This document shows positions 1-64,000 of a stretch of 64,000 nt of DNA, piece by piece (position 1 is the stretch's first letter; every line of letters starts with the position of its first letter). The notes beneath the pieces were generated by a model. The model made no database searches. It saw only the letters and a list, made by a program, of their open reading frames with translations, and had not been told where the DNA came from. The DNA is taken from NCBI GenBank assembly GCA_946894095.1, contig OX335641.1, forward strand, positions 15,580,501 to 15,644,500, written 5' to 3'. Both the position numbers and the translations under genes were made by a program. Source of the stretch: Incurvaria masculella. Its lineage: Eukaryota; Arthropoda; Insecta; Lepidoptera; Incurvariidae.

Positions 1-59
1 GCGGTTTTTATGTGGCCTTGAACGGCTCGTACATGAATACCTTTGCCATTGGAGTGTGA
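1..59 (+). CDS. C-terminal end of an upstream lipase-like gene (partial)
   Basis: The reading frame from base 3 runs GFYVALNGSYMNTFAIGV and stops at TGA 57-59. It resembles the last exon of lipase A (position 18620: GSYYLVTNAQSPFGRGIAG...), where an aromatic beta-strand is followed by an Asn-rich turn and a short tail. Together with the two lipases downstream on the same strand, this suggests the window opens at the tail of a third cluster member. Only about 18 residues are visible and no catalytic residue is in view, so the call rests on short similarity and context. Confidence 0.5.
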   Translation, partial: GFYVALNGSYMNTFAIGV

Positions 60-3000
60 TTCCAAAATTTAAACAATTCTCAGCGTCAAAAAGTAATTAC
101 CTTGACATGTGGAACGTTTTTATTCATTGTTATAGTATGTATGTAGCTAAACAAAAAATATGTTTTCGACACTTGTACTGAGGTTATTTGCTTACGTCCA
201 TTTCAAATCGAATATCCGTTGCCGCCCTCATTCCCGTAACAATACACGGGTTTTCTTGACTTTCTCGGTTCGGCCACATCGCCCACCTGGAAAGCATCCC
301 ACACCTCTGGGAGCACGGAATAATGGGTAACAATCCATCCAGAGTTCATTTAATTAAGTAGTTCACGTGGTTGGTAAGAGATCAGTCAACTGCATCGACA
401 TCGCGGAATGCTAGTGCTAGAGAGAGACTATTTGCGTCTGCGGCGCGGCGCGGCTTGTCGCTTTAGCACGCATGCGCCCGCGTCATAGATAACGAAAAGG
501 TAAATAAAGTACCAACCAAGGTAAATCGCGGTTCCGTTCCTGTGGTATTAGCGGGTTAGTCACTTTTGACCTGTGAGCAAACTGAAGAGCTTCAAAATGT
601 AATACAAAAAACCTTAAAATTGCTGGATACTGTACTGACGGAAGAACTGGAAAAAATACGAGTCCTAGAAATCTTTAGCTAATATTAAGTTTTTTTTTCG
701 ACAAAACATTAAACAAGTAAAATTACTTACAATGGATTATTTGCCTTTTAACTATATTAAAGTAAAGGATATGAGGAGCAGCCACTGAATTGTGTGAGTG
801 TGTGTAAAATAAATAATTCAATTATCCTGCTTTTCTGATATTTTTTTTATTACTCACTATCTATTTATTTAACTATTACGCTATTACTTATAGTTTTAAC
901 AGCAACATTGTTATTTTCATATTTTTTTCAACGAATGTACAATAACTAACCCTACTATATATTTTTGTAAAAGTTAAGTAAGTAAGAAAATAAACGAATT
1001 CAATTACTCTGATATCATCACTGAGTTGCTTGCGTAAGTATGTATATTAGGTAATGCTAATTGTCGAATGTACGCTGCCTCAGTCATGAATCAGTCATGA
1101 GGACTGATTCATTATTTCGGTTTAAAAATCTGCCTCTGAAAATTACTGAGTATAATTTTGAAAACAATACACTTTTCTGGCTTAAATTTTTGTAACAATC
1201 GAATGCCGCCTAAATAATGCCACCATTTCCTCATTAAATTCCATGGTCTACTAAAATGTATTAACAGCAAAGTTTGAGATTTGATCGTTTATATCGACCC
1301 TGTCGATTGATGACTATAAAATGACTAGTCCATAACGTTGGCATTATTTTTGGTTCAATTACAGTCTTAGGCAAGCGATTTTTCAAAAATATTTGAATGC
1401 AATATTTTTTTTTATCAACGATTGTTTGCTATCAATAAAATTGACAGCATTCGAATATCCACGTCAAAACAAGGTGGAGTCCACAAGTGTCATGATTATT
1501 TTTCTCTGTTCGATGATTTTTCAAGTTCAAACAATATAAAATCGGCATGCTTAATTTCCGTAGGCCGCCAATGGGGTAATGAGAACACATAATTGAATAA
1601 TGTATTTTCAACGAGCGATTTCGATTTCCGTTTCGACATCGGCCAGTCATGCAGAAAACAAAATGCCATCTGGATTGTTCGAAAATAGAATAGGTCGGTG
1701 GGAGGGACACGAAATTAACTTGAGGAACTGAATAGGTGAATGGCCGTTGACATTTCGTTAGGATGTTCCTCGGCTCTTAGATGAAAAAGGAATCTAAGCC
1801 TCGGCTCTACATAGCCGAGAAAACGGTTTTTCCTCGTGGTATTTTGATTTTAATGCACTCATCCAATTAGAAGATTAATATAACGTTCAAGGATTTTCAA
1901 ACAATTTAATATATATGTATTAATTACAATCATGTAATGATTAACATATTTATTACCTTTTACATATCACTGAATGTATCGCACCTACACTGTAGTAGCG
2001 TTTAGCTCCATAAAAATTCTAGAATGAAACGAAAAACTTTGTTAATTTTACCAAATTACATGGTACGTCAGTCATTTCGCAAATCCGTCAGTGTTAAGTC
2101 GAGTTTTACTGCTGTGGTTTCGCGTTGCGAAAGTCGTGTTCCCCGACCGCTGTAGTACCTGACGTGTTTGTAGCCAAGCCGACTACAAACGTGTTCTTCG
2201 GCCATGCCGCAGGAATGTGGTGGCGGAGGCGAGCTATGGGATACAGATTAGAAACCTGTTTGTGGACTATGGCACTGACATCAAAAGAGAAAATGTATAG
2301 TGAGTACAGTACCATCAGAGAAAACTCCACACTTACTTTAGAAATTTGAACAGTGCGCGGACTTAGATAGACCATATTTAGCCACCTCCACCCCTCCACT
2401 ACCGCCGCTCGCCGAGCGTGCTACAAAAATATATTTCTCCTTGTCTCACATTAGCTTCTCCTTCTTATTCAATGAAATGAGGTGTGGCGTTTATCGAGCC
2501 GTTCACTGTATTAAACCGTGCAATGCAATTTCAAGCAATGCTATGTTGTGGGCTAACAAATGTCCGGTTAAGCATATTTACACATATTAATCACATGTTT
2601 TACCCATTAGCATATTAATTTATCCTCTATACTTCTTATCGTGTATACTTATATTAATTGAATTTCCTCCTTTAGGCGCACAATTTGTTTTGATATTTAT
2701 CTAATAACGGGTAGAAACGTTCGCCTAACCACCCTTAAAAAGTGACACAAGTAGCTAACTCATAAGTAACTGGAATATCAGTATCAAATGATATGATGTG
2801 ATAATATATGTCAAATCCGAGTGCAGTGTACACTGCATGGTACCATCTATTGATCTTGTACTGCTTTATACTGCCTATGGATCATAAAAAATCCATAAAC
2901 CATAAATGAACGTAATCTATTTTTTTTAAAGTCGCTTACTTATTTATTAACAACAAAAGTAGTTTAACAATACATATGTATGTATCTACGTAGGTACTTG

Positions 3001-3830
3001 GCATTACTTATGGTGGCATTGAACGCATTGTATAATCGAAATGTATTGTTTTTTTTCTCGTAACTCAAATCTGAAATCAGAAGTGAGTTGAGCATCAAAT
3101 ATTAGGATAGACCGGCAAGGTGTTTGTTAGTGAACCCATGGTTAGTAAATATTTAATTACACACATCGACATAAATGATTACACATAATACAAATAAATA
3201 AATTAAATAAACCATGACTCCATAATCATATTATATCATTGTAATGTTTCACACACATTAAAATGTTATCAGATATCGGTCGTTTACATTACTCGCCAAC
3301 CGTTGGTTTGGATCCAATAAAAAACGTTTTCAGCAATTGAAATTCTAAACATTACATTAAATCAAAATGTCTGCATTAAAATTGGTCCGCCAATAGATAA
3401 TCTTTAATCTACTAAATATTTACTAATTTACACTCGCGCCCAATCTCGACTGTTAATGAAATATTAATGCATACAAAACCTTCAATAATATCTTGTATAG
3501 CTGGATAATTTATTATACAATTTACACAGCACTCAGAACCGTTAATATTAAACTCGAAGAATAAAATCTGTTGCAAAAACGAAGAGTAAAACTCGTTCAT
3601 GCATTTTATCAGCAAACCTACATATTTCTTGCGGCAAGCAAAAGCAAGCGTATGTATTTACATTACTGAGCCACTTCTACCTAAGTATAAAGGTTAACTT
3701 TGGCAAACTTTGGCACTCTGGCACAACAAAACAAGCGTCGCGACATGCCTTGACAATCGATTTCACCGCACGCGGTCGAGTGGTCGGGCGACAGACATCC
3801 AGTCTCGCTTCCAGTGTAAACAGTCCATCT
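60..3830. other. AT-rich intergenic DNA, no gene seen
   Basis: I see no exon with family similarity here. Bases 2106-2400 are less AT-rich and open in two frames on opposite strands, but the peptides match nothing I recognise and look like chance. Simple A/T runs and ATAA-rich stretches dominate. Confidence 0.5.
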
Positions 3831-3834
3831 CGAC

Positions 3835-3928
3835 TATATATCTCTCCACTATCCAAACGATTTATTCAGCGTAGCCTAAAATATATACTGGCGAAGCAGT
3901 GATTTCTACCTTATCTTATCCTTGACAA
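3835..3928 (+). promoter_or_regulatory. Candidate promoter and first exon of lipase A (weak)
   Basis: A TATATA box lies at 3835-3840. A strong donor (GTAAGT) sits at 3929, preceded by GTGATTTCTACC, which resembles the start of lipase B exon 1 (ATGATTTCCTAC, 35530). TATA-to-donor distance is 94 bp here and 111 bp in lipase B. The expected ATG is GTG and that frame meets TGA before the donor, so as coding sequence it would be broken. It could be a non-coding first exon, a decayed one, or coincidence. Confidence 0.25.
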
Positions 3929-4639
3929 GTAAGTCGTCAACTTTTCATTTGTAAATTTGATTTATGACGAACAATTCATTCTAAAAGACAATTCCGCACT
4001 ATTGAGAAATTCGTACCACATTTGTTTTAATCAACGTTTATGATTTTCCATCTTTCATCCACAAACTAGTAGGTTGTTAAACCTGATTCGATTGTTCAAG
4101 CTGCACACGAAAACACATTATGTATCTACAATGGCTATAGCTGTGTAAGTATGTAGGTAACCTTGCGAGATGCATCGCGCTTCAACAGCACCACTCTTAC
4201 CTACGTGGGTCATCCATAAAACATGTATTTTCCCAAATGAAGGTCGTAGTTTAACCTTCATAGAGTTGTTTACTTAACGTTTAGAGTGGTCTATGGTATG
4301 AAGAGACGCAACTATGAATAAGTGCGGTAAACCTATTGTGAATATTCAAGACAAGTTTGGTATGTTTAGATTTACTAATTAAAATATTGGTAAATTAGAA
4401 AACATGTTTACTTGAGGTAACACTAGTAATTAGAAGAGGGTATTAAATTGAAACTCTCTCTGTTTCTGACCCACGCTTTAGAAATTCTTGCGCAACATGT
4501 AATTGGTTTGCTCCGTGCGGCTTCGCAGTTCGTTAGAAGGAAATAACCTCGGAATTTTATTTTTACTAACTCTTTTATAATTTTCATTTGATTTTGTGCA
4601 CTTACCTGCTAAAATTGATCTTAATCTTTACATATAATA

Positions 4640-4812
4640 AAATCGTAGACTTATGGCCGAGTGCACAAAAAGGCAAAAAATCAAAATCCACGTCATCAAA
4701 TGATTAAACACGTCACTTTGTAAGGACAGTATGGAAGGAACTCCGTGCGGTTCACTAAAAGTGACGTGTTTGAACATCGTCACAGCCCTCTCTTCGTGCA
4801 ATCGGGGCTTAG
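4640..4812. repeat. Interspersed repeat with internal hairpin, copy 1
   Basis: About 170 bp shared with 21797-21955. Both copies hold a 14-bp inverted repeat (AAACACGTCACTTT at 4706-4719, complement at 4758-4771) around a conserved loop of about 38 bp, within flanks beginning GCCGAGTGCACAAAA and ending CTTCGTGCAA. It may be a foldback/MITE-like element; no target duplication is evident. Confidence 0.6.
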
Positions 4813-5146
4813 CGTGCCTATACATTAAAGATTTACCCAAAAAAATAACTGGGAGACGGAAGGAGGAATTAAGTAATAGAACGTAAAAAAATTATGCTAT
4901 TTAAAAAAATATATATAATATGGATATAGTAATAATTGCTAATCTCTATCAAGATGACAACGTAGTTTGCAATATTGTAATCGTTCTCCCCTTCTGCCCC
5001 ATAGTAGCGTAATTATTACTGCAAAAATTAAGTGCTATTTGTTAAAAGATGGTGAGTATGATCAACAGCAGTATTTCATCTATCTAGCGCCATGTCGAAA
5101 GGAAAAGCTCCGGGAATAAGAGTTCCGGATGGGTGACTTTTCGATG

Positions 5147-5179
5147 TCCAAATCACAGGCAGCCTGCCTGTGATTTGGA
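5147..5179. repeat. Perfect 15-bp inverted repeat, 3-nt loop
   Basis: TCCAAATCACAGGCA is followed by GCC and its exact reverse complement. It has no U-tract and no gene context to suggest a terminator. See the finding on inverted duplications. Confidence 0.8.
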
Positions 5180-5349
5180 TATTTTTTTAAGACAGAAAAT
5201 TTTACTCAAAAAAAAGATTGCTTTTTTTGTATTATTCCCGCATTTAAATAATTTGGAAATGTCGGACCGACAAAAATGCGAGAATATTCATATTGTCATT
5301 TTCTGTATTATCTTGTTGCTTTTTAAATTTTAGGAAAACTAGTACTTAA

Positions 5350-5881
5350 GGTGGCCCAACCCGGCGGGCCCAACTCATTCGCGGGCACGGTACAAAATCG
5401 TCCTGTTGCGCTCTGGGACCTTCTCTGTTTCAAAGAATAAGACAGGCTCCGTAATGAGGAAGATGCAACATGTCCATAAAAAAGACAATGTGCATAGTGT
5501 ATGATTTACGAAAATTTTAATTTCAAAACGACTTATAGCTAAAAGTAAACCACGACCGCTGTAGTCAAAAATCTAACAAAAACCAAATAGATCATAAATC
5601 TTGATTAAATAAGCTATGTCTGATGACTAATCTTTTTACGATGTTCTTACTTTATCATTGCGTAATCCACCTCCAAAGTTATTGTATAAAACGCGCGAAA
5701 AATTCGAACTTTCGGACCTTATAACTTAGAAACCAAACACAATTTTACAATGTCAACGGTCATCAGACATCTAGTTAGATCAAATGAAGCTATTTTGAGC
5801 AACATTTTGGATCTCTGACAAGAAATATGGGCGTGATCTTCTTTCCCCTTTTGTATGGGGAGATGAGCGGGTTGGGCCACC
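5350..5881. mobile_element. piggyBac-type MITE, family 1, copy 1
   Basis: The 532-bp element is bounded by perfect inverted ends (GGTGGCCCAACCCG / CGGGTTGGGCCACC) and flanked on both sides by TTAA (5346-5349 and 5882-5885), the target duplication typical of the piggyBac superfamily. No transposase frame is present. A second copy in opposite internal orientation lies at 16497-16979. Confidence 0.8.
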
Positions 5882-5999
5882 TTAAATGTAACTAGGAAAT
5901 GCGGCCCAGTAGTAAACCAGCATTCGATTGTTAAAAAATAAAATTGAGTATTGGAAAAATTATACTCTAACTAGTAAGTATTTACGGTAGTTTCCTCTC

Positions 6000-6132
6000 A
6001 ATTGTATACACTGGGAAGAGAAGGAATTCCTAAGTCCTTTTTACTCTATGGTTGACTTCAGTATGACATGACAGAGAGAGAAATTTGTCTCTATTTCCGG
6101 TGTATAGATTTCAGACGAAACGACTGTACCTG
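6000..6132 (+). repeat. Unclassified interspersed repeat, copy 1
   Basis: About 130 bp that reappears inverted at 34724-34860. The shared sequence includes GAATTCCTAAGTCC-like and CGGTGTATAGATTTCAGACG segments and ends at AACGACTGTAC. No coding content. Confidence 0.5.
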
Positions 6133-6150
6133 TCTCCCTATTTCATTCAC

Positions 6151-6177
6151 AATTGCGTACCCTTAGGGTACGCAATT
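6151..6177. repeat. Perfect 13-bp inverted repeat, 1-nt loop
   Basis: AATTGCGTACCCT, then T, then the exact complement. It lies directly upstream of a GTTCCGTACCC repeat copy and shares its GTACCC core, so it may have formed during or after that insertion. Confidence 0.7.
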
Positions 6178-6185
6178 CCGAGTTC

Positions 6186-6375
6186 CGACAGAGTTCCGTA
6201 CCCAAAGGGTGCCAACGGAACCCTATTACTAAGCCTGCGCTTTCCGGCCGTCCGTCCGTCCTTCACAGGGCTGTATGCACCGCAATAGGAGGGCAGCTGG
6301 AATGTTCACAGAGTGTGTATTTATTTTATATATATATAGCCGCTATAGCAACAAATAGGCAAAATAAAAAAAACA
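6186..6375 (+). repeat. GTTCCGTACC short interspersed repeat, 3'-truncated
   Basis: The left end carries GTTCCGTACCCAAAGGGT, then ACGGAACCCTATTACTAAGC, the GTCC run, the ACAGGGCTGTAT core and CACAGAGTGTGTATTTATTTT. An AT dinucleotide run interrupts the GCCGCTATAACAACAAATAG motif. The right-hand hairpin end is missing; the next 120 bp look Penelope-derived. Confidence 0.75.
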
Positions 6376-6384
6376 CAGCAGACG

Positions 6385-6500
6385 ACTGGTACGAACGTAG
6401 CGGATGCCTCTTCGACAACGGGCTGAACGATCAGCTCGAAACGTCGGAGAATGTCTCCTCCCGCCGCGTGAAAAGCCGTAACATTTTTCAAACAAGCTAT
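6385..6500 (-). mobile_element. Possible Penelope-like element 3' fragment
   Basis: Bases around 6425-6450 contain CTCGAAACGTCGGAGAATG, the complement of the GACGTTTCGGAG-type segment found near the 3' end of the Penelope-like element at 23190-24085. It joins the truncated repeat at 6186-6375, echoing the nested arrangement at 22924-24186. Short and decayed. Confidence 0.35.
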
Positions 6501-6831
6501 GTACTCATTAAGCTAATCAGCACAAAATGAAAGAGACCCTTAGAAGACAAGCAGTATTTGTAAAATATTCCTATATCTGACGGAGAGCCCCACATATTTA
6601 TCCTGTGCCTATCGCGTGCGTAGAGTGACCAGGCGCCTGCAGTCTGATCACATCGCTTAAGGACCAATCAATGCTAATAACTGCCTCGAACTATTGAGGT
6701 CGCAAACATGTTGTGTGCTGCCACAGAATGTGCTACTATGTACATCAGTTAATGCGCATTTCGTTTATATGCCTACAATTGGAGCTTACTCCAACAGTTA
6801 TGTTTATTGAGATTTTCACTGTTGTTCAACA

Positions 6832-6883
6832 TAATACTTGATGTTTACGGATTACACTGTACATCCGTAAACATCAAGTATTA
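6832..6883. repeat. Perfect 21-bp inverted repeat, 10-nt loop
   Basis: The arm at 6832-6852 (core CTTGATGTTTACGGAT) pairs exactly with 6863-6883. No related sequence is seen elsewhere in the window. Confidence 0.85.
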
Positions 6884-7244
6884 CTCCTAATTATTTATCA
6901 CGTGAGATTATATTTTGAATTTCATATTATTTGTTATTGTTTGGGAAGAAAATAGTTGAGAAGAAATACACTTCGTTCATAGAAAAAAAATATTGACCAA
7001 TAATAAAAAAAAATATTATTTGCAATTTTGAAAACAACTAGGTATGTATATTAATATTTTGTGGCATTAATCGCGTAAGTCCGGGGTATTACTGTACTCA
7101 GGATTCCTGATTCCTGATTACTGAATGCTAGAAATAGACCTGCTGGTCTGATAAATTCGAAGGAATTCAACTTGTTTGGTCAGCCTTCGGTAAACTTAAA
7201 TTCGCTCTGAGGTCTGACCTTCCGCAAAATTTAATGAATGTATG

Positions 7245-7350
7245 ACCAGTGCGTCCTCCCGGTTATAACGTAAGGGTGTGAAACGTGGACTCTGACGGTC
7301 GCCGTTATTCAGAAGCTGACAGTTGCCAAGCGAGCAATGGAGCGAGCCAT
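7245..7350 (+). mobile_element. RTE-type LINE reverse transcriptase remnant
   Basis: One forward frame reads CETWTLTVAVIQKLTVAKRAMERAMMGI, matching the C-terminal region typical of RTE-clade ORF2 (...ETWTLT...AQRAMERAMLGI...). The frame closes soon after. A dead fragment upstream of lipase A exon 3. Confidence 0.6.
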
Positions 7351-8052
7351 GATGGGAATATACCTAAGTAGTCTGTGACTGTAGTAGTTGATGTGACTGT
7401 CTTTTGACCACGTTTCCGCTGGCATGACCCCCGCCCACCTCCACATCTTATTACTCCGTCAATAATACTCGCGTGTCTAAGTCCATAAACATCAGGCAAA
7501 CGAAAGACCATTTGGTCATTACGCTTCACGTTATTATACCCAATGATGACAGCCAATTTATGAACCAGTCTTTATTCCATCAGTTCTTTCCATTACGTTC
7601 AGTGCTCGCTGAACTGCGAAGAAGGCAGACATGACACCGCTCCAGTGATCAAAATGTCGGCGGATCTTACGCTCATAGCGAGCATTGCGTGTCTCTCTTC
7701 TGCCGCAGGTTAGGATTACAACGTGCAGGTTACAACGTTCAATAGATTTTTAACGTTTCCACACTCGACCGAGTATTTTGAGTGTTAGATTATAATTTGT
7801 AATGATTGTGTAACTTGTTCTTATATTAGGATAGAAACATGGAAACGCAGATACCATGCACACTGGGCCAACGAGGCTGACAATCGTGGATATAAGTTAA
7901 GTTATCAAACAAGTTCAAATTTAGCTCTCAGCTGATTTAATGTACAAAATGTCACAAAAATATGTCTTGATTTGGCTGAAGAAACAGGCACGAGCCGTTG
8001 CATGGAACTCGATCACCTCAATTTCCTTTTAAATAATTATAGAAAGAGGACG

Positions 8053-8175
8053 GCGCCTTGAATTTTTATTACTTTTCAATTTTACCTATTTTATGTTATA
8101 GCGGCAAAATAAATACACATTCTGTGAAAATTTCAGCTGCCTACCTGTTACGGCTCATGAGATACGGATTTCGTT
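8053..8175 (-). repeat. GTTCCGTACC repeat, internal fragment
   Basis: Reverse-strand fragment holding the conserved middle: GTTATAGCGGCAAAATAAA, the CTGTGAAAATTTCAGCTGCC segment and ACGGCTCATGAGATACGG. Both ends of the family are missing. Confidence 0.65.
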
Positions 8176-8487
8176 AATAAAGGCGCGGTCAGGTTCTAGA
8201 CGAGGTTCTAGACCCTTTGAACGTTTAGGCTGGCCGTGGTTCGGATTTCAGATATAAACAGTGCGCTATGCTTGTTATTTCAGGAAAAAACGTAGATTTT
8301 CTCACAAAGTGGTAGAATTAATCCCACCCGGGATTCGTCTAATGTCTACAGTTTTATACGCTTCCGCTCCATAAAGATTTACTCCACGTTTTAAAAAAAC
8401 CATCTCAATATGTACATCATTCGCAATCCTCGTGACAGTGAGCTTCCCATAAACTGATGATCAAATGCATATTTTGTTTGTTTCTAG

Positions 8488-8545
8488 GATTATATCCAGA
8501 CCGCACGAATAAGTTGGAAGACGTATATCTGCGATTTTACAATGG
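8488..8545 (+). CDS. Lipase A exon 3 (first recognisable exon)
   Basis: Preceded by TTTCTAG and followed by GTAAGC. It encodes LYPDRTNKLEDVYLRFYN, phase 1 in and phase 2 out. Its length, 58 nt, equals that of lipase B exon 3 (38624-38681), which encodes the matching [11 protein letters not shown]. It corresponds to the N-terminal beta strand before the lipase core. The first 60 bp of the following intron also retain similarity to lipase B. Confidence 0.85.
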
Positions 8546-11500
8546 GTAAGCAAGGTTTTACAAGTTGCGTGTCTGCTAGAACATTGTACCTTAATTTTCC
8601 ACTAACGACCGTGTAAATCTGCCGTTCAAACTGGGTAAATCGCTATGTACTTACAACCAAAGAAGATTTTTTTCAACCTTACATACAGTTTTCCAAAATA
8701 ATTGGTTTGATGAATTGTAAATATGTATCATTGAGAACAGTATTTTACGTTATTAAGGGCCTGGTACTAGCCAAATCGCAAAGTTAGACGAGGCACCCCA
8801 AGTAAACTAACTAAGTCTGACGATTATAAGTGTCATCCTTACAATATATGATTCCTTGTCTAGGAATCGAATGATTTTCGTTAATGTATGTTTCCTTTTT
8901 CTATACAAAATACATTGCGGAAACGGTGTCCATTTCCGAACTTTTTTGACTAAATGTAGAAATCTAAAAGCAAATGGAATTTTTTGTTTATGCATATATG
9001 CTGTTTTTGCTTATATCTAGAAATCGAATGACTTTCAGATTTCTAATGAGAAAAATCAACTTTTTTTATTTTTATTATTATTTAAATAAATGATGGAATA
9101 AAAAAATATTAACAATCCATTATCAGTCTGGAGTTCTATTTGGATTTGCTGAAGCGTTTCACTACATATTATTACATTTGTTAAAAAGTGCATTTGTATG
9201 GCGCGAGTAGTTGGCTAGTCCTAGCGCCTTAACTCACTCAATTGGGTTCCATAAATCTTAGTGACCAGTAAGTACATCGATATATTGAAATAAATAAAAA
9301 ACTTAATTATTTACCATAATCCTGACAGGACCACCTTCGGAGAGTACGTGGATGTCCGCCTCGACCACGCTACTGACCTGCTCCGAGTCGATGGATTCAA
9401 CCCCACATGCCCAACAGTCCTCTACATACACGGGTTCATTGAAACAGCGCTGCAGGAGAGCGTGGAGGTGAGCTGTTTCACGCCGAACGGCTCACTATGC
9501 TATCGGTTGCTCACTTCCACCCCACCCTCTCCACATATACAGCTTCGTACATACAGCGCCGCTGGAGAGCATGGAGATGTGCTGCCTCACGAAGACTAGC
9601 TCACGTTACTATATGTTGCGCCCTAGTCTGCCCATCCTCCCCTACATACACGGGTTCACGGAGACAGCGCTGCAGGAGAGCGTGGAGGTGAGCTGTCTCA
9701 CGCCGACCGGCTCACTATGCTATCGGTTGCTCACTTCCACCCCACCCTCTCCACATATAGAGCTTCGTACATACAGCGCCGCTGGAGAGCATGGAGATGT
9801 GCTGCCTCACGAAGACTAGCTCACGTTACTATATGTTGCGCCCTAATCTGCCCATCCTCCTCTACATACCCGGGTTCACGGAGACAGCGCTGCAGGAGAG
9901 CGTGGAGGTGAGCTGTGTCACGCCGACCGGCTCACTATGCTATCGGTTGCTCACTTCCGCCCCACCCTCTCCACATAAACAGCTTCGTACATACAGCGCC
10001 GCTGGAGAGCATGGAGATGTGCTGCCTCACGAAGACTAGCTCACGTTACTATATGTTGCGCCCTAGTCTGCCCATCCTCCTCTACATACACGGGTTCACG
10101 GAGACAGCGCTGCAGGAGAGCGTGGAGGTGAGCTGTCTCACGCCGACCGGCTCACTATGCTATCGGTTGCTCACTTCCACCCCACCCTCTCCACATATAC
10201 AGCTTCGTTCATACAGCGCCGCTGGAGAGCATGGAGATGTGCTGCCTCACGAAGACTAGCTCACGTTACTATATGTTGCGCCCTAATCTGCCCATCCTCC
10301 TCTACATACCCGGGTTCACGGAGACAGCGCTGCAGGCGAGCGTGGAGGTGAGCTGTGTCATGCCGACCGGCTCACTATGTTATCGGTTGCTCACTTCCGC
10401 CCCACCCTCTCCACATAAACAGCTTCGTACATACAGCGCCGCTGGAGAGCATGGAGATGTGCTGCCTTACGAAGACTAGCTCACGTTACTATATGTTCCG
10501 CCCTAGTCTGCCCATCCTCCTCTATATACACGGGTTCACGGAGACAGCGATGCAGGAGAGCGTGGAGGTGAGCTGGCTTACGCCGACCGGCTCGCTATGC
10601 TACCGGTTGCTCACCTCCGCCCCACCCTATCTACATAAACAGCTTCGTACATACAGCGCCGCTGGAGAGCATGGAGATGCGCTGCCTCACGAAGACCAGC
10701 TCACGTTACTATATGTTGCGCCCTAGTCTGCTCATCCTCCTCTACATACACGGGTTCACGGAGACAGCGCTGCAGGAGAGCGTGGAGGTGAGCTGTCTCA
10801 CGCCGACCGGCTCACTATGCTATCGGTTGCTCACTTCCGCCCCACCCTCTCCACATAAACAGCTTCGTACATACAGCGCCGCTGGAGAGCATGGAGATGC
10901 GCTGCCTCACGAAGACCAGCTCACGTTACTATATGTTGCGCCCTAGTCTGCCCATCCTCCTCTACATACACGGGTTCACGGAGACTGCACTGCAGAAGAG
11001 TGTGGAGTTGAGCTGTCTCACGCCGACCGGCTCACTATGCTATCGGTTGCTCACTTCCGCCCCACCCTCTCCACATAAACAGCTTCGTACATACAGCGCC
11101 GCTGGAGAGCATGGAGATGCGCTGCCTCACGAAGACCAGCTCACGTTACTATATGTTGCGCCCTAGTCTGCCCATCCTCCTCTACATACCTACACGGGTT
11201 CACGGAGACAGCGCTGCAGAAGAGTGTGGAGGTGCGCTGTCTCACGCCGACCGGCTCACTATGCTATCGGTTGCTCACTTCCGCCCCACCCTCTCTACAT
11301 AAACGGCTGTGTACATACAGCGCCGCTAGAGAGCATGGAGATGTGCTGCCTCACGAAGACCAGCTCACGTTACTATATGTTGCGCCCTAGTCTGCCCATC
11401 CTCCTCTACATACCTACATGGGTTCACGGAGACTGCACTGCAGAAGAGTGTGGAGGTGAGCTGTCTCACGCCGACCGGCTCGCTATGCTATGGGTTGCTC

Positions 11501-14500
11501 ACTTCCGCCCCACCCTCTCTCCATAAACGGCTTCGTACAGACAGCGCCGCTGGAGAGCATGGAGATGTGCAGCCTCACGAAGACGAGCTCACGTTACTAT
11601 ATGTTGCGCCCTAGTCTGCCCATCCTCCTCTACATACACGGGTTTACGGAGGCAGTGCTGCAGGAGAGTGTGAAGGCGAGCTGTCTCACGCCGACCGGCC
11701 CACAATGCTATCGGTTACACACTCGCTCCCCACCCTCTCTACATAAACGGCTTCGTACAGACAGCGCCGCTGGAGAGGATGGAGATGAGCTGCCTCACGA
11801 AGATCAGCTCACGTTACTATTTGTTGCGCCGTAGCCTGCCCATCTACATGACAGTTTTATAGCGACAGCGCGACAGGAGAGCGTGGCAGAGTTCTGTCTG
11901 AGGTCAACCGGCTCACGGTGCTATTTGCGCCTCAATTAATCCTCTCCTCTACATTAATGGCTGCATAGAGAGAGTGCTGCAGGAGAGCAATGAGATTAAT
12001 ATCCGCTAATTTATGTATACACCGCTGTAGAAAAGCGAGGATGTGAGCTGTCTCACGCCGATAGGCTTGCGTTGCGAGCTGTTGTGCCCTCCCGCCCCAC
12101 CGTCCTCTACATGCATGAATCGCACCAGGTTCACGTTATTTTCTATTGGGCCTCCGCACCCCGCCGTCTTGTGCATAGACGTCTCATAGAGACATCGCTC
12201 CCAGAGTGCGTGGAAATTAACTGTTGAGTTAATGTTAGGTTAGCCATATGGTACGAATTCTGCTTCTGATGGTGGATCTTTGGTTCCAGGTGGTGATAAG
12301 TGCGTACCTACAGGGCAGACCAGAAACGAATCTGCTCCTCCTCGACTGGTCAAACATGTCACATGGTTCCTACCTTATCAACGCTGCACCCAACACTAAG
12401 AAGGTAAGCCTTCATATTGAATGAGGACCTAACCACTGCTCTTTCCAGAGTGAATAAGCAAATAATTTTGCGTGGGCAACGGGCATTGATAGTGAAGTTT
12501 TGGATAACTTAAAAAATTCAATACTCGCAAGACGTTGACTTTTTATGATTTGTCAAGCAAAAATCAAACATAAAGCTTCTTCATAAATAAAGTAGATTTT
12601 TATTATAAATCGAATCGGTAACGCACTAGGACATCACTGATCGATACGTACTCTCAAAAGTTAAATAAATGATTGGACGGACTAGTCTCGAAAACAAATT
12701 TCTTCAAGCGTTCATAGTAACACTGTAGTCCGTTTCAGGCGATGCGCAGTAGCACGTGCAAGTTTCCGGGGAACCTACAACATAACTAGGAATATCATTG
12801 AAAACACATATAATGTATTACAAAATTCTAGAAGTGAATAAGTTGATCGACTCGCCCCTCATGACGCATTGAAATTTTTAAAGTTTGATCATTTTTAGGC
12901 TTTCGTACCCAAAGGGTGTCAACGGAACCCTATTACTAAGACTCCGCTGTCCGTCCGTCCGTCTGCCATAGGGCTGTATCTCAGTAACCTTAACAGATAG
13001 ACAGCTGTAATTTTCACAGAGTGTGTATTTATTTTGCCGCTATAACAACAAATAGGTAAAATTAAAAAGTAATTAAAATTAAAGGGGGCCCCCACACAAA
13101 AAACGTGTTTTTTTGTATTAAATCTTTTACGATGGTACGGAACCCTTCGTGTGATAGTACGACTCGCATTTGGCCGGGTTTTTTTTATTAATGTTTTCTA
13201 TTTGTGCATACGTATGTCCCGTTGTGTCTATATTCTACCCCAACTATGCTTCCACCACTACGCTAGTACGAGGAAAATGCCTTTTTAGGGTTCCGTACCC
13301 AAAAGGTGCGAATGGAACTCTATTACTAAGCCTCCGCTGTCCGTCCATCAGTCCGTCCATCGATCACAGGGCTGCATCTCATAAACCGTAATAAATAGGT
13401 AAGCAGCTGAAATTTTCACAGAATATTTATTTATTTTGACGCTGTAACAACAAATAGGTTAAATTAAAAATATGAAAAATTAAACATTAACATTAACCTA
13501 AAAAAACTCTCCCGAAACGGAACCCTTCGTGTGCGAGTCCGATTCGCACTTGGCAGGTTTTTAGGGTTCTGCCAAGCCAAATGGTAAAAACGGAACCCTT
13601 AGTATTTCTTCCTGTCCATCGATCCGCCCGTCCGCATCCTTCCGTCTGTCCGTTGATATTTTACTTTTGCTCGACAAATCATCAAGAAACATCGTCTCAC
13701 GAGTATTGTTCACATTTTGCCAAAAGTATAATGAATTAATGTGATATGTATGTATCATCGACCGTGAAGCAAGGACACATTAATTGAAGAAGGAGCCCAG
13801 TAAAAATAACTACTTTACGAATATACTGCAAGGCTGGACCCGCAGCGCGATTACGAAGCTCGGCATGAGATGTAGATGTCGCACCTACCCCAAATTGACA
13901 GCAAACTGATGGCTTTCGAGTACAAAATATAATAGTTTGGGGTACTAACCGCACCAACACCTCATTTAGCGTTTCGTAATCGCACTGCGGTTGTCGGTCC
14001 TTCCATTTCGTAATCGCTATAGCTGGCAGATACAACCAACCTCCCCCGTTTCGTGCTTCGTAATCGCACTGCGGAACCAGCAAAACATACCATTCGCGGT
14101 TATTGCGTCTACCAATATCGCCACCGGCTGTATACCCATAATTTGGATTTCTCCTACAGTCCCTCCTCCCGTAATCAATGCCTCCTACTAACCACAGTGT
14201 TTAAGATTATACCTGCATACATTTATTTAACGCTTCATCGGCGTTGCGGACATTGACTGCAAAGATTGAACATTCAAACGTATTGCCGTCATCACCAAAA
14301 TCGTATTTGGCATCAGGCGCTAGAGCCAGTTCTAGGTTGACTTAAGTAAATATACTTTTTCGTACTAAGCAGGTACGTCGCTTGTTCCAAGGAATGTGAT
14401 ATGTATGTTGTATAATCAACCGTGAAGAAGAACTTAGTACGAAGAACCGGCCAAGTGCGAGTCGGACTCGCACACGGCCGGTTCCGTACCATCGTACAAA

Positions 14501-17500
14501 ATTGAAATAAAAACACGATTTTGTAAGGCACTTTTATTATGTTTTGGTTTTACCTTTTTACACTCTGAGAAAAATGCGGCTGCCTACCTATTACGGTTCA
14601 TGAGATACCGCCCTGTGACAGACGGACGGACGGAGGCTTAGTAATAGGGTTCCGTTTTCACCCTTTGGGTACGGAACCCTAAAAAGTATGTTTACTTAAG
14701 TATAATGAATGGTTGGACCGTCTCTATGTGTCGGCGGTGCGGTGCGGTGCGGTGCGCAGGTGGGCGTGGCGGCGGCGACGCACTTGCGGCGGCTGCTGGA
14801 GGCGGGCGTGCGCGCGGAGCGGCTGCACGTGGTGGGTCACTCGCTCGGCGGGCACGTGGCGGGCTACGTCGCGCGCGAGCTCCGACACAAGCACGGCCAC
14901 ACCGTCGGCAGGTATTCTAGCTTCGCCCTGCAGAGCTAAGGCGCTAAGAATTCTTTTTAGAGTTCCGTACCCAAAGAGTGCCAACGGGACCCTGTTACTA
15001 AGCCTCCGCTGTCCGTCCGTCCGTCCGTCTGTCACAGGGCTGTATCTCATGAACCGCAATAGGTAGACAGCTGAAATAACAACAAATAGTAAACATTAAA
15101 AAAACATTAACATTAGGTCTCCATGCAAGCAACTTGACTTTTTTGTGTTGAATCTTGTAAGACGATGCGGAACCCTTCGTGCGCGAGTCGCACTTGGCCG
15201 GTTTTTTATGTGACCTAACGGTGGCAATACACCGCATTCCAGAAGGAATTAGGTGCCATGGCAAGACCTTCCCTTTATGAGCACAGCTACATTGAACTAA
15301 ATGGAAAACACCAAGGCTTGACTGGAAGAAATCACTCTTAGTGATAAGTCCGCCTTTGTGCAGTATTGTTGTTTTGCTGTATGTTTTCTCTGTAATTGTA
15401 TTTTTGTTTATGCACAATAAAGAATGTATTCATTCATTCATTCATTCATTCATATTTTCATCCACACGTTGGCTTAACCCTACCACCTAGTAGGGAAAGG
15501 GCATCTAAAGTTCTACATGGATTAAGAACCATGGAACAACAGCTCGCATTCGTAACGAAATGCACTTATCCAACTCAGAAAGAAAAGAAAAGTTGTAAAT
15601 GAACTGGGCTTGAACTTAAACCATGATGGAAGGCAAGTCCACCCGCCGCTCAGCCACGAGCCATTCTGGATAAAGCTACTTTGATTTTATTTTTAGATTT
15701 ATTATAATTTGGAATTTTCCAACTCGCGGTAGCTGACGTCTCACTCCCATACTCTGTTCGTCTCGCAAGCACACCGCGCTGTGCTGCGTCGATGGTGAAA
15801 TCTCACTAATAGGCACGCGCCCCGCCATGGCCAGGGTGACGGCGCTCGACCCCGCCTTCCCCGCGTTCTACCCCGGCGGCGTGGTAATGGAGCACGTGTG
15901 CGCGGACGACGCGGCGTTCGTGGACGTGATCCACACGGACGCGGGCGGCTACGGCGCGCCGGTCTGCACCGGCACCGCGGACTTCTGGCCCAACGCCGGC
16001 AAGTCCACGCAGCCGGGGTGCCCGCGCTTCGCACCCATACCTCTCTCGGATAACAGTAAGCTCCATCATCTCATTCACTCTGATCAAATTCGTCGCTCTG
16101 TCCAACTTTCTGTTATTCAGTCTCTAGGCTTATAACTTGCGAACCGTTTACTCGATTTTAATGCGTTTTGTAAACTGTAAGTATAATTGATGACTCGCGT
16201 TTCTTCCAATTAATTATGTTTATGCTTACCATTATTACATATAATAAAAGTCTGAGTAGAGCAGAGCAATGAAAGATGGACCGGTGCACAGCTTTCTCTA
16301 TTGTATCGCATTGCATAATGACTTTAGAAGGCTGTAGTGTGAATAGCCGTCAAGATGAGGGTGGGTACCTCCAGTAGAGGATGGTCGAAAATTTCAACCG
16401 CTTTTTGTTTTAATCTAAACTCTGCGAGCGCGGCGCGCAAGCGGTGTGACGTAGAAAGTAGATCCTAATTGTAAACAAATTATGACACGCTATTAAGGTG
16501 GGTCATCCCGCTCAAGTCCCCATACAAAAGGAGAAAGAAGATCATGGCCACATTTCTTGTCAAAGATCCAAAATTTTACTTAAATTAGCTTTATTTGATC
16601 AAAAGAGATGTCTGATGACGGTTGGCATTGTAAAATTATGTTTGGTTTCTAAGGAGGTGGATTACTCAACGATAGAATAAAAACATATTGAAAAGATTAG
16701 TCATCAGACATAGCTTGTTTCTTGAAAATCTATAATCAATTCGGTTTTTGTTAGATTTTTGACTACAGCGGTCGTGGTTTACCATCAGCTATAAGTCGTT
16801 TTGAAATTAAAATTCTCGTAAATCTTACCAAATCAAACACTATACGCATTGTCTACTTTATGGACATGTTGCTGCCTTCTCATCACGGAGCCTGTCTTTT
16901 TCTTTGAAACAGAGAAGGCGCAATAGCACGGTTTTGTACCGTGCCCGCGATTGAGTTAGTCCCGCCAGGATGGGCCACCTTAACGTTATTTTCGCACAAA
17001 ATATCTAATATGTCAACTTAGTATTTTAATATTTTCTAGCATATATTGCAGAATACTTTTAGGTCATTTAAATATTTTGCTTTCAAGCATGCTGTTTTCG
17101 AAAAATACATTGTGTGAGTACCGACTTTCTACCCAATTTCTTAGACCTTATCTGTCAAACCTTGCAACATCCTTGGTCAACTGACCAAAAGACTGAGACT
17201 GTCAGCTTGATTGGCTGATATGAATTTTACCAACTAAAACGTAAACTACTAAAAACGTGTGCGCAGACCTTTGCAGCCACTGGCGCTCGTGGCGCTTCTA
17301 CGCGGAGTCCGTGCTGCGGCCGGACGCGTTCCCCGCCTCGCCCGCCGACTCCTACCAGCAGTTCCGCTCCAGCGGCGCGCCCGAACGGGGCCTCGTATAC
17401 ATGGGTGTCGACGTCGATACCAGGTAGCGCCGCAAACCTAGAACGGACCACGGCCCCTTTACCTCATGCCCCTCTATGTGGACTATTTGCTGAGACCAGG

Positions 17501-18716
17501 TGCATTCTCCGCCTCGCCCGCCGACTCCTACCAGCAGTTCCGCTCCAGCGGCGCGTCCGAACAGGGCCTCGTATACATGGGTGTCGACGTCGATACCAGG
17601 TAGCGCCGCAAACCTAGAACGGACCACGGCCCCTTACCTCATGCCCCTCAATGTGGACTATTTGCTGAGACCAGGTGCATTCCCTGCCTCGCCCGCCGCG
17701 CCCGAGTGGATCCTCGTATAGATATGGGTCCATGGTAGCGCGCGCCGTACTCTTTGAGCGGACCCTGGCTTTTGGCCCCTCTACGCGAAGTCTATGCTGC
17801 TGCCGCGCACGTTCCCCGCCTTGCCCACCGACTCCTACAAGCCGATGATGTCGAACATCAGGTAGCGCCCCACACCGAGAGCGGACAGAAGCCCATTGTT
17901 TCTGGCCCCTCTACGTGGAGTCTGTACTGCGGCCTGACGCGCCGACTCCAGCATTTCGCTAGAAAATTCGTTCCAGCGGCAAACCCAAGCGGGACCTCGT
18001 CTACATAGCTGCTGAGATCGACACCGGGTAGCGCCGCAAACCTAGAGCAGACAGCAGGATCTGTGGTCTCTCTATGCCTACGGTCTACGGTCGGGCGTGT
18101 TCCCCGCCTCATCTACATGGGCGTTGACCTCTACACCAGGTAGCGCCGCACACCTAGATCGAATCATAACGATCGAGTCTGTGATGGCGTCGGGCTCGTA
18201 ATTGTAGTTTCGCTCCAGAGGTTCGCTCTAGTGGGACCTCGCTTAGTGGTATACCTATATCGGACCTAAACCCATGATGTCTAGCCCCTCTAAGCGGTGT
18301 GGTGTATGTGAATCTTTTCAGATAAAAATCGTCAGCCCGCTCAAAATTCTCGCTCTTGCAGCAAGAATTACCAACACATCGACGCAATACAAACACACAG
18401 GACTTACATACAGATGCATTTGGCACCGCTGCTCCATCAAGGGGTGTAAGAATCTTGATCAGTTTACCAGGAAGTGAGGAAATAGAAACCTGATGTATGA
18501 AGATGGTTTCGAGATTCCATTCTGTCCTATTGATGTAGACCTTGGAATAAAAGGGACTATTTTTCTTTTCAGTGTAATGATATGGAAGCCTCTGATAATG
18601 CAACTTTCTCCTTTTTCAGTGCCACAGGATCCTACTACCTCGTCACCAACGCTCAGTCGCCGTTCGGCCGAGGCATCGCCGGACTGTACGCAAAAGGGGA
18701 CAAAAGTGCGAACTGA
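8488..18716 (+). CDS. Lipase A: neutral (pancreatic-type) lipase, exons 3-9
   Basis: Predicted secreted triacylglycerol lipase or phospholipase A1-like enzyme of the pancreatic lipase family (PF00151). Coding exons: 8488-8545, 9329-9467, 12290-12403, 14760-14911, 15835-16055, 17267-17423, 18620-18716. All are open and phase-compatible, giving about 312 residues; the 5' signal-peptide exons are not securely located. Visible: oxyanion-side IHGF (exon 4), nucleophile GHSLG (exon 6), Asp in TALDPA (exon 7), His in LCSHWRSW (exon 8). Between the lid cysteines (PGC...CSH) there are 13 residues, against 23 in human pancreatic lipase, so the lid is short, as in insect lipases and phospholipases A1. 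Insect relatives usually act in midgut fat digestion; that role is inferred. If the 5' exons are truly lost the locus may be decaying, but no internal frame break is present. Confidence 0.85.
8757..9228. mobile_element. piggyBac-type MITE, family 2, copy 1
   Basis: 472 bp between TTAA duplications (8753-8756, 9229-9232). Imperfect inverted ends: GGGCCTGGTACTAGCC and GGCTAGTCCTAGCGCC. It has no coding capacity and lies in lipase A intron 3. A second, inverted copy interrupted by a SINE is at 49241-50078. Confidence 0.75.
9329..9467 (+). CDS. Lipase A exon 4
   Basis: Starts after CCTGACAG and ends before the donor GTGAGC at 9468. It encodes TTFGEYVDVRLDHATDLLRV... and ends [14 protein letters not shown]; the HGF near the end is the family's oxyanion-side motif. 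The 139-nt length is identical to lipase B exon 4 (42970-43108), which supports choosing the first donor and not one of the ten further donor-like copies downstream. The last 60 bp of this exon seed the array at 9408-12225. Using a later donor would run through stops such as the TAG after PHED near 9600. Confidence 0.85.
9408..12225 (+). repeat. Tandem array of exon-4 3' end + donor + intron start (220-bp dimeric unit)
   Basis: The donor-equivalent position recurs at 9468, 9688, 9908, 10128, 10348, 10568, 10788, 11008, 11232, 11456 and 11676: exactly 220 bp, then 224 twice from a CTAC insertion, then 220. Each unit holds two related halves. Half A reads CTACATACACGGG...GTGGAG|GTGAGCTGT; half B reads CCACATATACAGC...ATGGAG|ATGTGCTGC, with the donor GT lost. 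From 11830 to 12225 further units decay. Some late A halves have lost the donor (TTGAGC at 11008, GCGAGC at 11676). Overlapping frames of 60-120 codons here are by-products of the repeat, not genes. Confidence 0.95.
12290..12403 (+). CDS. Lipase A exon 5
   Basis: Phase-0 exon (114 nt, 38 codons) between TGGTTCCAG and GTAAGC. It encodes VVISAYLQGRPETNLLLLDW, then SNMSHGSYLINAAPNTKK. The LLLLDWS strand matches the family's central-sheet strand before the nucleophile-elbow helix. The matching lipase B exon (46731-46841) is one codon shorter. It begins about 65 bp after the decayed edge of the array. Confidence 0.85.
12895..13188 (+). repeat. GTTCCGTACC repeat, near full length
   Basis: A nearly complete family copy shows the anatomy: left end (here CTTTCGTACCCAAAGGGT), ACGGAACCCTATTACTAAG, (GTCC)n, the GGGCTGTATCTCA core, GCCGCTATAACAACAAATAGG, a GGGGGCCCCCA segment, then GATGGTACGGAACCCTTCG (complement of the left end) and a terminal CGAGTCCGACTCGCA-type hairpin followed by TTGGCCGGTTTTTT. 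The inner GTTCCGTACC/GGTACGGAAC pair about 240 bp apart looks like inverted ends. Transposon class unresolved. Confidence 0.8.
13283..13562 (+). repeat. GTTCCGTACC repeat, full-length copy
   Basis: Starts TTTTTAGGGTTCCGTACC and ends GAGTCCGATTCGCACTTGGC. It lies 95 bp after the previous copy in the same orientation; the GGGCCC segment is replaced by an AT-rich stretch. It abuts a shorter degenerate relative (to about 13660) beginning TTAGGGTTCTGCCAAGCC. Confidence 0.75.
13735..14435. repeat. Composite of inverted repeat-family Q fragments
   Basis: Segments match 31305-31620 and 21955-22105. Shared pieces include ATACTGCAAGGCTGGACC, GAAGAAGGAGCCCAGTAAAA, TGCGGACATTGACTGCAAAG and GTACGTCGCTTGTTCCAAGG. 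A GTAATCGCACTGCGG motif recurs inside. The order and orientation differ between copies, so the element boundary is unclear. No coding content was recognised. Confidence 0.5.
14444..14690 (-). repeat. GTTCCGTACC repeat, reverse copy
   Basis: Reverse-strand copy from ACCGGCCAAGTGCGAGTCGG to ACGGAACCCTAAAAA, with a short ACGG run of three units. It lies 70 bp upstream of lipase A exon 6, so that exon is framed by reverse and forward copies. Confidence 0.8.
14760..14911 (+). CDS. Lipase A exon 6 (nucleophile Ser exon)
   Basis: 152 nt, phase 0 in and phase 2 out, between a GGTGCGCAG acceptor and the donor GTATTC. It encodes VGVAAATHLRRLLEAG... then LHVVGHSLGGHVAGYVAREL. GHSLG is the nucleophile elbow with the catalytic Ser, and HSLGGHVAG is near-invariant in the family. 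The exon is very GC-rich against an AT-rich intron, and much richer than its lipase B counterpart (61425-61570). Confidence 0.9.
14954..15208 (+). repeat. GTTCCGTACC repeat, 43 bp after exon 6
   Basis: Complete at both ends (AGAGTTCCGTACCC...; ...CGGAACCCTTCG...TTGGCCGGTTTTTT) but lacks the GCCGCTATA part of the middle. Its hairpin end is shortened to GCGCGAGTCGCAC. Confidence 0.75.
15212..15325 (-). mobile_element. SINE body fragment (reverse)
   Basis: The reverse complement reads GGTGTTTTCCATTTAGTTCA... and ...GGCACCTAATTCC..., matching the body of the SINEs at 36376-36800 and 49615-49999. The head and poly-A tail are absent. Confidence 0.6.
15327..15455 (+). mobile_element. LINE/SINE 3' tail ending in an ATTC microsatellite
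   Basis: GTGATAAGTCCGCCTTTGTG..., a pyrimidine-rich stretch and CACAATAAAGAATGTATTC are followed by six ATTC units. The same tail lies inverted at 58770-58885. The AATAAA plus tetranucleotide tail suggests the 3' end of a retroelement family. Confidence 0.55.
15835..16055 (+). CDS. Lipase A exon 7 (catalytic Asp exon)
   Basis: 221 nt; AG|G completes Arg, then VTALDPAFPAFY carries the catalytic Asp. It continues FVDVIHTDAGGYG and ends QPGCPRFAPIPLSDN. Lipase B exon 7 (63486-63703) is three bases shorter and keeps [20 protein letters not shown] and FAPIPLSND. The first Cys of the lid pair is in PGC. The exon is strongly GC-rich. The first 14 bp after the donor (GTAAGCTCCATCAT) are nearly identical to lipase B. 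Confidence 0.9.
16056..16496. other. Lipase A intron 7, unannotated part
   Basis: AT-rich intron with no recognised repeat or exon apart from a GC-rich patch around 16425-16445 (GAGCGCGGCGCGCAAG). Confidence 0.5.
16497..16979. mobile_element. piggyBac-type MITE, family 1, copy 2
   Basis: 483 bp between TTAA duplications (16493-16496, 16980-16983). It aligns in reverse to 5350-5881 throughout (shared blocks include the CAGCGGTCGTGGTTTAC segment and GTCTGATGAC). The left end has diverged to GGTGGGTCATCCCG; the right keeps GGGCCACC. It lies in lipase A intron 7. Confidence 0.8.
17267..17423 (+). CDS. Lipase A exon 8 (catalytic His exon)
   Basis: 157 nt, phase 1 in and phase 2 out, from GTGCGCAG to the donor GTAGCG. 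With the split codon it encodes NLCSHWRSWRFYAESVLRPD..., then GLVYMGVDVDT. CSHWRSWRFYAES carries the second lid cysteine and the catalytic His. The donor GTAGCG is non-optimal. This exon's 3' end, donor included, is serially copied in the following 750 bp. Confidence 0.9.
17424..18320 (+). repeat. Serial degenerate copies of exon-8 3' end + donor
   Basis: After the true donor (17424), donor-like GTAGCGC junctions preceded by exon-8 sequence recur at 17600, 17735, 17862, 18028 and 18140. The first copy (17503-17600) is almost identical to the exon, including GACGTCGATACCAG|GTAGCGCCGC; later copies are increasingly diverged (stops, deletions). All copies lack the exon's 5' part and acceptor. 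Traces (CTCTAAGCGGTGTGG) may reach 18310. Confidence 0.9.
18620..18716 (+). CDS. Lipase A terminal exon 9
   Basis: After CTTTTTCAG the exon completes the split Ser codon and encodes ATGSYYLVTNAQSPFGRGIA..., ending GDKSAN with TGA at 18714-18716. The G-YYL-TN-QSPF motif is typical of the C-terminus of short insect lipases that lack the PLAT domain. No close AATAAA is evident in the next 100 bp. Confidence 0.85.
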
Positions 18717-19053
18717 TATTAACAAGTTGCCTTCGATATAATGATGGGTCCACACGAAGACTTTCTTGTTCGGGGGTGATGCATTACAAATTATATGGGT
18801 GTACGAGTGTAAGGGTCAGTAAAGCCTAAGCTGTTTCAAAGAGCAAGCTCCCAAAGTAAAGCAGTGTACGCACACACATCGCTCCTCAGCTTAGCCTCGT
18901 GACCCTAGCAGGGTGCAACGTTTTCGTTGATTTCTTAAGGAAGGCTTACATAATCCATTACGCTGTAGCTTTTTCGGGGTTCGGACGTTATATGTGTAAA
19001 CAACTGCATGGTTTAAGAATGTTTCCAAAAGGGAAGAAACTCAACAAAACTAA

Positions 19054-19701
19054 GGGCCCATTCGCATTAGGCGATTGAACCGAGGCGGCTGAACCGAGGC
19101 GGCGCGCCGCCCCTGGCGGTTGAGCAAGCGGTTTTCAAGGCGGCCAATCCGAGGCGGTTCAGCCGCCTGCCGGGCGGTTGCTTGAAGCTAATTGGCTTCA
19201 TTTTCGCGAGTATTTCTCCATGATGGACGTGGAAGAAGTTGCTGCGCTTGTGTATTTGCACACCCGCAATCGGCGTCGTCGTCGGATTCATCCTTTGCTA
19301 GAATTTCGCAGAGAAAAAGGTATATTTGTTATATTTTTTAACGAACTAAAAAAGTATGTCGTGATATTCCGCGTGCTTTTGGTTCCATATAGCTTCCCTT
19401 TTTTCAACTTCGTCAATAAACCTCTCGGTATCGAAACTCATCGCGAGTGTGCAGGATACACGTGCTCTCCTCGTTGATTTTACGACGCGACTGAACCGCC
19501 TCGGTTGAACCGTCTAGTGCGAACAGCGAACCGCGCGACGTGCCGCCCGTCGCGACGCCTCACTCTAGCCAGCTGCGGCGGCTGGGGCGGCCGAACCGCC
19601 ATAATGTGAACAGATCGAGCGGTTTCCATACTAAATGTGTATTCTGAAGAATCGCCTCGGTTCAACCACCTCGGTTGAACCGCCTAGTGCGAATGGGCAC
19701 T
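19054..19701 (+). mobile_element. Harbinger-type non-autonomous element
   Basis: 648 bp flanked by TAA on both sides (19051-19053, 19702-19704), with related inverted ends (GGGCCCATTCGCATTAGGCG and AGTGCCCATTCGCACTAGG). Sub-terminal GAACCGAGGCGG-type motifs are repeated at both ends. The middle encodes a remnant (VEEVAALVYLHTRNRRRRR, then IHPLLEFRREKGIF) resembling the N-terminus of PIF/Harbinger nucleases; the nuclease core is deleted. Confidence 0.75.
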
Positions 19702-19704
19702 TAA

Positions 19705-20525
19705 GAACCGATCCACTGTAAAAATGCAGCAGGATACCAAACTAACGATGGAAAATACTGATATGTACCTACAACCGAAGAACATTATTTGGTGGTGCTA
19801 ATTTAGTTCACGAGAATTAACAAAAATATATATGCTACAAAATCATAACACTCGTTAGTGAAGCGTACCGGCAGGTAAACCTAAAGTTAAAAGCATTTGA
19901 TACTTACCAAGTAATTACGAACTTACTTACTTACGAACGAAAAGACATTAATGTTAATTTGGCACTACATGAAATCGTAGTTATTTCTGCTATAACTCCT
20001 AAATATAGAACGTAACAAACTATAACTGTAGTGGCGAGCACATTATTCAGTTATGTATTTAATCTCATTTAACAATTGATAAAATAAGCTGGAATCGCAT
20101 AGATGATTCTGAGGATGTATGCATAAGTTACCATTTACAATTGGCAGCTTTTACAATTTACAATTGACAACTTTGTCTCATAATTATCCCACAATTGATA
20201 AACCTTTTTTACAAAGTGTCTGCGTAGTGTGCTCGCCAATATATTTATGGCTAGTACAACGCGATTCCAATAAGAATAGGACGGGGCTCGTGACTAACTT
20301 CACTCGAATTTGCGAAGGAAAGTACGCGGCAAAGTACTGAAGTTTGTGAAGTTAAGTGAGGGTTTTAGCAGTTTGACATTCAAAATGGCGGTGATCCTAT
20401 CCTCTTCTTATTTGAATCGCATTGTAACTAGCTATTTTAGGGGATTTCTAGCAATATAACGACGAAAGACTGTGGCACTATCTACATGGACGCACACACC
20501 CCCAATATATTTTAATGGCTGTTTT
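19705..20525. other. Intergenic, no feature recognised
   Basis: AT-rich unique-looking sequence. Short ACTTACTTACTTACG-type runs near 19920 are the only pattern noted. Confidence 0.5.
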
Positions 20526-20845
20526 TGACCGCTAATTGGAATCACTTCCGATCCATCGCTTAAGGTAAAAATTACTAATTCGAAGTGTAGAAAGCTACTA
20601 TTTTTGCATGTCGGCAGTTTCATAAGGCATTAAATAAAAGACGAACGTCGCCATTGATAGAATAAATTACTTTGCATTCCTTACATGCTGGGGCTAGGTG
20701 CTAATATGAACAATTTGTGTTCGTACCACTGAAAAGAAAGGAATTGTGCTAACAGCTGGTAGCAAACCGAATTGATTATGGGGCGTTGAAGCGCCGTCCC
20801 GCGGCTCCCGGAGCGAGTTGTTTTGTTTGTTTGTACGAAAAGTGG
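20526..20845 (+). repeat. Unclassified repeat family D, copy 1
   Basis: Shares blocks with 29855-30190 in the same order: ACCGCTAAT.G.AATCACT, AACGTCGCCATT.ATAGAATA, ACAGCTG.TAGCAA.CCGA and CCCGCGGCTCC..GAGC. About 320 bp, non-coding. Confidence 0.6.
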
Positions 20846-20889
20846 TTGTCAACCACGCTAGATGGCCTAACGCTTTTGTTTGTCGGCTA

Positions 20890-20956
20890 TCAGAGCCCTC
20901 TGTCATCTCAACATGAAACTTCCTGTGAAACATGGTGAGATGACAGAGGGCTCTGA
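20890..20956. repeat. Perfect 21-bp inverted repeat, 25-nt loop
   Basis: 20890-20910 (core GAGCCCTCTGTCATC) pairs exactly with 20936-20956. The long perfect stem and mid-size loop would fold as a stable hairpin if transcribed. Confidence 0.9.
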
Positions 20957-21796
20957 AACAGCATTGTTTCATTACACTGTGGGAAAAGGACAGCACTAAA
21001 TAGGCTTCGGCGCTCTTGAGAGTCGCCTAATGTAAAATGTCTTTGCCTAATGTTTTAAGGGACAATTTGTGTTCATACGCATGGCAATACATTTTCATGA
21101 CACTATGATTTTTTTATGCAACTCGATTTCAAAAGAATGATGATTATCTGCAATATATTACCTTGCCGGCATGCACTCGAGTCTATACCTTTAGGGGCTT
21201 CTTTTTGGAGACAGAGTATAGTATGTGGTGGTTTTAGTAGTAAATGTATAAGTAAAAGAGTAGAAATCACATTTCTGACCTGATAAATAGCAAGATTATT
21301 TATTCAGTATGTCGATAAGTAGGTAGTAAGAAAGCTTGTCAAAATGATGTTTTTAAACCAAAAAAACTGATAAGTTATCCAGAATGATACGCCGAAGTTT
21401 ATTTTATAAATATAAGTCAATGATTTTATAAAATTAAATTTTTTTAGGACTTGAAAATCTGAACCATAATTAGAAGCACTAATCTAACGGTAGCCGTCTG
21501 CACCTTGCGGATCTATACAAATGTTATCAGTAGTACCTGAAAGGAAATGTAGGCACAAAACAAAGTTGGCAGTCACAGGACGCCCGGCAGATATGAAAGG
21601 TTAATGTTAGAATTCATTATTAATAAAAACCATTTGTCGCCATTCGTCGGTTTTACTGCCAAGGTTCGTCAATATAGATGTTTCAAATAAAAAACTGGAA
21701 ATACGTATCTCCAATGAAATTGCTGCAGTTCGTGTCTGAACAGCGTTTTGATGGAACAACAATGTTGTAATTACTGGGACCTGGCATCAGAATTCT

Positions 21797-21955
21797 TAGG
21801 GCCGAGTGCACAAAAGGACAAAAAATCAACGTCAAAGTAGGATCAAACACGTCACTTTGTGTGGACAGTATGGAAGGAACTCTATGCGGATCACTAAAAG
21901 TGACGTGTTTGAACATTGATTAACGTAGCCGTATCTTCGTGCAACCAGGGCTAAG
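21797..21955. repeat. Interspersed repeat with internal hairpin, copy 2
   Basis: Partner of 4640-4812. The 14-bp inverted repeat is at 21845-21858 and 21897-21910. The arms are conserved exactly while flanks and loop differ at several positions. Confidence 0.6.
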
Positions 21956-21956
21956 T

Positions 21957-22105
21957 CAACCTTGGACTGGTTCGGGTCCAGCCTTGCAGTATATTCGAAA
22001 ACTAGTTCTTTTTCTGTGCTCTTTTTTAATGAATGTGTCCTTGTTTCACGGTTGATTATACAGACATACATATTACATACCTTGCCATTGACTGGAATGT
22101 TGTAA
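21957..22105 (+). repeat. Repeat family Q fragment
   Basis: GTCCAGCCTTGCAGTATATT, a GTGTCCTTGTTTCACGG stretch and ATACATATTACATACCTTG match 31425-31495 and the complement of 13745-13850. Confidence 0.5.
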
Positions 22106-22923
22106 ATTAAGGTTTCAGACACTGTGACTGGGTTAGGTTAGGTTAGGTTGTAAAAAGGTAAGTATGACCATTTTGACGAACACATCACCGTTTTATAAAA
22201 TAAAAAATTGTATTATTATGATATAGATATTATTACCCATCGCACACACGGTTACGCATGTCCGTCGTACGCGCAGGGATGTGTCAAAGTTGAATGAAAC
22301 GCTCGCGCTTGTTTTGAGATCTTGCCTGATAGCGTTTGATTTCGATCAACTCTAGATCCCAATGAGCGCAACCGACGACGCACGGGTTCTTTTTGGGTAG
22401 TTAAATTATATACATTCGAGTAATTGCTCCATATTTGAAAAAAAATCTGAGTACAAATATAGGTAGGTACTGAAATATTGCAGCTACTCAACAGCAGATC
22501 AACATTATAAATTAGTTCTTCTATATAATCAGTACGAGACTTCGACCGAGTGAGTATATGCACATTCCCGTTGTATTATATACGCCTAAACCATATAAAC
22601 ATACTCTCCGTGTAAAAAGAAACATAGTTTGTAGAGTATTTTTGGCATGTCCACAATATTCTGATCGAAAAATATAGAATATCTAACGCACCCAATGACA
22701 TGGTTTTCATAGTTTTATAATGATGTTTGATAATAATATTTTTTTTTAAATTTTGCAGTGTTTTATTTGACATAAAATTTAAATCGAAACTTTTATTAAA
22801 AAATACACAGTCGAATTGAGAAAATCCTCCTCCTTGAAGTCAGTTAAAAATTAAGAATGAAAGAAGGGATAAAGCCTGCAGGTTTCATAAGTTATCTATT
22901 ATAATGCCTCACTTTGAAATTCA

Positions 22924-24186
22924 GTTTTTAGGGTTCCGTACCCAAAGCGTGAAAAGGGAACCCTATTACTAAGCCTCCGCTGTCCGTCCGTCTGTCCGTG
23001 CGTCCGTCCCTGCGTCCGTCCGTCTGTCACAGAGCTGTATCTCTTGAACTACGGTTCATCGGTTATTACGATAGGTAGGCAGCTGAAATTTTCACAGAGT
23101 GTGTATTTATTTTGCCGCTATAACAAAAAATAGGCAAAATAAAAAAATAATAAAAAATAAAGAGGGGGCGCCTACAATATTAAGTTTGACGGCTTACCGC
23201 GCGTGTGAGGAGCAGGACGTGCTGCTCGACGTTTCGGAGCCTCACATGGGCTCCATCTTCAGGAGAACGTGCCTGTCGCGACGGAGGTAGGCACGTTACT
23301 GGCTACCCGCCGCTTTGCTTTACTTCTCAGCGTCCATGGCAACACTCGTACATTTTCTTGAGGATTAGCTGCGGTCCGAATTTCATGTGAAGTGCAAAAC
23401 ACGCTGACTGTGTTTTCCTCGACGTCTGTTGTCGGTGCACCTCTCCGAAATTCAGTTCTCAGCTTATTCAGCACGGGTTTCCATATGGGCGAAAGACGGT
23501 AGGAATCTTCACGATTGAAGTTCTTGTGCTTGCTGATTTCGATGGACTCCCGAATGATTCGTGGGAGGTTTCGTTGTTCAGGTACTAGGACTTTCACCTG
23601 ATCAAACCTCAACCAGTGCCCAGGTCCAGATTCTGCATGCTCACACAGCGCTGACTTCGTGATATCTCTGTTCTTAACCGCCCGTATGTGCTCCGTGATG
23701 CGTGTGCTGACGCTCCTCTTCGTTTGGCCAATGTACGATTTACCGCATGAACAGGGAACTCTGTAGACGCCAGCGGCGAGTAATGGTACCTTGTCCTTCA
23801 CTGATCGGAGCATGGCTGAGACCTTGCGTTGAGGATACAGCACGGCTGGTATGCTGGATCTCCTCAGTATCCTCGCAATACGGTCTGTCACTCCCCTGAT
23901 GTACGGCAGGTATGCGGCTCGCCTCTTGACGTCATACTGTGGTTGTCGTTCTTTCCTTCTGGTTCTCCAATCTCTTGCCTTATAACCATTGCCTTGCAGC
24001 ACTGTCTCAATGAATTTAATTTCCGCAGCAATGTGTAGTGGATCACAAAGACGTTCCGCTCTCTGTAGAAGTGATTTTGGTACCGATTGTAAGCGCCTAT
24101 ACAAAAAACGTGATTTTTTGTGTTAAATCTTGTAGGATGGTACAGAACCCTTCGTGTGCGATTCCGACTCGCACTTGGCCGGTTTT
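22924..24186 (+). repeat. GTTCCGTACC repeat split by a Penelope-like element
   Basis: The left part (22924-23185) runs from GGGTTCCGTACCCAAAG to GAGGGGGCGCCTAC. The right part resumes at about 24090 with GCGCCTATACAAAAAACG and ends at the hairpin and TTGGCCGGTTTTTT. The shared GCGCCTA at both junctions is a plausible target-site duplication of the inserted element. Confidence 0.8.
23186..24104 (-). mobile_element. Penelope-like element, C-terminal part with GIY-YIG nuclease
   Basis: A 281-codon reverse-strand frame (23259-24104) carries the linker downstream of the reverse transcriptase, then GVYRVPCSCGKSYIGQTKRS and RITEH, the GIY-YIG endonuclease of Penelope-like retroelements with its added CSC residues. 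Later residues NFNREDSYRLSPIW are typical of the PLE C-terminus. The reverse transcriptase is absent, so the copy is 5'-truncated; the remaining frame is open. Confidence 0.85.
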
Positions 24187-24555
24187 TTGTAGTTTTAGTT
24201 TATGACAAATCAGTTGATGCTTAGTGACCTTGTGATATTTAGACGTATAATTTAACAACTCTCTTGAGGCATTTGTATTTTAACTATAATGATTATTATT
24301 TTATAAAATTGTGACCATTTATTATTTACGTGCTGTTAAATTTCCATGCAATACTCTATTATATTATATCATTAGTATGATTCAACCAGATACCTCCAGC
24401 ATTGTCCTTAATTATACAAATAGATGTTGCGTACATGACCTAAACTTATTGACAAATTCAAGTGCACTGTTAAAGTGCCAAAGAGTTACAAATACAAATA
24501 AATAAATATTTTCCTCAATGCATGTTGTAAAATCTTTAAAAAAAATGCAAAAAAT

Positions 24556-25040
24556 ATATTAAACATGAGGGGGACTCAGAAAGTTTCGCGATGCTACAAA
24601 CAAAAATACTACCTAATTACAGGTTGAATTTTTTTTATTGTAACTTTTCAAAGAACTTTCCATTCCACATCAGAAGGCTCTTCAACCGCCTTCTCAAATG
24701 CAGCCAATGCATCGTTCGGTGCTGAAAACTGTTTTCCCCTGAGTAGATTTTTATTTTGGGAAAACATATAAATCGCACGGTGCCAAATCGGGGCTGTAGG
24801 GAGGATGATCTGTAAGTATGACCGGTTAAGAAAGTTGCTTGTTGTGAGCACCCAGTGAGCCGGCGCGTTGCCGTGGTGAAGTAGTAGCCCACGGAGAGTA
24901 CTGACACCGATCCCTTCAAAGAAAAAAACGTTGTGATCAAAAATTTGCCAGCGCTTTTCGCTCGATCCATTTTGGTACACGTTGGTACATTTTGAATTAG
25001 CCACACGGTCGGCTGACGCTAATCGTTTTTGGATCATACA
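24556..25040 (-). mobile_element. mariner transposase remnant
   Basis: Two overlapping reverse frames together show mariner signatures: LLLHHGNAPAH (second catalytic Asp region, D replaced by G), the CPKIK/FSQNKNLLRGK-type segment and DALAAFEKAVEEPSDVEWK. A frameshift separates the halves. The right-hand end near 24565 reads GGGGGACTCAGAAAGTTTCG, a likely terminal repeat. Dead. Confidence 0.75.
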
Positions 25041-25074
25041 TCATCGCCCGTAATAGTATCTGCACGCTACTGGT

Positions 25075-25640
25075 TATAGGTACGAGGCAAGGCACCCGCC
25101 GGCAGACAGTTCCATATCCTGGCGGTGCGGCAGATAAATTAGTTTGAGAAACCGTTCGTTCTCAAAAACCGAATTTCAACCACAATGGGGTGTTCTGATT
25201 CTCTGCGACGGGTGCTGCGGATATAGGTACGATGGGGAGGAATGAGGTATGCAAGTCCCACAGAGCAACGCCCATGGTAGTATCTGTAGAACAGACTACC
25301 CCACAAACCGTCTGTGACTCAGTGACTCCAAGCCAGCGGTGAGTTGTGGGTCCCCAAAATGACGGACCTCTCGGCGCTGAATTAAGTCCAAGGACGCCAG
25401 CAGGTACTGGGGACCACCTTCCCATATGTGGCTACAGTATTCCATCACCGGCCTTATCTGTGATTTATAAAGCAGAAGTAGTTGTAAAGGGGAAAATAAC
25501 GTTCTGCAACGGTATAGGATACCATTCTACTGCACCTTCTTTGGAGCCGGAGTTAGGTTGTGTCGTACCCAGCGTGAAACTATCTTCACATCTTTCATGC
25601 ACACTTCCCGATCCAATCTGCAGTAGATGCTGAATCGCTG
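25075..25640 (-). mobile_element. CR1/Jockey-type LINE ORF2 3' fragment
   Basis: Reverse-strand frames read ...MEYCSHIWEGGPQYLL, then LDLIQRREVRHFGDPQLT and LESLSHRR, the usual C-terminal end of lepidopteran non-LTR reverse transcriptases, with several frame breaks. It adjoins the mariner fragment; which inserted into which is not clear. Confidence 0.65.
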
Positions 25641-26982
25641 ACCGCTAACATGCTTTTATTACCTATGATCGCCTATAATATAATGTGTACGCTCCCAAGC
25701 AGGTCGCACTTCGCGCGGGCGAATGAAATATAATGCCCGGTAGCCTCAGGACGTCGCAGGGGGCCTTCAGAGGAATAGGAACAGCCATCTACCTACCTAC
25801 CTCCAGCGACACCAGCTCCTAGACCTCAGAACCCGGGACAGCTCGATGGCACTGCACTTCGCCCAGGGACGAGGACACTCGCGCAGGACGACGCGGCACG
25901 GGTTGCGGGAGCCCTACGAGAAGCTCCACGATGAAGGTGCATAATATATCATGCATAAAGTCTACAAACTACGGAGGAGCGAGGTAGAGAGGAGATGGTC
26001 TAAGCAAACTGGATCTGTGTCCACCAATTGGGTCTCTACGTCACAGCCCACGTGATAAGAAGGCGTGGCTTAGCGTCATTCGCGACATGGCGCTGGCGGT
26101 ATTAGGTTGTGGGACAATATTGTGATCTGCGGCGCAATTTTCAGCGAACAGTCGATTACACGATGAGATTTTGTGTAAAATGTTGCAAACATTACACAGG
26201 ACAAAATAATCTAAAGGGTGTAGGTGGAATTACGTTTTATTTGTCAGTATAAAACACCTCATATTTTATAATTTGAGTCTTGCAATTTGCCGATAGATGG
26301 CGCGCAATATTTTATTTGTACGGTAAGAAATGTTGATCTCATAATGCAAATTTTTATGACACTTTTAAATCAATATTATTTGAATCCGCGCGAATGCATA
26401 GATTTAAATTTCGAAGGTTTATTCATTAAAAAAAACTAACGGTAAAATGCAAAAGGCGCCATCTAGTTGTAGTGTAGACTAGTTGTAATTAAGAATAGCT
26501 ATCGGAACAGCTGCTAGAAGAATACCGGTTCTACCGGTAGATGGATTTAGCAAAAATAGGCGGTGCATGACCCCCCATGAAGTGTTTTTCCCCCCGCTTC
26601 CCCTCGCACATGTGACACTGCGTTTTCTAGTAATATGAGTTAACAATAGCTCCTCTCTAGCTCTATCCTCCGTACTACAAACGCAGTATCTTAGAAAACA
26701 AAGCAAGCTACTCAGTGAACACCGATTATAGATTTATTATTAGTATAGATTTCTAGTAAAAAGATCGATCATGTTAGGTATATCTATGTGCGGATGGCCA
26801 TCCTCGAGCAAATCTATTTAACAGCTTGTTATATCGGGTTTGTATATCTGGTCAATACCTAGCACCATCTTTAAAATATGTTTTAACGACATTCCAACAT
26901 TTGGACAAAGTCTACAAGACGCATATCATTTTATAAAACAGTTTCAGTTGTGGTTGCGCATGACTAACCGTAATATTTAATG
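25641..26982. other. Intergenic, mostly unrecognised
   Basis: Bases 25730-26070 are GC-richer and resemble retroelement debris without a clear motif. At 26675-26755 a segment (GTATCTTAGAAAACAAAGCAA ... TATTAGTATAGAT) duplicates the right end of the element at 26983-27999. Confidence 0.45.
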
Positions 26983-27999
26983 ACTAGCTGCGGTACCCGG
27001 CTCCGCTCGGGTTAATGTCGTGTTGAATTGATTTCGGTCTGAATTATTTTCTGGATAGAAATGGAAAAGGATCTTATTTTCTGGTGGGTACCAAAAGGCT
27101 GGCCCAGGACTATTTATCCATCTACCAAATTTTATCAAAATTGTTTGAACCGATATGGCATGATTTAATGATAAACATCGATATAGGTATTCCCATTTAG
27201 AGCTCCGTAAACATTTGGGAGAGAATTTTAAAAGCATGTGCCGCTAGACCCTTACTGCACTGGCACTGCTACATAGAAATTGATACAAAACCAACAAAGG
27301 CGGAATGAACCCTACCACGTTCCTTAATTTTACAAAGTTTTATGAATAATACGAAAATACGAACCACAACCACCTTCAACATCGAAAACGGTAACCCATC
27401 CGACTGCGCCCAGAGTTGCTATACGTTGATAAAATACGCAAATAAATCGGGCGAGTGGTCCGAAGTTATCGCTCTACATAATATCGTGAAACTTTCTGTA
27501 GGCCTTTTTAACACCTAGAATTTTCAAGTACTACATAGTTTTCATTTTTCACTTAAGGTTTGTGTTCAATATTTAAAAATTACATGCGCAATCCTTGCTC
27601 GTTGATCGCTCCTTATATTAATGAAAACCGTATAAAAAAGTCCGTTGCGTGGCTTAGAAGTAAACGAAGAAATAAAGGCAGATAGTGATTACCCCCCAAG
27701 CCACCGCCTCGGGGCATTTCGGTTTGTATGACAGCTACCTCTTAACGACTGCAGAACTGAATTATATATAGCCTATCCTGTGTCCTGTGTATTTCCATAT
27801 ACGTGTAGTAAGTTTAATCGAATTCGGATGATCGGTTTAAGAGTTATGGAGGAACATACATACATACATACAGAACTGATTTCTTAAAATCATCAATTTA
27901 GTCTTAGTATCATACATAAAATCTACAAACGAAGTATCTTAGAAAACAAAGCAACTTACTCCATGAACACCCCTTACAGATTTATTAATAGTATAGATA
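26983..27999 (+). mobile_element. Helitron-like / CTAG-type element
   Basis: Begins CTAGCTGCGGTACCCGGCTC and ends near ATAGTATAGATAA, boundaries shared with 35591-36327 and the element starting at 38999. About 1 kb and non-coding. No inverted ends or target duplication seen, as expected for Helitron-type insertion, but no rolling-circle hairpin was verified. Confidence 0.45.
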
Positions 28000-28176
28000 A
28001 TCTTGAAATTTTTTTTTTTTACCAATCCCCTTGCAATAATTGCTAATGAAAAATCGAAAAATAATTACAAGGGCTCGACGGAGGGACAGATCGCAACTGA
28101 ATTATTGTATCTATGTTCTTTTAGCAATGTCAATGTTAAAGTTTTCTTGCTAAGCTAATAGCCACCATTACATCCT

Positions 28177-28216
28177 CCACCATGCTTCCCTGGTCCTCAC
28201 CGGGGAAGGATGGTGG
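28177..28216. repeat. Imperfect inverted repeat
   Basis: CCACCATGCTTCCCTGG pairs with 28200-28216 with two mismatches around a 6-nt loop. It looks like an older version of the perfect hairpins elsewhere. Confidence 0.6.
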
Positions 28217-29854
28217 CATGAAATGAGGCAAGTAAAGAATAGCGGTGCAGTACTAATGTCAGCCTTAGATTATTTCATCTCTGTTGCTGTTATGTGAAGA
28301 TTTACTCATGATTGTTTAGGTTTTACCTGGATGATTTAGTTTATCTTTGTTTTTTTAAATATTTTTTGTCTTTCAATGTTTGCATTAGTCTAGACTGGTT
28401 ATCGTAGGCAACTTATCAATTGCGGCCACGAACTGGAGGCGGCCTGGTGGTTTGTCACAATGAAACTAAAATTAATTATTGCAATAGCTAAATGTGCTAA
28501 AACTTATTTTAACGAGTGAAAAATGTGTATTGCCATGGCATTATTTCACAACACTTATCTAAGAACGTCTAGTTGTTGCGTGACTTCGTAGAATTGCACG
28601 GGAATGAATTATTTCAAATGGTTATATGCTTATTCACCTTTCTGAATTTCGCAAGAATTTACCAACAAATTATGAGACTATTTAGATGATATAATAAAAT
28701 TCGTTTAAAAAAATAAGTGCGGAGTGCACAGTCACTGGTAAACATAAATGACATTCAACAAGTCAGACGCACCTGAGTCATTAAAAAATATGCGTCATTC
28801 GCAAACTTTCAAATACATTATTATATAACTTTGATATATTAAGGGCGGAGTGCACAACCGCTGGTTAAAAATAAATTACAGATTAACAGAGTCGTTACCC
28901 TATCAGTTCCCCATACTACGGGCGATAAATGTTCCCATGCTCGGTTTTTGAAATGTTTTATTCTAAAATATATTGTAGAAATCTATGTCTGCATGTTTTA
29001 AATGTTTTTAATATACCTTTTAGATTTAAAAATATTGGCTAAAAAAGTTGTCTTTTTTTGCGTTCATTTTCGATTTTTTTTACTGAAAAATACAGATATT
29101 TACAATAAATCTAAACATGCAGACATAGAATAAAGCTTCCTCAAGTGATAAATATATTAGAATCTGACAACGTTAAGGTGTAGGGAAACGCAAGGGAAGC
29201 GTTGGGGCCTGGAAGACGATTTCGCTTTTTTTATTGCATTTGCCGTGCAAAATTGTGCCCTGGCCAATGGACAAATAATGCATTTCTTAAAATTATTGGA
29301 TTTCTTGGGTTCAGCCTACCCTCTTTGCCGTACTTTCGCCTTTTGCAATAAGGCGATTTTGGGGCCAAAATCTTTAAAGCTAAAGTTATGAAGATATGTG
29401 ATCGTCTAGTTGGGCCATGGGAGACTTGAACTGGTTGAACCTGGCCGGCAATAACTCTGGATTACTGGAAGTACTTTGTTATTTATGGTCATAGTTTAGG
29501 CATTGAAGTAATTTTTGTATCGATGGAATCTTCCGTTTTCATCCCCGCCAAATAGAGGCGTGAGACAAAGGGACACCTAAAGTCTGTCCGTCCTTTGGCT
29601 GTCACGTCGTGTCCTCTAATTTAAGTATAAAATTGGTTTCCTGGCGTTAGCATAACCTTACATCCTCATAACTCACAATGATTACATTGTAGTATCAGCT
29701 GAAACATTATTTATACATTTCAATGCCTGCGCTATACTTAGGCCCGGTTGCACGTACGCTCGTGCACGTCAACGTCACCGTCCAAGTATGATTAAAGCCT
29801 GATCAGGAAAATATTGCGTTCCACGAAACTTAATAATTACGTTGATATCTGATG
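28217..29854. other. Intergenic, weak repeats only
   Basis: A 16-bp inverted pair (CTATGTCTGCATGTTT near 28984, complement near 29112) spans about 110 bp of AT-rich DNA. GCGGAGTGCACA...CTGGT occurs twice (28727, 28852) and once inverted near 35337. No coding sequence. Confidence 0.45.
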
Positions 29855-30190
29855 TTAACCGCTAATCGTAATCACTCCCGACCCATTGATCACCGTCAAA
29901 ATCACGATCAAATAATAATCCAAAGTATCAAAAGTCGATATTTTTATATTTTTGTATTGTGATGTCTTATGGGACCTTAAATAATAGGCAAACGTCGCCA
30001 TTAATGGAATACACTGCTTTGTTTTCCATAATTATTAGCCTGGCACTCGGCAAAACAGATTAAAAATTTCGGCGCCAAATATTTGTAATCTGTGGTGCTA
30101 CCAACAGCTGATAGCAAGCCGACATATTGGGCGCTAGTAGTGCAACCCCGCGGCTCCAAGAGCAACTGTTTAGTTTGTTAGTACGAATTT
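29855..30190 (+). repeat. Unclassified repeat family D, copy 2
   Basis: Partner of 20526-20845, same orientation, with additional AT-rich insertions. Confidence 0.55.
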
Positions 30191-30577
30191 ATCCCTGTGC
30201 CTTTCTGATTACATACTGTGGGAGAAAGAGAGTACTATGTCAGCTCAGGCGGTGCTGAGAGTTGCCATACAGCAAAAGTGTTTGCCGATTGTTTCGAGGG
30301 ACTATTTGTGGTCTGACGTCTGGCCAGCTAACTTTGACGAAAATATGTTACCGTGCAACTCAATTTCATATGATGGGCGATTAGCCGTCACATCATCGTT
30401 AGATGTAATCTTAACGGATAACATTGTACGAGGCGTCGTGCACTCGGGCCTTAGTGTTTGAAGAGATTGATTTGATTTTAGTTCATACAAGTTTTAACAG
30501 ATGGCTCTACTAGTACTCTAAAGTTGCGCCTTTAACTGCACAGATTTTGTAAAATTTAAACTACCTGCAATGTTTAA

Positions 30578-30715
30578 TTACCAAGCCTCTGCTGTCCGTC
30601 CGTCCGTCCGTCCGTCTGTCACAGGGCTGTATCTTATAAACCGTAATAGGTAGGCAGTTGACATTTTCACAGAGTTTGTATTTATTTTGCCGCTATAACA
30701 ATGGCCGGTTTTATC
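30578..30715 (+). repeat. GTTCCGTACC repeat, central fragment
   Basis: Keeps ACCAAGCCTCTGCTGTCC, five GTCC units, CACAGGGCTGTATCTTATAA and GCCGCTATAACAA. It then joins GGCCGGTTTT directly, an internal deletion of the right half. Confidence 0.65.
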
Positions 30716-30829
30716 CCACTTTTCTAAAGGCGAAACCCTTGCCAATTTTGCACTCATACACTGAATAAAAAATCAGTGAATCTAACTGGATTTTCAACTA
30801 TGTGCTGTGTACCGGCACGTTAAAAGAAT

Positions 30830-31275
30830 ACAAATGGGCCCAATGCATGTCTTCCCGTGCATGTCGTAAAAGGCGAATAAGGGGTCCAGCGTGTGGTACA
30901 CCGTTAGATCGACTGGGTACGCTACCACACTCGGTAATAAGTCGCGCCGCCAAGCAGTTCGCTGTGTTCCGGCGTGAATCCCGAGGACCCAGTATAGCAA
31001 GGGGGATTTAGGGGCGAAGAGGAGTGGTCCAGTGACTCTAAAGCGGAATCACCGCTTGGGAGTAGGGGATCGACACGATGGCCAGGGAGAGCCGGTGAAA
31101 CGGGTGTCACGCTGCCCGCCCGCCGAGTAGTTCAGGGCCTGGTCTGTGCCTAATCATCACAGAAGGCTGCACCATCACTCGGCGCATAATCTCGGAGTGG
31201 TCCGTCGTGCCGATTGTCCCCTGTGCAATCCTTCACACCAACTTATAAAAACTCCTCAACGGACAGCACAGACGC
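30830..31275. mobile_element. GC-rich retroelement-like debris
   Basis: Contains CATGTCGTAAAAGGCGAATAAG and GGTGTCACGCTGCCCGCCCGC, sequence I associate with lepidopteran R1-type LINE 5' regions. No intact domain was found. Tentative. Confidence 0.3.
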
Positions 31276-31304
31276 GAAAATTTGTATACGCATTTAATTA
31301 CAAG

Positions 31305-31620
31305 TAAATATACCTAAGCAGGTACGTCGCTTATTCCAAGGAATGTGGCGGACGGGTGGCGACCCGGTGGCGAAATTGGTAGACGCAATACCCGCGAATG
31401 GTATGTTTTGCTGCTTGTCCAGCCTTGCAGTATATTAGTAAAGTAGTTATTTTTACTGGGCTCTTTCTTCAATTAATGTATCCTTGCTTCAACCAGCAAA
31501 TATGCAAATATGTTTGAATGTTCAATCTTTGCAGTCAATGTCCGCAACGCGTATGTAGATATAATCTTAAACACTGTGTTAGTAGTAGACATTATTACGG
31601 AAGGAGGGACTGTGGAAGAA
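31305..31620 (+). repeat. Repeat family Q, longest forward copy
   Basis: Collinear blocks GTACGTCGCTTATTCCAAGG, GGTGGCGAAATTGGTAGACG, CCAGCCTTGCAGTATATTAG and AATCTTTGCAGTCAATG. All recur rearranged at 13735-14435. Confidence 0.5.
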
Positions 31621-31770
31621 TTCCAAATCATGTGTATACCGCTGTTCAGCGGCGTTCACAGGCTTTTTGGGTAGGGTAGGCAGCTAATTAAAAAAAATGA
31701 GTACAAAAAACATGTATACAAAAAATGGGTGAACTTACCAACCAACTGGATATACCGGAATTCTGTCTTT

Positions 31771-32553
31771 TTAGGGTTCCGTACCAAAAGAGTGAAAACG
31801 GAACCCTATTACTAAATTCAAATTCAAATTGTTTATTCAACCACAACACACGAAAATACCAAAACACTAATTAATCAAGTAAATAAAAAAAGTAACACAA
31901 GTTATATAATAATGTACTATTATCATTTTAGACCTCGAGGCTTATGTTGTGTTGCACTGAATGGGTAGGTATGCTCTCAGCTGGTACGCAGCAAACGCTG
32001 CGAAGCTGGTTTTCAGCGCATCCTTTTCCAAAGTCCTTTAATACATGAGGAGCGGGTGAGGGTGTGTGTGAGGGTGTGTAGAAAAGTGACAATGAGGGAA
32101 GGTGTGTACGTGAATGAGAGCGTATGCGTGCGAGTAAGAGGGAGGAAGTAGCGAGAAAATTAAATATGTATTATAAAAAGTTAAAAGGTGTATTGTAAGG
32201 TTGGCATTTACTGTTTTTGTCTAGTCATAATATGATCCCTAACTGATTTTATAAAAAATATTTTTGATTGACTAAGCCTCCGCTGTCCGTCCGTACGTCC
32301 GTCCGTCCGTCCGTCCGTCCGTCCGTCCGTCCGTCCGTCCGTCCGTCCGTCCGTCCGTCCGTCCATCCGTCCGTCTGTTACAGGGCTGTATCTCATGAAC
32401 CGTAATAGGTGGGCAGCTGAAATTTTCACAGAGTGGGCACAAGGTGGGCACAAGGTGGGCCCAATACAAAAAACCAGTTTTTTTGTGTTAAATCTTGTAC
32501 GGTGGTACGGAACCCTTCGTGTGCAATTCCGACTCGCACTTGGCCGGTTTTTT
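31771..32553 (+). repeat. GTTCCGTACC repeat with expanded (GTCC)n, split by a LINE tail
   Basis: The left end (31771-31815) reaches ATTACTAA, is interrupted to about 32268, and resumes at ACTAAGCCTCCGC. The GTCC tract (about 32287-32376) has about 20 units, far longer than the 3-5 units of most copies. A GTGGGCACAAG unit is triplicated near 32434. Confidence 0.8.
31816..32268 (-). mobile_element. LINE 3' end inserted in the repeat
   Basis: About 450 bp starting ATTCAAATTCAAATTGTTTA, a common reverse-strand 3' terminus of lepidopteran CR1-type LINEs. It is flanked by ACTAA on both sides (possible target duplication). It contains GTGTGTGAGGGTGTG-type runs and no reverse transcriptase domain. 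Confidence 0.5.
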
Positions 32554-32734
32554 ATTAACAAACTTGAAGAGACAATTGTAGTTTTTTCTTGTCCACCTCG
32601 GGCATCCAGTAGATGAATGAATATTAACATACATGTCAAATTAATGGATACTCAAAGTGCCTTTGAAAAAAGCCTTTAAAACTTCAAAACCTGCCCTTTC
32701 TGAAAAAAAAATGTGAATGTACTGAATGAATGTA

Positions 32735-32905
32735 GGTACACCTACCTACTTGCTTATCTGCGCACGCGCACCTATCTACTTCGGGATACTTACTACCTAC
32801 CTACTTACCTAAACCTTAGCCTAAGCTACTTACCTAGCTACCTACTACCAGTATGTCTACCTACCTACCTATGCTACCTAATCACCTGCTTACCAACAGT
32901 AAGCT
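32735..32905 (+). repeat. Degenerate CTAC tetranucleotide satellite
   Basis: CCTACCTACTTGC..., repeated TACTTACCTA and CTACCTACCTAC motifs over about 170 bp. Confidence 0.75.
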
Positions 32906-33796
32906 GCTTGCTACTTCTACGTTCTACTTGTAAATTACATCAACGCACCTGTCTTTTTTTAAGTAAAAATCTAAAACGTCATTATAAAATCTACCAGACC
33001 TTTCATATCTAAGAGAAGACTCTTTTCTATCGAACTCATAGAAAATTCTGTTAACCTGCTGCTGGCCCTGACTATTACGCAAGTAAGTATGTATTCTTGT
33101 TAGCGATGAAAATGACGTTTTAGCTGATGCGCTACTTGCCGGGATTGTTACGATTAATTTAGCTAAGCGCATAACTTCTGGAAAGACTCATTGCAATGTT
33201 CTATTAAATTATAAGGATTTCGTTTTTTGAAATTGATGTTTTATAAACGCATTAAGTTCATTTCGAAGGCGGTCAGCATTAAAATTTAATTACGTGTAAG
33301 CAACTAAAAATTCGTTTAATATTATTATGCTAGCCAATGCGAATGGTTTGATTGCGTTAAGTTCCTGATCTTTTTGGAATGAGAACATGAAAAAAAACAT
33401 GTATAATTCTTGCTAACGTTCTACCAAAACAGAAAGCAAAATGTTACAGAAATTGATATTTTATGCATGGAAAAAAATGTTGAAGTCAGGTCTCAAATAG
33501 GTATATTCCTTTTCAAGTTTGCGGCTTATATTGATATTAACTAATATTTATTTTAATACCATTTCAAAGATCTTAAAATTATCTACCCATTCAGCGAAGA
33601 ACATGTTTAACTTTTCTGAAATTCTTTAACAAAACAATAAAAAAAACCGGTTTCACGCGTTATACGGGTTGGTCACATTTAGAAAGCATTATTCCGAACT
33701 GCTTAACTAAGCGCCGTCAGGTCCAAAATGCTTAGGTATGAGGATGCTCTTAAGAGTTTTTCGGGAAACGTTGCAGCATAATTACTAAAATACATA
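32906..33796. other. Intergenic, no feature recognised
   Basis: AT-rich unique-looking DNA without exons I can support. Confidence 0.45.
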
Positions 33797-33991
33797 TGTA
33801 ATATGTTTTTATTGCAGAAACCGCTGCCTGGCCAGTCACCTTATGAATTTTACTTTAGACAAAAAGCTAAATTTGATAAACTGAGAGTAGGATTTTCCGA
33901 AAAAGACATAATATTCGCTGGGTCCATCGGAGATAAGTCTATAAATACCGCAGTCGAAGCGGGCAATATGAAAATTATTGTGACGAGTTAG
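33797..33991 (+). CDS. Gag-like reading frame behind a splice acceptor
   Basis: After TTTTTATTGCAG a frame reads KPLPGQSPYEFYFRQKAK, then FDKLRVGFSEKDIIFAGSIG and DKSINTAVEAGNMKI..., ending TAG at 33989-33991. The pattern (SPYEFYFRQKAKFDKL...DKSIN) resembles retroelement Gag capsid segments. It may be a retrotransposon shard or an exon of an unrecognised gene. No partner exon was found nearby, and a gypsy-type RT shard 300 bp away is on the other strand. Confidence 0.35.
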   Translation, partial: CNMFLLQKPLPGQSPYEFYFRQKAKFDKLRVGFSEKDIIFAGSIGDKSINTAVEAGNMKIIVTS

Positions 33992-34114
33992 CTTCCTTTC
34001 TCCGCGCTAGAAGACAGAAGTAGATAGTTCGCTCTACTTACATATTCAAGGACGTAACCCCCCGATGACGACGGCACGAGAGCCGCGTGGTGGCATCGCA
34101 CCCACGAGTGCGTC

Positions 34115-34154
34115 CACAGAAATCGGAATACCTATAATCATTCCGATTTCTGTG
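34115..34154. repeat. Perfect 15-bp inverted repeat, 10-nt loop
   Basis: CACAGAAATCGGAAT and its exact complement; the flanking GAGTGCGTCC also occurs as a direct repeat on both sides (34106, 34154). Confidence 0.8.
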
Positions 34155-34274
34155 AGTGCGTCCGATGCATAGAAATCATGCTAGGTCTATGGTCCGATGA
34201 GTACCTATCGTGTCCAATATTTCGCGCGATTACCGCCCAGTTATAAAATCTCGCCCATATTCAAAAGAAAGATT

Positions 34275-34371
34275 ATAATAGGGACTTGATGGCAGGCGCT
34301 TTTCAAATCGATCTTGCTGAAAATTCTATGCTTCGAAATTTTCGACACAACTTCTTTAATATTAGGCAGTG
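34275..34371 (-). mobile_element. Ty3/gypsy reverse transcriptase shard
   Basis: Reverse frame LPNIKEVVSKISKHRIFSKI, then DLKSACHQVPI, matches the gypsy RT block where the FSKIDLKS..HQ(V/I)P motif holds the first catalytic Asp. About 30 codons only. Confidence 0.7.
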
Positions 34372-34372
34372 A

Positions 34373-34655
34373 AAAAAAACCGGCCAAGTGCGAGTCGAAC
34401 TCGCACACGAAGGGTTCCGTACCATCGTACAAGATTGTACACTAAAAAATCACGTTTCTTAACCCCCCTTTAATTTTTATATTTTACCTATTTGTTGTTA
34501 TAGCGGCAAAATAAATACACATTCTGTGAAAATTTCAGCTGCCTACCTATTACGGTTCATGAGATACAGCCCTGTGACAGACGGACGGACGGACGGACGG
34601 ACGGACGGACAGCGGAGGCTTAGTAATAGGGTTCCGTTTTCACCCTTTGGGGACC
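34373..34655 (-). repeat. GTTCCGTACC repeat, reverse copy
   Basis: Complete from ACCGGCCAAGTGCGAGTCG to GGGTTCCGTTTTCACCC with about seven ACGG units. It abuts the gypsy shard. Confidence 0.8.
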
Positions 34656-34723
34656 ATTCTTCTTTTGTGATTTTCGTTAGATGTTACAATCACCCTCCAT
34701 CACCATTCTGCCGCCGGAGGGAA

Positions 34724-34860
34724 TGTACAGTCGTTTCGTCTGAAATCTATACACCGGAAATAGAGACAAATTTGAGATCTCTTTCTGACATGCTGACGTC
34801 AACCATAGAGTAAAAGGGACTTAGAAATTCCTTCTCTTTCCAGTGTTTACATTTGATAAG
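34724..34860 (-). repeat. Unclassified interspersed repeat, copy 2
   Basis: Inverted partner of 6000-6132, starting GTACAGTCGTTTCGTCTG. Confidence 0.5.
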
Positions 34861-35049
34861 TAACGACTGTACCAATTCGATGCCGACATTCAAAATATCA
34901 GAACCTTTCAATTATACCATAATATGAGCGCTACAGACATATAATCTATAGCATGTGCTGCGATCGGTCCATTTTGTGTACTGTTATTTATTTAAATGTA
35001 CTTAATTTAATGCAAAAAAAGAGAAAAACGTTTTTCTTGATTTTTTCTA

Positions 35050-35270
35050 GATCCTTTATCTATAGAGTCGGTAAACTATGGAATAGAATGGAATAAATTC
35101 CGAGGTATTTTTCCCATTGTATAACCTGGTATGAATAAGCACCTGGCTGGCGGGCTCGCAGCCACCGTGTAAGTTTGAAAATCAATAGGCTTCGTCGGGC
35201 ACCTCTTATGTGAGGTCTTGACATACGCCATAAGTAAACTTAGCGTAAACTTTAAATGCACTTAACATTA
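35050..35270 (-). repeat. Coding-like repeat (RCPTKP type), copy 1
   Basis: Reverse frame KRCPTKPIDFQTYTVAASPP, then ARCLFIPGYTMGKIPRNLFH, ending in a segment shared with 40140 (AGGGTCGGTAAACTATGGAA in plus-strand terms). Related frames occur at 40150-40330 and 59390-59470. Possibly the 3' end of a retroelement ORF; family not recognised. Confidence 0.4.
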
Positions 35271-35454
35271 AGAAAACATATTTTTGTAAACACTATTGAA
35301 GGAACGTTAAGTGGACTCCATATATCTTGATTTTTTACCAGCGGTTGTGCACTCCAGACTTACCTAGTTACGGTTGCGCGTGATGCATATTTCTTTCTTA
35401 ACTCAGGTGTGTCATGAATGTATTATTTGCATACATTATTTGCCTTAATAAAGG

Positions 35455-35461
35455 TATAAAA
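35455..35461 (+). promoter_or_regulatory. TATA box of lipase B
   Basis: TATAAAA lies 75 bp upstream of the start codon at 35530. With usual insect spacing, transcription would begin around 35485, giving a 5' UTR of roughly 45 nt. Confidence 0.7.
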
Positions 35462-35497
35462 GTGAAATTTTTATATTCGTGCTATTCTTGTGGACTC

Positions 35498-35533
35498 ATG
35501 GTAAACGCTTGCAACACTCACTGGTCAGAATGA
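35498..35533 (+). promoter_or_regulatory. Short upstream ORF overlapping the lipase B start
   Basis: ATG at 35498 opens an 11-codon frame ([11 protein letters not shown]) whose stop TGA (35531-35533) overlaps the lipase start as ATGA. If the transcript starts near 35485 this uORF is in the leader and could lower translation. Alternatively GGTAAAC at 35500 could be a weak donor. Confidence 0.4.
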
Positions 35534-35565
35534 TTTCCTACTACGCTTTACTAGCCCTTCTGGTG
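35530..35565 (+). CDS. Lipase B exon 1 (signal peptide)
   Basis: ATG at 35530 begins [12 protein letters not shown], a hydrophobic signal core, then the donor GTAAGT in phase 0. This start is chosen because it is the first ATG that continues in frame into exon 2, and because a TATA box lies at the right distance. Confidence 0.8.
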
Positions 35566-38500
35566 GTAAGTTTCTTTTTTTTATTATAATACTAGCAGCC
35601 CGTCCCGGCTTTGCACGGGCATAATATAATTTAAAAAATATTATTTTGACACAATGATACCCAAATAAACCCTTCTTACGTACAGTTCTTAAAAAAAGAG
35701 CATATACCTACATTGAAATATTGGAAATAAAAATAACAAATTTTGTGAATATTTTTTTTTGTATTTGTTACTTTTTATGTATTTTTCATGCTATTAATTA
35801 TTGTAAAAAGGACATAACCACAAAACAAAAGCCATTAAATAATTTATTGAATTAAAGCTTCCACTATTTGATGTTGTTTTATGTTGCACTAAATAATTAG
35901 CTAAATTAATAATTCAAAAAGTAATATAAAGGTATTGAAACAGTCTTAAATAATAAATTATTTATTTTTATAAGGATTAATATGTAGGTATACAAATAAA
36001 GAGCCTTTTCTAGCGGCGGTATTGAATTTTTTTGTAGATAATAATGTGTTCTATAAAATTGTTTTACATCATTTTGTTCTATCGTGAATAGTTTTCGCAG
36101 CGCACGCGATGTAAGGAACATTCTTGGTAAATTTTTTGCACCTTGGGTTACGTTATCGGAGTTTCCCGGAGGATCCCTAATTTTTTAAAGATAAATCATA
36201 GCCTATGTCCCTCGGATAGACGATAGCGTTCCAACGGTGAAATATTTTTTCAAATCCGTACAGTAGTTTCGGAGCCTACAAATACACAAACAATCAAACC
36301 TTTCCTCTTTATATAATGGTATAGATTACTCTCTAGTAAATGTCCAAAGAAACGCGGGTAGTAGAGGATAATTTTGAGCTCTTAGCCTAGTGGCGCGGGG
36401 ACTAGCCTTGTAATCCGAGGTCTGGGTTTAAATCTTCGCCCCGTTCATGTTCCACTTTCTTTCTCTTTCTGAGTTGGATTAGTGCATTTCGTCACGAATG
36501 CGAGCTGCTCCATGGTTCGTAATTCTATTTAAACCTGTAGGTCCCCTTCTCCTACTAGGTGGTAGGGTTTAGGCCCGCCCGAGGTGGTAACATCGCATTG
36601 GATGAAAACATGATCGAAGCGGCAATGAAAAATTGTCTGTGTTTTCCATCCAATTCAATATAGCCGTGCTCATAAAGGGAAATTCCTGGAATGTCACTTA
36701 ATTCCTTCGAGAATATGGTGTATTGGGCTAAAATCATTACGGTAGTTGTGTGGTATTAGGCATTCATGTCAGGTTTCATGAAAAAGGTCATGGAAAAAGT
36801 TTGTAAATAAATGTGTACCAAGAACGATGGCCCAAGTTAGACACTTTCGGGCTTGCTGCACAAAACTCTGTAATTATTCTTATTCCATTTTTTTTTTATT
36901 TAAGCCAAAACATTGAAACGGGAATATTCTTTCCCATTTGAGTTCATCATGCCTACTGCCTCTTAGCACTGTTTATGGTAATTTAAATAAAGTGTAATCA
37001 TTTACAGGCAGGTGCGCACACTGATCTACTGGACGGTAAGAAAAATTACACCTAAAGGTGTCCCAAAAGAAAAGATAATTTTCTCAAAATCAAACAGCCA
37101 CAGAAAAAAAATCAAAGAAAAATAAATATGACTGATATGATAAACCATACATAACATATCTGTTAAAATAGGCAGGTTTTAAAATCGCCTTACATTTTTT
37201 TTTTATGAAGTGAGCGAAACAAGAATTGTTTTAAAAAGAGTTATTCAAATACTATTTGTGTCTCGGAAAATCTGAGACAATACGTCATTTTATTCAAGAG
37301 GGAGCAAGAAGAACTAGTCTGTACAGAATAATAAAATCCTGGTAGCCCAGCGAAAGCTGCAAGAGGTCTGGGAGGTGAAATGCTTTACGCATGCCTGATT
37401 CCGGAATCAGGTTATGTGGGACCGGTTTAGCGAGTCTAACCTAACCCTAGGCTAAACCTACCCACTAAAACACCCACCTAATTTCCTTCAGCTTGTCGGC
37501 GTTATGAAGGGTAACCTGGCGTTTGGCGGGCGCAGAAGGCGCACGAGCCTACAATGTGTGTGTGGGTGTGAGGTGTGCAACTAAGGTGCGACCCTTAGGG
37601 CCACGGGGCGTTGCGTGAAGCGCCGGGGCGTGTCGGAGAAGCGACCAGGGACATGCCGGAACCTGCTGAAAGTACAGCGGGGCCCGCTTGTCCTGAGTCG
37701 GGGACGGGAACGGGAAGGACACGGTGGCGGTGCTAGAGCCGCGTTGAGGAAGGCCGTCTTGTCGTCCAGGACGTGACGAGGGCGACGTCTGTGCGGTGGG
37801 ATGGGTCGGATGCGTACGATACCGCCTTCACGAGCAGCGGATTCGGGTGGGTATGAGAGAGACCGGTTGCTGAATTAGCATCTATTTATAGGCTCTGTTT
37901 TACCCCCTCCAACGATGATCTCACTTGTGCGATGTTCAGTCACATTCATGCATGAATCACAATTCAATAAAGTACTTCTGCATCTCAAGCAGTCGCTAAA
38001 CATCGCTATAAATAATCTAAATTAATAGCTTCCGATTGATAACATAATTCTTCATAAAGTTGCATGAAATAATTTAGTAATTTTAGACAGAATCTAACAT
38101 GCATATTAAAATAACATAATACTGCAACACTCATCGCCTCGGAGACCAAAAGTAATTTGATGCTTTGTATGGAGAGCTGCTGTGACGCGTCATCTAGGTT
38201 TTTTGTTAAAGTCATTGAGTAAACTAGTTTGATTATCCGTCACTCCCATGTACACCCACACACCAACACTACTAACCCTTAATCTTCCTAACAATCATTA
38301 ACACCTCCAAAACGGATGCACACATACACGCACACACACACTCACCCTCACTGTGCTATAAATGTCAACATATGCTATGCTGTTCTAATCGTAACATGGA
38401 AAACATTGTACCCGCCTTGATCATGTAATAGGAAATGTTTCTACTGCCCCCTATAGTACAGTCGAAGGACTAGTTTACGGGTCAGGACTTAATGAAGGCC

Positions 38501-41500
38501 GTGGGTCCCTTATTATGTTCTTTTTTATATTTATATATATTTTATTGTCGCTCGCTGTCTTAACATTGTTATTAATGTATTTTATTTAAAAAAACTTTTT
38601 TTTTTTATTATGTTTCTTTCTAGCAATATTACCCAGCAGCACTGGCAGTTTGGAAGACGTGTTTCTGCGATTTTATAATGGGTAAGTTGTTTGCATGTCT
38701 GCTTGGAAGCTTTACCTTATTTTTTAAGGTTCCGTACCCAAAGGGTCTCCAAAGGACACTTCCTGCTTCCATCACGCTCGACTAATGACTTACACGACCG
38801 ATCAAACAATGCAACTCAACCCTATAGGTGACTTTTGAAATGTATTAACAGTGCAATAAGCTTAGACAGTCTGCATTCAAAAACAAAACCCGGAAAATGT
38901 GAGATAAGATCAGTCCATAAACAGCAGTTTACAATACTGCCCAGCTACAATACTTAGTTGCCGCATAATTTGAAACGTTCGATTAATTTTATCATAAAAC
39001 TAGCTGAGGTACCCGGCTCCGCTCGGGTCAATGTCGTTTTGGACTGATGTCGGGCTGTAACCCAAAGGGCTGGCCCAAAAGGCTAGTCGAACTACTTTAC
39101 TAACAGAAGATTAAACAATGTATATACCAAAAAAAAACTGGATCGAAATCCGTTGAGCCGATGTGGCATGATTGAATAAGAAAACATCCAAATACTGCCA
39201 TTTATAAATTCAGTGGAAGGAATGTACATAATATATTGCAAAACATTGGGGCCAATTAATTAATTGTTTTTGTCGCCGCGCTGGAACTATCCTGCGCTGG
39301 CACTACTACACATTGCCATGGACGGAAAACACGGACATTTTTTACTGCCGCTTCGACCATCTACCATTCAGTGCGATGGTACGTAGCAACTCGGGTGGGA
39401 TTATCCTTACAACCTCGTTAGTAAGAAAGGGGAGCTATTTTTTTACGTGGAATCCGCACCACAACCAGCCTTAACATCGAAAACGGCCACCCATCCAAGC
39501 CCCGACCGCGCCCATAGGTCCTGTACGTAGATGCAATCCACATATTAATCGAGTGAGTAGTTCGTAAGTTATGAGCCTTTAATCGCACCAGTCACCTCTC
39601 TCGTGATTTAGAATGATGTACTCTGCCAATTTCCACATGCAGGAGCAGTCCACTTATTGTTTTGTTATAAATATGTAACCCTCTCTTCTCACTCCTCTGG
39701 TAAGTTAGCGTGATGTTAAGTAACCCATACGGCTAGACTGAGATACAATCCTCATCTAAATCGGGTAATTGGTTCTCATGTTATAAGCATTTCATACTAC
39801 TGGTCACCTCTCTGGTAATTTAGCGTGATGGTTAGTAGCCCTAAAATTGCGGAAATAAATCGAGCTATACGTAGACGTAGGTACAATTATGTAGCATCAA
39901 TAATGGACGAACCATACATATTGTCATCCCCTATATCACCCCCTTCATAGTGACATATAAATTGCATCGTTATAATCAGATTTGTTTAAAATTGTGTGAA
40001 GAACCACCTTGCCGGCCAAACAGTGCTCGACGGATCATCATAACGCTGTCCCTCCGTCCCCTTTCTACAATCGCGGAACAGGCAGGCAATGCACCCATTC
40101 CTAGCCGACACTTAAAAATAAAAACCATCCGATCCTTTTGATCCTTTATTTATAGGGTCGGTAAACTATGGAATCGACTACATACCGATATATTTCCCCC
40201 AAAGTCCCCCGGAGTCGTTGAAACATGGGGTGCAATAAAGAACAACTGGCCGGCCGGCATGGTATTCGTATCCCCCGTGAAAGTTCGAAATGCCGCGCTT
40301 GGCTTAGTACCTACTAATCTACGAAACAAAAAATAAGAAACCATTCAACTGACACCGTAATATCTTAACAATGCGCCTTTAAACAATCAACCTAAAACGC
40401 CCAAACAAATGCGTGTAGGTAAAAAACGGCTGTCGCTAAGTTAGCATACCGTGCGGGTTGGTAGAAAGAATACAAAAAAAATACGTTAAAAATCTCATAC
40501 TAATCCGCGTACCACAAGACTACGGAGCGCCACTGAGGCGGCGCGGGCACCGCGGCGAGACGTTCGTCGCCAGCATTGCCGATCGCTCCCCGATTTCCCG
40601 AATCACGGGAAATTTGAGGTATTGCGGGTAAAATGGTGGGGAATGCAAGCGTTGGGAAATTTGCGGGGAATTGGCCAGTCCTTGGGGAATTTAGTTTTTT
40701 GGCCACATGACCTTTTTTTCTTTGCTCATTCGAAAAATATATCGAACATTAAAGCAATCGGGGAAACTTTGGATTTCGTCTTCTCCCGAAAGTTGTTCGG
40801 ACGGCCGTCGACTGCACGACCTTTTTTTTTGGTCATTCGAAATTTTCGATGAAAATTAGTTTCCTATTCCGGATTTTTACGGAATTCCGGGAATCCTAAG
40901 AACGTTTTTGGGGAATTGGAAGAGTGGTTATCGGCAACGCTGGTCGCCGTTTCGCGCGCTCGCGCGTAGGTACCTTCGGCTCTTCTCGGCAATACTCGGT
41001 CCTCGTCGGGTGGCCACCGCCGTCACGGCCCTCGCCGCGCTATTATTTCGTTTTCGCTCCGCGCCCTCTGACTATTTTTATTTTTGTTCGGCTCCTAAGG
41101 GTCGTTACGTGATGTTCAATAGCTTAAAGCCTTCCTCAAGAATTAGGTTAGACTGGTAGTTCCAGAGATTAGCGCGTTCAAACAAACAAAAAAACAAAGA
41201 AACAAACTCTTCAGCTTTATTATTAATATTATATACTATATTATATATTATATATTATAGTATAGATACTCAAATACGGTTAAAATATAAATGGCACGTA
41301 GGTATATTTTGGCACAGGCTTTTTTTTAGAATTAAAGATTTAGAATGTTTTCGTAGTAAGTAATTTGCACAAATCTCTTACCCTTTGGGCAGCGTATACC
41401 GATGAAGCGGCCAAACAGCGCTTAATTTTTCGACTCGGTTTAGAAATATTAAACTTTCGAGATAGCAACCTGAGATTATCAATATAACATTTAGCCTAGG

Positions 41501-44500
41501 TTTGACACGGATAATGTAGCTTTCCATTGGTGAAATAATTATTAGAATCGCTTAAGTTTTTCTAAAGATTACCCTGTACAAACAAAAAAAACGACATTAC
41601 CTCTTTATATAATAGTGTTGAATAGTGTAGAGGCAGATAGAATATATTTATACAGGTTAAGATCGTGACAAGCTTTTATTACATTTTAATAAGTTTTATG
41701 ATGTTTAAAGTGGGTGGGTTTGATTTAATTTGAAATTTATTTTCTTCTTTTTAGAGCATTTCAATAAAATCTTGCTTTTAAAAAACCTTTTTTACTCTAA
41801 ATTTTAAGACTTGCATTCGGAACTAAGTTATTCACCTCACCTCACCCGCATATTAATCACCAATAATATTTCTCAAAGCTACACCTATTCATCTAAACAC
41901 GTCTACACACACATTACAAGTCCCACTCATACACACTCGTACATATTTACTAATAAAATAGGTACTTCCTTGGAAATATAAGTATGTTCAGCCCATTGCG
42001 CGCGCATGCTAGGCCAAACATGGATTTAGCCTCTATTTCCTATGAGACAGCCTACAGGCAAGTGTTAATGTGAATCATTTGTGTATTTATTTCTCAATAA
42101 ACTCTTTATATTCTATTCTAAAAACTTCAGATTAGCCCAGCGGGTGATCCTGTGAAGTTTCGTAGCGATCGGATCGACAGATTATTTTTAGTTTTTTGTT
42201 ATTTGCGAGAAAATCACATTAAATTCGCAGGGCGAGCGCGGAACGAATTTATCTTAGTCCCGCCCGACATAGGTCCCGACAAAGAATACTCACCCTGAGT
42301 GAGTCACTCACTGTGTGAACTGTCACCCATACATCAACGAATTGCATTTTTCTGTGGCATATATATCAGTTTTAAAATTGCGTAAATAAAAAATGTAATA
42401 TTATATTATCTATGAAAAAAAACCCGTGCGACGCGCCAGGGCGGGTCGCTAGTACATAATATATCGTGTAACGAACACCATTCCTACCGTGTGTCCCTTT
42501 TGTGTTTTTTTATAATGAACATGATATATTCATACTTTTGGATGTTCTGAGTTTCGGGCTTTATGAAGGCGACCCTCCACGACACCTCTCGTATTTTTAT
42601 TTCATTTCATTTCATTTTTATTCACCTATATACCTATATACCTATATACATACACTCAGATACGTCAGATGGTTGCAAGAAGTAACATAGAAATATGCAA
42701 TAAACATCTCAGATCGTGTAAACATTTCTAGTATTATTATAAAGGTTTGCTTTCAATATCAGCTGTAAAGAGGCCTTGTCATAAATAGAGAGTCAGATAA
42801 AAAAGAATACATTAATGATTAGATTGTCCAATATAATATATAATATTATTGAGGAGATATTATATCTACCCAGTCAGTAGGCGTTCAGAAACTTGGAAAA
42901 TAGGTATAATTGTTACGCAGATATAACGCATTAATTAAATTAATTAGTTATTCACGGTGATCCTGACAGGGACACCACCGACGAGTACGTGGACGTCCAC
43001 CTCTTCAACTGCAGTGACCTGCTCCAAGTCGAAGGCTTTAATTCCTTACGCCCCTCCATGGTATACGCACACGGGTTCAACGAGTCCGTCAACAAAAACA
43101 GCACGATGGTAAGCTGTCTCACGCCGACCGGTTCACGTTGCTATCTGCCCCAACCCTTCTTGGCAGAAATTTTAAATACCAATAAATACACTCACAAAAA
43201 TTAAATTATTTGAATTATATTATCAAAAAAATATACCCTATGAACTAATTAGCGCTAGAATTAGCCTCCAACACGGTTCGACGATGCACTGGGTCGGACA
43301 AAATATTTAGAGGTAATACCGTCAAAATGACTGTTCCATCCAGCCTAATTCGTTTAGATTACATTTCGATTGGTGACATAAGACCCTAGAATTACTGTAT
43401 CCGAGTTTACTTAATAAGCATTTTTCTGCAAACATGGTTATTATAAAAACTTGATATTGAACTATTTTATGATTCAGACTAATCAAAGTTGGGCATTGTC
43501 ATTAAAATTCAAGCCGTAAATTAATTTAAAAACATTTTAAAATGCGATACCTTCGACAAAATAAGAGGTGAGGGTTTTATTTTATTTAATTCAGTAATCG
43601 ATTATCTAGTGTTTGGAATTTTGGATCTTTTCGTCATTTGGAAAGATTTTTCATTTTGGCTATATACTCGTACTAATTGCTATTATTTAAAACATGACCG
43701 ATTCTGAGCAATTCAGGGACGAATTCCCCCAGAATCGCTCTTATTTAAATTCATTGTAATTAATTTAAAGCCAAAATAAAAAAAATCGTCAAGCGCTATA
43801 CTAGAAGACCGATTGGTGAATATAAAAGAAATATAACCTCACCGCTCATGTTGCAAGAGTTATTGCGCTTTGTAAATTTTCAAACCAGTTAAAGGCTTGA
43901 ATATTAATGACAAGGATCAACTTTTATTAAGTAATTTAAATAACAAAATAAATCTATGTCAAGTTTTTCCGATAATCGTGTTTGCAAATAATTGTTTATT
44001 CTGAAAACTAAAATATAAAACCGTAGCTTATCGGATACAATCATTTTAGGGTCATAAGTCACCCTCATAGAGACACCGCTGCAGGAGAGCATGGAGATGA
44101 GCTGTCTCTCGCGGCCGCGAGACGGCCTACGCTACATAGAGACAGCGCTGCAGGAGAGCATGGAGATGAGCTGTCTCGCGCGGCCGCGAGACGGCCTACG
44201 CTACATAGAGACAGCGCTGCAGGAGAGCATGGAGATGAGATGTCTCGCGCGGCCGCGAGACGGCCTACGCTACATAGAGACAGCGCTGCAGGAGAGCATT
44301 GAGATAAGCTGTCTCGCGCGGCCGCGAGACGGCCTACGCTACATAGAGACAGCGCTGCAGGAGAGCATGGAGATGAGCTGTCTCGCGCGGCCGCGAGACG
44401 GCCTACGCTATATAGAGACAGCGCTGCAGGAGAGCATGGAGATGAGCTGTCTCGCGGCCGCGAGACGGCCTACGCTACATAGAGACAGCGCTGCAGGAGA

Positions 44501-47500
44501 GCATGGATATGAGCTGTCTCGCGCGGCCGCGAGACGGCCTACGCTACATAGAGACAGCGCTGCAGGAGCGCATGGAGATGAGCTGTCTCTCGCGGCCGCG
44601 AGACGGCCTACGCTACATAGAGACAGCGCTGCAGGAGAGCATGGAGATGAGCTGTCTCTAGCGGCCGCGAGACGGCTTACGCTACATCTGTTCCGCTGTT
44701 TCGCTCCACCCACATAAACAAGATATACAGGCTTACACAATGTCAAATATTGTATACAGATGCCACTGCAAGAAAACTTACTTCACAAAACACGATTTTC
44801 CTGATGACGGTAATATGTTTGAATGCTCTATCTTTCAAATATTTGCTCGATCGATACATGAGGCTACATTCCCCATTAAATGGAAAGAAGCTAACGTCAT
44901 TCCAGTACATAAAAAAGGCTCGAGGACAAGCATTGAAAACTATCGTGGGATATCAATTCTCAACATATTTGGCAAGTTATTTGAGCGAGTTGTATCAGAA
45001 GCCATCCGCCCCACTATAACAAGTAGAATTTCCGAAAACCAGCATGGATTTATAAAGAGTAGATCCACAACAACTAATCTTACTCAATTTCTCGACTTAA
45101 TTATCAAAGATTTGACTGATTTTGAAAAGGCTTTCGATCGTGTAGATCACATCAACTTAGCCAAAAAACTTCAACACTTAGGTATACATGGCGATTTATT
45201 AAGATGGTTTGAATAATATTTGTCAAATCGTTCACAAGCAGTTGAAATGAATGGGCGGTTTCAAATCTAATTACATAACCATACGTTCTGGGTTTCCGCA
45301 GGGATCAATTCTCGGGCCCTTTTTCTACAATGCCTATCCATGCGACATAGGTAACTACATCTTAAACTCCAAATGTTTACTCTATGCAGATGACAAAAAG
45401 TATCAGGAAACTAGATGACTGCAAAGTATTACAATGTGACTTAAAACTTTCTTTCGAACTATTATTCAAAAAAATAGAATAATTGTCAGCATTAAAAAGT
45501 ATATGAAAATTTCATTGACTCGCAGTTTAAAGCCGATACTTTTACTCCATGAACAATATTATACCACACATGTAAAATGGGTAAGGATTTGGCGGTCATG
45601 TTAGATTCCAAACTAGTTTTTACTCATAATTTAGATATCATAACTGATAAAGCATACAAAAACTTGGGTTTTATCATACGTATAGGTAAACAATTCTCCA
45701 ATATTGAATGGTTAAAAAACTTTATTGTGCCTATGTACGCAGTATTCTTGAATATGAATCGGTTATATAGCCACCTCAATATTTAACACACAAGGCAAGG
45801 ATAGAAAGAATGTAGAACAAATTCATTAAATATTTTAATTTTAAAACAAAACATGGTTATAATATATACTCGGATAGTTGTAGTCATTATCGATTACTAA
45901 CCCTGGAAGAGAGAAGATTACTTTTAGATATGACATTTCTTTTTGACATTGTCAGCAGTGGTATTGACTGCCCACAGCTAATCGCGCAAATTAAATACAA
46001 TGTTCCTGCTCGCCGTACGCGCCATACCCACCTCTTCCATAATCCATTACATCGCACTAATAACACCCAAAATCTTACAATAATTAGACTTACAAATGTT
46101 TATAATAATAGTTTTAGTTCAATTAAAATATTTTGTACCACCAAACAAACATTCAAAAATGAAATAGAAAAATTTTTTTTGACTCTAAACTTATTTTTTC
46201 TTTAAATAAACCGACTCTAACGACACCCGCCACCTTATTGTAATGAACAAGTGCTTCCCACACACATATATACATGCGTGCTTACCCTCACACCCTCATA
46301 TACAAACACCATATCTAGCCCTCGCTCATACTCATTCTAAACTAATAATCCAATTTGCACAGTAGAAACAATAACAATAAAACTCTTAAATTTATTAAAC
46401 CTTATGATAATAACTAGGTGAACTACAGACTATAAACGTAGACTCAATTATGTAAAACATAGTGGTAATCTTTTATCGGCTTTTTGACTGTTCTATTTTT
46501 ATGTGAAAATGTATAGAAAAACCCAAATAAAATAAATAAAAAAATCTAAAATTATATTCGATGTATTCATAGAGAAAGCGCTGCATAAGAGCGTGAAAGT
46601 GATCTTTCTCGCGCGGACCATCGTTATATTTTGTTTACTTGACTTTGCGATTTGGTTGGATTTCTGCGTGTGTGATTATGTACTTATCTTATATTAATAA
46701 CTAACATAGCTACCCGTGTATCCAATACAGACGGTAATTGGTGCGACCCTGCAACTCCCACTGCCCATCAATGTGGCAGCAATCGACTGGTCCAGCTTGG
46801 CAAATGGCTCCTACCTCACCGCTGCTCCCAACACTGAGAAGGTACGTGTTCCTAATGTATACAGTAGATACCCGCGGCTCCACCCGCGTTAACCGCCAAC
46901 AAAAGTCATGCCTAATGACTGCTTTACCCCTTAGGTAATATCGCATTATGGTGGGAAATACATTATAATGATAAATACAAAATGGGAAAAAATACGTAAT
47001 GGGAAAAATTAAGCTATTCATACGTAGAAACCAATATGTGGTAGAAACCGCATCGCATTCGGGTATTGGTTTTGAAGTTATAAGCGGACAGATAGACAGA
47101 AAAACAGGCGTTGGGTTTTATAAGAGTGTGTGATATATTATGCAACTAGCTGAAATCCCCAGCTCCATTCGGCTGTATTTAGGTTCGGGCAATCGGCCAT
47201 TGGAGCCCAGGGAAAACCCCGTTTGCCCCGACACGCTGCGTATCGCTTCACCCGCCCGCGCTATCACACCTACCTCGTTTTCGCTTAGCGTTCTTTCTGA
47301 CCATTTAACTTTTTTGGGGTTCCGTACCCAAAGGGGTTCAACGGAACCCTTTCACTAAGCCTCCGCTGTCCGTCCGTCCGTCCGTCTGTCACAGGGCTAC
47401 ATCTCATGAACCGTAATAGGTAGGCAGCTGAAAATTTCACAGAATGAGCATGGTGCGGTGGGAAACGGAAAAAGGGACTCACTCACGGTTTGTAGACGCC

Positions 47501-50500
47501 GCGGCGATGGAGGCTGATGGTTCGGTCGCTGGGCTTAGGCCTCCGTGTCTCCTCTTCGTTCCACCGTCTTGTAGAATGGGAGTGCTGCGGCGCGCGTCGG
47601 TCGCTCCGGCACTAAATGGCGCCCCACGGGGTGCACTCGACTACAAACTTGCGGGACACGGTCGCGGTACTATGGGAGCACAGTACAGCATGGCGTAATA
47701 GCAGATTTGGAGACTCGCTGATGTTCTTTTCGATATTTTCCGACGGTAGAGCACGGCTCGAACCACTCAGGACGCAGGTTGATGGATATCTCAATTTTGA
47801 AAGGTAGATTGGAAGAAAAATGGAAGGGAATATATGGAGGTAGGTAGCAAATTATGAAATACCGCGAAATTTAAATCTAATTGATCGCGAGATCAACCAG
47901 AGCATTTATTTTGCCAGTATAGCGACAAATAGGTAACATTAAAAAATAATACAAAACACGACCTTATTTCTTATTTTTTTTGTATGAAGTCCCCATACAA
48001 AAAACGTGTTTTTGTGTTAAATCTTGTACAATGGTACGGAACCCTTCGGCTAGAAGTTCGACTCGCACTTGGCTGGTTTTTATTCCGTTTAACCTTATTT
48101 CTTTTCAGCTTGCAGCGTACAATTTGTTGCAATTTTGAAATAGTAACATAGATTCACTGTCATTACGTCAATAAATAAATAACTTACAGTGTGAAATAAA
48201 AAATATTGGTTAGAAACAATATTAAGTAGTTTTCAATAGATCAACACAATTTTTTAAATTGTATTGTTATTGTAAAAAGGTATTTTTCTTCCCGAATACT
48301 GTCAGAAATAAAGCTGCTTTGAAAATAAACTAACTACACACGAACCAAACATGGTAAAAAACTCAAAAAATTAGAGTCAAAATATTAATTCGGGATAACT
48401 GCCAGACAAAGTCGAGAATTATCGAAAGTCGGGCTTTAGACTAATAACCTGTACACCTCTGTTGTTTGCTTTTTGACCAAATAAACTTATGCTAAATATA
48501 AAAAAAACTTAAAACCTCAAGAACTTTATTTCAAAATTATGAACCGCACCTTTATTAGGGTTCCGTACCTAAAGGGTGAAAACGGAACCCTATTACTAAA
48601 CCTCCGCTCTCCGTCCGTCCGTCCGTCTGTCACAGGGCTGTATCTCATGAACCGTAATAGGTAGGCAGCTGAAATTTTCACAGTGTGTGTATTTATTTTG
48701 CCGCTATAACAACAAATAGGTGAAATAAAAAATAATAAAAATTAAAGAGGGCCCCATACAAAAAACGTGTTTTTTTTTTGGGTAAATCTTGTACGATGGT
48801 ACGGAACCCTTCGTGTGCAAGTTCGACTTGCACTTGGCAGGTTTTTTTTCATCTAGACCAGTCTTTCTCAAAGTGGGCGATAACGCCCCCTTGTGGGCGC
48901 CAGAGGCCTAAATGGGGGGCGTTAAAGCGGTTTAGGGGGGGCGATGGCTGATTTGTGTTTTCTAATATTGTATAGAATCTACTTTAAACTAGTGGTAGTA
49001 CTACATCGATTACATTATTATTATTTATTATTGATTTAGTATACAATAGCAAATTTTAGCTGATGCGTGTACTTTTTATTTTAATATTTTGAGTGCACTT
49101 CGACTATTATTATTATGTTTTTAATTAAGTTTAATATTATTAAGGTGTTTGTCTAACTGGTTTTTAAAACCATTTACTGTGATGCACTTATCACTAAATG
49201 AGGCAATTTGAAAGAAAGTACTTCCTTGGGTTTGAGTTAAGGCGCTAGGACTAGCAAACTACTCGCGCCATACAAATACACCTTTTAACAAATGTAATAA
49301 TATGTAGTGAAACGCTTCAGCAAATCCAAATAGAACTCCAGACTGATAATGGATTGTTAAATTTTTTGATTCCATCATTTATTCAAATAATAATAAATAA
49401 TAAAAAAGTTGAATTTTCTCATTAGAAATCTGAAAGTAATTCGATTTCTAGATACCTACAAGCAAAAAGAGCATATATGCATTAACAAAAAATTCCATTT
49501 GCTTTTAGATTTCTACATTTAGTCAAAAAAGTTCGGAATTGGACACAGTTTCCGCAATTAATTTTGTATAGAAAAAGGAAACATACATTAACGAAAATAG
49601 GTAGATTCCTTGTCAGCCTCCGTGGCCCAGTGGCGCGACACTTCGGCGATCGCTCTCCGAAGTTAAGCAACGCTGGGTCCGGTCTGGTCTTGGATGGGTG
49701 ACCATTCGACCGTTGAGAGAGGCTGGCCGTGGTTCGGATTCCACGTTAAGCTGTAGGTCCCCTTCCTTACTTACTAGGTGGTAGGGCTTATCCCGCCCGG
49801 GTTGGTACCATCGCATTGGATGAACGATGGTCGAAGCGGCAATGAAAATTGTCCGTGTTTTCCATCCAGTTCAATGTAGCCGTGCAATATAAGGAAGGTC
49901 CTGGCATGGCACCTAGTTCCCATGTGGTGTGTTGGGCTAGTACCATGACAGAACTTGTGGTATTAGCCATCCATGTCCAGTCACATAAAAAAAAAAAAAG
50001 ACAAGGAATCATATATTGTAAGAATGACACTTCTAATCGTGCCTCGTCTAACTTTGCGATTTGGCTAGTACCAGGGCCTTAAGCCTGGTTTGAAAAAGCT
50101 TTAGCGAATGGCCTCAAAGTCCCGTTTTGTTCATTGTGTACACACCGATTTAAGTTTAAGCCTGGTTTTCACCACCTGCTGATTTATTTTAATCGACACT
50201 TGAAGGGCATTTATTACTAAAGTGCTGATTATCTTGTACTAGTATCGATTGCGAGATGGTAAGTGGTGCGGTGGGAAACGGAAAAGGGACTCGCTCACGG
50301 TTTGTAGACGCCGCGGCGATGGAGGCTGATGGTTCGGTCGCTGGGCTTAGGCCTCCGTGTCTCCTCTTCGTTCCACCGTCTTGTAGGATGGGGGTGCTGC
50401 GGCGCGCGTCGGTCGCTCCGGCGCTAAATCGCGCCCCACGGGGTGCACTCGACCACAAACTTTCGCAACACGGTCGCGGTACGATGGGAGCACAGTACAG

Positions 50501-53500
50501 CACGGCGTAATAGCAGATTTGGAGACTCGCTGATGTTCTTTTCGATATTTTCCGTCGGGAGAGCACGGCTCGAACCACTCAGGATGCAGGTTGATGGATA
50601 TCTCATTTTTGAAAGGTAGATTGGAAGAAAAATGGAAGGGAATATATGGGGGTAGGTAGCAAATTATGAAATACCGCGAAATTTGAATCTAATTGATCGC
50701 AAGATCAACCATACCGCCCCCCAAAGAGCTGTTAAGGTCTTTAGTACCAAAGACACAGTAATTAATGCTTCAATAATAGAATGCAATGGAATCTGTGCAT
50801 GAATAAATGAAAAGGTAGAATAAATGTGAAAAACAAATGAATGTATAAGATAAACTAAAAGTAAGCTGCTAAACTACATATAGAGGCGCTAATCTGATTG
50901 AGGATCAGGTAGTGGGCAGACCTTCACAACCGGTCTGAGATAAGTCCCCGTGGATGTTCTTAATTCTACCACGCGAACTACTCCGTCTGCGCCAGGACGC
51001 AACTCAGTGACACGACCCATTCTCCATTGTAATGGTGCTGCATTGTCTTCTTTAATGAGGACTAGGTCCCCCACCACTATATTTTTTATTGTTTTTTGCC
51101 ATTTAGGGCGTTGCTGTAGAGTATGAAGGTACTCTGCATGCCAACGCTTCCAAAAATGTTGAGAAATTTGCTGAGTAAGTTGCCAGCGGCTCAGACGATT
51201 CACAGGAGTGTGATCAAATTGATACTCTGGTAGACCGACAAGCGGTTCACCGATGAGGAAATGACCGGGTGTTAAGACATTCAGATCTTCTGGGTCGCTA
51301 GATACTGGACAAAGTGGCCGTGAGTTTAGAACGGCCTCTATTTTCGTGAAGATGGTAGTTAATTCCTCAAACGTGAGGATTTGTTCTCCGATCACTCTTT
51401 TAAGAAGTAATTTTGAAGACCTTACTGCGGTTTCCCACAAACCGCCCATATGTGGAGCATGTGGAGGATTCATGTGCCATTTCACCTGGTGGTTGCGCAA
51501 CGAATCATGCAATTTACCTCGATTGGCGGAGTTCGTCAAGAACTTAGTTACTTCATCCAGGTATCTTTGGCCACCCTGGAAGTTTGTCCCGCAGTCAGTG
51601 AAGATATCAGTAACTAGACCACGTCTTGATACCATTCGACTGAAACTTGCAATAAAGGCATCGGTTGTGAGGTCAGAGACGACCTCCAAATGAACCGCCT
51701 TCGTCACAAAGCATACGAAGACGCATAAGTATGCCTTCTGAGTTTTTGCACCACGGAGAGAGGACGATTTTATGAAAAAGGGCCTAGCAAAATCAGCGCC
51801 GACCCTTTGAAATGGTCTGGCCTGACTGATGCGGCTTTTTGGAAGTTCTCCCATGAAAGGCTCTATGGGCTTTGCCTTTAACCTGTAGCAGCGGAGACAT
51901 TTAAAAATTCTGTGACGTATTGTTCGTCGAGCCGATAAAATCCAAAATCTCCTCTGTATTATAGACAGTAAAGTCGATTGGCCAGAATGGAGATAGACTT
52001 GGTGGTAGTGATCGACGATTAAATGTGTTAGATGATGTGCCCTGGGCAGCAAAATTGGATGCATGGCATCGTATGGCAAATTCGAATTAGTCAACCTGCC
52101 GCCAACTCTTAAGATGCCTTGAGAATCCAGGAAAGGAGTTAGTCTAAGCAGATTTCCTTTGATTTGCCTGCCAGCACCTAGAGCTGCAATAATATCCGGG
52201 AACTCAGCTGCTTGCACGCTTTTGGTGGCAACGAGTAACGAATTCTCTAATTCACGCACATCGACAGCACCCTTATGTTTATCATTAGGGTGACGTGCAT
52301 TATGTACAAATCGCAGGCACCACCCTAGAACGACTTGTAATTTCGACAATGAGCTGTACTTTTCTATGAGAGAGAATCCCTCGACAGCGGCCACGGACGA
52401 CGCTGGAGGGATGCGTAGCCCCGGCAGTACTTCCCTGCTAACTGAAGGACAGTCAGCGGGCCAAGACTCAGCCGGTTCCACCAACCATAATGGGGCCCAC
52501 CATAGGGGATGGTCCACCAGCTCCTGAGGATATAAACCACGACTGGCACAATCGGCAGCATTGAGTGCTGATGGTACGTATCTCCACCTGTCGGAAGATA
52601 GAAGGCCCTGAGCCTGAGAAACTCGATTGCCCTCATATGTTTGCAGCTTGTAAGGTGGGGTACGTAACCAGGTCAGCACAATGCTGGAATCGCACCAGGC
52701 AGTCACGTTGCCTAGTGGCATCCTCGATGAGAGCACCTTTAGCACATGATCCAGAAGGCGAGCAAGGAGCACGGCTCCACATAGCTCGAGTTTTGGAATA
52801 GTTAGTTTCTGTTTCAGAGGTGCTACCCTTGATTTGGCCAACAAGAGATGAACCGATACATCACCGCTGGCATCTTTGACTCGCAGGTACACCACAGCGG
52901 CATAACCGCGCTCAGATGCATCACTGAAGCCATGAAGATTACATTCCTCTGGACGTTCCGAGAGGATGTGTCTGTTAATGCGTACTTGATTAAGTATATG
53001 AAAGTTGGCAACGAAGGAATCCCATTTGTCAAGAAATTCTATCGGCAGAGTGTCGTCCCAAGAGAGCTCTAATAGCCATAAATTTTGCATAAATGCCTTT
53101 GCAAAAAATGTTACTGGTGCTAAATACCAACAAGGATCGTACAGCCGTGCGATGTTTGAAAGAATTCCACGTTTGGTTTTTGCATTCCCAATCTCTGAAA
53201 CCTGATATAGAAATTGATCACTGCAGGCGCTCCATTCTAAGCCTAAAATTTTGAAAATGTTGTCTCCAGCCTCCTCGAATCGGAGTGGAGTTTCACAGTG
53301 ATCTGGGGGGAGATGCTCTAGGACTCCGGAATGGTTGCTCGACCACTTCCGCAAATGGAAACCACCCTGTTCAAGGACAGCTACAACTTCGAGCTGCAAG
53401 TGCTTGGCAGACTCCAAACTGTCGCTTCCGCTTACGATGTCATCCACAAAGATGTCCTCCTTCAGCACGCGAGAGGCGTTCGGATATGGAACCTCATTTA

Positions 53501-56500
53501 GCAATGCGAGCTCGTGGATAACCCTCATTGCCAAGTATGCAGCACTAGAAACACCGTATGTGACAGTTGTCAGCTCATATTTCAGAACTGGACTGTCCGG
53601 TGATTCACGCCAAAATATTGTCTGAAATTTACAATCTTCTTCGTGCATGCAAACCTGTCGATACATTTGCTTCACGTCGGACGTGAAGACAACCTTGTGC
53701 ACTCGAAACCGTAGAATAATATCTTCAATATTTTGCTGCAACTTTGGTCCAGGAATCAAGATGTGATTTAGGGCTATACCTGTCGTGCTCGGCATTGAGG
53801 CATCGAACACGGCTCTTAGTTTGGTAGTGCTACTGGACTCCTTTAGCACTCCATGATGTGGTATATGGTACCTGTCAACACAAGGTCTGGATGAAATTAG
53901 TCTCATATGGCCCGCAGACAAATAGTCGCGCATGAACGCTACGTATAATGCTTTCAGTTTTGGGTCACGTGCTAACTTCCGCTCCAATGAGTAAAAACGC
54001 TTCAGAGCAATAGCATGCGTCTCACCCAATTGTTTACAACCTGACTTGAAGGGAAGTCGAACCGTGAACCGACCAGTTTCATCACGGGTGTGGGTTTCCA
54101 TAAAGTGCCTCTCACACTGAACATTCTCTGGATCCTGGATTGGAAGGTGAGGTGGTTCCTCTGCTTCCCAGAATCTGTTCAGCGCAAGATCTATGTCAAG
54201 TGTACATGTTAACGATGTGACCTGGTCACATATCGTAGCAGAGATAGGGGCTCTACCCATGAGAACCCATCCAAACAAGGTGGAGTAAGCCGTCGGCAAA
54301 CCATCCCCAAGCTTAAGCATTTTGCCATCAAATATTTGATCGTAAAGATCGACTCCGATCAAAATGTCAATGGGACCAGGCAGGTTAAACTTGGGATCTG
54401 CCAAGGTGATGTTACGGCATGACTCGTGTACTTGAACAGCTACACTTGTGGATGGCAGATTGTTAAGAATATGGTTAAGTACAATAGCACGAGTAGCGAG
54501 TATGGCCTGTGAGCCCTTCAAGCACGGCTTGATGGTACACAGTACACTACCGTTAGTGCGTTGCGCACTTGATGTACCTAAGCCGACGATCGAACCAGAT
54601 GTCGATCGACGTAGGCGTAGCTTTTGAGCAATGTTCTCAGTCAGCACTGACACCTGCGAACCGCTATCCAGCAACGCACGCACACAATGATATCGACCGT
54701 CGATATCCATAATGTTGACTAGAGCAGTCGCTAGCAACATCGTAGAATTGGCGTGGACGCTGCTGAATGAAAGAGATTGAACTGTGGAGCTTAGTGACGG
54801 CACAGCAATCTGACCTTCACACGATGGGTCACAGGTGAGATTTGACGATGAGGTTGGAATGTGTAGTTTTGTGTGGTGACGACCTCTACACAGCTGACAT
54901 AAAAACTTTGAATTACACTTTGAACTTAAGTGCGGACGTAAGCAGGTAAAGCATAGTTTATGATCCATGACACAGACCTTGCGTTGCTCTGGTGTCATGG
55001 AATTGAATTTATCACACCGATAAATTGCATGATCGCTGCCACAGCAGGGACAGGTTTCGTTGTTAGATGTGAAGCAATTGTTACTGCCGCTGGGTACCTC
55101 CTTGTTATGTACCTTTATGGGTGAGGGGACATTCTCCAAAACCCGAAGCTGACTTTTCAAAAACACTAATAATTCATTGAATGTCGGAATATCCAATGAG
55201 TCATGCTTTAACTCAAACCTGTTCCGCAAGTCTGTAGGCAACTTCCGAGAAATTATATGAAATAAGATAAAGCTCCACGAATCTACATTGAACTTAAGCG
55301 CATTGAGTGCCTGTGTATTTTCTTTTAATGAGTTAACAAATTTGCGCAAATTAACTTGATTGGTTTGACTGAAATGCTGAAGAGCAAGAATAGCTTCAAG
55401 ATGTTTATCAGCGATCCGACGTGTATTTTCATATCGATCAGTCAATAACTTATATGCTACCGCGTAGTTATCATCAGTAATTGGCAAGTGTCGTACCAAA
55501 CTCAATGGCTCTTTGTCCAGTGTGCCAACTAGATAGTGCATTTTTTGCACTCCAGTTAGACTTCCATTATTGTGAATTAAGCTGTTGAAAATGGATATGA
55601 AATTAGTCCACTCAATAAGTAGGCCTACTAGCTGTATTTTTGGAAGGCTGAATTGATTTGTTATGCCCTTCACTGAACTCTCTTTCACATCCTTAGAATC
55701 GTCTTCTAACCCACCGCAAATATCAGAGTAAAGGACATTAATAGAGTAAAACATTTCGTAAAACTCATCGTAGATCGTGTCACTGTTTGCGTCAGGCTCG
55801 TCGGATACGTTGGACGCAATATATAAATGAGAAGTTTCGAAATCTAACCTCATTTTGGTTAAGTCCAAAAATCGCACTTTGAACTCTTTCACTTGTTTTT
55901 CACTTTGAGAGACGGCGATGGCCGTGGCTAATTTAAATAATTCTTGCACGGCCTTCATCGCAAGCCTTCTTTGCAAACGGGAACTCTGAATAGTTCTTTG
56001 AGTAGGCTCCATTGTTTACAATCTGTTTGTTTACGTTTTACCAATGACACTGACAGCCGGTGACAGCTGACCAAAGACAATATTTATTGCCAGTGGAGAG
56101 AAGAGTGAGAATAAAAAGCTAAGCGTTTATGGTCACAGACCAAAAACCACAGATTATGGAATTTTAAATTTTGCCGCCGATATGGGGAAGGCTTGGCTGA
56201 TAGCAGACGACCAATGAGAGAGCTGCAAATCAAGCAACGAAAAAACGTAATGAAGGAAATTTCCAACGTGACTTTATAGGTTAGAAAGATCGAGAAATGC
56301 AAGAAATATATGATTTTACTTAGAATTTGCTTTAGAATACTTTAAGGAAACCGGGAATCCGGCTGAAGGACCAAATGGTGCGGTGGGAAACGGAAAAGGG
56401 ACTCGCTCACGGTTTGTAGACGCCGCGGCGATGGAGGCTGATGGTTCGGTCGCTGGGCTTAGGCCTCCGTGTCTCCTCTTCGTTCCACCGTCTTGTAGGA

Positions 56501-59500
56501 TGGGGGTGCTGCGGCGCGCGTCGGTCGCTCCGGCGCTAAATCGCGCCCCACGGGGTGCACTCGACCACAAACTTTCGCAACACGGTCGCGGTACGATGGG
56601 AGCACAGTACAGCACGGCGTAATAGCAGATTTGGAGACTCGCTGATGTTCTTTTCGATATTTTCCGTCGGGAGAGCACGGCTCGAACCACTCAGGATGCA
56701 GGTTGATGGATATCTCATTTTTGAAAGGTAGATTGGAAGAAAAATGGAAGGGAATATATGGGGGTAGGTAGCAAATTATGAAATACCGCGAAATTTAAAT
56801 CTAATTGATCGCAAGATCAACCAGTAAGAAAGGCCCTTTAATGTGAGGATTAAGCTAATAAGTACTTGGTGGAAGAAATCACATCATAGTCGGCTTAAGC
56901 CAGTAAGGTCGACTCTTTTTCTTCTTTTTTCAAGAGTGGTAAAACTGAGTGCTTCAAAACTTATTTCTCAAGGCTGTTACCATTTTGGTAGCCTGTCTTT
57001 GCACTCTCTCCAGGAAGTCAATGTCTTTCCTGAAGTACGGACTCCAAATCTGGAAAGAGTACTGTAGGAGGGTACAGTCATACGTTTTGTTGAGCCTGAG
57101 AAACAGTTCTGCAACGCCTTCCATTTCAAGTAGAGAATTGAGTTCGTTAAATATTGTTTTTAAAGTTTCGTTGTTTTTCGTGTGTGTCATGCTATAAATA
57201 AATTTTAAAATTAATGTATTCATGTAATTTGTGAATGTGATTTATAAGATGTGGTAAATCAGATGTGGTAAGCAAAATATGAGCACTCAAAGTACGAAAG
57301 CTGGCAAATAAATATTTAAAAGCCAAATTGTCCATTGCATTTAAATAAAATAATAGTGATCGAGTTGTATTGGACTAAATATCACGAGAAGCGCTCACCG
57401 AGACGAAAGACATAAAAATTAAGTACATAGTATTGATTAAAACAATAAAAAAAAACCGAACAAGTGCGAGTCGGGCTCGCACACGAAGGGTCCGTACCAT
57501 CATACAAGATGTAACGCAAAAAAATCAAGTTTTTGTATGGGACCCCCCTTTAATTATTACTAAATTTTTATTTTACCAATTTGTTGGTATAGCGGCAAAA
57601 TAAATACACACTATATGTGAAAATTTCAGCTGCCTACCTATTACGGTTCATGAGATACAGCCCTGTGACAGACGGACGGACGGACGGACGGACGGACGGA
57701 CGGACGGGCGGACGGACGGACGGACGGGCGGACGGACGGACGGACAGACGGATGGACGGACGGACGGACAGCGGAAGCTTAGTAATAGGGTTCCGTTTTC
57801 ACCCTTTGGGTACGGAACCCTAATAAACAACAGTAGACAAAATGGACCCTTTGCAGCAAATGCTATAGATAATAATAATATGTATATAGCGCTGATATTA
57901 TGGTGGGCCCGGGTGGTGATATTAATAACCAGAGAAAGGTAGGCATACACACATGAGGACACAGCAATGAACAAATAAAATTATACGAAAAGAAGGGCAG
58001 ACAAAAATAAATTGCCGCAAGTAGGGTAGATATGCTACTTTTCGGCCAGTTAGCGGAGTTGTAAGATTTGAAATTCAAAAAACCATGAAAAATGTTGCCT
58101 ACAATGATTGATTATTTTATATTTAGGACCTGTATTCTATCTAGATTCTATAAAAAAATATGTTGTACTCTATTAACATAATTATATTTTTAAAAAAAAG
58201 TTTGAATCAAAAATGGCAATTTTACCACTTATCGGCCATCTTAATTTAGTATACGGCCGCCCGTCGGCCAGATATCGGCCGCTAAATTATTAGGCGATTT
58301 ATTGTAGGACAGATAATTTACTGCGTCGAAACGAAATTTGATTCTATTTTACAGGGTGTTTATTTTGGGCCGTACTTATATTAGGCAACTAAAGAGAGAT
58401 GATTTCTTAAGTTTTTCTAAAATATATTCAACATTCAAAGCCACTAATTCAAATTTATTCCATTTTGATTATTACCTTTTGTAAACAATTTTTGCGCTTG
58501 TTTCGTTTTGCTGCTTTAATTTTATTAGTTTCTTCTATTATTTAAATTTTTTCCAGTTTTAGTTACCTTATTCCCTCTATCTTCTCTGACTTTTATTGGT
58601 CCTTTTCGGATTGATTTTTTCTCTATTCAGCAGATGAAATAGATGATGTCATTATTTTTTTAAGTGTGCCAGAACTTTATTTTTCTTTATAAATGTGATC
58701 AGGAAACATTATATGCTTTCTATAATTCCGATTTTTGCCTCTTGGAGGGGTTTAATAGTCTCAGTATTATTATTGAATGAATGAATGAATAAATTCTTTA
58801 TTGTCCATAAACAAAAATACAATTAATTACAGAGAAAACGTACAGCAAAACAACAATATTGCACAAAGGCGGACTTATTATTATTAGATAATGAAACTTT
58901 TTAAAATCTTACGGTCTGAGAATTAATCAGTTTAGAAGCGATTGAAGAAGGACTTGCATGGCCAGTAATATGCTGTGTGAAAGTAGATGCGGGTGTGAGA
59001 TCGTAAGTCAGCGCTGATGGTGCAGGTTGGTAAATAGCGGGATTGTGCGGTGCTGAAGATTCTGGTGTAAGGACTGCAGACTGGGAATTAATCAGTTTTT
59101 GAGCGATTCTAAGACCACTAGCTGAAGCGGCGATGGTCTTCAAGTGCATGTAATTTGATTTGGAAGATTTGGGGGTGAGAGCGTAAGTCAATTCTGAAGG
59201 TGCAGGCTTGTAAGCAGGCAGATTGTGTGGTGCTGACAATTTTGGTTTTGGGATTGCAGGCTGAAAATTAATCAGTTTCGAAGCGATTGTAGGATTAGGT
59301 GGTGCTGAGAACTCGGGCCTATCGGGGATTGCACACTCGTAATAAATCGGTTTCGGAGCGAAATCGGTTTCGGTTTTGGTGTGAAAAAACGCATGGCCTG
59401 CAGGCATGGTTTTCGCAGGCCCCCTGAATGTTCGAAAACCCATGGGCGTCGTCGGGCACCTTTACGTCCAGGCGGTCGCCATATGCCGCACTTAAGATAA

Positions 59501-62500
59501 AAAAAATTATTGTAGGAGCACTAGCTGGAGCAGTGATGTCTTTAACTATATGCAACGTAGATACGGTGGGTTCAGAATTCAGTATAGATGGTTCAGATTG
59601 GTAAGTGTCCGTATTGCTTGGTTCAAAAGGTTCTGATTCAGTCAATAGCTGCCTACACCATATTAAGACCGTGTCAGTATGTGTGTAAATTATTGCTGGC
59701 ATCCAGGTGAAGTTTGTTGCTTGGCACCGACGCCTGATGGTCTTGAAAAGTATGCTGTCCGACGCGGAATCTAAGTATTCTTGAGTGGGTCCTGTCAAGT
59801 TTGTTGAATTAATTTGGTTTATAGTTGATATATCGACTTCTTTTAATGATTGCTTTACTTTTTTAAATTCTGCACCAATCAGAAGTGGATGCCAAATATT
59901 CTACCCAATAAAGCGCAAAAGGTATGACATAGTTGGATCAGAATGGATCGAATTCCTTCGCATATATTCTCACATCTTACGTCGGTTACCCCCCTGAACG
60001 ATATATTGGAAAATTTCAGGTAGGAAGCACCCAAAATCGTATGAATAGATGTAGGTATTTAGGGAGCAAAAAAAGTATTCAGTGATCGTACCATATGGTC
60101 TCTGTCTACCCCTCTAGGGATACGGCGTGATGATATTTATGGATGATTACGATTTAAACAGAACATGGATAGACATGCAGCATTAAAATAAAATGTGATT
60201 GTAAAGTGGCTTGTTTTCATATTTTTTGTTTAATTAACACATGAATAAAAGCGCTAAGCAAAAAACACCGGCCGAAAATTGCACGATAGCAGTTAGTTTT
60301 TGGCCATGGAATGTTGATACAAAAATAAAAGGTGGCCGATAATTACGAATACCAAGCAGCTAACGGCCACCATCATTTCCATACAATATGTAACGGCCGG
60401 TAATTAAACAAGACTGTCAGATTCCGGCCACAAATTTTTGCAATCATTATATTTTAATCAATTTGTCCACTTTTCGGTGGCCGTAAACTAAATAGCAAGT
60501 TCAATTCATTAAATACATTCCCTATAAAATTTCGAATAATACAAAAAAAGTCTAAATACGTTAATTTCTTAACAAATAGTGTGACGAACAAACGCCTAGC
60601 TACCGGCCGGTCGGCCGAAAACTAAATTATTTAAGTTTATTCGTGCCAGTTCGCGGCCACCACTTTTTTCGGTCAAAACACCCAAAAATATCACTTTTTT
60701 CTTGGTCAATGCCCTTTTCCATCATAAAATGTTATTATAATATCAAGGTTTTAAGAGAAAAAACCAAATAATTACGAAAAACTTGCGATCGAAGTGGTCC
60801 ATGCGTTTTGTTTTTTCCTTACCCGATGGACCTGTTTCACTCACTGCGGCCGCAGGGTCGCAGAAAAAAAATTCTTAGGGATAAACCGTTCCACCTGCTT
60901 CTACGATTTTGACACAACAGATTGGTTGAATTGTTAGGTACCAATGTCCGTACGTCTGTGTTAGTTAGCTTTTGTATGTTCCTTATTCCATCGCATTTAT
61001 GATGGCGTGGCCGATAAGTGGCAGTGGCCGAAAAGTAGCATATCTACCCTACCTACCTATTAACTCGGGCGAGTCGCGATCGGATGGAGGAAGGCTGAGC
61101 GAATATAGAGAAGGGCTTACGCGGACCAGGGCGTGTATTCTTGGCATTCAGTCATTGCGGATTCAGTAGAGTTAACAGTAATGTCAAAATAAATTATTCT
61201 TCTGTTAACTCTACTGAATCCGCAATGACTGAATGCCAAGAATACACGTCCAGAAGTACTGAAGTGAGTACAACTAACCAACTTTCACTTGCACACACAG
61301 ATAGCAAAATTTTCACATGACGAAATTGTCTGCACGATAGTAATAGGTACTAGTTAGTCGCGCGTGCGACGGGTATCAGTTTTACTATGAATCACTGGCG
61401 GTTACGCTCCGGTATTCTGCGCAGGTGGGCTTGGCGCTTGCGAAGCACTGTGGGCCGGTGCTGGGAACAAAGGCGAAGCTGCTCCATTTGGTGGGCCACT
61501 CGCTCGGCGCGCAATTGGTAGGCTACGCCGGGCGAGGGTTCCAGGACAAATACAATACCACTATCTACAGGTAGGTAACCTCGCTCTGCAGATCCATCGG
61601 ATCTGGACAATGTTGCTCTTAACCACACTTCAAGCATACTTTGACGATTTCCCTTATTATTTTCACTACCGGATCTGGACAATGTTGCTCTTACCCACAC
61701 TTCAAGCATACTTTGACGATTTCCCTTATTATTTTCACTACCGGATCTGGACAATGTTGCTTTTAACCACACTTTAAGCATACTTTGTCGATTTCCCTTA
61801 TTTTTTTCACTACCGGATCTGGACAATGTTGCTCTTAACCACACTTCAAGCATACTTTGTCGATTTCCCTTATTTTTTTCACTACCGGATCTGGACAATG
61901 TTGCTCTTAACCACACTTCAAGCATACTTTATCGATTTCCCTTATTTTTGATTGTGGTGTTTTGCTTCAAATATTATTTTTTTTTGTAACTGGACATGGA
62001 TGGCCAAACTGACCGTCAGATAATAGCCGAACACACCAAATGGGAACTACTTACGTGCCTGGCCAGGATCTTCCCTATATTGCTTGGCTTCATTGAACTG
62101 GGTGGAAAAACTGGTCAGTTTTCATTGTCGCTTCGAGCATCGTTCATTCAATGCGATGATACCAACCCGGGCGGGATTAACCCTACCACCTAGTTCAAGA
62201 AGGAAACCTACAGTTTGACTTGGAATCCGAACCACGGTCGAACCATCGAAACTGACAATGTCGCCCATGTAAATTTTCTTTATTTATACTGAAGGTCCCC
62301 AAAATAATTGCAAATTGCACCCTAAAAAACTGTTGTGGCGATGTCAAATGCCGTTGTGAATGCAACTAATCAAATCAAATCGAATTCCCGTATGCCATGT
62401 ATGTACAGGGCAACAATTGAAAAAAAAATTTATCAGAAATAAGATGGCCCGGCCCGGCTTTGCAGGGGCTTTCACCCCTTTCGTTACGTGCGTAACGAAA

Positions 62501-63703
62501 GGGATTTTCTCGCAAATAAAAAAAACCAGCCAATCGCGAGTCGGACTCGCACAGGAAGGGTTCCGTACAATTGAACAAGATTTTACCCAAAAAATTCACG
62601 TTTTTTGTATGGGACCCCCTTTACTTTTAATTTTTTTTTATTTTACCTATTTGTTGTTATAGCGGCAAAATAAATACATTTTCTGTAAAAATTTCAGCTG
62701 CCTACCTATTACGGTTCATGAGATACAGCCCTGTGTTACCATCCCATACAAAAAAGGTGTTTTTTTTTTGTCAAGTCTTGTACGATGGTACGGAACCCTT
62801 CATGTGCGAGTCCGACTCGCACTTGGCCGGTTTTTTGTTAAAACAGATAAATCTCTATCGTATTCAGAGCAAACTGTCCAAAATTTCGTCTGGGATTATT
62901 ACCAGACTAACCACACAAAATGCGACTTTGTACGAACATAATCCGCGTATTAAAGTTAGTCCGCCCACTATTAATACTACTGTAAATTTATTTATTAATA
63001 ACTTTGCAATATTTGCAACCCGCAAAGATATACCTGTCCGGAGCCTCGCAATGGCTAAGGCAACCCCTGTTTGGTCAGCCATCTATGTCCAGTTACATAA
63101 AAAATACATGAAAGTATACGTATAGTCGAACAAAGAGTTTAGGATACACATCCGGTTGAATAAAAAGATGAACAGTCGAAATACTTTGACTTTTGGAAAC
63201 ATTTATAGTGTTGAGTATAGATTCAAACATAGTTGAGGATGTCTACTAGCTACTGAGTAAATAAAACCCTAGGTAACAAAATTGAATCAGAGGTTGCATT
63301 TAAACACCATTCATTTTTACGTTTAACCGGAAGTGTATCCTTTAACCTTTGGTTGACTGTACCTCAGAAAATGTTGCGTTGGGTTATAAATATTTTGAGA
63401 TCCTAAGCTCAACGCTCCACGTTGACTGAACAGTAGCAAGAGCGTTGGTTGAAGATAAATATTCAAATTACGCCCCGCCTGGCAGGATTACGGGTCTGGA
63501 CCCCGCCGGCCCCTTGTACAACTTAAACATCCCGTTGAAGCCCTTGACCAAGAGCGACGCGGACTTCGTGGACATTATAGACACGAACATGGGCGGCTAC
63601 GGCGAGGTCTTCTCCGACGGCACCGCGAACTTCTATCCCAACGGTGGCATTGCTCCGCAGCCGGGGTGCCCGGTGTTCGCGCCCATACCTCTTTCGAATG
63701 ACA
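35530..63703 (+). CDS. Lipase B: neutral (pancreatic-type) lipase, exons 1-7, 3' end outside window
   Basis: Paralogue of lipase A with the same exon phases. Exons: 35530-35565, 37008-37035, 38624-38681, 42970-43108, 46731-46841, 61425-61570, 63486-63703. The N-terminus [20 protein letters not shown] is a signal peptide, implying secretion. Core: AHGF (exon 4), [13 protein letters not shown] (catalytic Ser, exon 6), ITGLDPAGP (catalytic Asp, exon 7). The His exon and terminal exon are expected beyond base 64000. The visible part totals about 245 residues. All exons are open and splice sites are canonical, so the gene appears functional despite a 14.6 kb intron 5 loaded with transposons. Exons are less GC-rich than in lipase A. 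Confidence 0.85.
35591..36327 (+). mobile_element. Helitron-like / CTAG-type element in intron 1
   Basis: Starts ACTAGCAGCCCGTCCCGGCT(T)TGCACGGG and ends CTTTATATAATGGTATAGAT; both ends recur in other elements here. It carries CGGAGGATCCC-type and ACAGTAGTTTCGGAGCC motifs common in this lepidopteran family. It begins 25 bp after exon 1. Confidence 0.5.
36376..36800 (+). mobile_element. SINE with tRNA-like head
   Basis: The head has an A-box-like TTAGCCTAGTGG and a B-box-like GGTCTGGGTTTAAATC. The body includes CCTACTAGGTGGTAGGG, CATCGCATTGGATGAA, GAAGCGGCAATGAAAA and TGTTTTCCATCCAATTC. This body is shared with the 5S-headed SINE at 49615-49999 and the reverse copy at 61978-62262. Confidence 0.7.
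37008..37035 (+). CDS. Lipase B micro-exon 2
   Basis: 28 nt between TTTACAG and GTAAGA, encoding AGAHTDLLD plus the first base of the next codon. It holds the signal-peptidase region (VAGAH). Its smallness explains why no equivalent could be secured for lipase A. Confidence 0.75.
37340..37880. other. GC-rich island in intron 2
   Basis: About 540 bp of GC-rich sequence (GGCGTTTGGCGGGCGCAG, GCGGGGCCCGCTTGTCC, GGACGTGACGAGGGCGACG) in AT-rich surroundings. It resembles a LINE 5' UTR but I cannot identify it. No supported frame. Confidence 0.4.
37881..38623. other. Intron 2 remainder
   Basis: AT-rich; an ACACACATACACGCACACACAC run near 38320 and a CAACACTACTAACCC stretch suggest retroelement 3' debris. 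No exon. Confidence 0.45.
38624..38681 (+). CDS. Lipase B exon 3
   Basis: 58 nt, TTTCTAG to GTAAGT, phase 1 to 2. It encodes [19 protein letters not shown] and is the direct counterpart of lipase A 8488-8545 (same length, same phases, same LED-LRFYN end). Confidence 0.85.
38728..38757 (+). repeat. GTTCCGTACC repeat, left-end stub
   Basis: Only AAGGTTCCGTACCCAAAGGG remains, 47 bp after exon 3. Confidence 0.55.
38999..41268 (+). mobile_element. Composite Helitron-like region in intron 3
   Basis: Begins ACTAGCTGAGGTACCCGGCT and ends ATATTATAGTATAGATA (41268), the family boundaries, but at 2.3 kb it probably contains other insertions. A coding-like repeat lies at 40140-40330, and 40540-41060 is a GC-richer block with GGGAATT repeats and a GCTCGCGCGTAGG segment. 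A second right end occurs at about 41610-41636. Confidence 0.4.
40140..40335 (-). repeat. Coding-like repeat (RCPTKP type), copy 2
   Basis: Reverse frame [20 protein letters not shown], then [15 protein letters not shown] and [13 protein letters not shown]. It shares TMPAG.xFF with 59390-59470 and the AGGGTCGGTAAACTATGG end with 35050-35270. Confidence 0.4.
41269..42119. other. Intron 3 remainder
   Basis: Decayed Helitron-like right half (41365-41636) followed by AT-rich DNA with CACACACATTACAAG-type retroelement tail sequence and AATAAACTC near 42098. Confidence 0.4.
42120..42453 (-). mobile_element. Helitron-like / CTAG-type element, reverse
   Basis: In reverse it begins ACTAGCGACCCGCCCTGGCG, then GCACGGG, the canonical left end of this family. 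It contains a GAGTGAGTCACTCACT near-palindrome at 42299-42314. Confidence 0.45.
42970..43108 (+). CDS. Lipase B exon 4
   Basis: 139 nt from TCCTGACAG to the donor GTAAGC. It encodes [20 protein letters not shown], then [20 protein letters not shown] and NKNSTM. It is identical in length to lipase A exon 4, but the residues after HGF differ ([10 protein letters not shown] against [10 protein letters not shown]). The intron's first 35 bp (GTAAGCTGTCTCACGCCGAC...) match the array unit of lipase A better than the exon end does. Confidence 0.85.
43109..44051. other. Intron 4 before the array
   Basis: The first 50 bp are homologous to the lipase A intron start; the remainder is AT-rich with no recognised element. 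Confidence 0.6.
44066..44690 (+). repeat. 69-bp exon-end array in lipase B intron 4
   Basis: Nine units (about 44070 to 44690) of 69 bp, one of 67 bp. Each has CATAGAGACAGCGCTGCAGG, AGAGCATGGAGATGAGCTGT and CTCGCGCGGCCGCGAGACGG. The first 45 bp correspond to the end of lipase A exon 4 and its donor (GTGAGC changed to ATGAGC). 69 is a multiple of three, so a 23-residue unit ([27 protein letters not shown]) stays open on the + strand and an S/A-rich frame on the - strand. The 67-bp unit (around 44421-44487) shifts frame. GTCTCGCGGCCGCGAGAC is a perfect palindrome in the units lacking the extra GC. Confidence 0.95.
44735..46545 (+). mobile_element. Jockey/CR1-type LINE, 5'-truncated and broken
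   Basis: The reverse transcriptase begins [20 protein letters not shown], then [18 protein letters not shown], with [11 protein letters not shown] (first catalytic Asp) and a broken YADD-type box near 45385. Later pieces are [20 protein letters not shown] and [17 protein letters not shown], typical of the ORF2 end. Frames are interrupted by stops and shifts. The 3' end is an A-rich AATAAAATAAATAAAAAAA tail near 46525. It sits between the 69-bp array and one stranded unit. Confidence 0.85.
46567..46622 (+). repeat. Isolated decayed unit of the exon-end array
   Basis: CATAGAGAAAGCGCTGCATA, then AGAGCGTGAAAGTGA and TCTCGCGCGGA match the 69-bp unit at 44070-44690 with substitutions, on the far side of the LINE. 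Confidence 0.75.
46731..46841 (+). CDS. Lipase B exon 5
   Basis: 111 nt, phase 0 on both sides, from TCCAATACAG to GTACGT. It encodes [20 protein letters not shown], then [17 protein letters not shown]; the AIDWSSL...[10 protein letters not shown] pattern parallels lipase A exon 5 (LLDWSNM..GSYLINAAPNT). Confidence 0.85.
47128..47300 (+). mobile_element. Helitron-like left-end fragment
   Basis: GCAACTAGCTGAAATCCCCAG, then CTCCATTCGG, is the CTAG-family start, followed by GCCCCGACACGCTGCG. Truncated by the next repeat. Confidence 0.4.
47313..48083 (+). repeat. GTTCCGTACC repeat containing a solo LTR
   Basis: The left part (47313-47450) runs to TTTCACAGAATGAGCA. After the LTR it resumes GAGCATTTATTTTGCCAG and ends at GTACGGAACCCTTCG, then TTGGCTGGTTTTT. 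The order of events is clear: the repeat was there first. Confidence 0.85.
47451..47899 (-). mobile_element. Solo LTR of the BEL/Pao family
   Basis: 449 bp, starting TGGTGCGGTGGG and ending GATCAACCA, flanked by GAGCA on both sides (47446-47450, 47900-47904). It differs from the LTRs at 50264 and 56376 at a number of positions, so it is an older insertion that lost its interior by recombination. Confidence 0.9.
48555..48851 (+). repeat. GTTCCGTACC repeat, full-length copy
   Basis: Best-preserved forward copy: GGGTTCCGTACCTAAAGGG, AACGGAACCCTATTACTAAA, four GTCC units, GCCGCTATAACAACAAATAG, GAGGGCCCCATACAAAAAAC, GATGGTACGGAACCCTTCG, then a hairpin CAAGTTCGACTTG. Confidence 0.85.
48859..49000 (+). 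mobile_element. hAT-like terminal sequence
   Basis: CCAGTCTTTCTCAAAGTGGG, then CGATAACGCCCCCTTGTGGG is typical of hAT terminal inverted repeats. The opposite end was not found; the following GGGGGCGTTAAAGCGG is sub-terminal. Confidence 0.45.
49241..50078. mobile_element. piggyBac-type MITE, family 2, copy 2 (interrupted)
   Basis: Inverted relative of 8757-9228, bounded by TTAA (49237-49240, 50079-50082); ends GGCGCTAGGACTAGC and GGCTAGTACCAGGGCC. A SINE (49615-49999) splits it at GATTCCTTGTC; without the SINE it is about 450 bp. Confidence 0.75.
49615..49999 (+). mobile_element. SINE with 5S rRNA-derived head
   Basis: About 49648-49715 carries CCGAAGTTAAGCAACG and CTTGGATGGGTGACC, the internal promoter half of 5S rRNA. 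The preceding GCCTCCGTGGCCCAGTGGCG resembles a tRNA A-box region. The body matches 36376-36800 and ends in a 13-A tail. This is a SINE3-like pol III element, not a functional 5S gene. Confidence 0.8.
50264..50711 (-). repeat. 3' LTR of the BEL/Pao element
   Basis: 448 bp. Incidental open frames on both strands in this and the other two LTRs are not genes. Confidence 0.95.
50889..56012 (-). CDS. BEL/Pao Gag-Pol polyprotein, intact
   Basis: One 1,707-residue frame. Order by approximate residue: Gag with the DUF1759-type region (about 120-300); zinc knuckles [11 protein letters not shown] (about 322) and [13 protein letters not shown] (about 352); Pao-type aspartic protease [11 protein letters not shown] (Asp about 449); reverse transcriptase with [11 protein letters not shown] (about 774) and FVDD (about 855); RNase H with [12 protein letters not shown] (about 1031) and [11 protein letters not shown]; integrase zinc finger starting [15 protein letters not shown] (about 1327); integrase core Asp in VGADF, Asp in [11 protein letters not shown] (about 1471) and Glu in GGLWETAV (about 1525); then a C-terminal DUF5641-type domain (WKRWHAEYL...GDLVLI). 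No envelope-like frame follows. Catalytic residues look intact, so the copy may be competent. Confidence 0.95.
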   Translation of the reverse strand: MEPTQRTIQSSRLQRRLAMKAVQELFKLATAIAVSQSEKQVKEFKVRFLDLTKMRLDFETSHLYIASNVSDEPDANSDTIYDEFYEMFYSINVLYSDICGGLEDDSKDVKESSVKGITNQFSLPKIQLVGLLIEWTNFISIFNSLIHNNGSLTGVQKMHYLVGTLDKEPLSLVRHLPITDDNYAVAYKLLTDRYENTRRIADKHLEAILALQHFSQTNQVNLRKFVNSLKENTQALNALKFNVDSWSFILFHIISRKLPTDLRNRFELKHDSLDIPTFNELLVFLKSQLRVLENVPSPIKVHNKEVPSGSNNCFTSNNETCPCCGSDHAIYRCDKFNSMTPEQRKVCVMDHKLCFTCLRPHLSSKCNSKFLCQLCRGRHHTKLHIPTSSSNLTCDPSCEGQIAVPSLSSTVQSLSFSSVHANSTMLLATALVNIMDIDGRYHCVRALLDSGSQVSVLTENIAQKLRLRRSTSGSIVGLGTSSAQRTNGSVLCTIKPCLKGSQAILATRAIVLNHILNNLPSTSVAVQVHESCRNITLADPKFNLPGPIDILIGVDLYDQIFDGKMLKLGDGLPTAYSTLFGWVLMGRAPISATICDQVTSLTCTLDIDLALNRFWEAEEPPHLPIQDPENVQCERHFMETHTRDETGRFTVRLPFKSGCKQLGETHAIALKRFYSLERKLARDPKLKALYVAFMRDYLSAGHMRLISSRPCVDRYHIPHHGVLKESSSTTKLRAVFDASMPSTTGIALNHILIPGPKLQQNIEDIILRFRVHKVVFTSDVKQMYRQVCMHEEDCKFQTIFWRESPDSPVLKYELTTVTYGVSSAAYLAMRVIHELALLNEVPYPNASRVLKEDIFVDDIVSGSDSLESAKHLQLEVVAVLEQGGFHLRKWSSNHSGVLEHLPPDHCETPLRFEEAGDNIFKILGLEWSACSDQFLYQVSEIGNAKTKRGILSNIARLYDPCWYLAPVTFFAKAFMQNLWLLELSWDDTLPIEFLDKWDSFVANFHILNQVRINRHILSERPEECNLHGFSDASERGYAAVVYLRVKDASGDVSVHLLLAKSRVAPLKQKLTIPKLELCGAVLLARLLDHVLKVLSSRMPLGNVTAWCDSSIVLTWLRTPPYKLQTYEGNRVSQAQGLLSSDRWRYVPSALNAADCASRGLYPQELVDHPLWWAPLWLVEPAESWPADCPSVSREVLPGLRIPPASSVAAVEGFSLIEKYSSLSKLQVVLGWCLRFVHNARHPNDKHKGAVDVRELENSLLVATKSVQAAEFPDIIAALGAGRQIKGNLLRLTPFLDSQGILRVGGRLTNSNLPYDAMHPILLPRAHHLTHLIVDHYHQVYLHSGQSTLLSIIQRRFWILSARRTIRHRIFKCLRCYRLKAKPIEPFMGELPKSRISQARPFQRVGADFARPFFIKSSSLRGAKTQKAYLCVFVCFVTKAVHLEVVSDLTTDAFIASFSRMVSRRGLVTDIFTDCGTNFQGGQRYLDEVTKFLTNSANRGKLHDSLRNHQVKWHMNPPHAPHMGGLWETAVRSSKLLLKRVIGEQILTFEELTTIFTKIEAVLNSRPLCPVSSDPEDLNVLTPGHFLIGEPLVGLPEYQFDHTPVNRLSRWQLTQQISQHFWKRWHAEYLHTLQQRPKWQKTIKNIVVGDLVLIKEDNAAPLQWRMGRVTELRPGADGVVRVVELRTSTGTYLRPVVKVCPLPDPQSD
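56376..56823 (-). repeat. 5' LTR of the BEL/Pao element
   Basis: 448 bp, the partner of 50264-50711; the one difference noticed is AAATTTAAATC here against AAATTTGAATC there. Confidence 0.95.
56940..57225 (-). mobile_element. LINE reverse transcriptase C-terminal fragment
   Basis: Reverse frame of 89 codons includes [20 protein letters not shown] and [13 protein letters not shown], the standard thumb/C-terminal motif of CR1/Jockey-type LINE ORF2 (usually ...VWSPYYRKDI..LEKVQRRATK). It flanks the BEL/Pao element. Confidence 0.75.
57449..57823 (-). repeat. GTTCCGTACC repeat with expanded GACG tract
   Basis: Reverse copy from ACCGAACAAGTGCGAGTCGG to GGTACGGAACCCTAATAA. The tetranucleotide tract (about 57668-57770) has some 25 units with interruptions, the longest in the window. 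Confidence 0.85.
58770..58885 (-). mobile_element. LINE/SINE 3' tail, reverse
   Basis: GAATGAATGAATGAATAAATTCTTTATTGTCC is the complement of the tail at 15327-15455, ending CAAAGGCGGACTTATT. Confidence 0.6.
58901..59798 (-). CDS. Repetitive Pro/Ser/Ala-rich reading frames inside the TIR element
   Basis: Two overlapping reverse frames. The upstream one (59319-59798) starts [20 protein letters not shown] and has no recognised domain. The downstream one (58901-59443) repeats a unit of about 55 residues with (A/I)xKLINSQ, (S)APHNP.(I)YQPAPS.LTY(D)LTP two to three times and stops at SQTVRF. They differ in frame near 59400-59440, where a TMPAGHAFF segment of the RCPTKP-type repeat is inserted. Possibly one original gene broken by that insertion. 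Function unknown. Confidence 0.35.
61132..61248. repeat. Perfect 47-bp inverted repeat, 23-nt loop
   Basis: 61132-61178 is the exact complement of 61202-61248 (core TTGGCATTCAGTCATTGCGG). It is the longest perfect stem in the window, in intron 5, 176 bp before exon 6. Confidence 0.95.
61425..61570 (+). CDS. Lipase B exon 6 (nucleophile Ser exon)
   Basis: 146 nt, CTGCGCAG to GTAGGT. It encodes [20 protein letters not shown], then [20 protein letters not shown] and [14 protein letters not shown] carries the catalytic Ser. An alternative donor GTAACC lies four bases on, but only the first keeps the phase into ITGLDPA. Confidence 0.9.
61599..61948 (+). repeat. 72-bp minisatellite, about 5 copies, 28 bp after exon 6
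   Basis: The unit runs GGATCTGGACAATGTTGCTC, TTAACCACACTTCAAGCATA, CTTTGACGATTTCCC, TTATTATTTTCACTACC. 72 is a multiple of three, so a reverse frame of 24-residue units ([16 protein letters not shown]..) stays open; probably incidental. The unit does not clearly derive from exon 6. Confidence 0.9.
61978..62262 (-). mobile_element. SINE body copy, reverse
   Basis: In reverse it runs GATGGTTCGACCGTGGTTCG, CTAGGTGGTAGGGTTAATCC, ATCGCATTGAATGAACGATG and ends GTCCAGTTACAAAAAAAAA. Same body as 49615-49999; head largely lost. Confidence 0.7.
62515..62838. repeat. Two GTTCCGTACC repeat right ends fused head to head
   Basis: 62515-62735 is a reverse copy (ACCAGCCAATCGCGAGTCGG to GAGATACAGCCCTGTG). 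It joins directly at about 62737 to the forward right end (CATACAAAAAAGGTG ... GAGTCCGACTCGCACTTGGC). Both left ends are missing. Confidence 0.8.
62839..63485. other. Intron 6 remainder
   Basis: A 135-codon forward frame overlaps the repeat end and continues [20 protein letters not shown]..., with no recognisable domain; probably chance or retroelement debris. The acceptor side of exon 7 is at 63480-63485. Confidence 0.4.
63486..63703 (+). CDS. Lipase B exon 7 (catalytic Asp exon)
   Basis: 218 nt, TGGCAG to GTAAGA, phase 2 to 1. It encodes [20 protein letters not shown], then [20 protein letters not shown] and [20 protein letters not shown], ending FAPIPLSND. The Asp of LDPA is the predicted catalytic acid; PGC gives the first lid cysteine. 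The next exon with CSH should lie beyond 64000. Confidence 0.9.
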
Positions 63704-63871
63704 GTAAGATCCATCATTACACCTCTAGGTGGACCTTCCGCCGTTAGATTTTTGACAACAGCATCCGTGATTTACTTTTTGCTATCAGCCGTTTCAAAAT
63801 TATTTTATTTATTCATCGGTTATGGTGGTTGTCTCTACAACAAACACAAAAACCACAATCGTTGTTATTAT

Positions 63872-63926
63872 TATTATGTCTGCCTACAGAACCAATACGG
63901 TATTGGTTCTGTAGGCAGACATAATA
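63872..63926. repeat. Perfect 27-bp inverted repeat, 1-nt spacer
   Basis: 63872-63898 pairs exactly with 63900-63926 (core TGCCTACAGAACCAATAC). In lipase B intron 7. Confidence 0.95.
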
Positions 63927-64000
63927 TTTATTTATAAATCTAATAAAATCACGCATTGTTTGCTTTGTGGACGTGTTGCATCCTCCTTATCGCGAAGACT

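Follow-up and report, generated by a model that had tools for sequence, protein, structure and literature searches.

A splice-donor junction amplified into a dimeric tandem array within a lipase gene of Incurvaria masculella

The window analysed here, by which we mean the whole stretch of 64,000 nt from Incurvaria masculella (Lepidoptera; GCA_946894095.1, contig OX335641.1, 15,580,501-15,644,500), carries a digestive-type lipase gene, lipase A, and its paralog, lipase B. Exons were located with tblastn, using lepidopteran pancreatic-lipase-like proteins against the window, and are numbered after the preliminary description of this DNA; for lipase A, no exon 1 or 2 was found. Exon 4 of lipase A (9329-9467, + strand) ends at the true donor GTGAGC (9468-9473, + strand; GAG/GTGAGC, the slash marking the exon border). 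An annotated Maniola isoform, apparently without the next exon, in which ...ESVQ is joined to VGAV, fits this exon end. Exon 5 follows at 12290-12403 (+ strand), so that intron 4 spans 9468-12289.

Imperfect tandem copies of the exon 4 junction fill 9418-12225. Tandem Repeats Finder (TRF) delimits the main array at 9418-11844 (+ strand), with a period of 220, 11.0 copies and 94% matches, and also reports a period of 109 over 9420-11829 (21.9 copies, 67% matches). The array consists of 11 dimeric units, each an A half followed by a B half, and the repeated content comprises 50 bp from the exon 4 end, the GT donor and about 59 bp of the intron that follows; the exon's own last 50 bp (9418-9467) form the left part of unit 1. 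From 5' to 3', eight units of 220 bp are followed by units of 224, 224 and 219 bp, and the A-B motif spacing is mostly 109 and 111 bp, with 115 bp for two B-to-A steps near the 3' end. Beyond lies a decayed edge of four diverged half-copies (about 11836-12225, + strand; donor positions 11889, 11995, 12043 and 12216), the last of which stands some 65 bp before exon 5. Chance can be excluded as an origin because the exon 4 junction matches its own intron with BLASTN E values down to 1e-68. Judged on its sequence, the array is a real feature that lies inside a gene and has an exon end plus donor as its seed.

Eight identical donors, GAG/GTGAGC, occur at 9468 (the true one), 9688, 9908, 10128, 10348, 10568, 10788 and 11456. 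The remaining A-half donor positions read TT at 11008, GTGCGC at 11232 and GC at 11676, while AT replaces GT in 11/11 B halves. The preliminary description, made from the letters alone, had reported 11 copies of exon end, donor and intron start, dimeric units with halves of about 109 and 111 bp, a decayed edge, donors kept in half A and lost from half B, and many donors behind the true one. All of these were borne out, the half spacing over most of the array and donor retention in most A halves, with strong donor copies directly downstream of the true site. Its statement that eight donors recur at an exact 220-bp period holds for the number of identical donors and not for the period, as only the first seven (9468 to 10788) keep exact 220-bp steps before the TT at 11008. 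All eight identical sites have the same predicted pairing with the U1 5' end (-9.7 kcal/mol), a value attained by only 32 of 3619 + strand GT sites scanned across the window. Across the ten intronic A copies, donor bases (-3 to +6) vary in 4/90 cells, against 39/880 elsewhere in the unit (-38 to +59; Fisher P 1.0). The donor bases of these copies are thus neither kept nor purged, and conservation of the donor above the rest of the unit, as expected of a functional array of alternative donors, was not seen in this small sample. Since the donor bases drift like the remainder of the unit, passive copying is favoured, although mild selection on them could escape notice because only 90 donor cells were compared.

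The A halves and the B halves fall on the two sides of a single branch, with support of 100/100 and recovery in 200/200 bootstrap trees (100%), so that the test by which the preliminary description proposed to judge itself, separate A and B clades, was passed. Complete dimers are 86-99% identical among themselves, with graded divergence, whereas displacing a unit by one half lowers its match to the array to about 68-73%. Monomers of two separate clades thus alternate in fixed order, and multimers are more alike than their constituent monomers, as in satellite-type higher-order repeats; the satellite-like organisation that had been claimed, within a gene and seeded by coding sequence, is upheld by these two clades and the likeness of the dimers. 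Alpha-satellite higher-order repeats are centromeric, and arise when diverged monomers are fixed as a multimer that is then amplified; unlike these, the lipase array has 11 units, lies in a gene, has an exon end as its seed and is not centromeric. Among units 2-5 (9638-10517, + strand), pairs 2/4 (98.6%) and 3/5 (97.7%) are more alike than neighbours within the stretch and have departures from the consensus in common, suggesting that blocks of 440 bp were duplicated in addition to the 220-bp period; unit 3 is also 98.2% identical to unit 7.

Divergence is graded along the intron as well. With distance from the exon, the identity of B halves to their own consensus falls (Spearman -0.85, P 0.0009), as does that of A copies to the true junction (Spearman -0.77, P 0.009); A halves compared with their own consensus gave no significant gradient (Spearman -0.44, P 0.18). 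The lipase A exon carries the Ile of the GFIE motif, as do 29 among the first 42 homologues listed; Val stands there in 4, and 9 are unmatched by the motif. At this site the ten intronic A copies all have Thr. Their common ACG codon is absent from the exon, and the copies were therefore not copied singly from today's exon.

A second junction array, missed by the preliminary description, which saw one array, occupies intron 8 of lipase A (17424-18160, + strand), with the 3' end of exon 8 as its seed. This exon (17267-17423, + strand), which encodes CSHWRS, was placed by tblastn and its start read from the sequence at an ag/A border. Donors GTAGCGCC stand at 17424 (the true one), 17600, 17862, 18028 and 18140; the nearest copy is 97% identical over 105 bp, and those further away are 79-84% identical over 41-84 bp. 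In a survey of exon edges, in which several borders are one to a few bases off, no copies of exon starts were found upstream of the 12 starts examined; ahead of exon A6 there were three matches, all of them opposite-strand and within intron sequence. At 12 exon ends (A9 is the last exon and has no donor, and B7 has only 290 bp behind it), junction copies were found at A4 and A8, copies of intron only at B6 and one 17-bp match at B3. The junction of B4 itself has no copies in its intron, where the array resembles the A exon end. In a placement test chosen post hoc, after the data had been seen, three of the four long-period arrays (period at least 60 bp) start no more than 100 bp from a lipase donor, as happened in 12 of 100,000 random placements. 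The array behind lipase B exon 6, counted within this test, holds no donor copy. The seeded junctions have G+C contents of 0.642 and 0.567 (window 0.415) and rank 1 and 3 of 11, in a ranking where the borders of exons 6 and 7 are approximate and the exon 8 start is set one base too early; a simple G4 pattern had no match in the three arrays.

Copies of the exon 4 junction are also present in intron 4 of lipase B, where they had escaped the preliminary description. Exon 4 of this gene (42970-43108, + strand; tblastn) has an end unlike the junction copies in its own intron, which comprise nine 69-bp units (44066-44687, + strand), 9/9 of which read AT where the donor GT would stand, and a single diverged copy (46566-46617, + strand; about 115 bp before lipase B exon 5) that keeps its GT (AAA/GTGATC). 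In a protein tree of lipases A and B with 53 hand-picked homologues of 120 listed, lipase B has a very long branch and an unsure placement, the nearest row being lipase A at 50% identity.

The copies in the two genes may descend from a common ancestor; they may instead have arisen independently, or through gene conversion from A to B, which we hold to be a serious minority reading. The periods differ (220 vs 69 bp), and the first 37 bases of intron 4 are 84% identical between A and B while the last 32 bases of exon 4 are 44% identical, an odd pattern for plain descent. Further, the starts of introns 5 and 6 gave no alignment between A and B beyond that of shuffled sequence, and the 3' ends of intron 4 align weakly (score 18). 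Against separate origins, CATAGAGA is common to 8/9 paralog units, the 46566 copy and two A edge copies, and is absent from the exon and the main units. B halves, paralog units and one A edge copy also group together (84/86, on 45 columns, with the bootstrap not settled). Alignment of the two intron 3 sequences, moreover, scores 31 at the start, where the best of 500 shuffles reached 24, and 35 at the end, without shuffle control, so some inherited intron sequence survives. A point against our main reading of the array, given below, is that in a tree of the 45-column core including edge and paralog copies the A copies do not form one group. The conserved start of the paralog intron is hence weakened as a sign of conversion, though not removed, because intron 3 aligns while introns 5 and 6 do not. 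Inheritance from a common ancestor is the reading we carry forward.

The first in-frame stop past exon 4 is a TAG at 9597, upstream of every extra donor, and any downstream donor would therefore give an in-frame stop; past exon 8 the first is a TAG at 17425. Read from these frames, the first donor, the only one that would give the full protein, is most likely the one used in splicing. An early stop from every extra donor would also suit a functional splicing brake, in which donor copies bind U1 snRNP or are spliced to exon 5 with early stops, and array length tunes lipase output. The eight sites with identical, strong and rare predicted U1 pairing speak for such a role, as does the use in cDNA of a second donor in the ABCA7 VNTR, where it causes a frameshift (PMC5954066). 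Yet that use is described as independent of VNTR length (PMC5954066), the donor bases here drift as the rest of the unit does, and neither the 11 B halves nor the nine 69-bp paralog units have a GT; we consider a brake improbable. Still less credible is a reading of the A halves as extra exons with an acceptor CCCTAG 61 bp upstream: in 8/10 intronic A copies an AG precedes the donor position, by 61 bp in six and by 65 bp in two, but two units have AA instead, no pyrimidine-rich tract is seen by eye ahead of the AG and, 61 and 65 not being multiples of 3, inclusion of one such pseudo-exon would shift the frame. We give this almost no weight, and hardly more to an assembly artefact, a one- or two-copy duplication inflated by short or noisy reads. 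The array is known here from one assembly, but its graded differences of 1-14% between units (86-99% identity) argue against a simple assembly duplication, the two half-types alternate regularly, and a similar array with other spacing occurs at another junction.

The anatomy of the array, its two half-unit clades, the second array, the paralog copies, the stops and the donor variation are read directly from the DNA. On these observations we regard the lipase A array as probably a neutral intronic satellite that arose from a splice junction and is anchored at the exon. A tandem duplication of about 110 bp, taking in 50 bp from the end of exon 4, the donor and 59 bp from the start of the intron, may have been followed by loss of the donor from one copy (GT to AT). 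The live A half and the dead B half would then have spread together as a 220-bp unit, through unequal exchange or replication slippage and probably also in 440-bp blocks. The 5' end would stay anchored because unit 1 holds the real exon, which is kept by selection, while the 3' end decays. Donor copies would be passengers, strong look-alikes of a donor, tolerated because their use would yield only early-stop transcripts. The same process may have operated at the exon 8 junction, and at exon 4 it would have acted while lipases A and B were splitting or earlier. More tentatively, and with the odds in our judgement against it, donor junctions may seed tandem amplification in animals at large, beyond avian dot chromosomes, with a selection-held exon as the anchor for a satellite growing in the intron and donor loss in half of a dimer letting an array outlive gene duplication.

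Exon stuttering, or sequence stuttering, described from the dot chromosomes of chicken (Hron et al. 2026; PMC12954441), copies an exon edge and its donor through an intron; for more than 90% of copied exon sources the distance to the exon border is no more than 1 base, exon parts measure 20-187 bp and copies number 1-44. It shows extensive length variation among individuals and a link to GC-rich sequence, and is reported in birds, gerbil genes being the exception that the authors name among other vertebrates (PMC12954441). The lipase A array is likewise made of tandem imperfect copies of an exon edge and donor in the next intron, with the exon intact, and its exon part (50 bp) and copy number (11) lie within the chicken ranges. 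Intron 4 is filled with copies, and at exons 4 and 8 the exon edge and splice site are included, both of which are hallmarks of stuttering. Unlike the chicken cases, it occurs in an insect, in a window with 41.5% G+C and with no dot chromosome known; it also has a regular dimer with one donorless half, absent from the chicken description in the parts of that report drawn on here (PMC12954441), and copies in a paralog. Because the same instability is described in birds, the array is most likely an insect case of exon stuttering and not a new regulatory device.

Other systems share parts of this pattern. The human ABCA7 intron 18 VNTR (2018), tied to disease, has a 25-bp unit from the GT and about 12 to 427 units (PMC5954066). 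Like the lipase array, it starts at and includes the canonical exon donor (here in unit 1, 9468), so units can carry GT, but its unit is without exon sequence and no dimer order is described in the parts of that report used here (PMC5954066). Internal tandem repeats at exon-intron boundaries in human segmental duplications (mean 30-bp units, four copies, half in coding exons) similarly alter the structure of recently duplicated genes (PMC2812944); the lipase array differs in being a 220-bp dimer confined to the intron. In a potato RdRp gene an intron was gained by tandem duplication over an intron-exon boundary, which copies splice signals (PMC4974935), whereas lipase A shows growth of an old intron, with no sign of a new acceptor. 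Repeated exon edges that include the donor (chicken) and a donor-bearing intronic VNTR (ABCA7) are thus already known; the insect case, the dimeric order and the paralog copies are new. They extend bird-type intron instability to a gene of an insect, in a window whose base composition is ordinary, indicate that it can be satellite-ordered and have counterparts in a paralog, and provide a natural test of how the spliceosome chooses the first among up to eight identical donors.

Two further ideas were tried and set aside. As to a dispersed element, one stretch of the array, translated as protein, had no relative (four candidates, none with E of 0.1 or below), and a core pattern had 0 matches in viral contigs; these searches covered proteins and viral contigs, and copies may exist elsewhere in the host genome. 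As to a donor-hiding hairpin, the best stem over the donor measures 12 bp in seven of the intronic A copies and is formed with a segment 41-52 bases into the intron. The best stem at the true donor is also 12 bp (P 0.021 vs shuffled intron, as one of 11 donors tested, with the A7 and B7 donors placed one base too early), and stems at the copies at 11008, 11232 and 11676 are shorter (6, 9 and 6 bp). Fold energies are ordinary for one A half (z -0.22), one B half (1.19) and a piece of intron 8 (0.76), and that of one 69-bp unit has a z of -2.01.

The repeats behind exon 4 of lipase A most likely represent an insect example of an already described type of intron instability, and their dimeric higher order and their counterparts in a paralogous gene are new features. 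Two lepidopteran lipase genes lie in tandem in the window: lipase A, with exons 3 to 9 at approximately 8487 to 18718 (exon numbers follow the preliminary description), and lipase B, with exons 3 to 7 at approximately 38623 to 63710. Their exon translations resemble moth and butterfly pancreatic-lipase-like proteins; a lipase A composite has 66-71% identity to the best 30 matches listed, with no near-identical protein among the matches listed. Of five pieces searched, three gave a Pfam Lipase (PF00151) match, one of the three under the curated cut-off (24.9 vs 27 bits). Lipase A contains GHSLG, LDPAF and CSHWRS, motifs with roles in catalysis.

Intron 4 of lipase A contains repeats of a stretch that reaches from 50 bp upstream to 59 bp downstream of the exon 4 donor, and Tandem Repeats Finder reports a 220-bp period (11.0 copies, 94%) as well as a 109-bp period (21.9 copies, 67%). 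The half units form two clades, A and B, with 100/100 support, as the preliminary description of a dimeric, donor-bearing array had predicted. Its account of half B as lacking the donor also agrees with our observations, since AT replaces GT in 11/11 B halves, and the decayed edge it noted consists of four half copies extending to 12225, with exon 5 starting at 12290. The array stands overall, with a small correction to the A halves: the donor GAG|GTGAGC is present at 9468, 9688, 9908, 10128, 10348, 10568, 10788 and 11456, and the remaining A positions read TT (11008), GTGCGC (11232) and GC (11676). Among units 2-5 the closest pairs are units 2/4 (98.6%) and 3/5 (97.7%), and each pair has common departures from the consensus. 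This suggests a 440-bp block superimposed on the 220-bp order, although not with certainty, because unit 3 is also 98.2% identical to unit 7.

Predicted U1 pairing is equal for all eight identical donors (-9.7 kcal/mol), a value that 32 of the 3619 plus-strand GT sites scanned in the window attain, the eight included. Read-through from exon 4 meets a TAG at 9597, upstream of all extra donors. A second array, absent from the preliminary description, is seeded by exon 8 of lipase A, with donors GTAGCGCC at 17424 (true), 17600, 17862, 18028 and 18140; its nearest copy has 97% identity over 105 bp and the remaining copies 79-84% over 41-84 bp. Here read-through meets a TAG at 17425, so that in both introns every extra donor, if used, would be expected to yield an early stop. 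In the ten intronic A copies of the main array, variation affects 4/90 cells at donor bases -3 to +6 (a small sample) and 39/880 cells in the remaining columns between -38 and +59 (Fisher P 1.0). This fits a view of the donor copies as passengers, neither kept nor purged.

Lipase B intron 4 also carries copies of the exon 4 junction, likewise missed earlier: nine 69-bp units (44066-44687), all with AT for GT, and a single copy at 46566-46617, shortly upstream of exon 5. These encode FIETALQES or near it, as does the lepidopteran family, and lipase B's own exon 4 end differs. A reverse-transcriptase fragment (44662-45213; RVT_1, E 1e-10) lies between the paralog's junction copies. Within the 69-bp unit (44135-44203 and repeats) there is a near-palindrome around CGCGGCCGCG, and the unit's predicted fold is better than that of most shuffled versions (z -2.01). 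At 42970-43145, lipase B shares 84% identity with lipase A over the opening 37 bases of intron 4 but only 44% over the final 32 bases of exon 4, a reversal of the usual pattern.

Exon 4 in unit 1 encodes Ile (ATT) at a residue where the ten intronic A copies encode Thr (ACG), and the main units were therefore probably amplified from an intronic copy rather than freshly from the exon, with the exon probably held by selection. All nine units in the paralog and the copy at 46566 have ATA, likewise Ile, as do three of the four edge copies of A (those at 11889, 11995 and 12216); of the 42 first-listed homologues, 29 have Ile at this residue, 4 have Val and 9 are unmatched. For B halves, identity to their consensus drops with distance from the exon (Spearman -0.85, P 0.0009), and so does the identity of A copies to the true junction (-0.77, P 0.009); for A halves and their own consensus the gradient is not significant (-0.44, P 0.18). 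In a tree on 45 columns, with bootstrap not settled, the A copies are no longer a single group, and the B halves cluster with the paralog units and a single edge copy (84/86), a grouping which suggests that the dead-donor type predates the A/B split. Gene conversion between lipases A and B may instead account for the shared copies, as an alternative to their pre-split origin. The A-B alignment exceeds 500 shuffles at the start of intron 3, is weak at the intron 4 3' ends and is not beyond shuffles in introns 5 and 6.

In chicken, a comparable process, in which an exon edge and its splice donor or acceptor are copied across the adjoining intron, was described in 2026 as exon stuttering, with 236 introns in 115 genes (190 of these introns on dot chromosomes), >90% of sources ≤1 base from the exon border, and exon parts of 20-187 bp in 1-44 copies (PMC12954441). 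Its authors state that, gerbil genes excepted, it was not found in other vertebrate genomes, and the word "insect" is absent from the main text (PMC12954441). Our search of open-licence papers found no insect case of exon-edge copying. Other reports describe a human ABCA7 intron 18 VNTR whose 25-bp unit includes the exon 18 donor, with use of the second donor detected in cDNA (PMC5954066), tandem repeats at exon-intron borders in human duplicated genes (PMC2812944), and intron gain through duplication across a boundary (PMC4974935).

Elsewhere in lipase B, a 72-bp array (4.9 copies, 61598-61949) starts approximately 27 bp downstream of the donor of exon 6 and contains no donor copy. Within intron 5, an open frame of 1708 aa on the minus strand (50889-56015) looks like a candidate Bel-Pao type retroelement polyprotein. 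Microsatellites of the (GTCC)n or (GACG)n type occur at four places spread across the window, 22982-23028, 32285-32375, 34576-34610 and 57667-57769.
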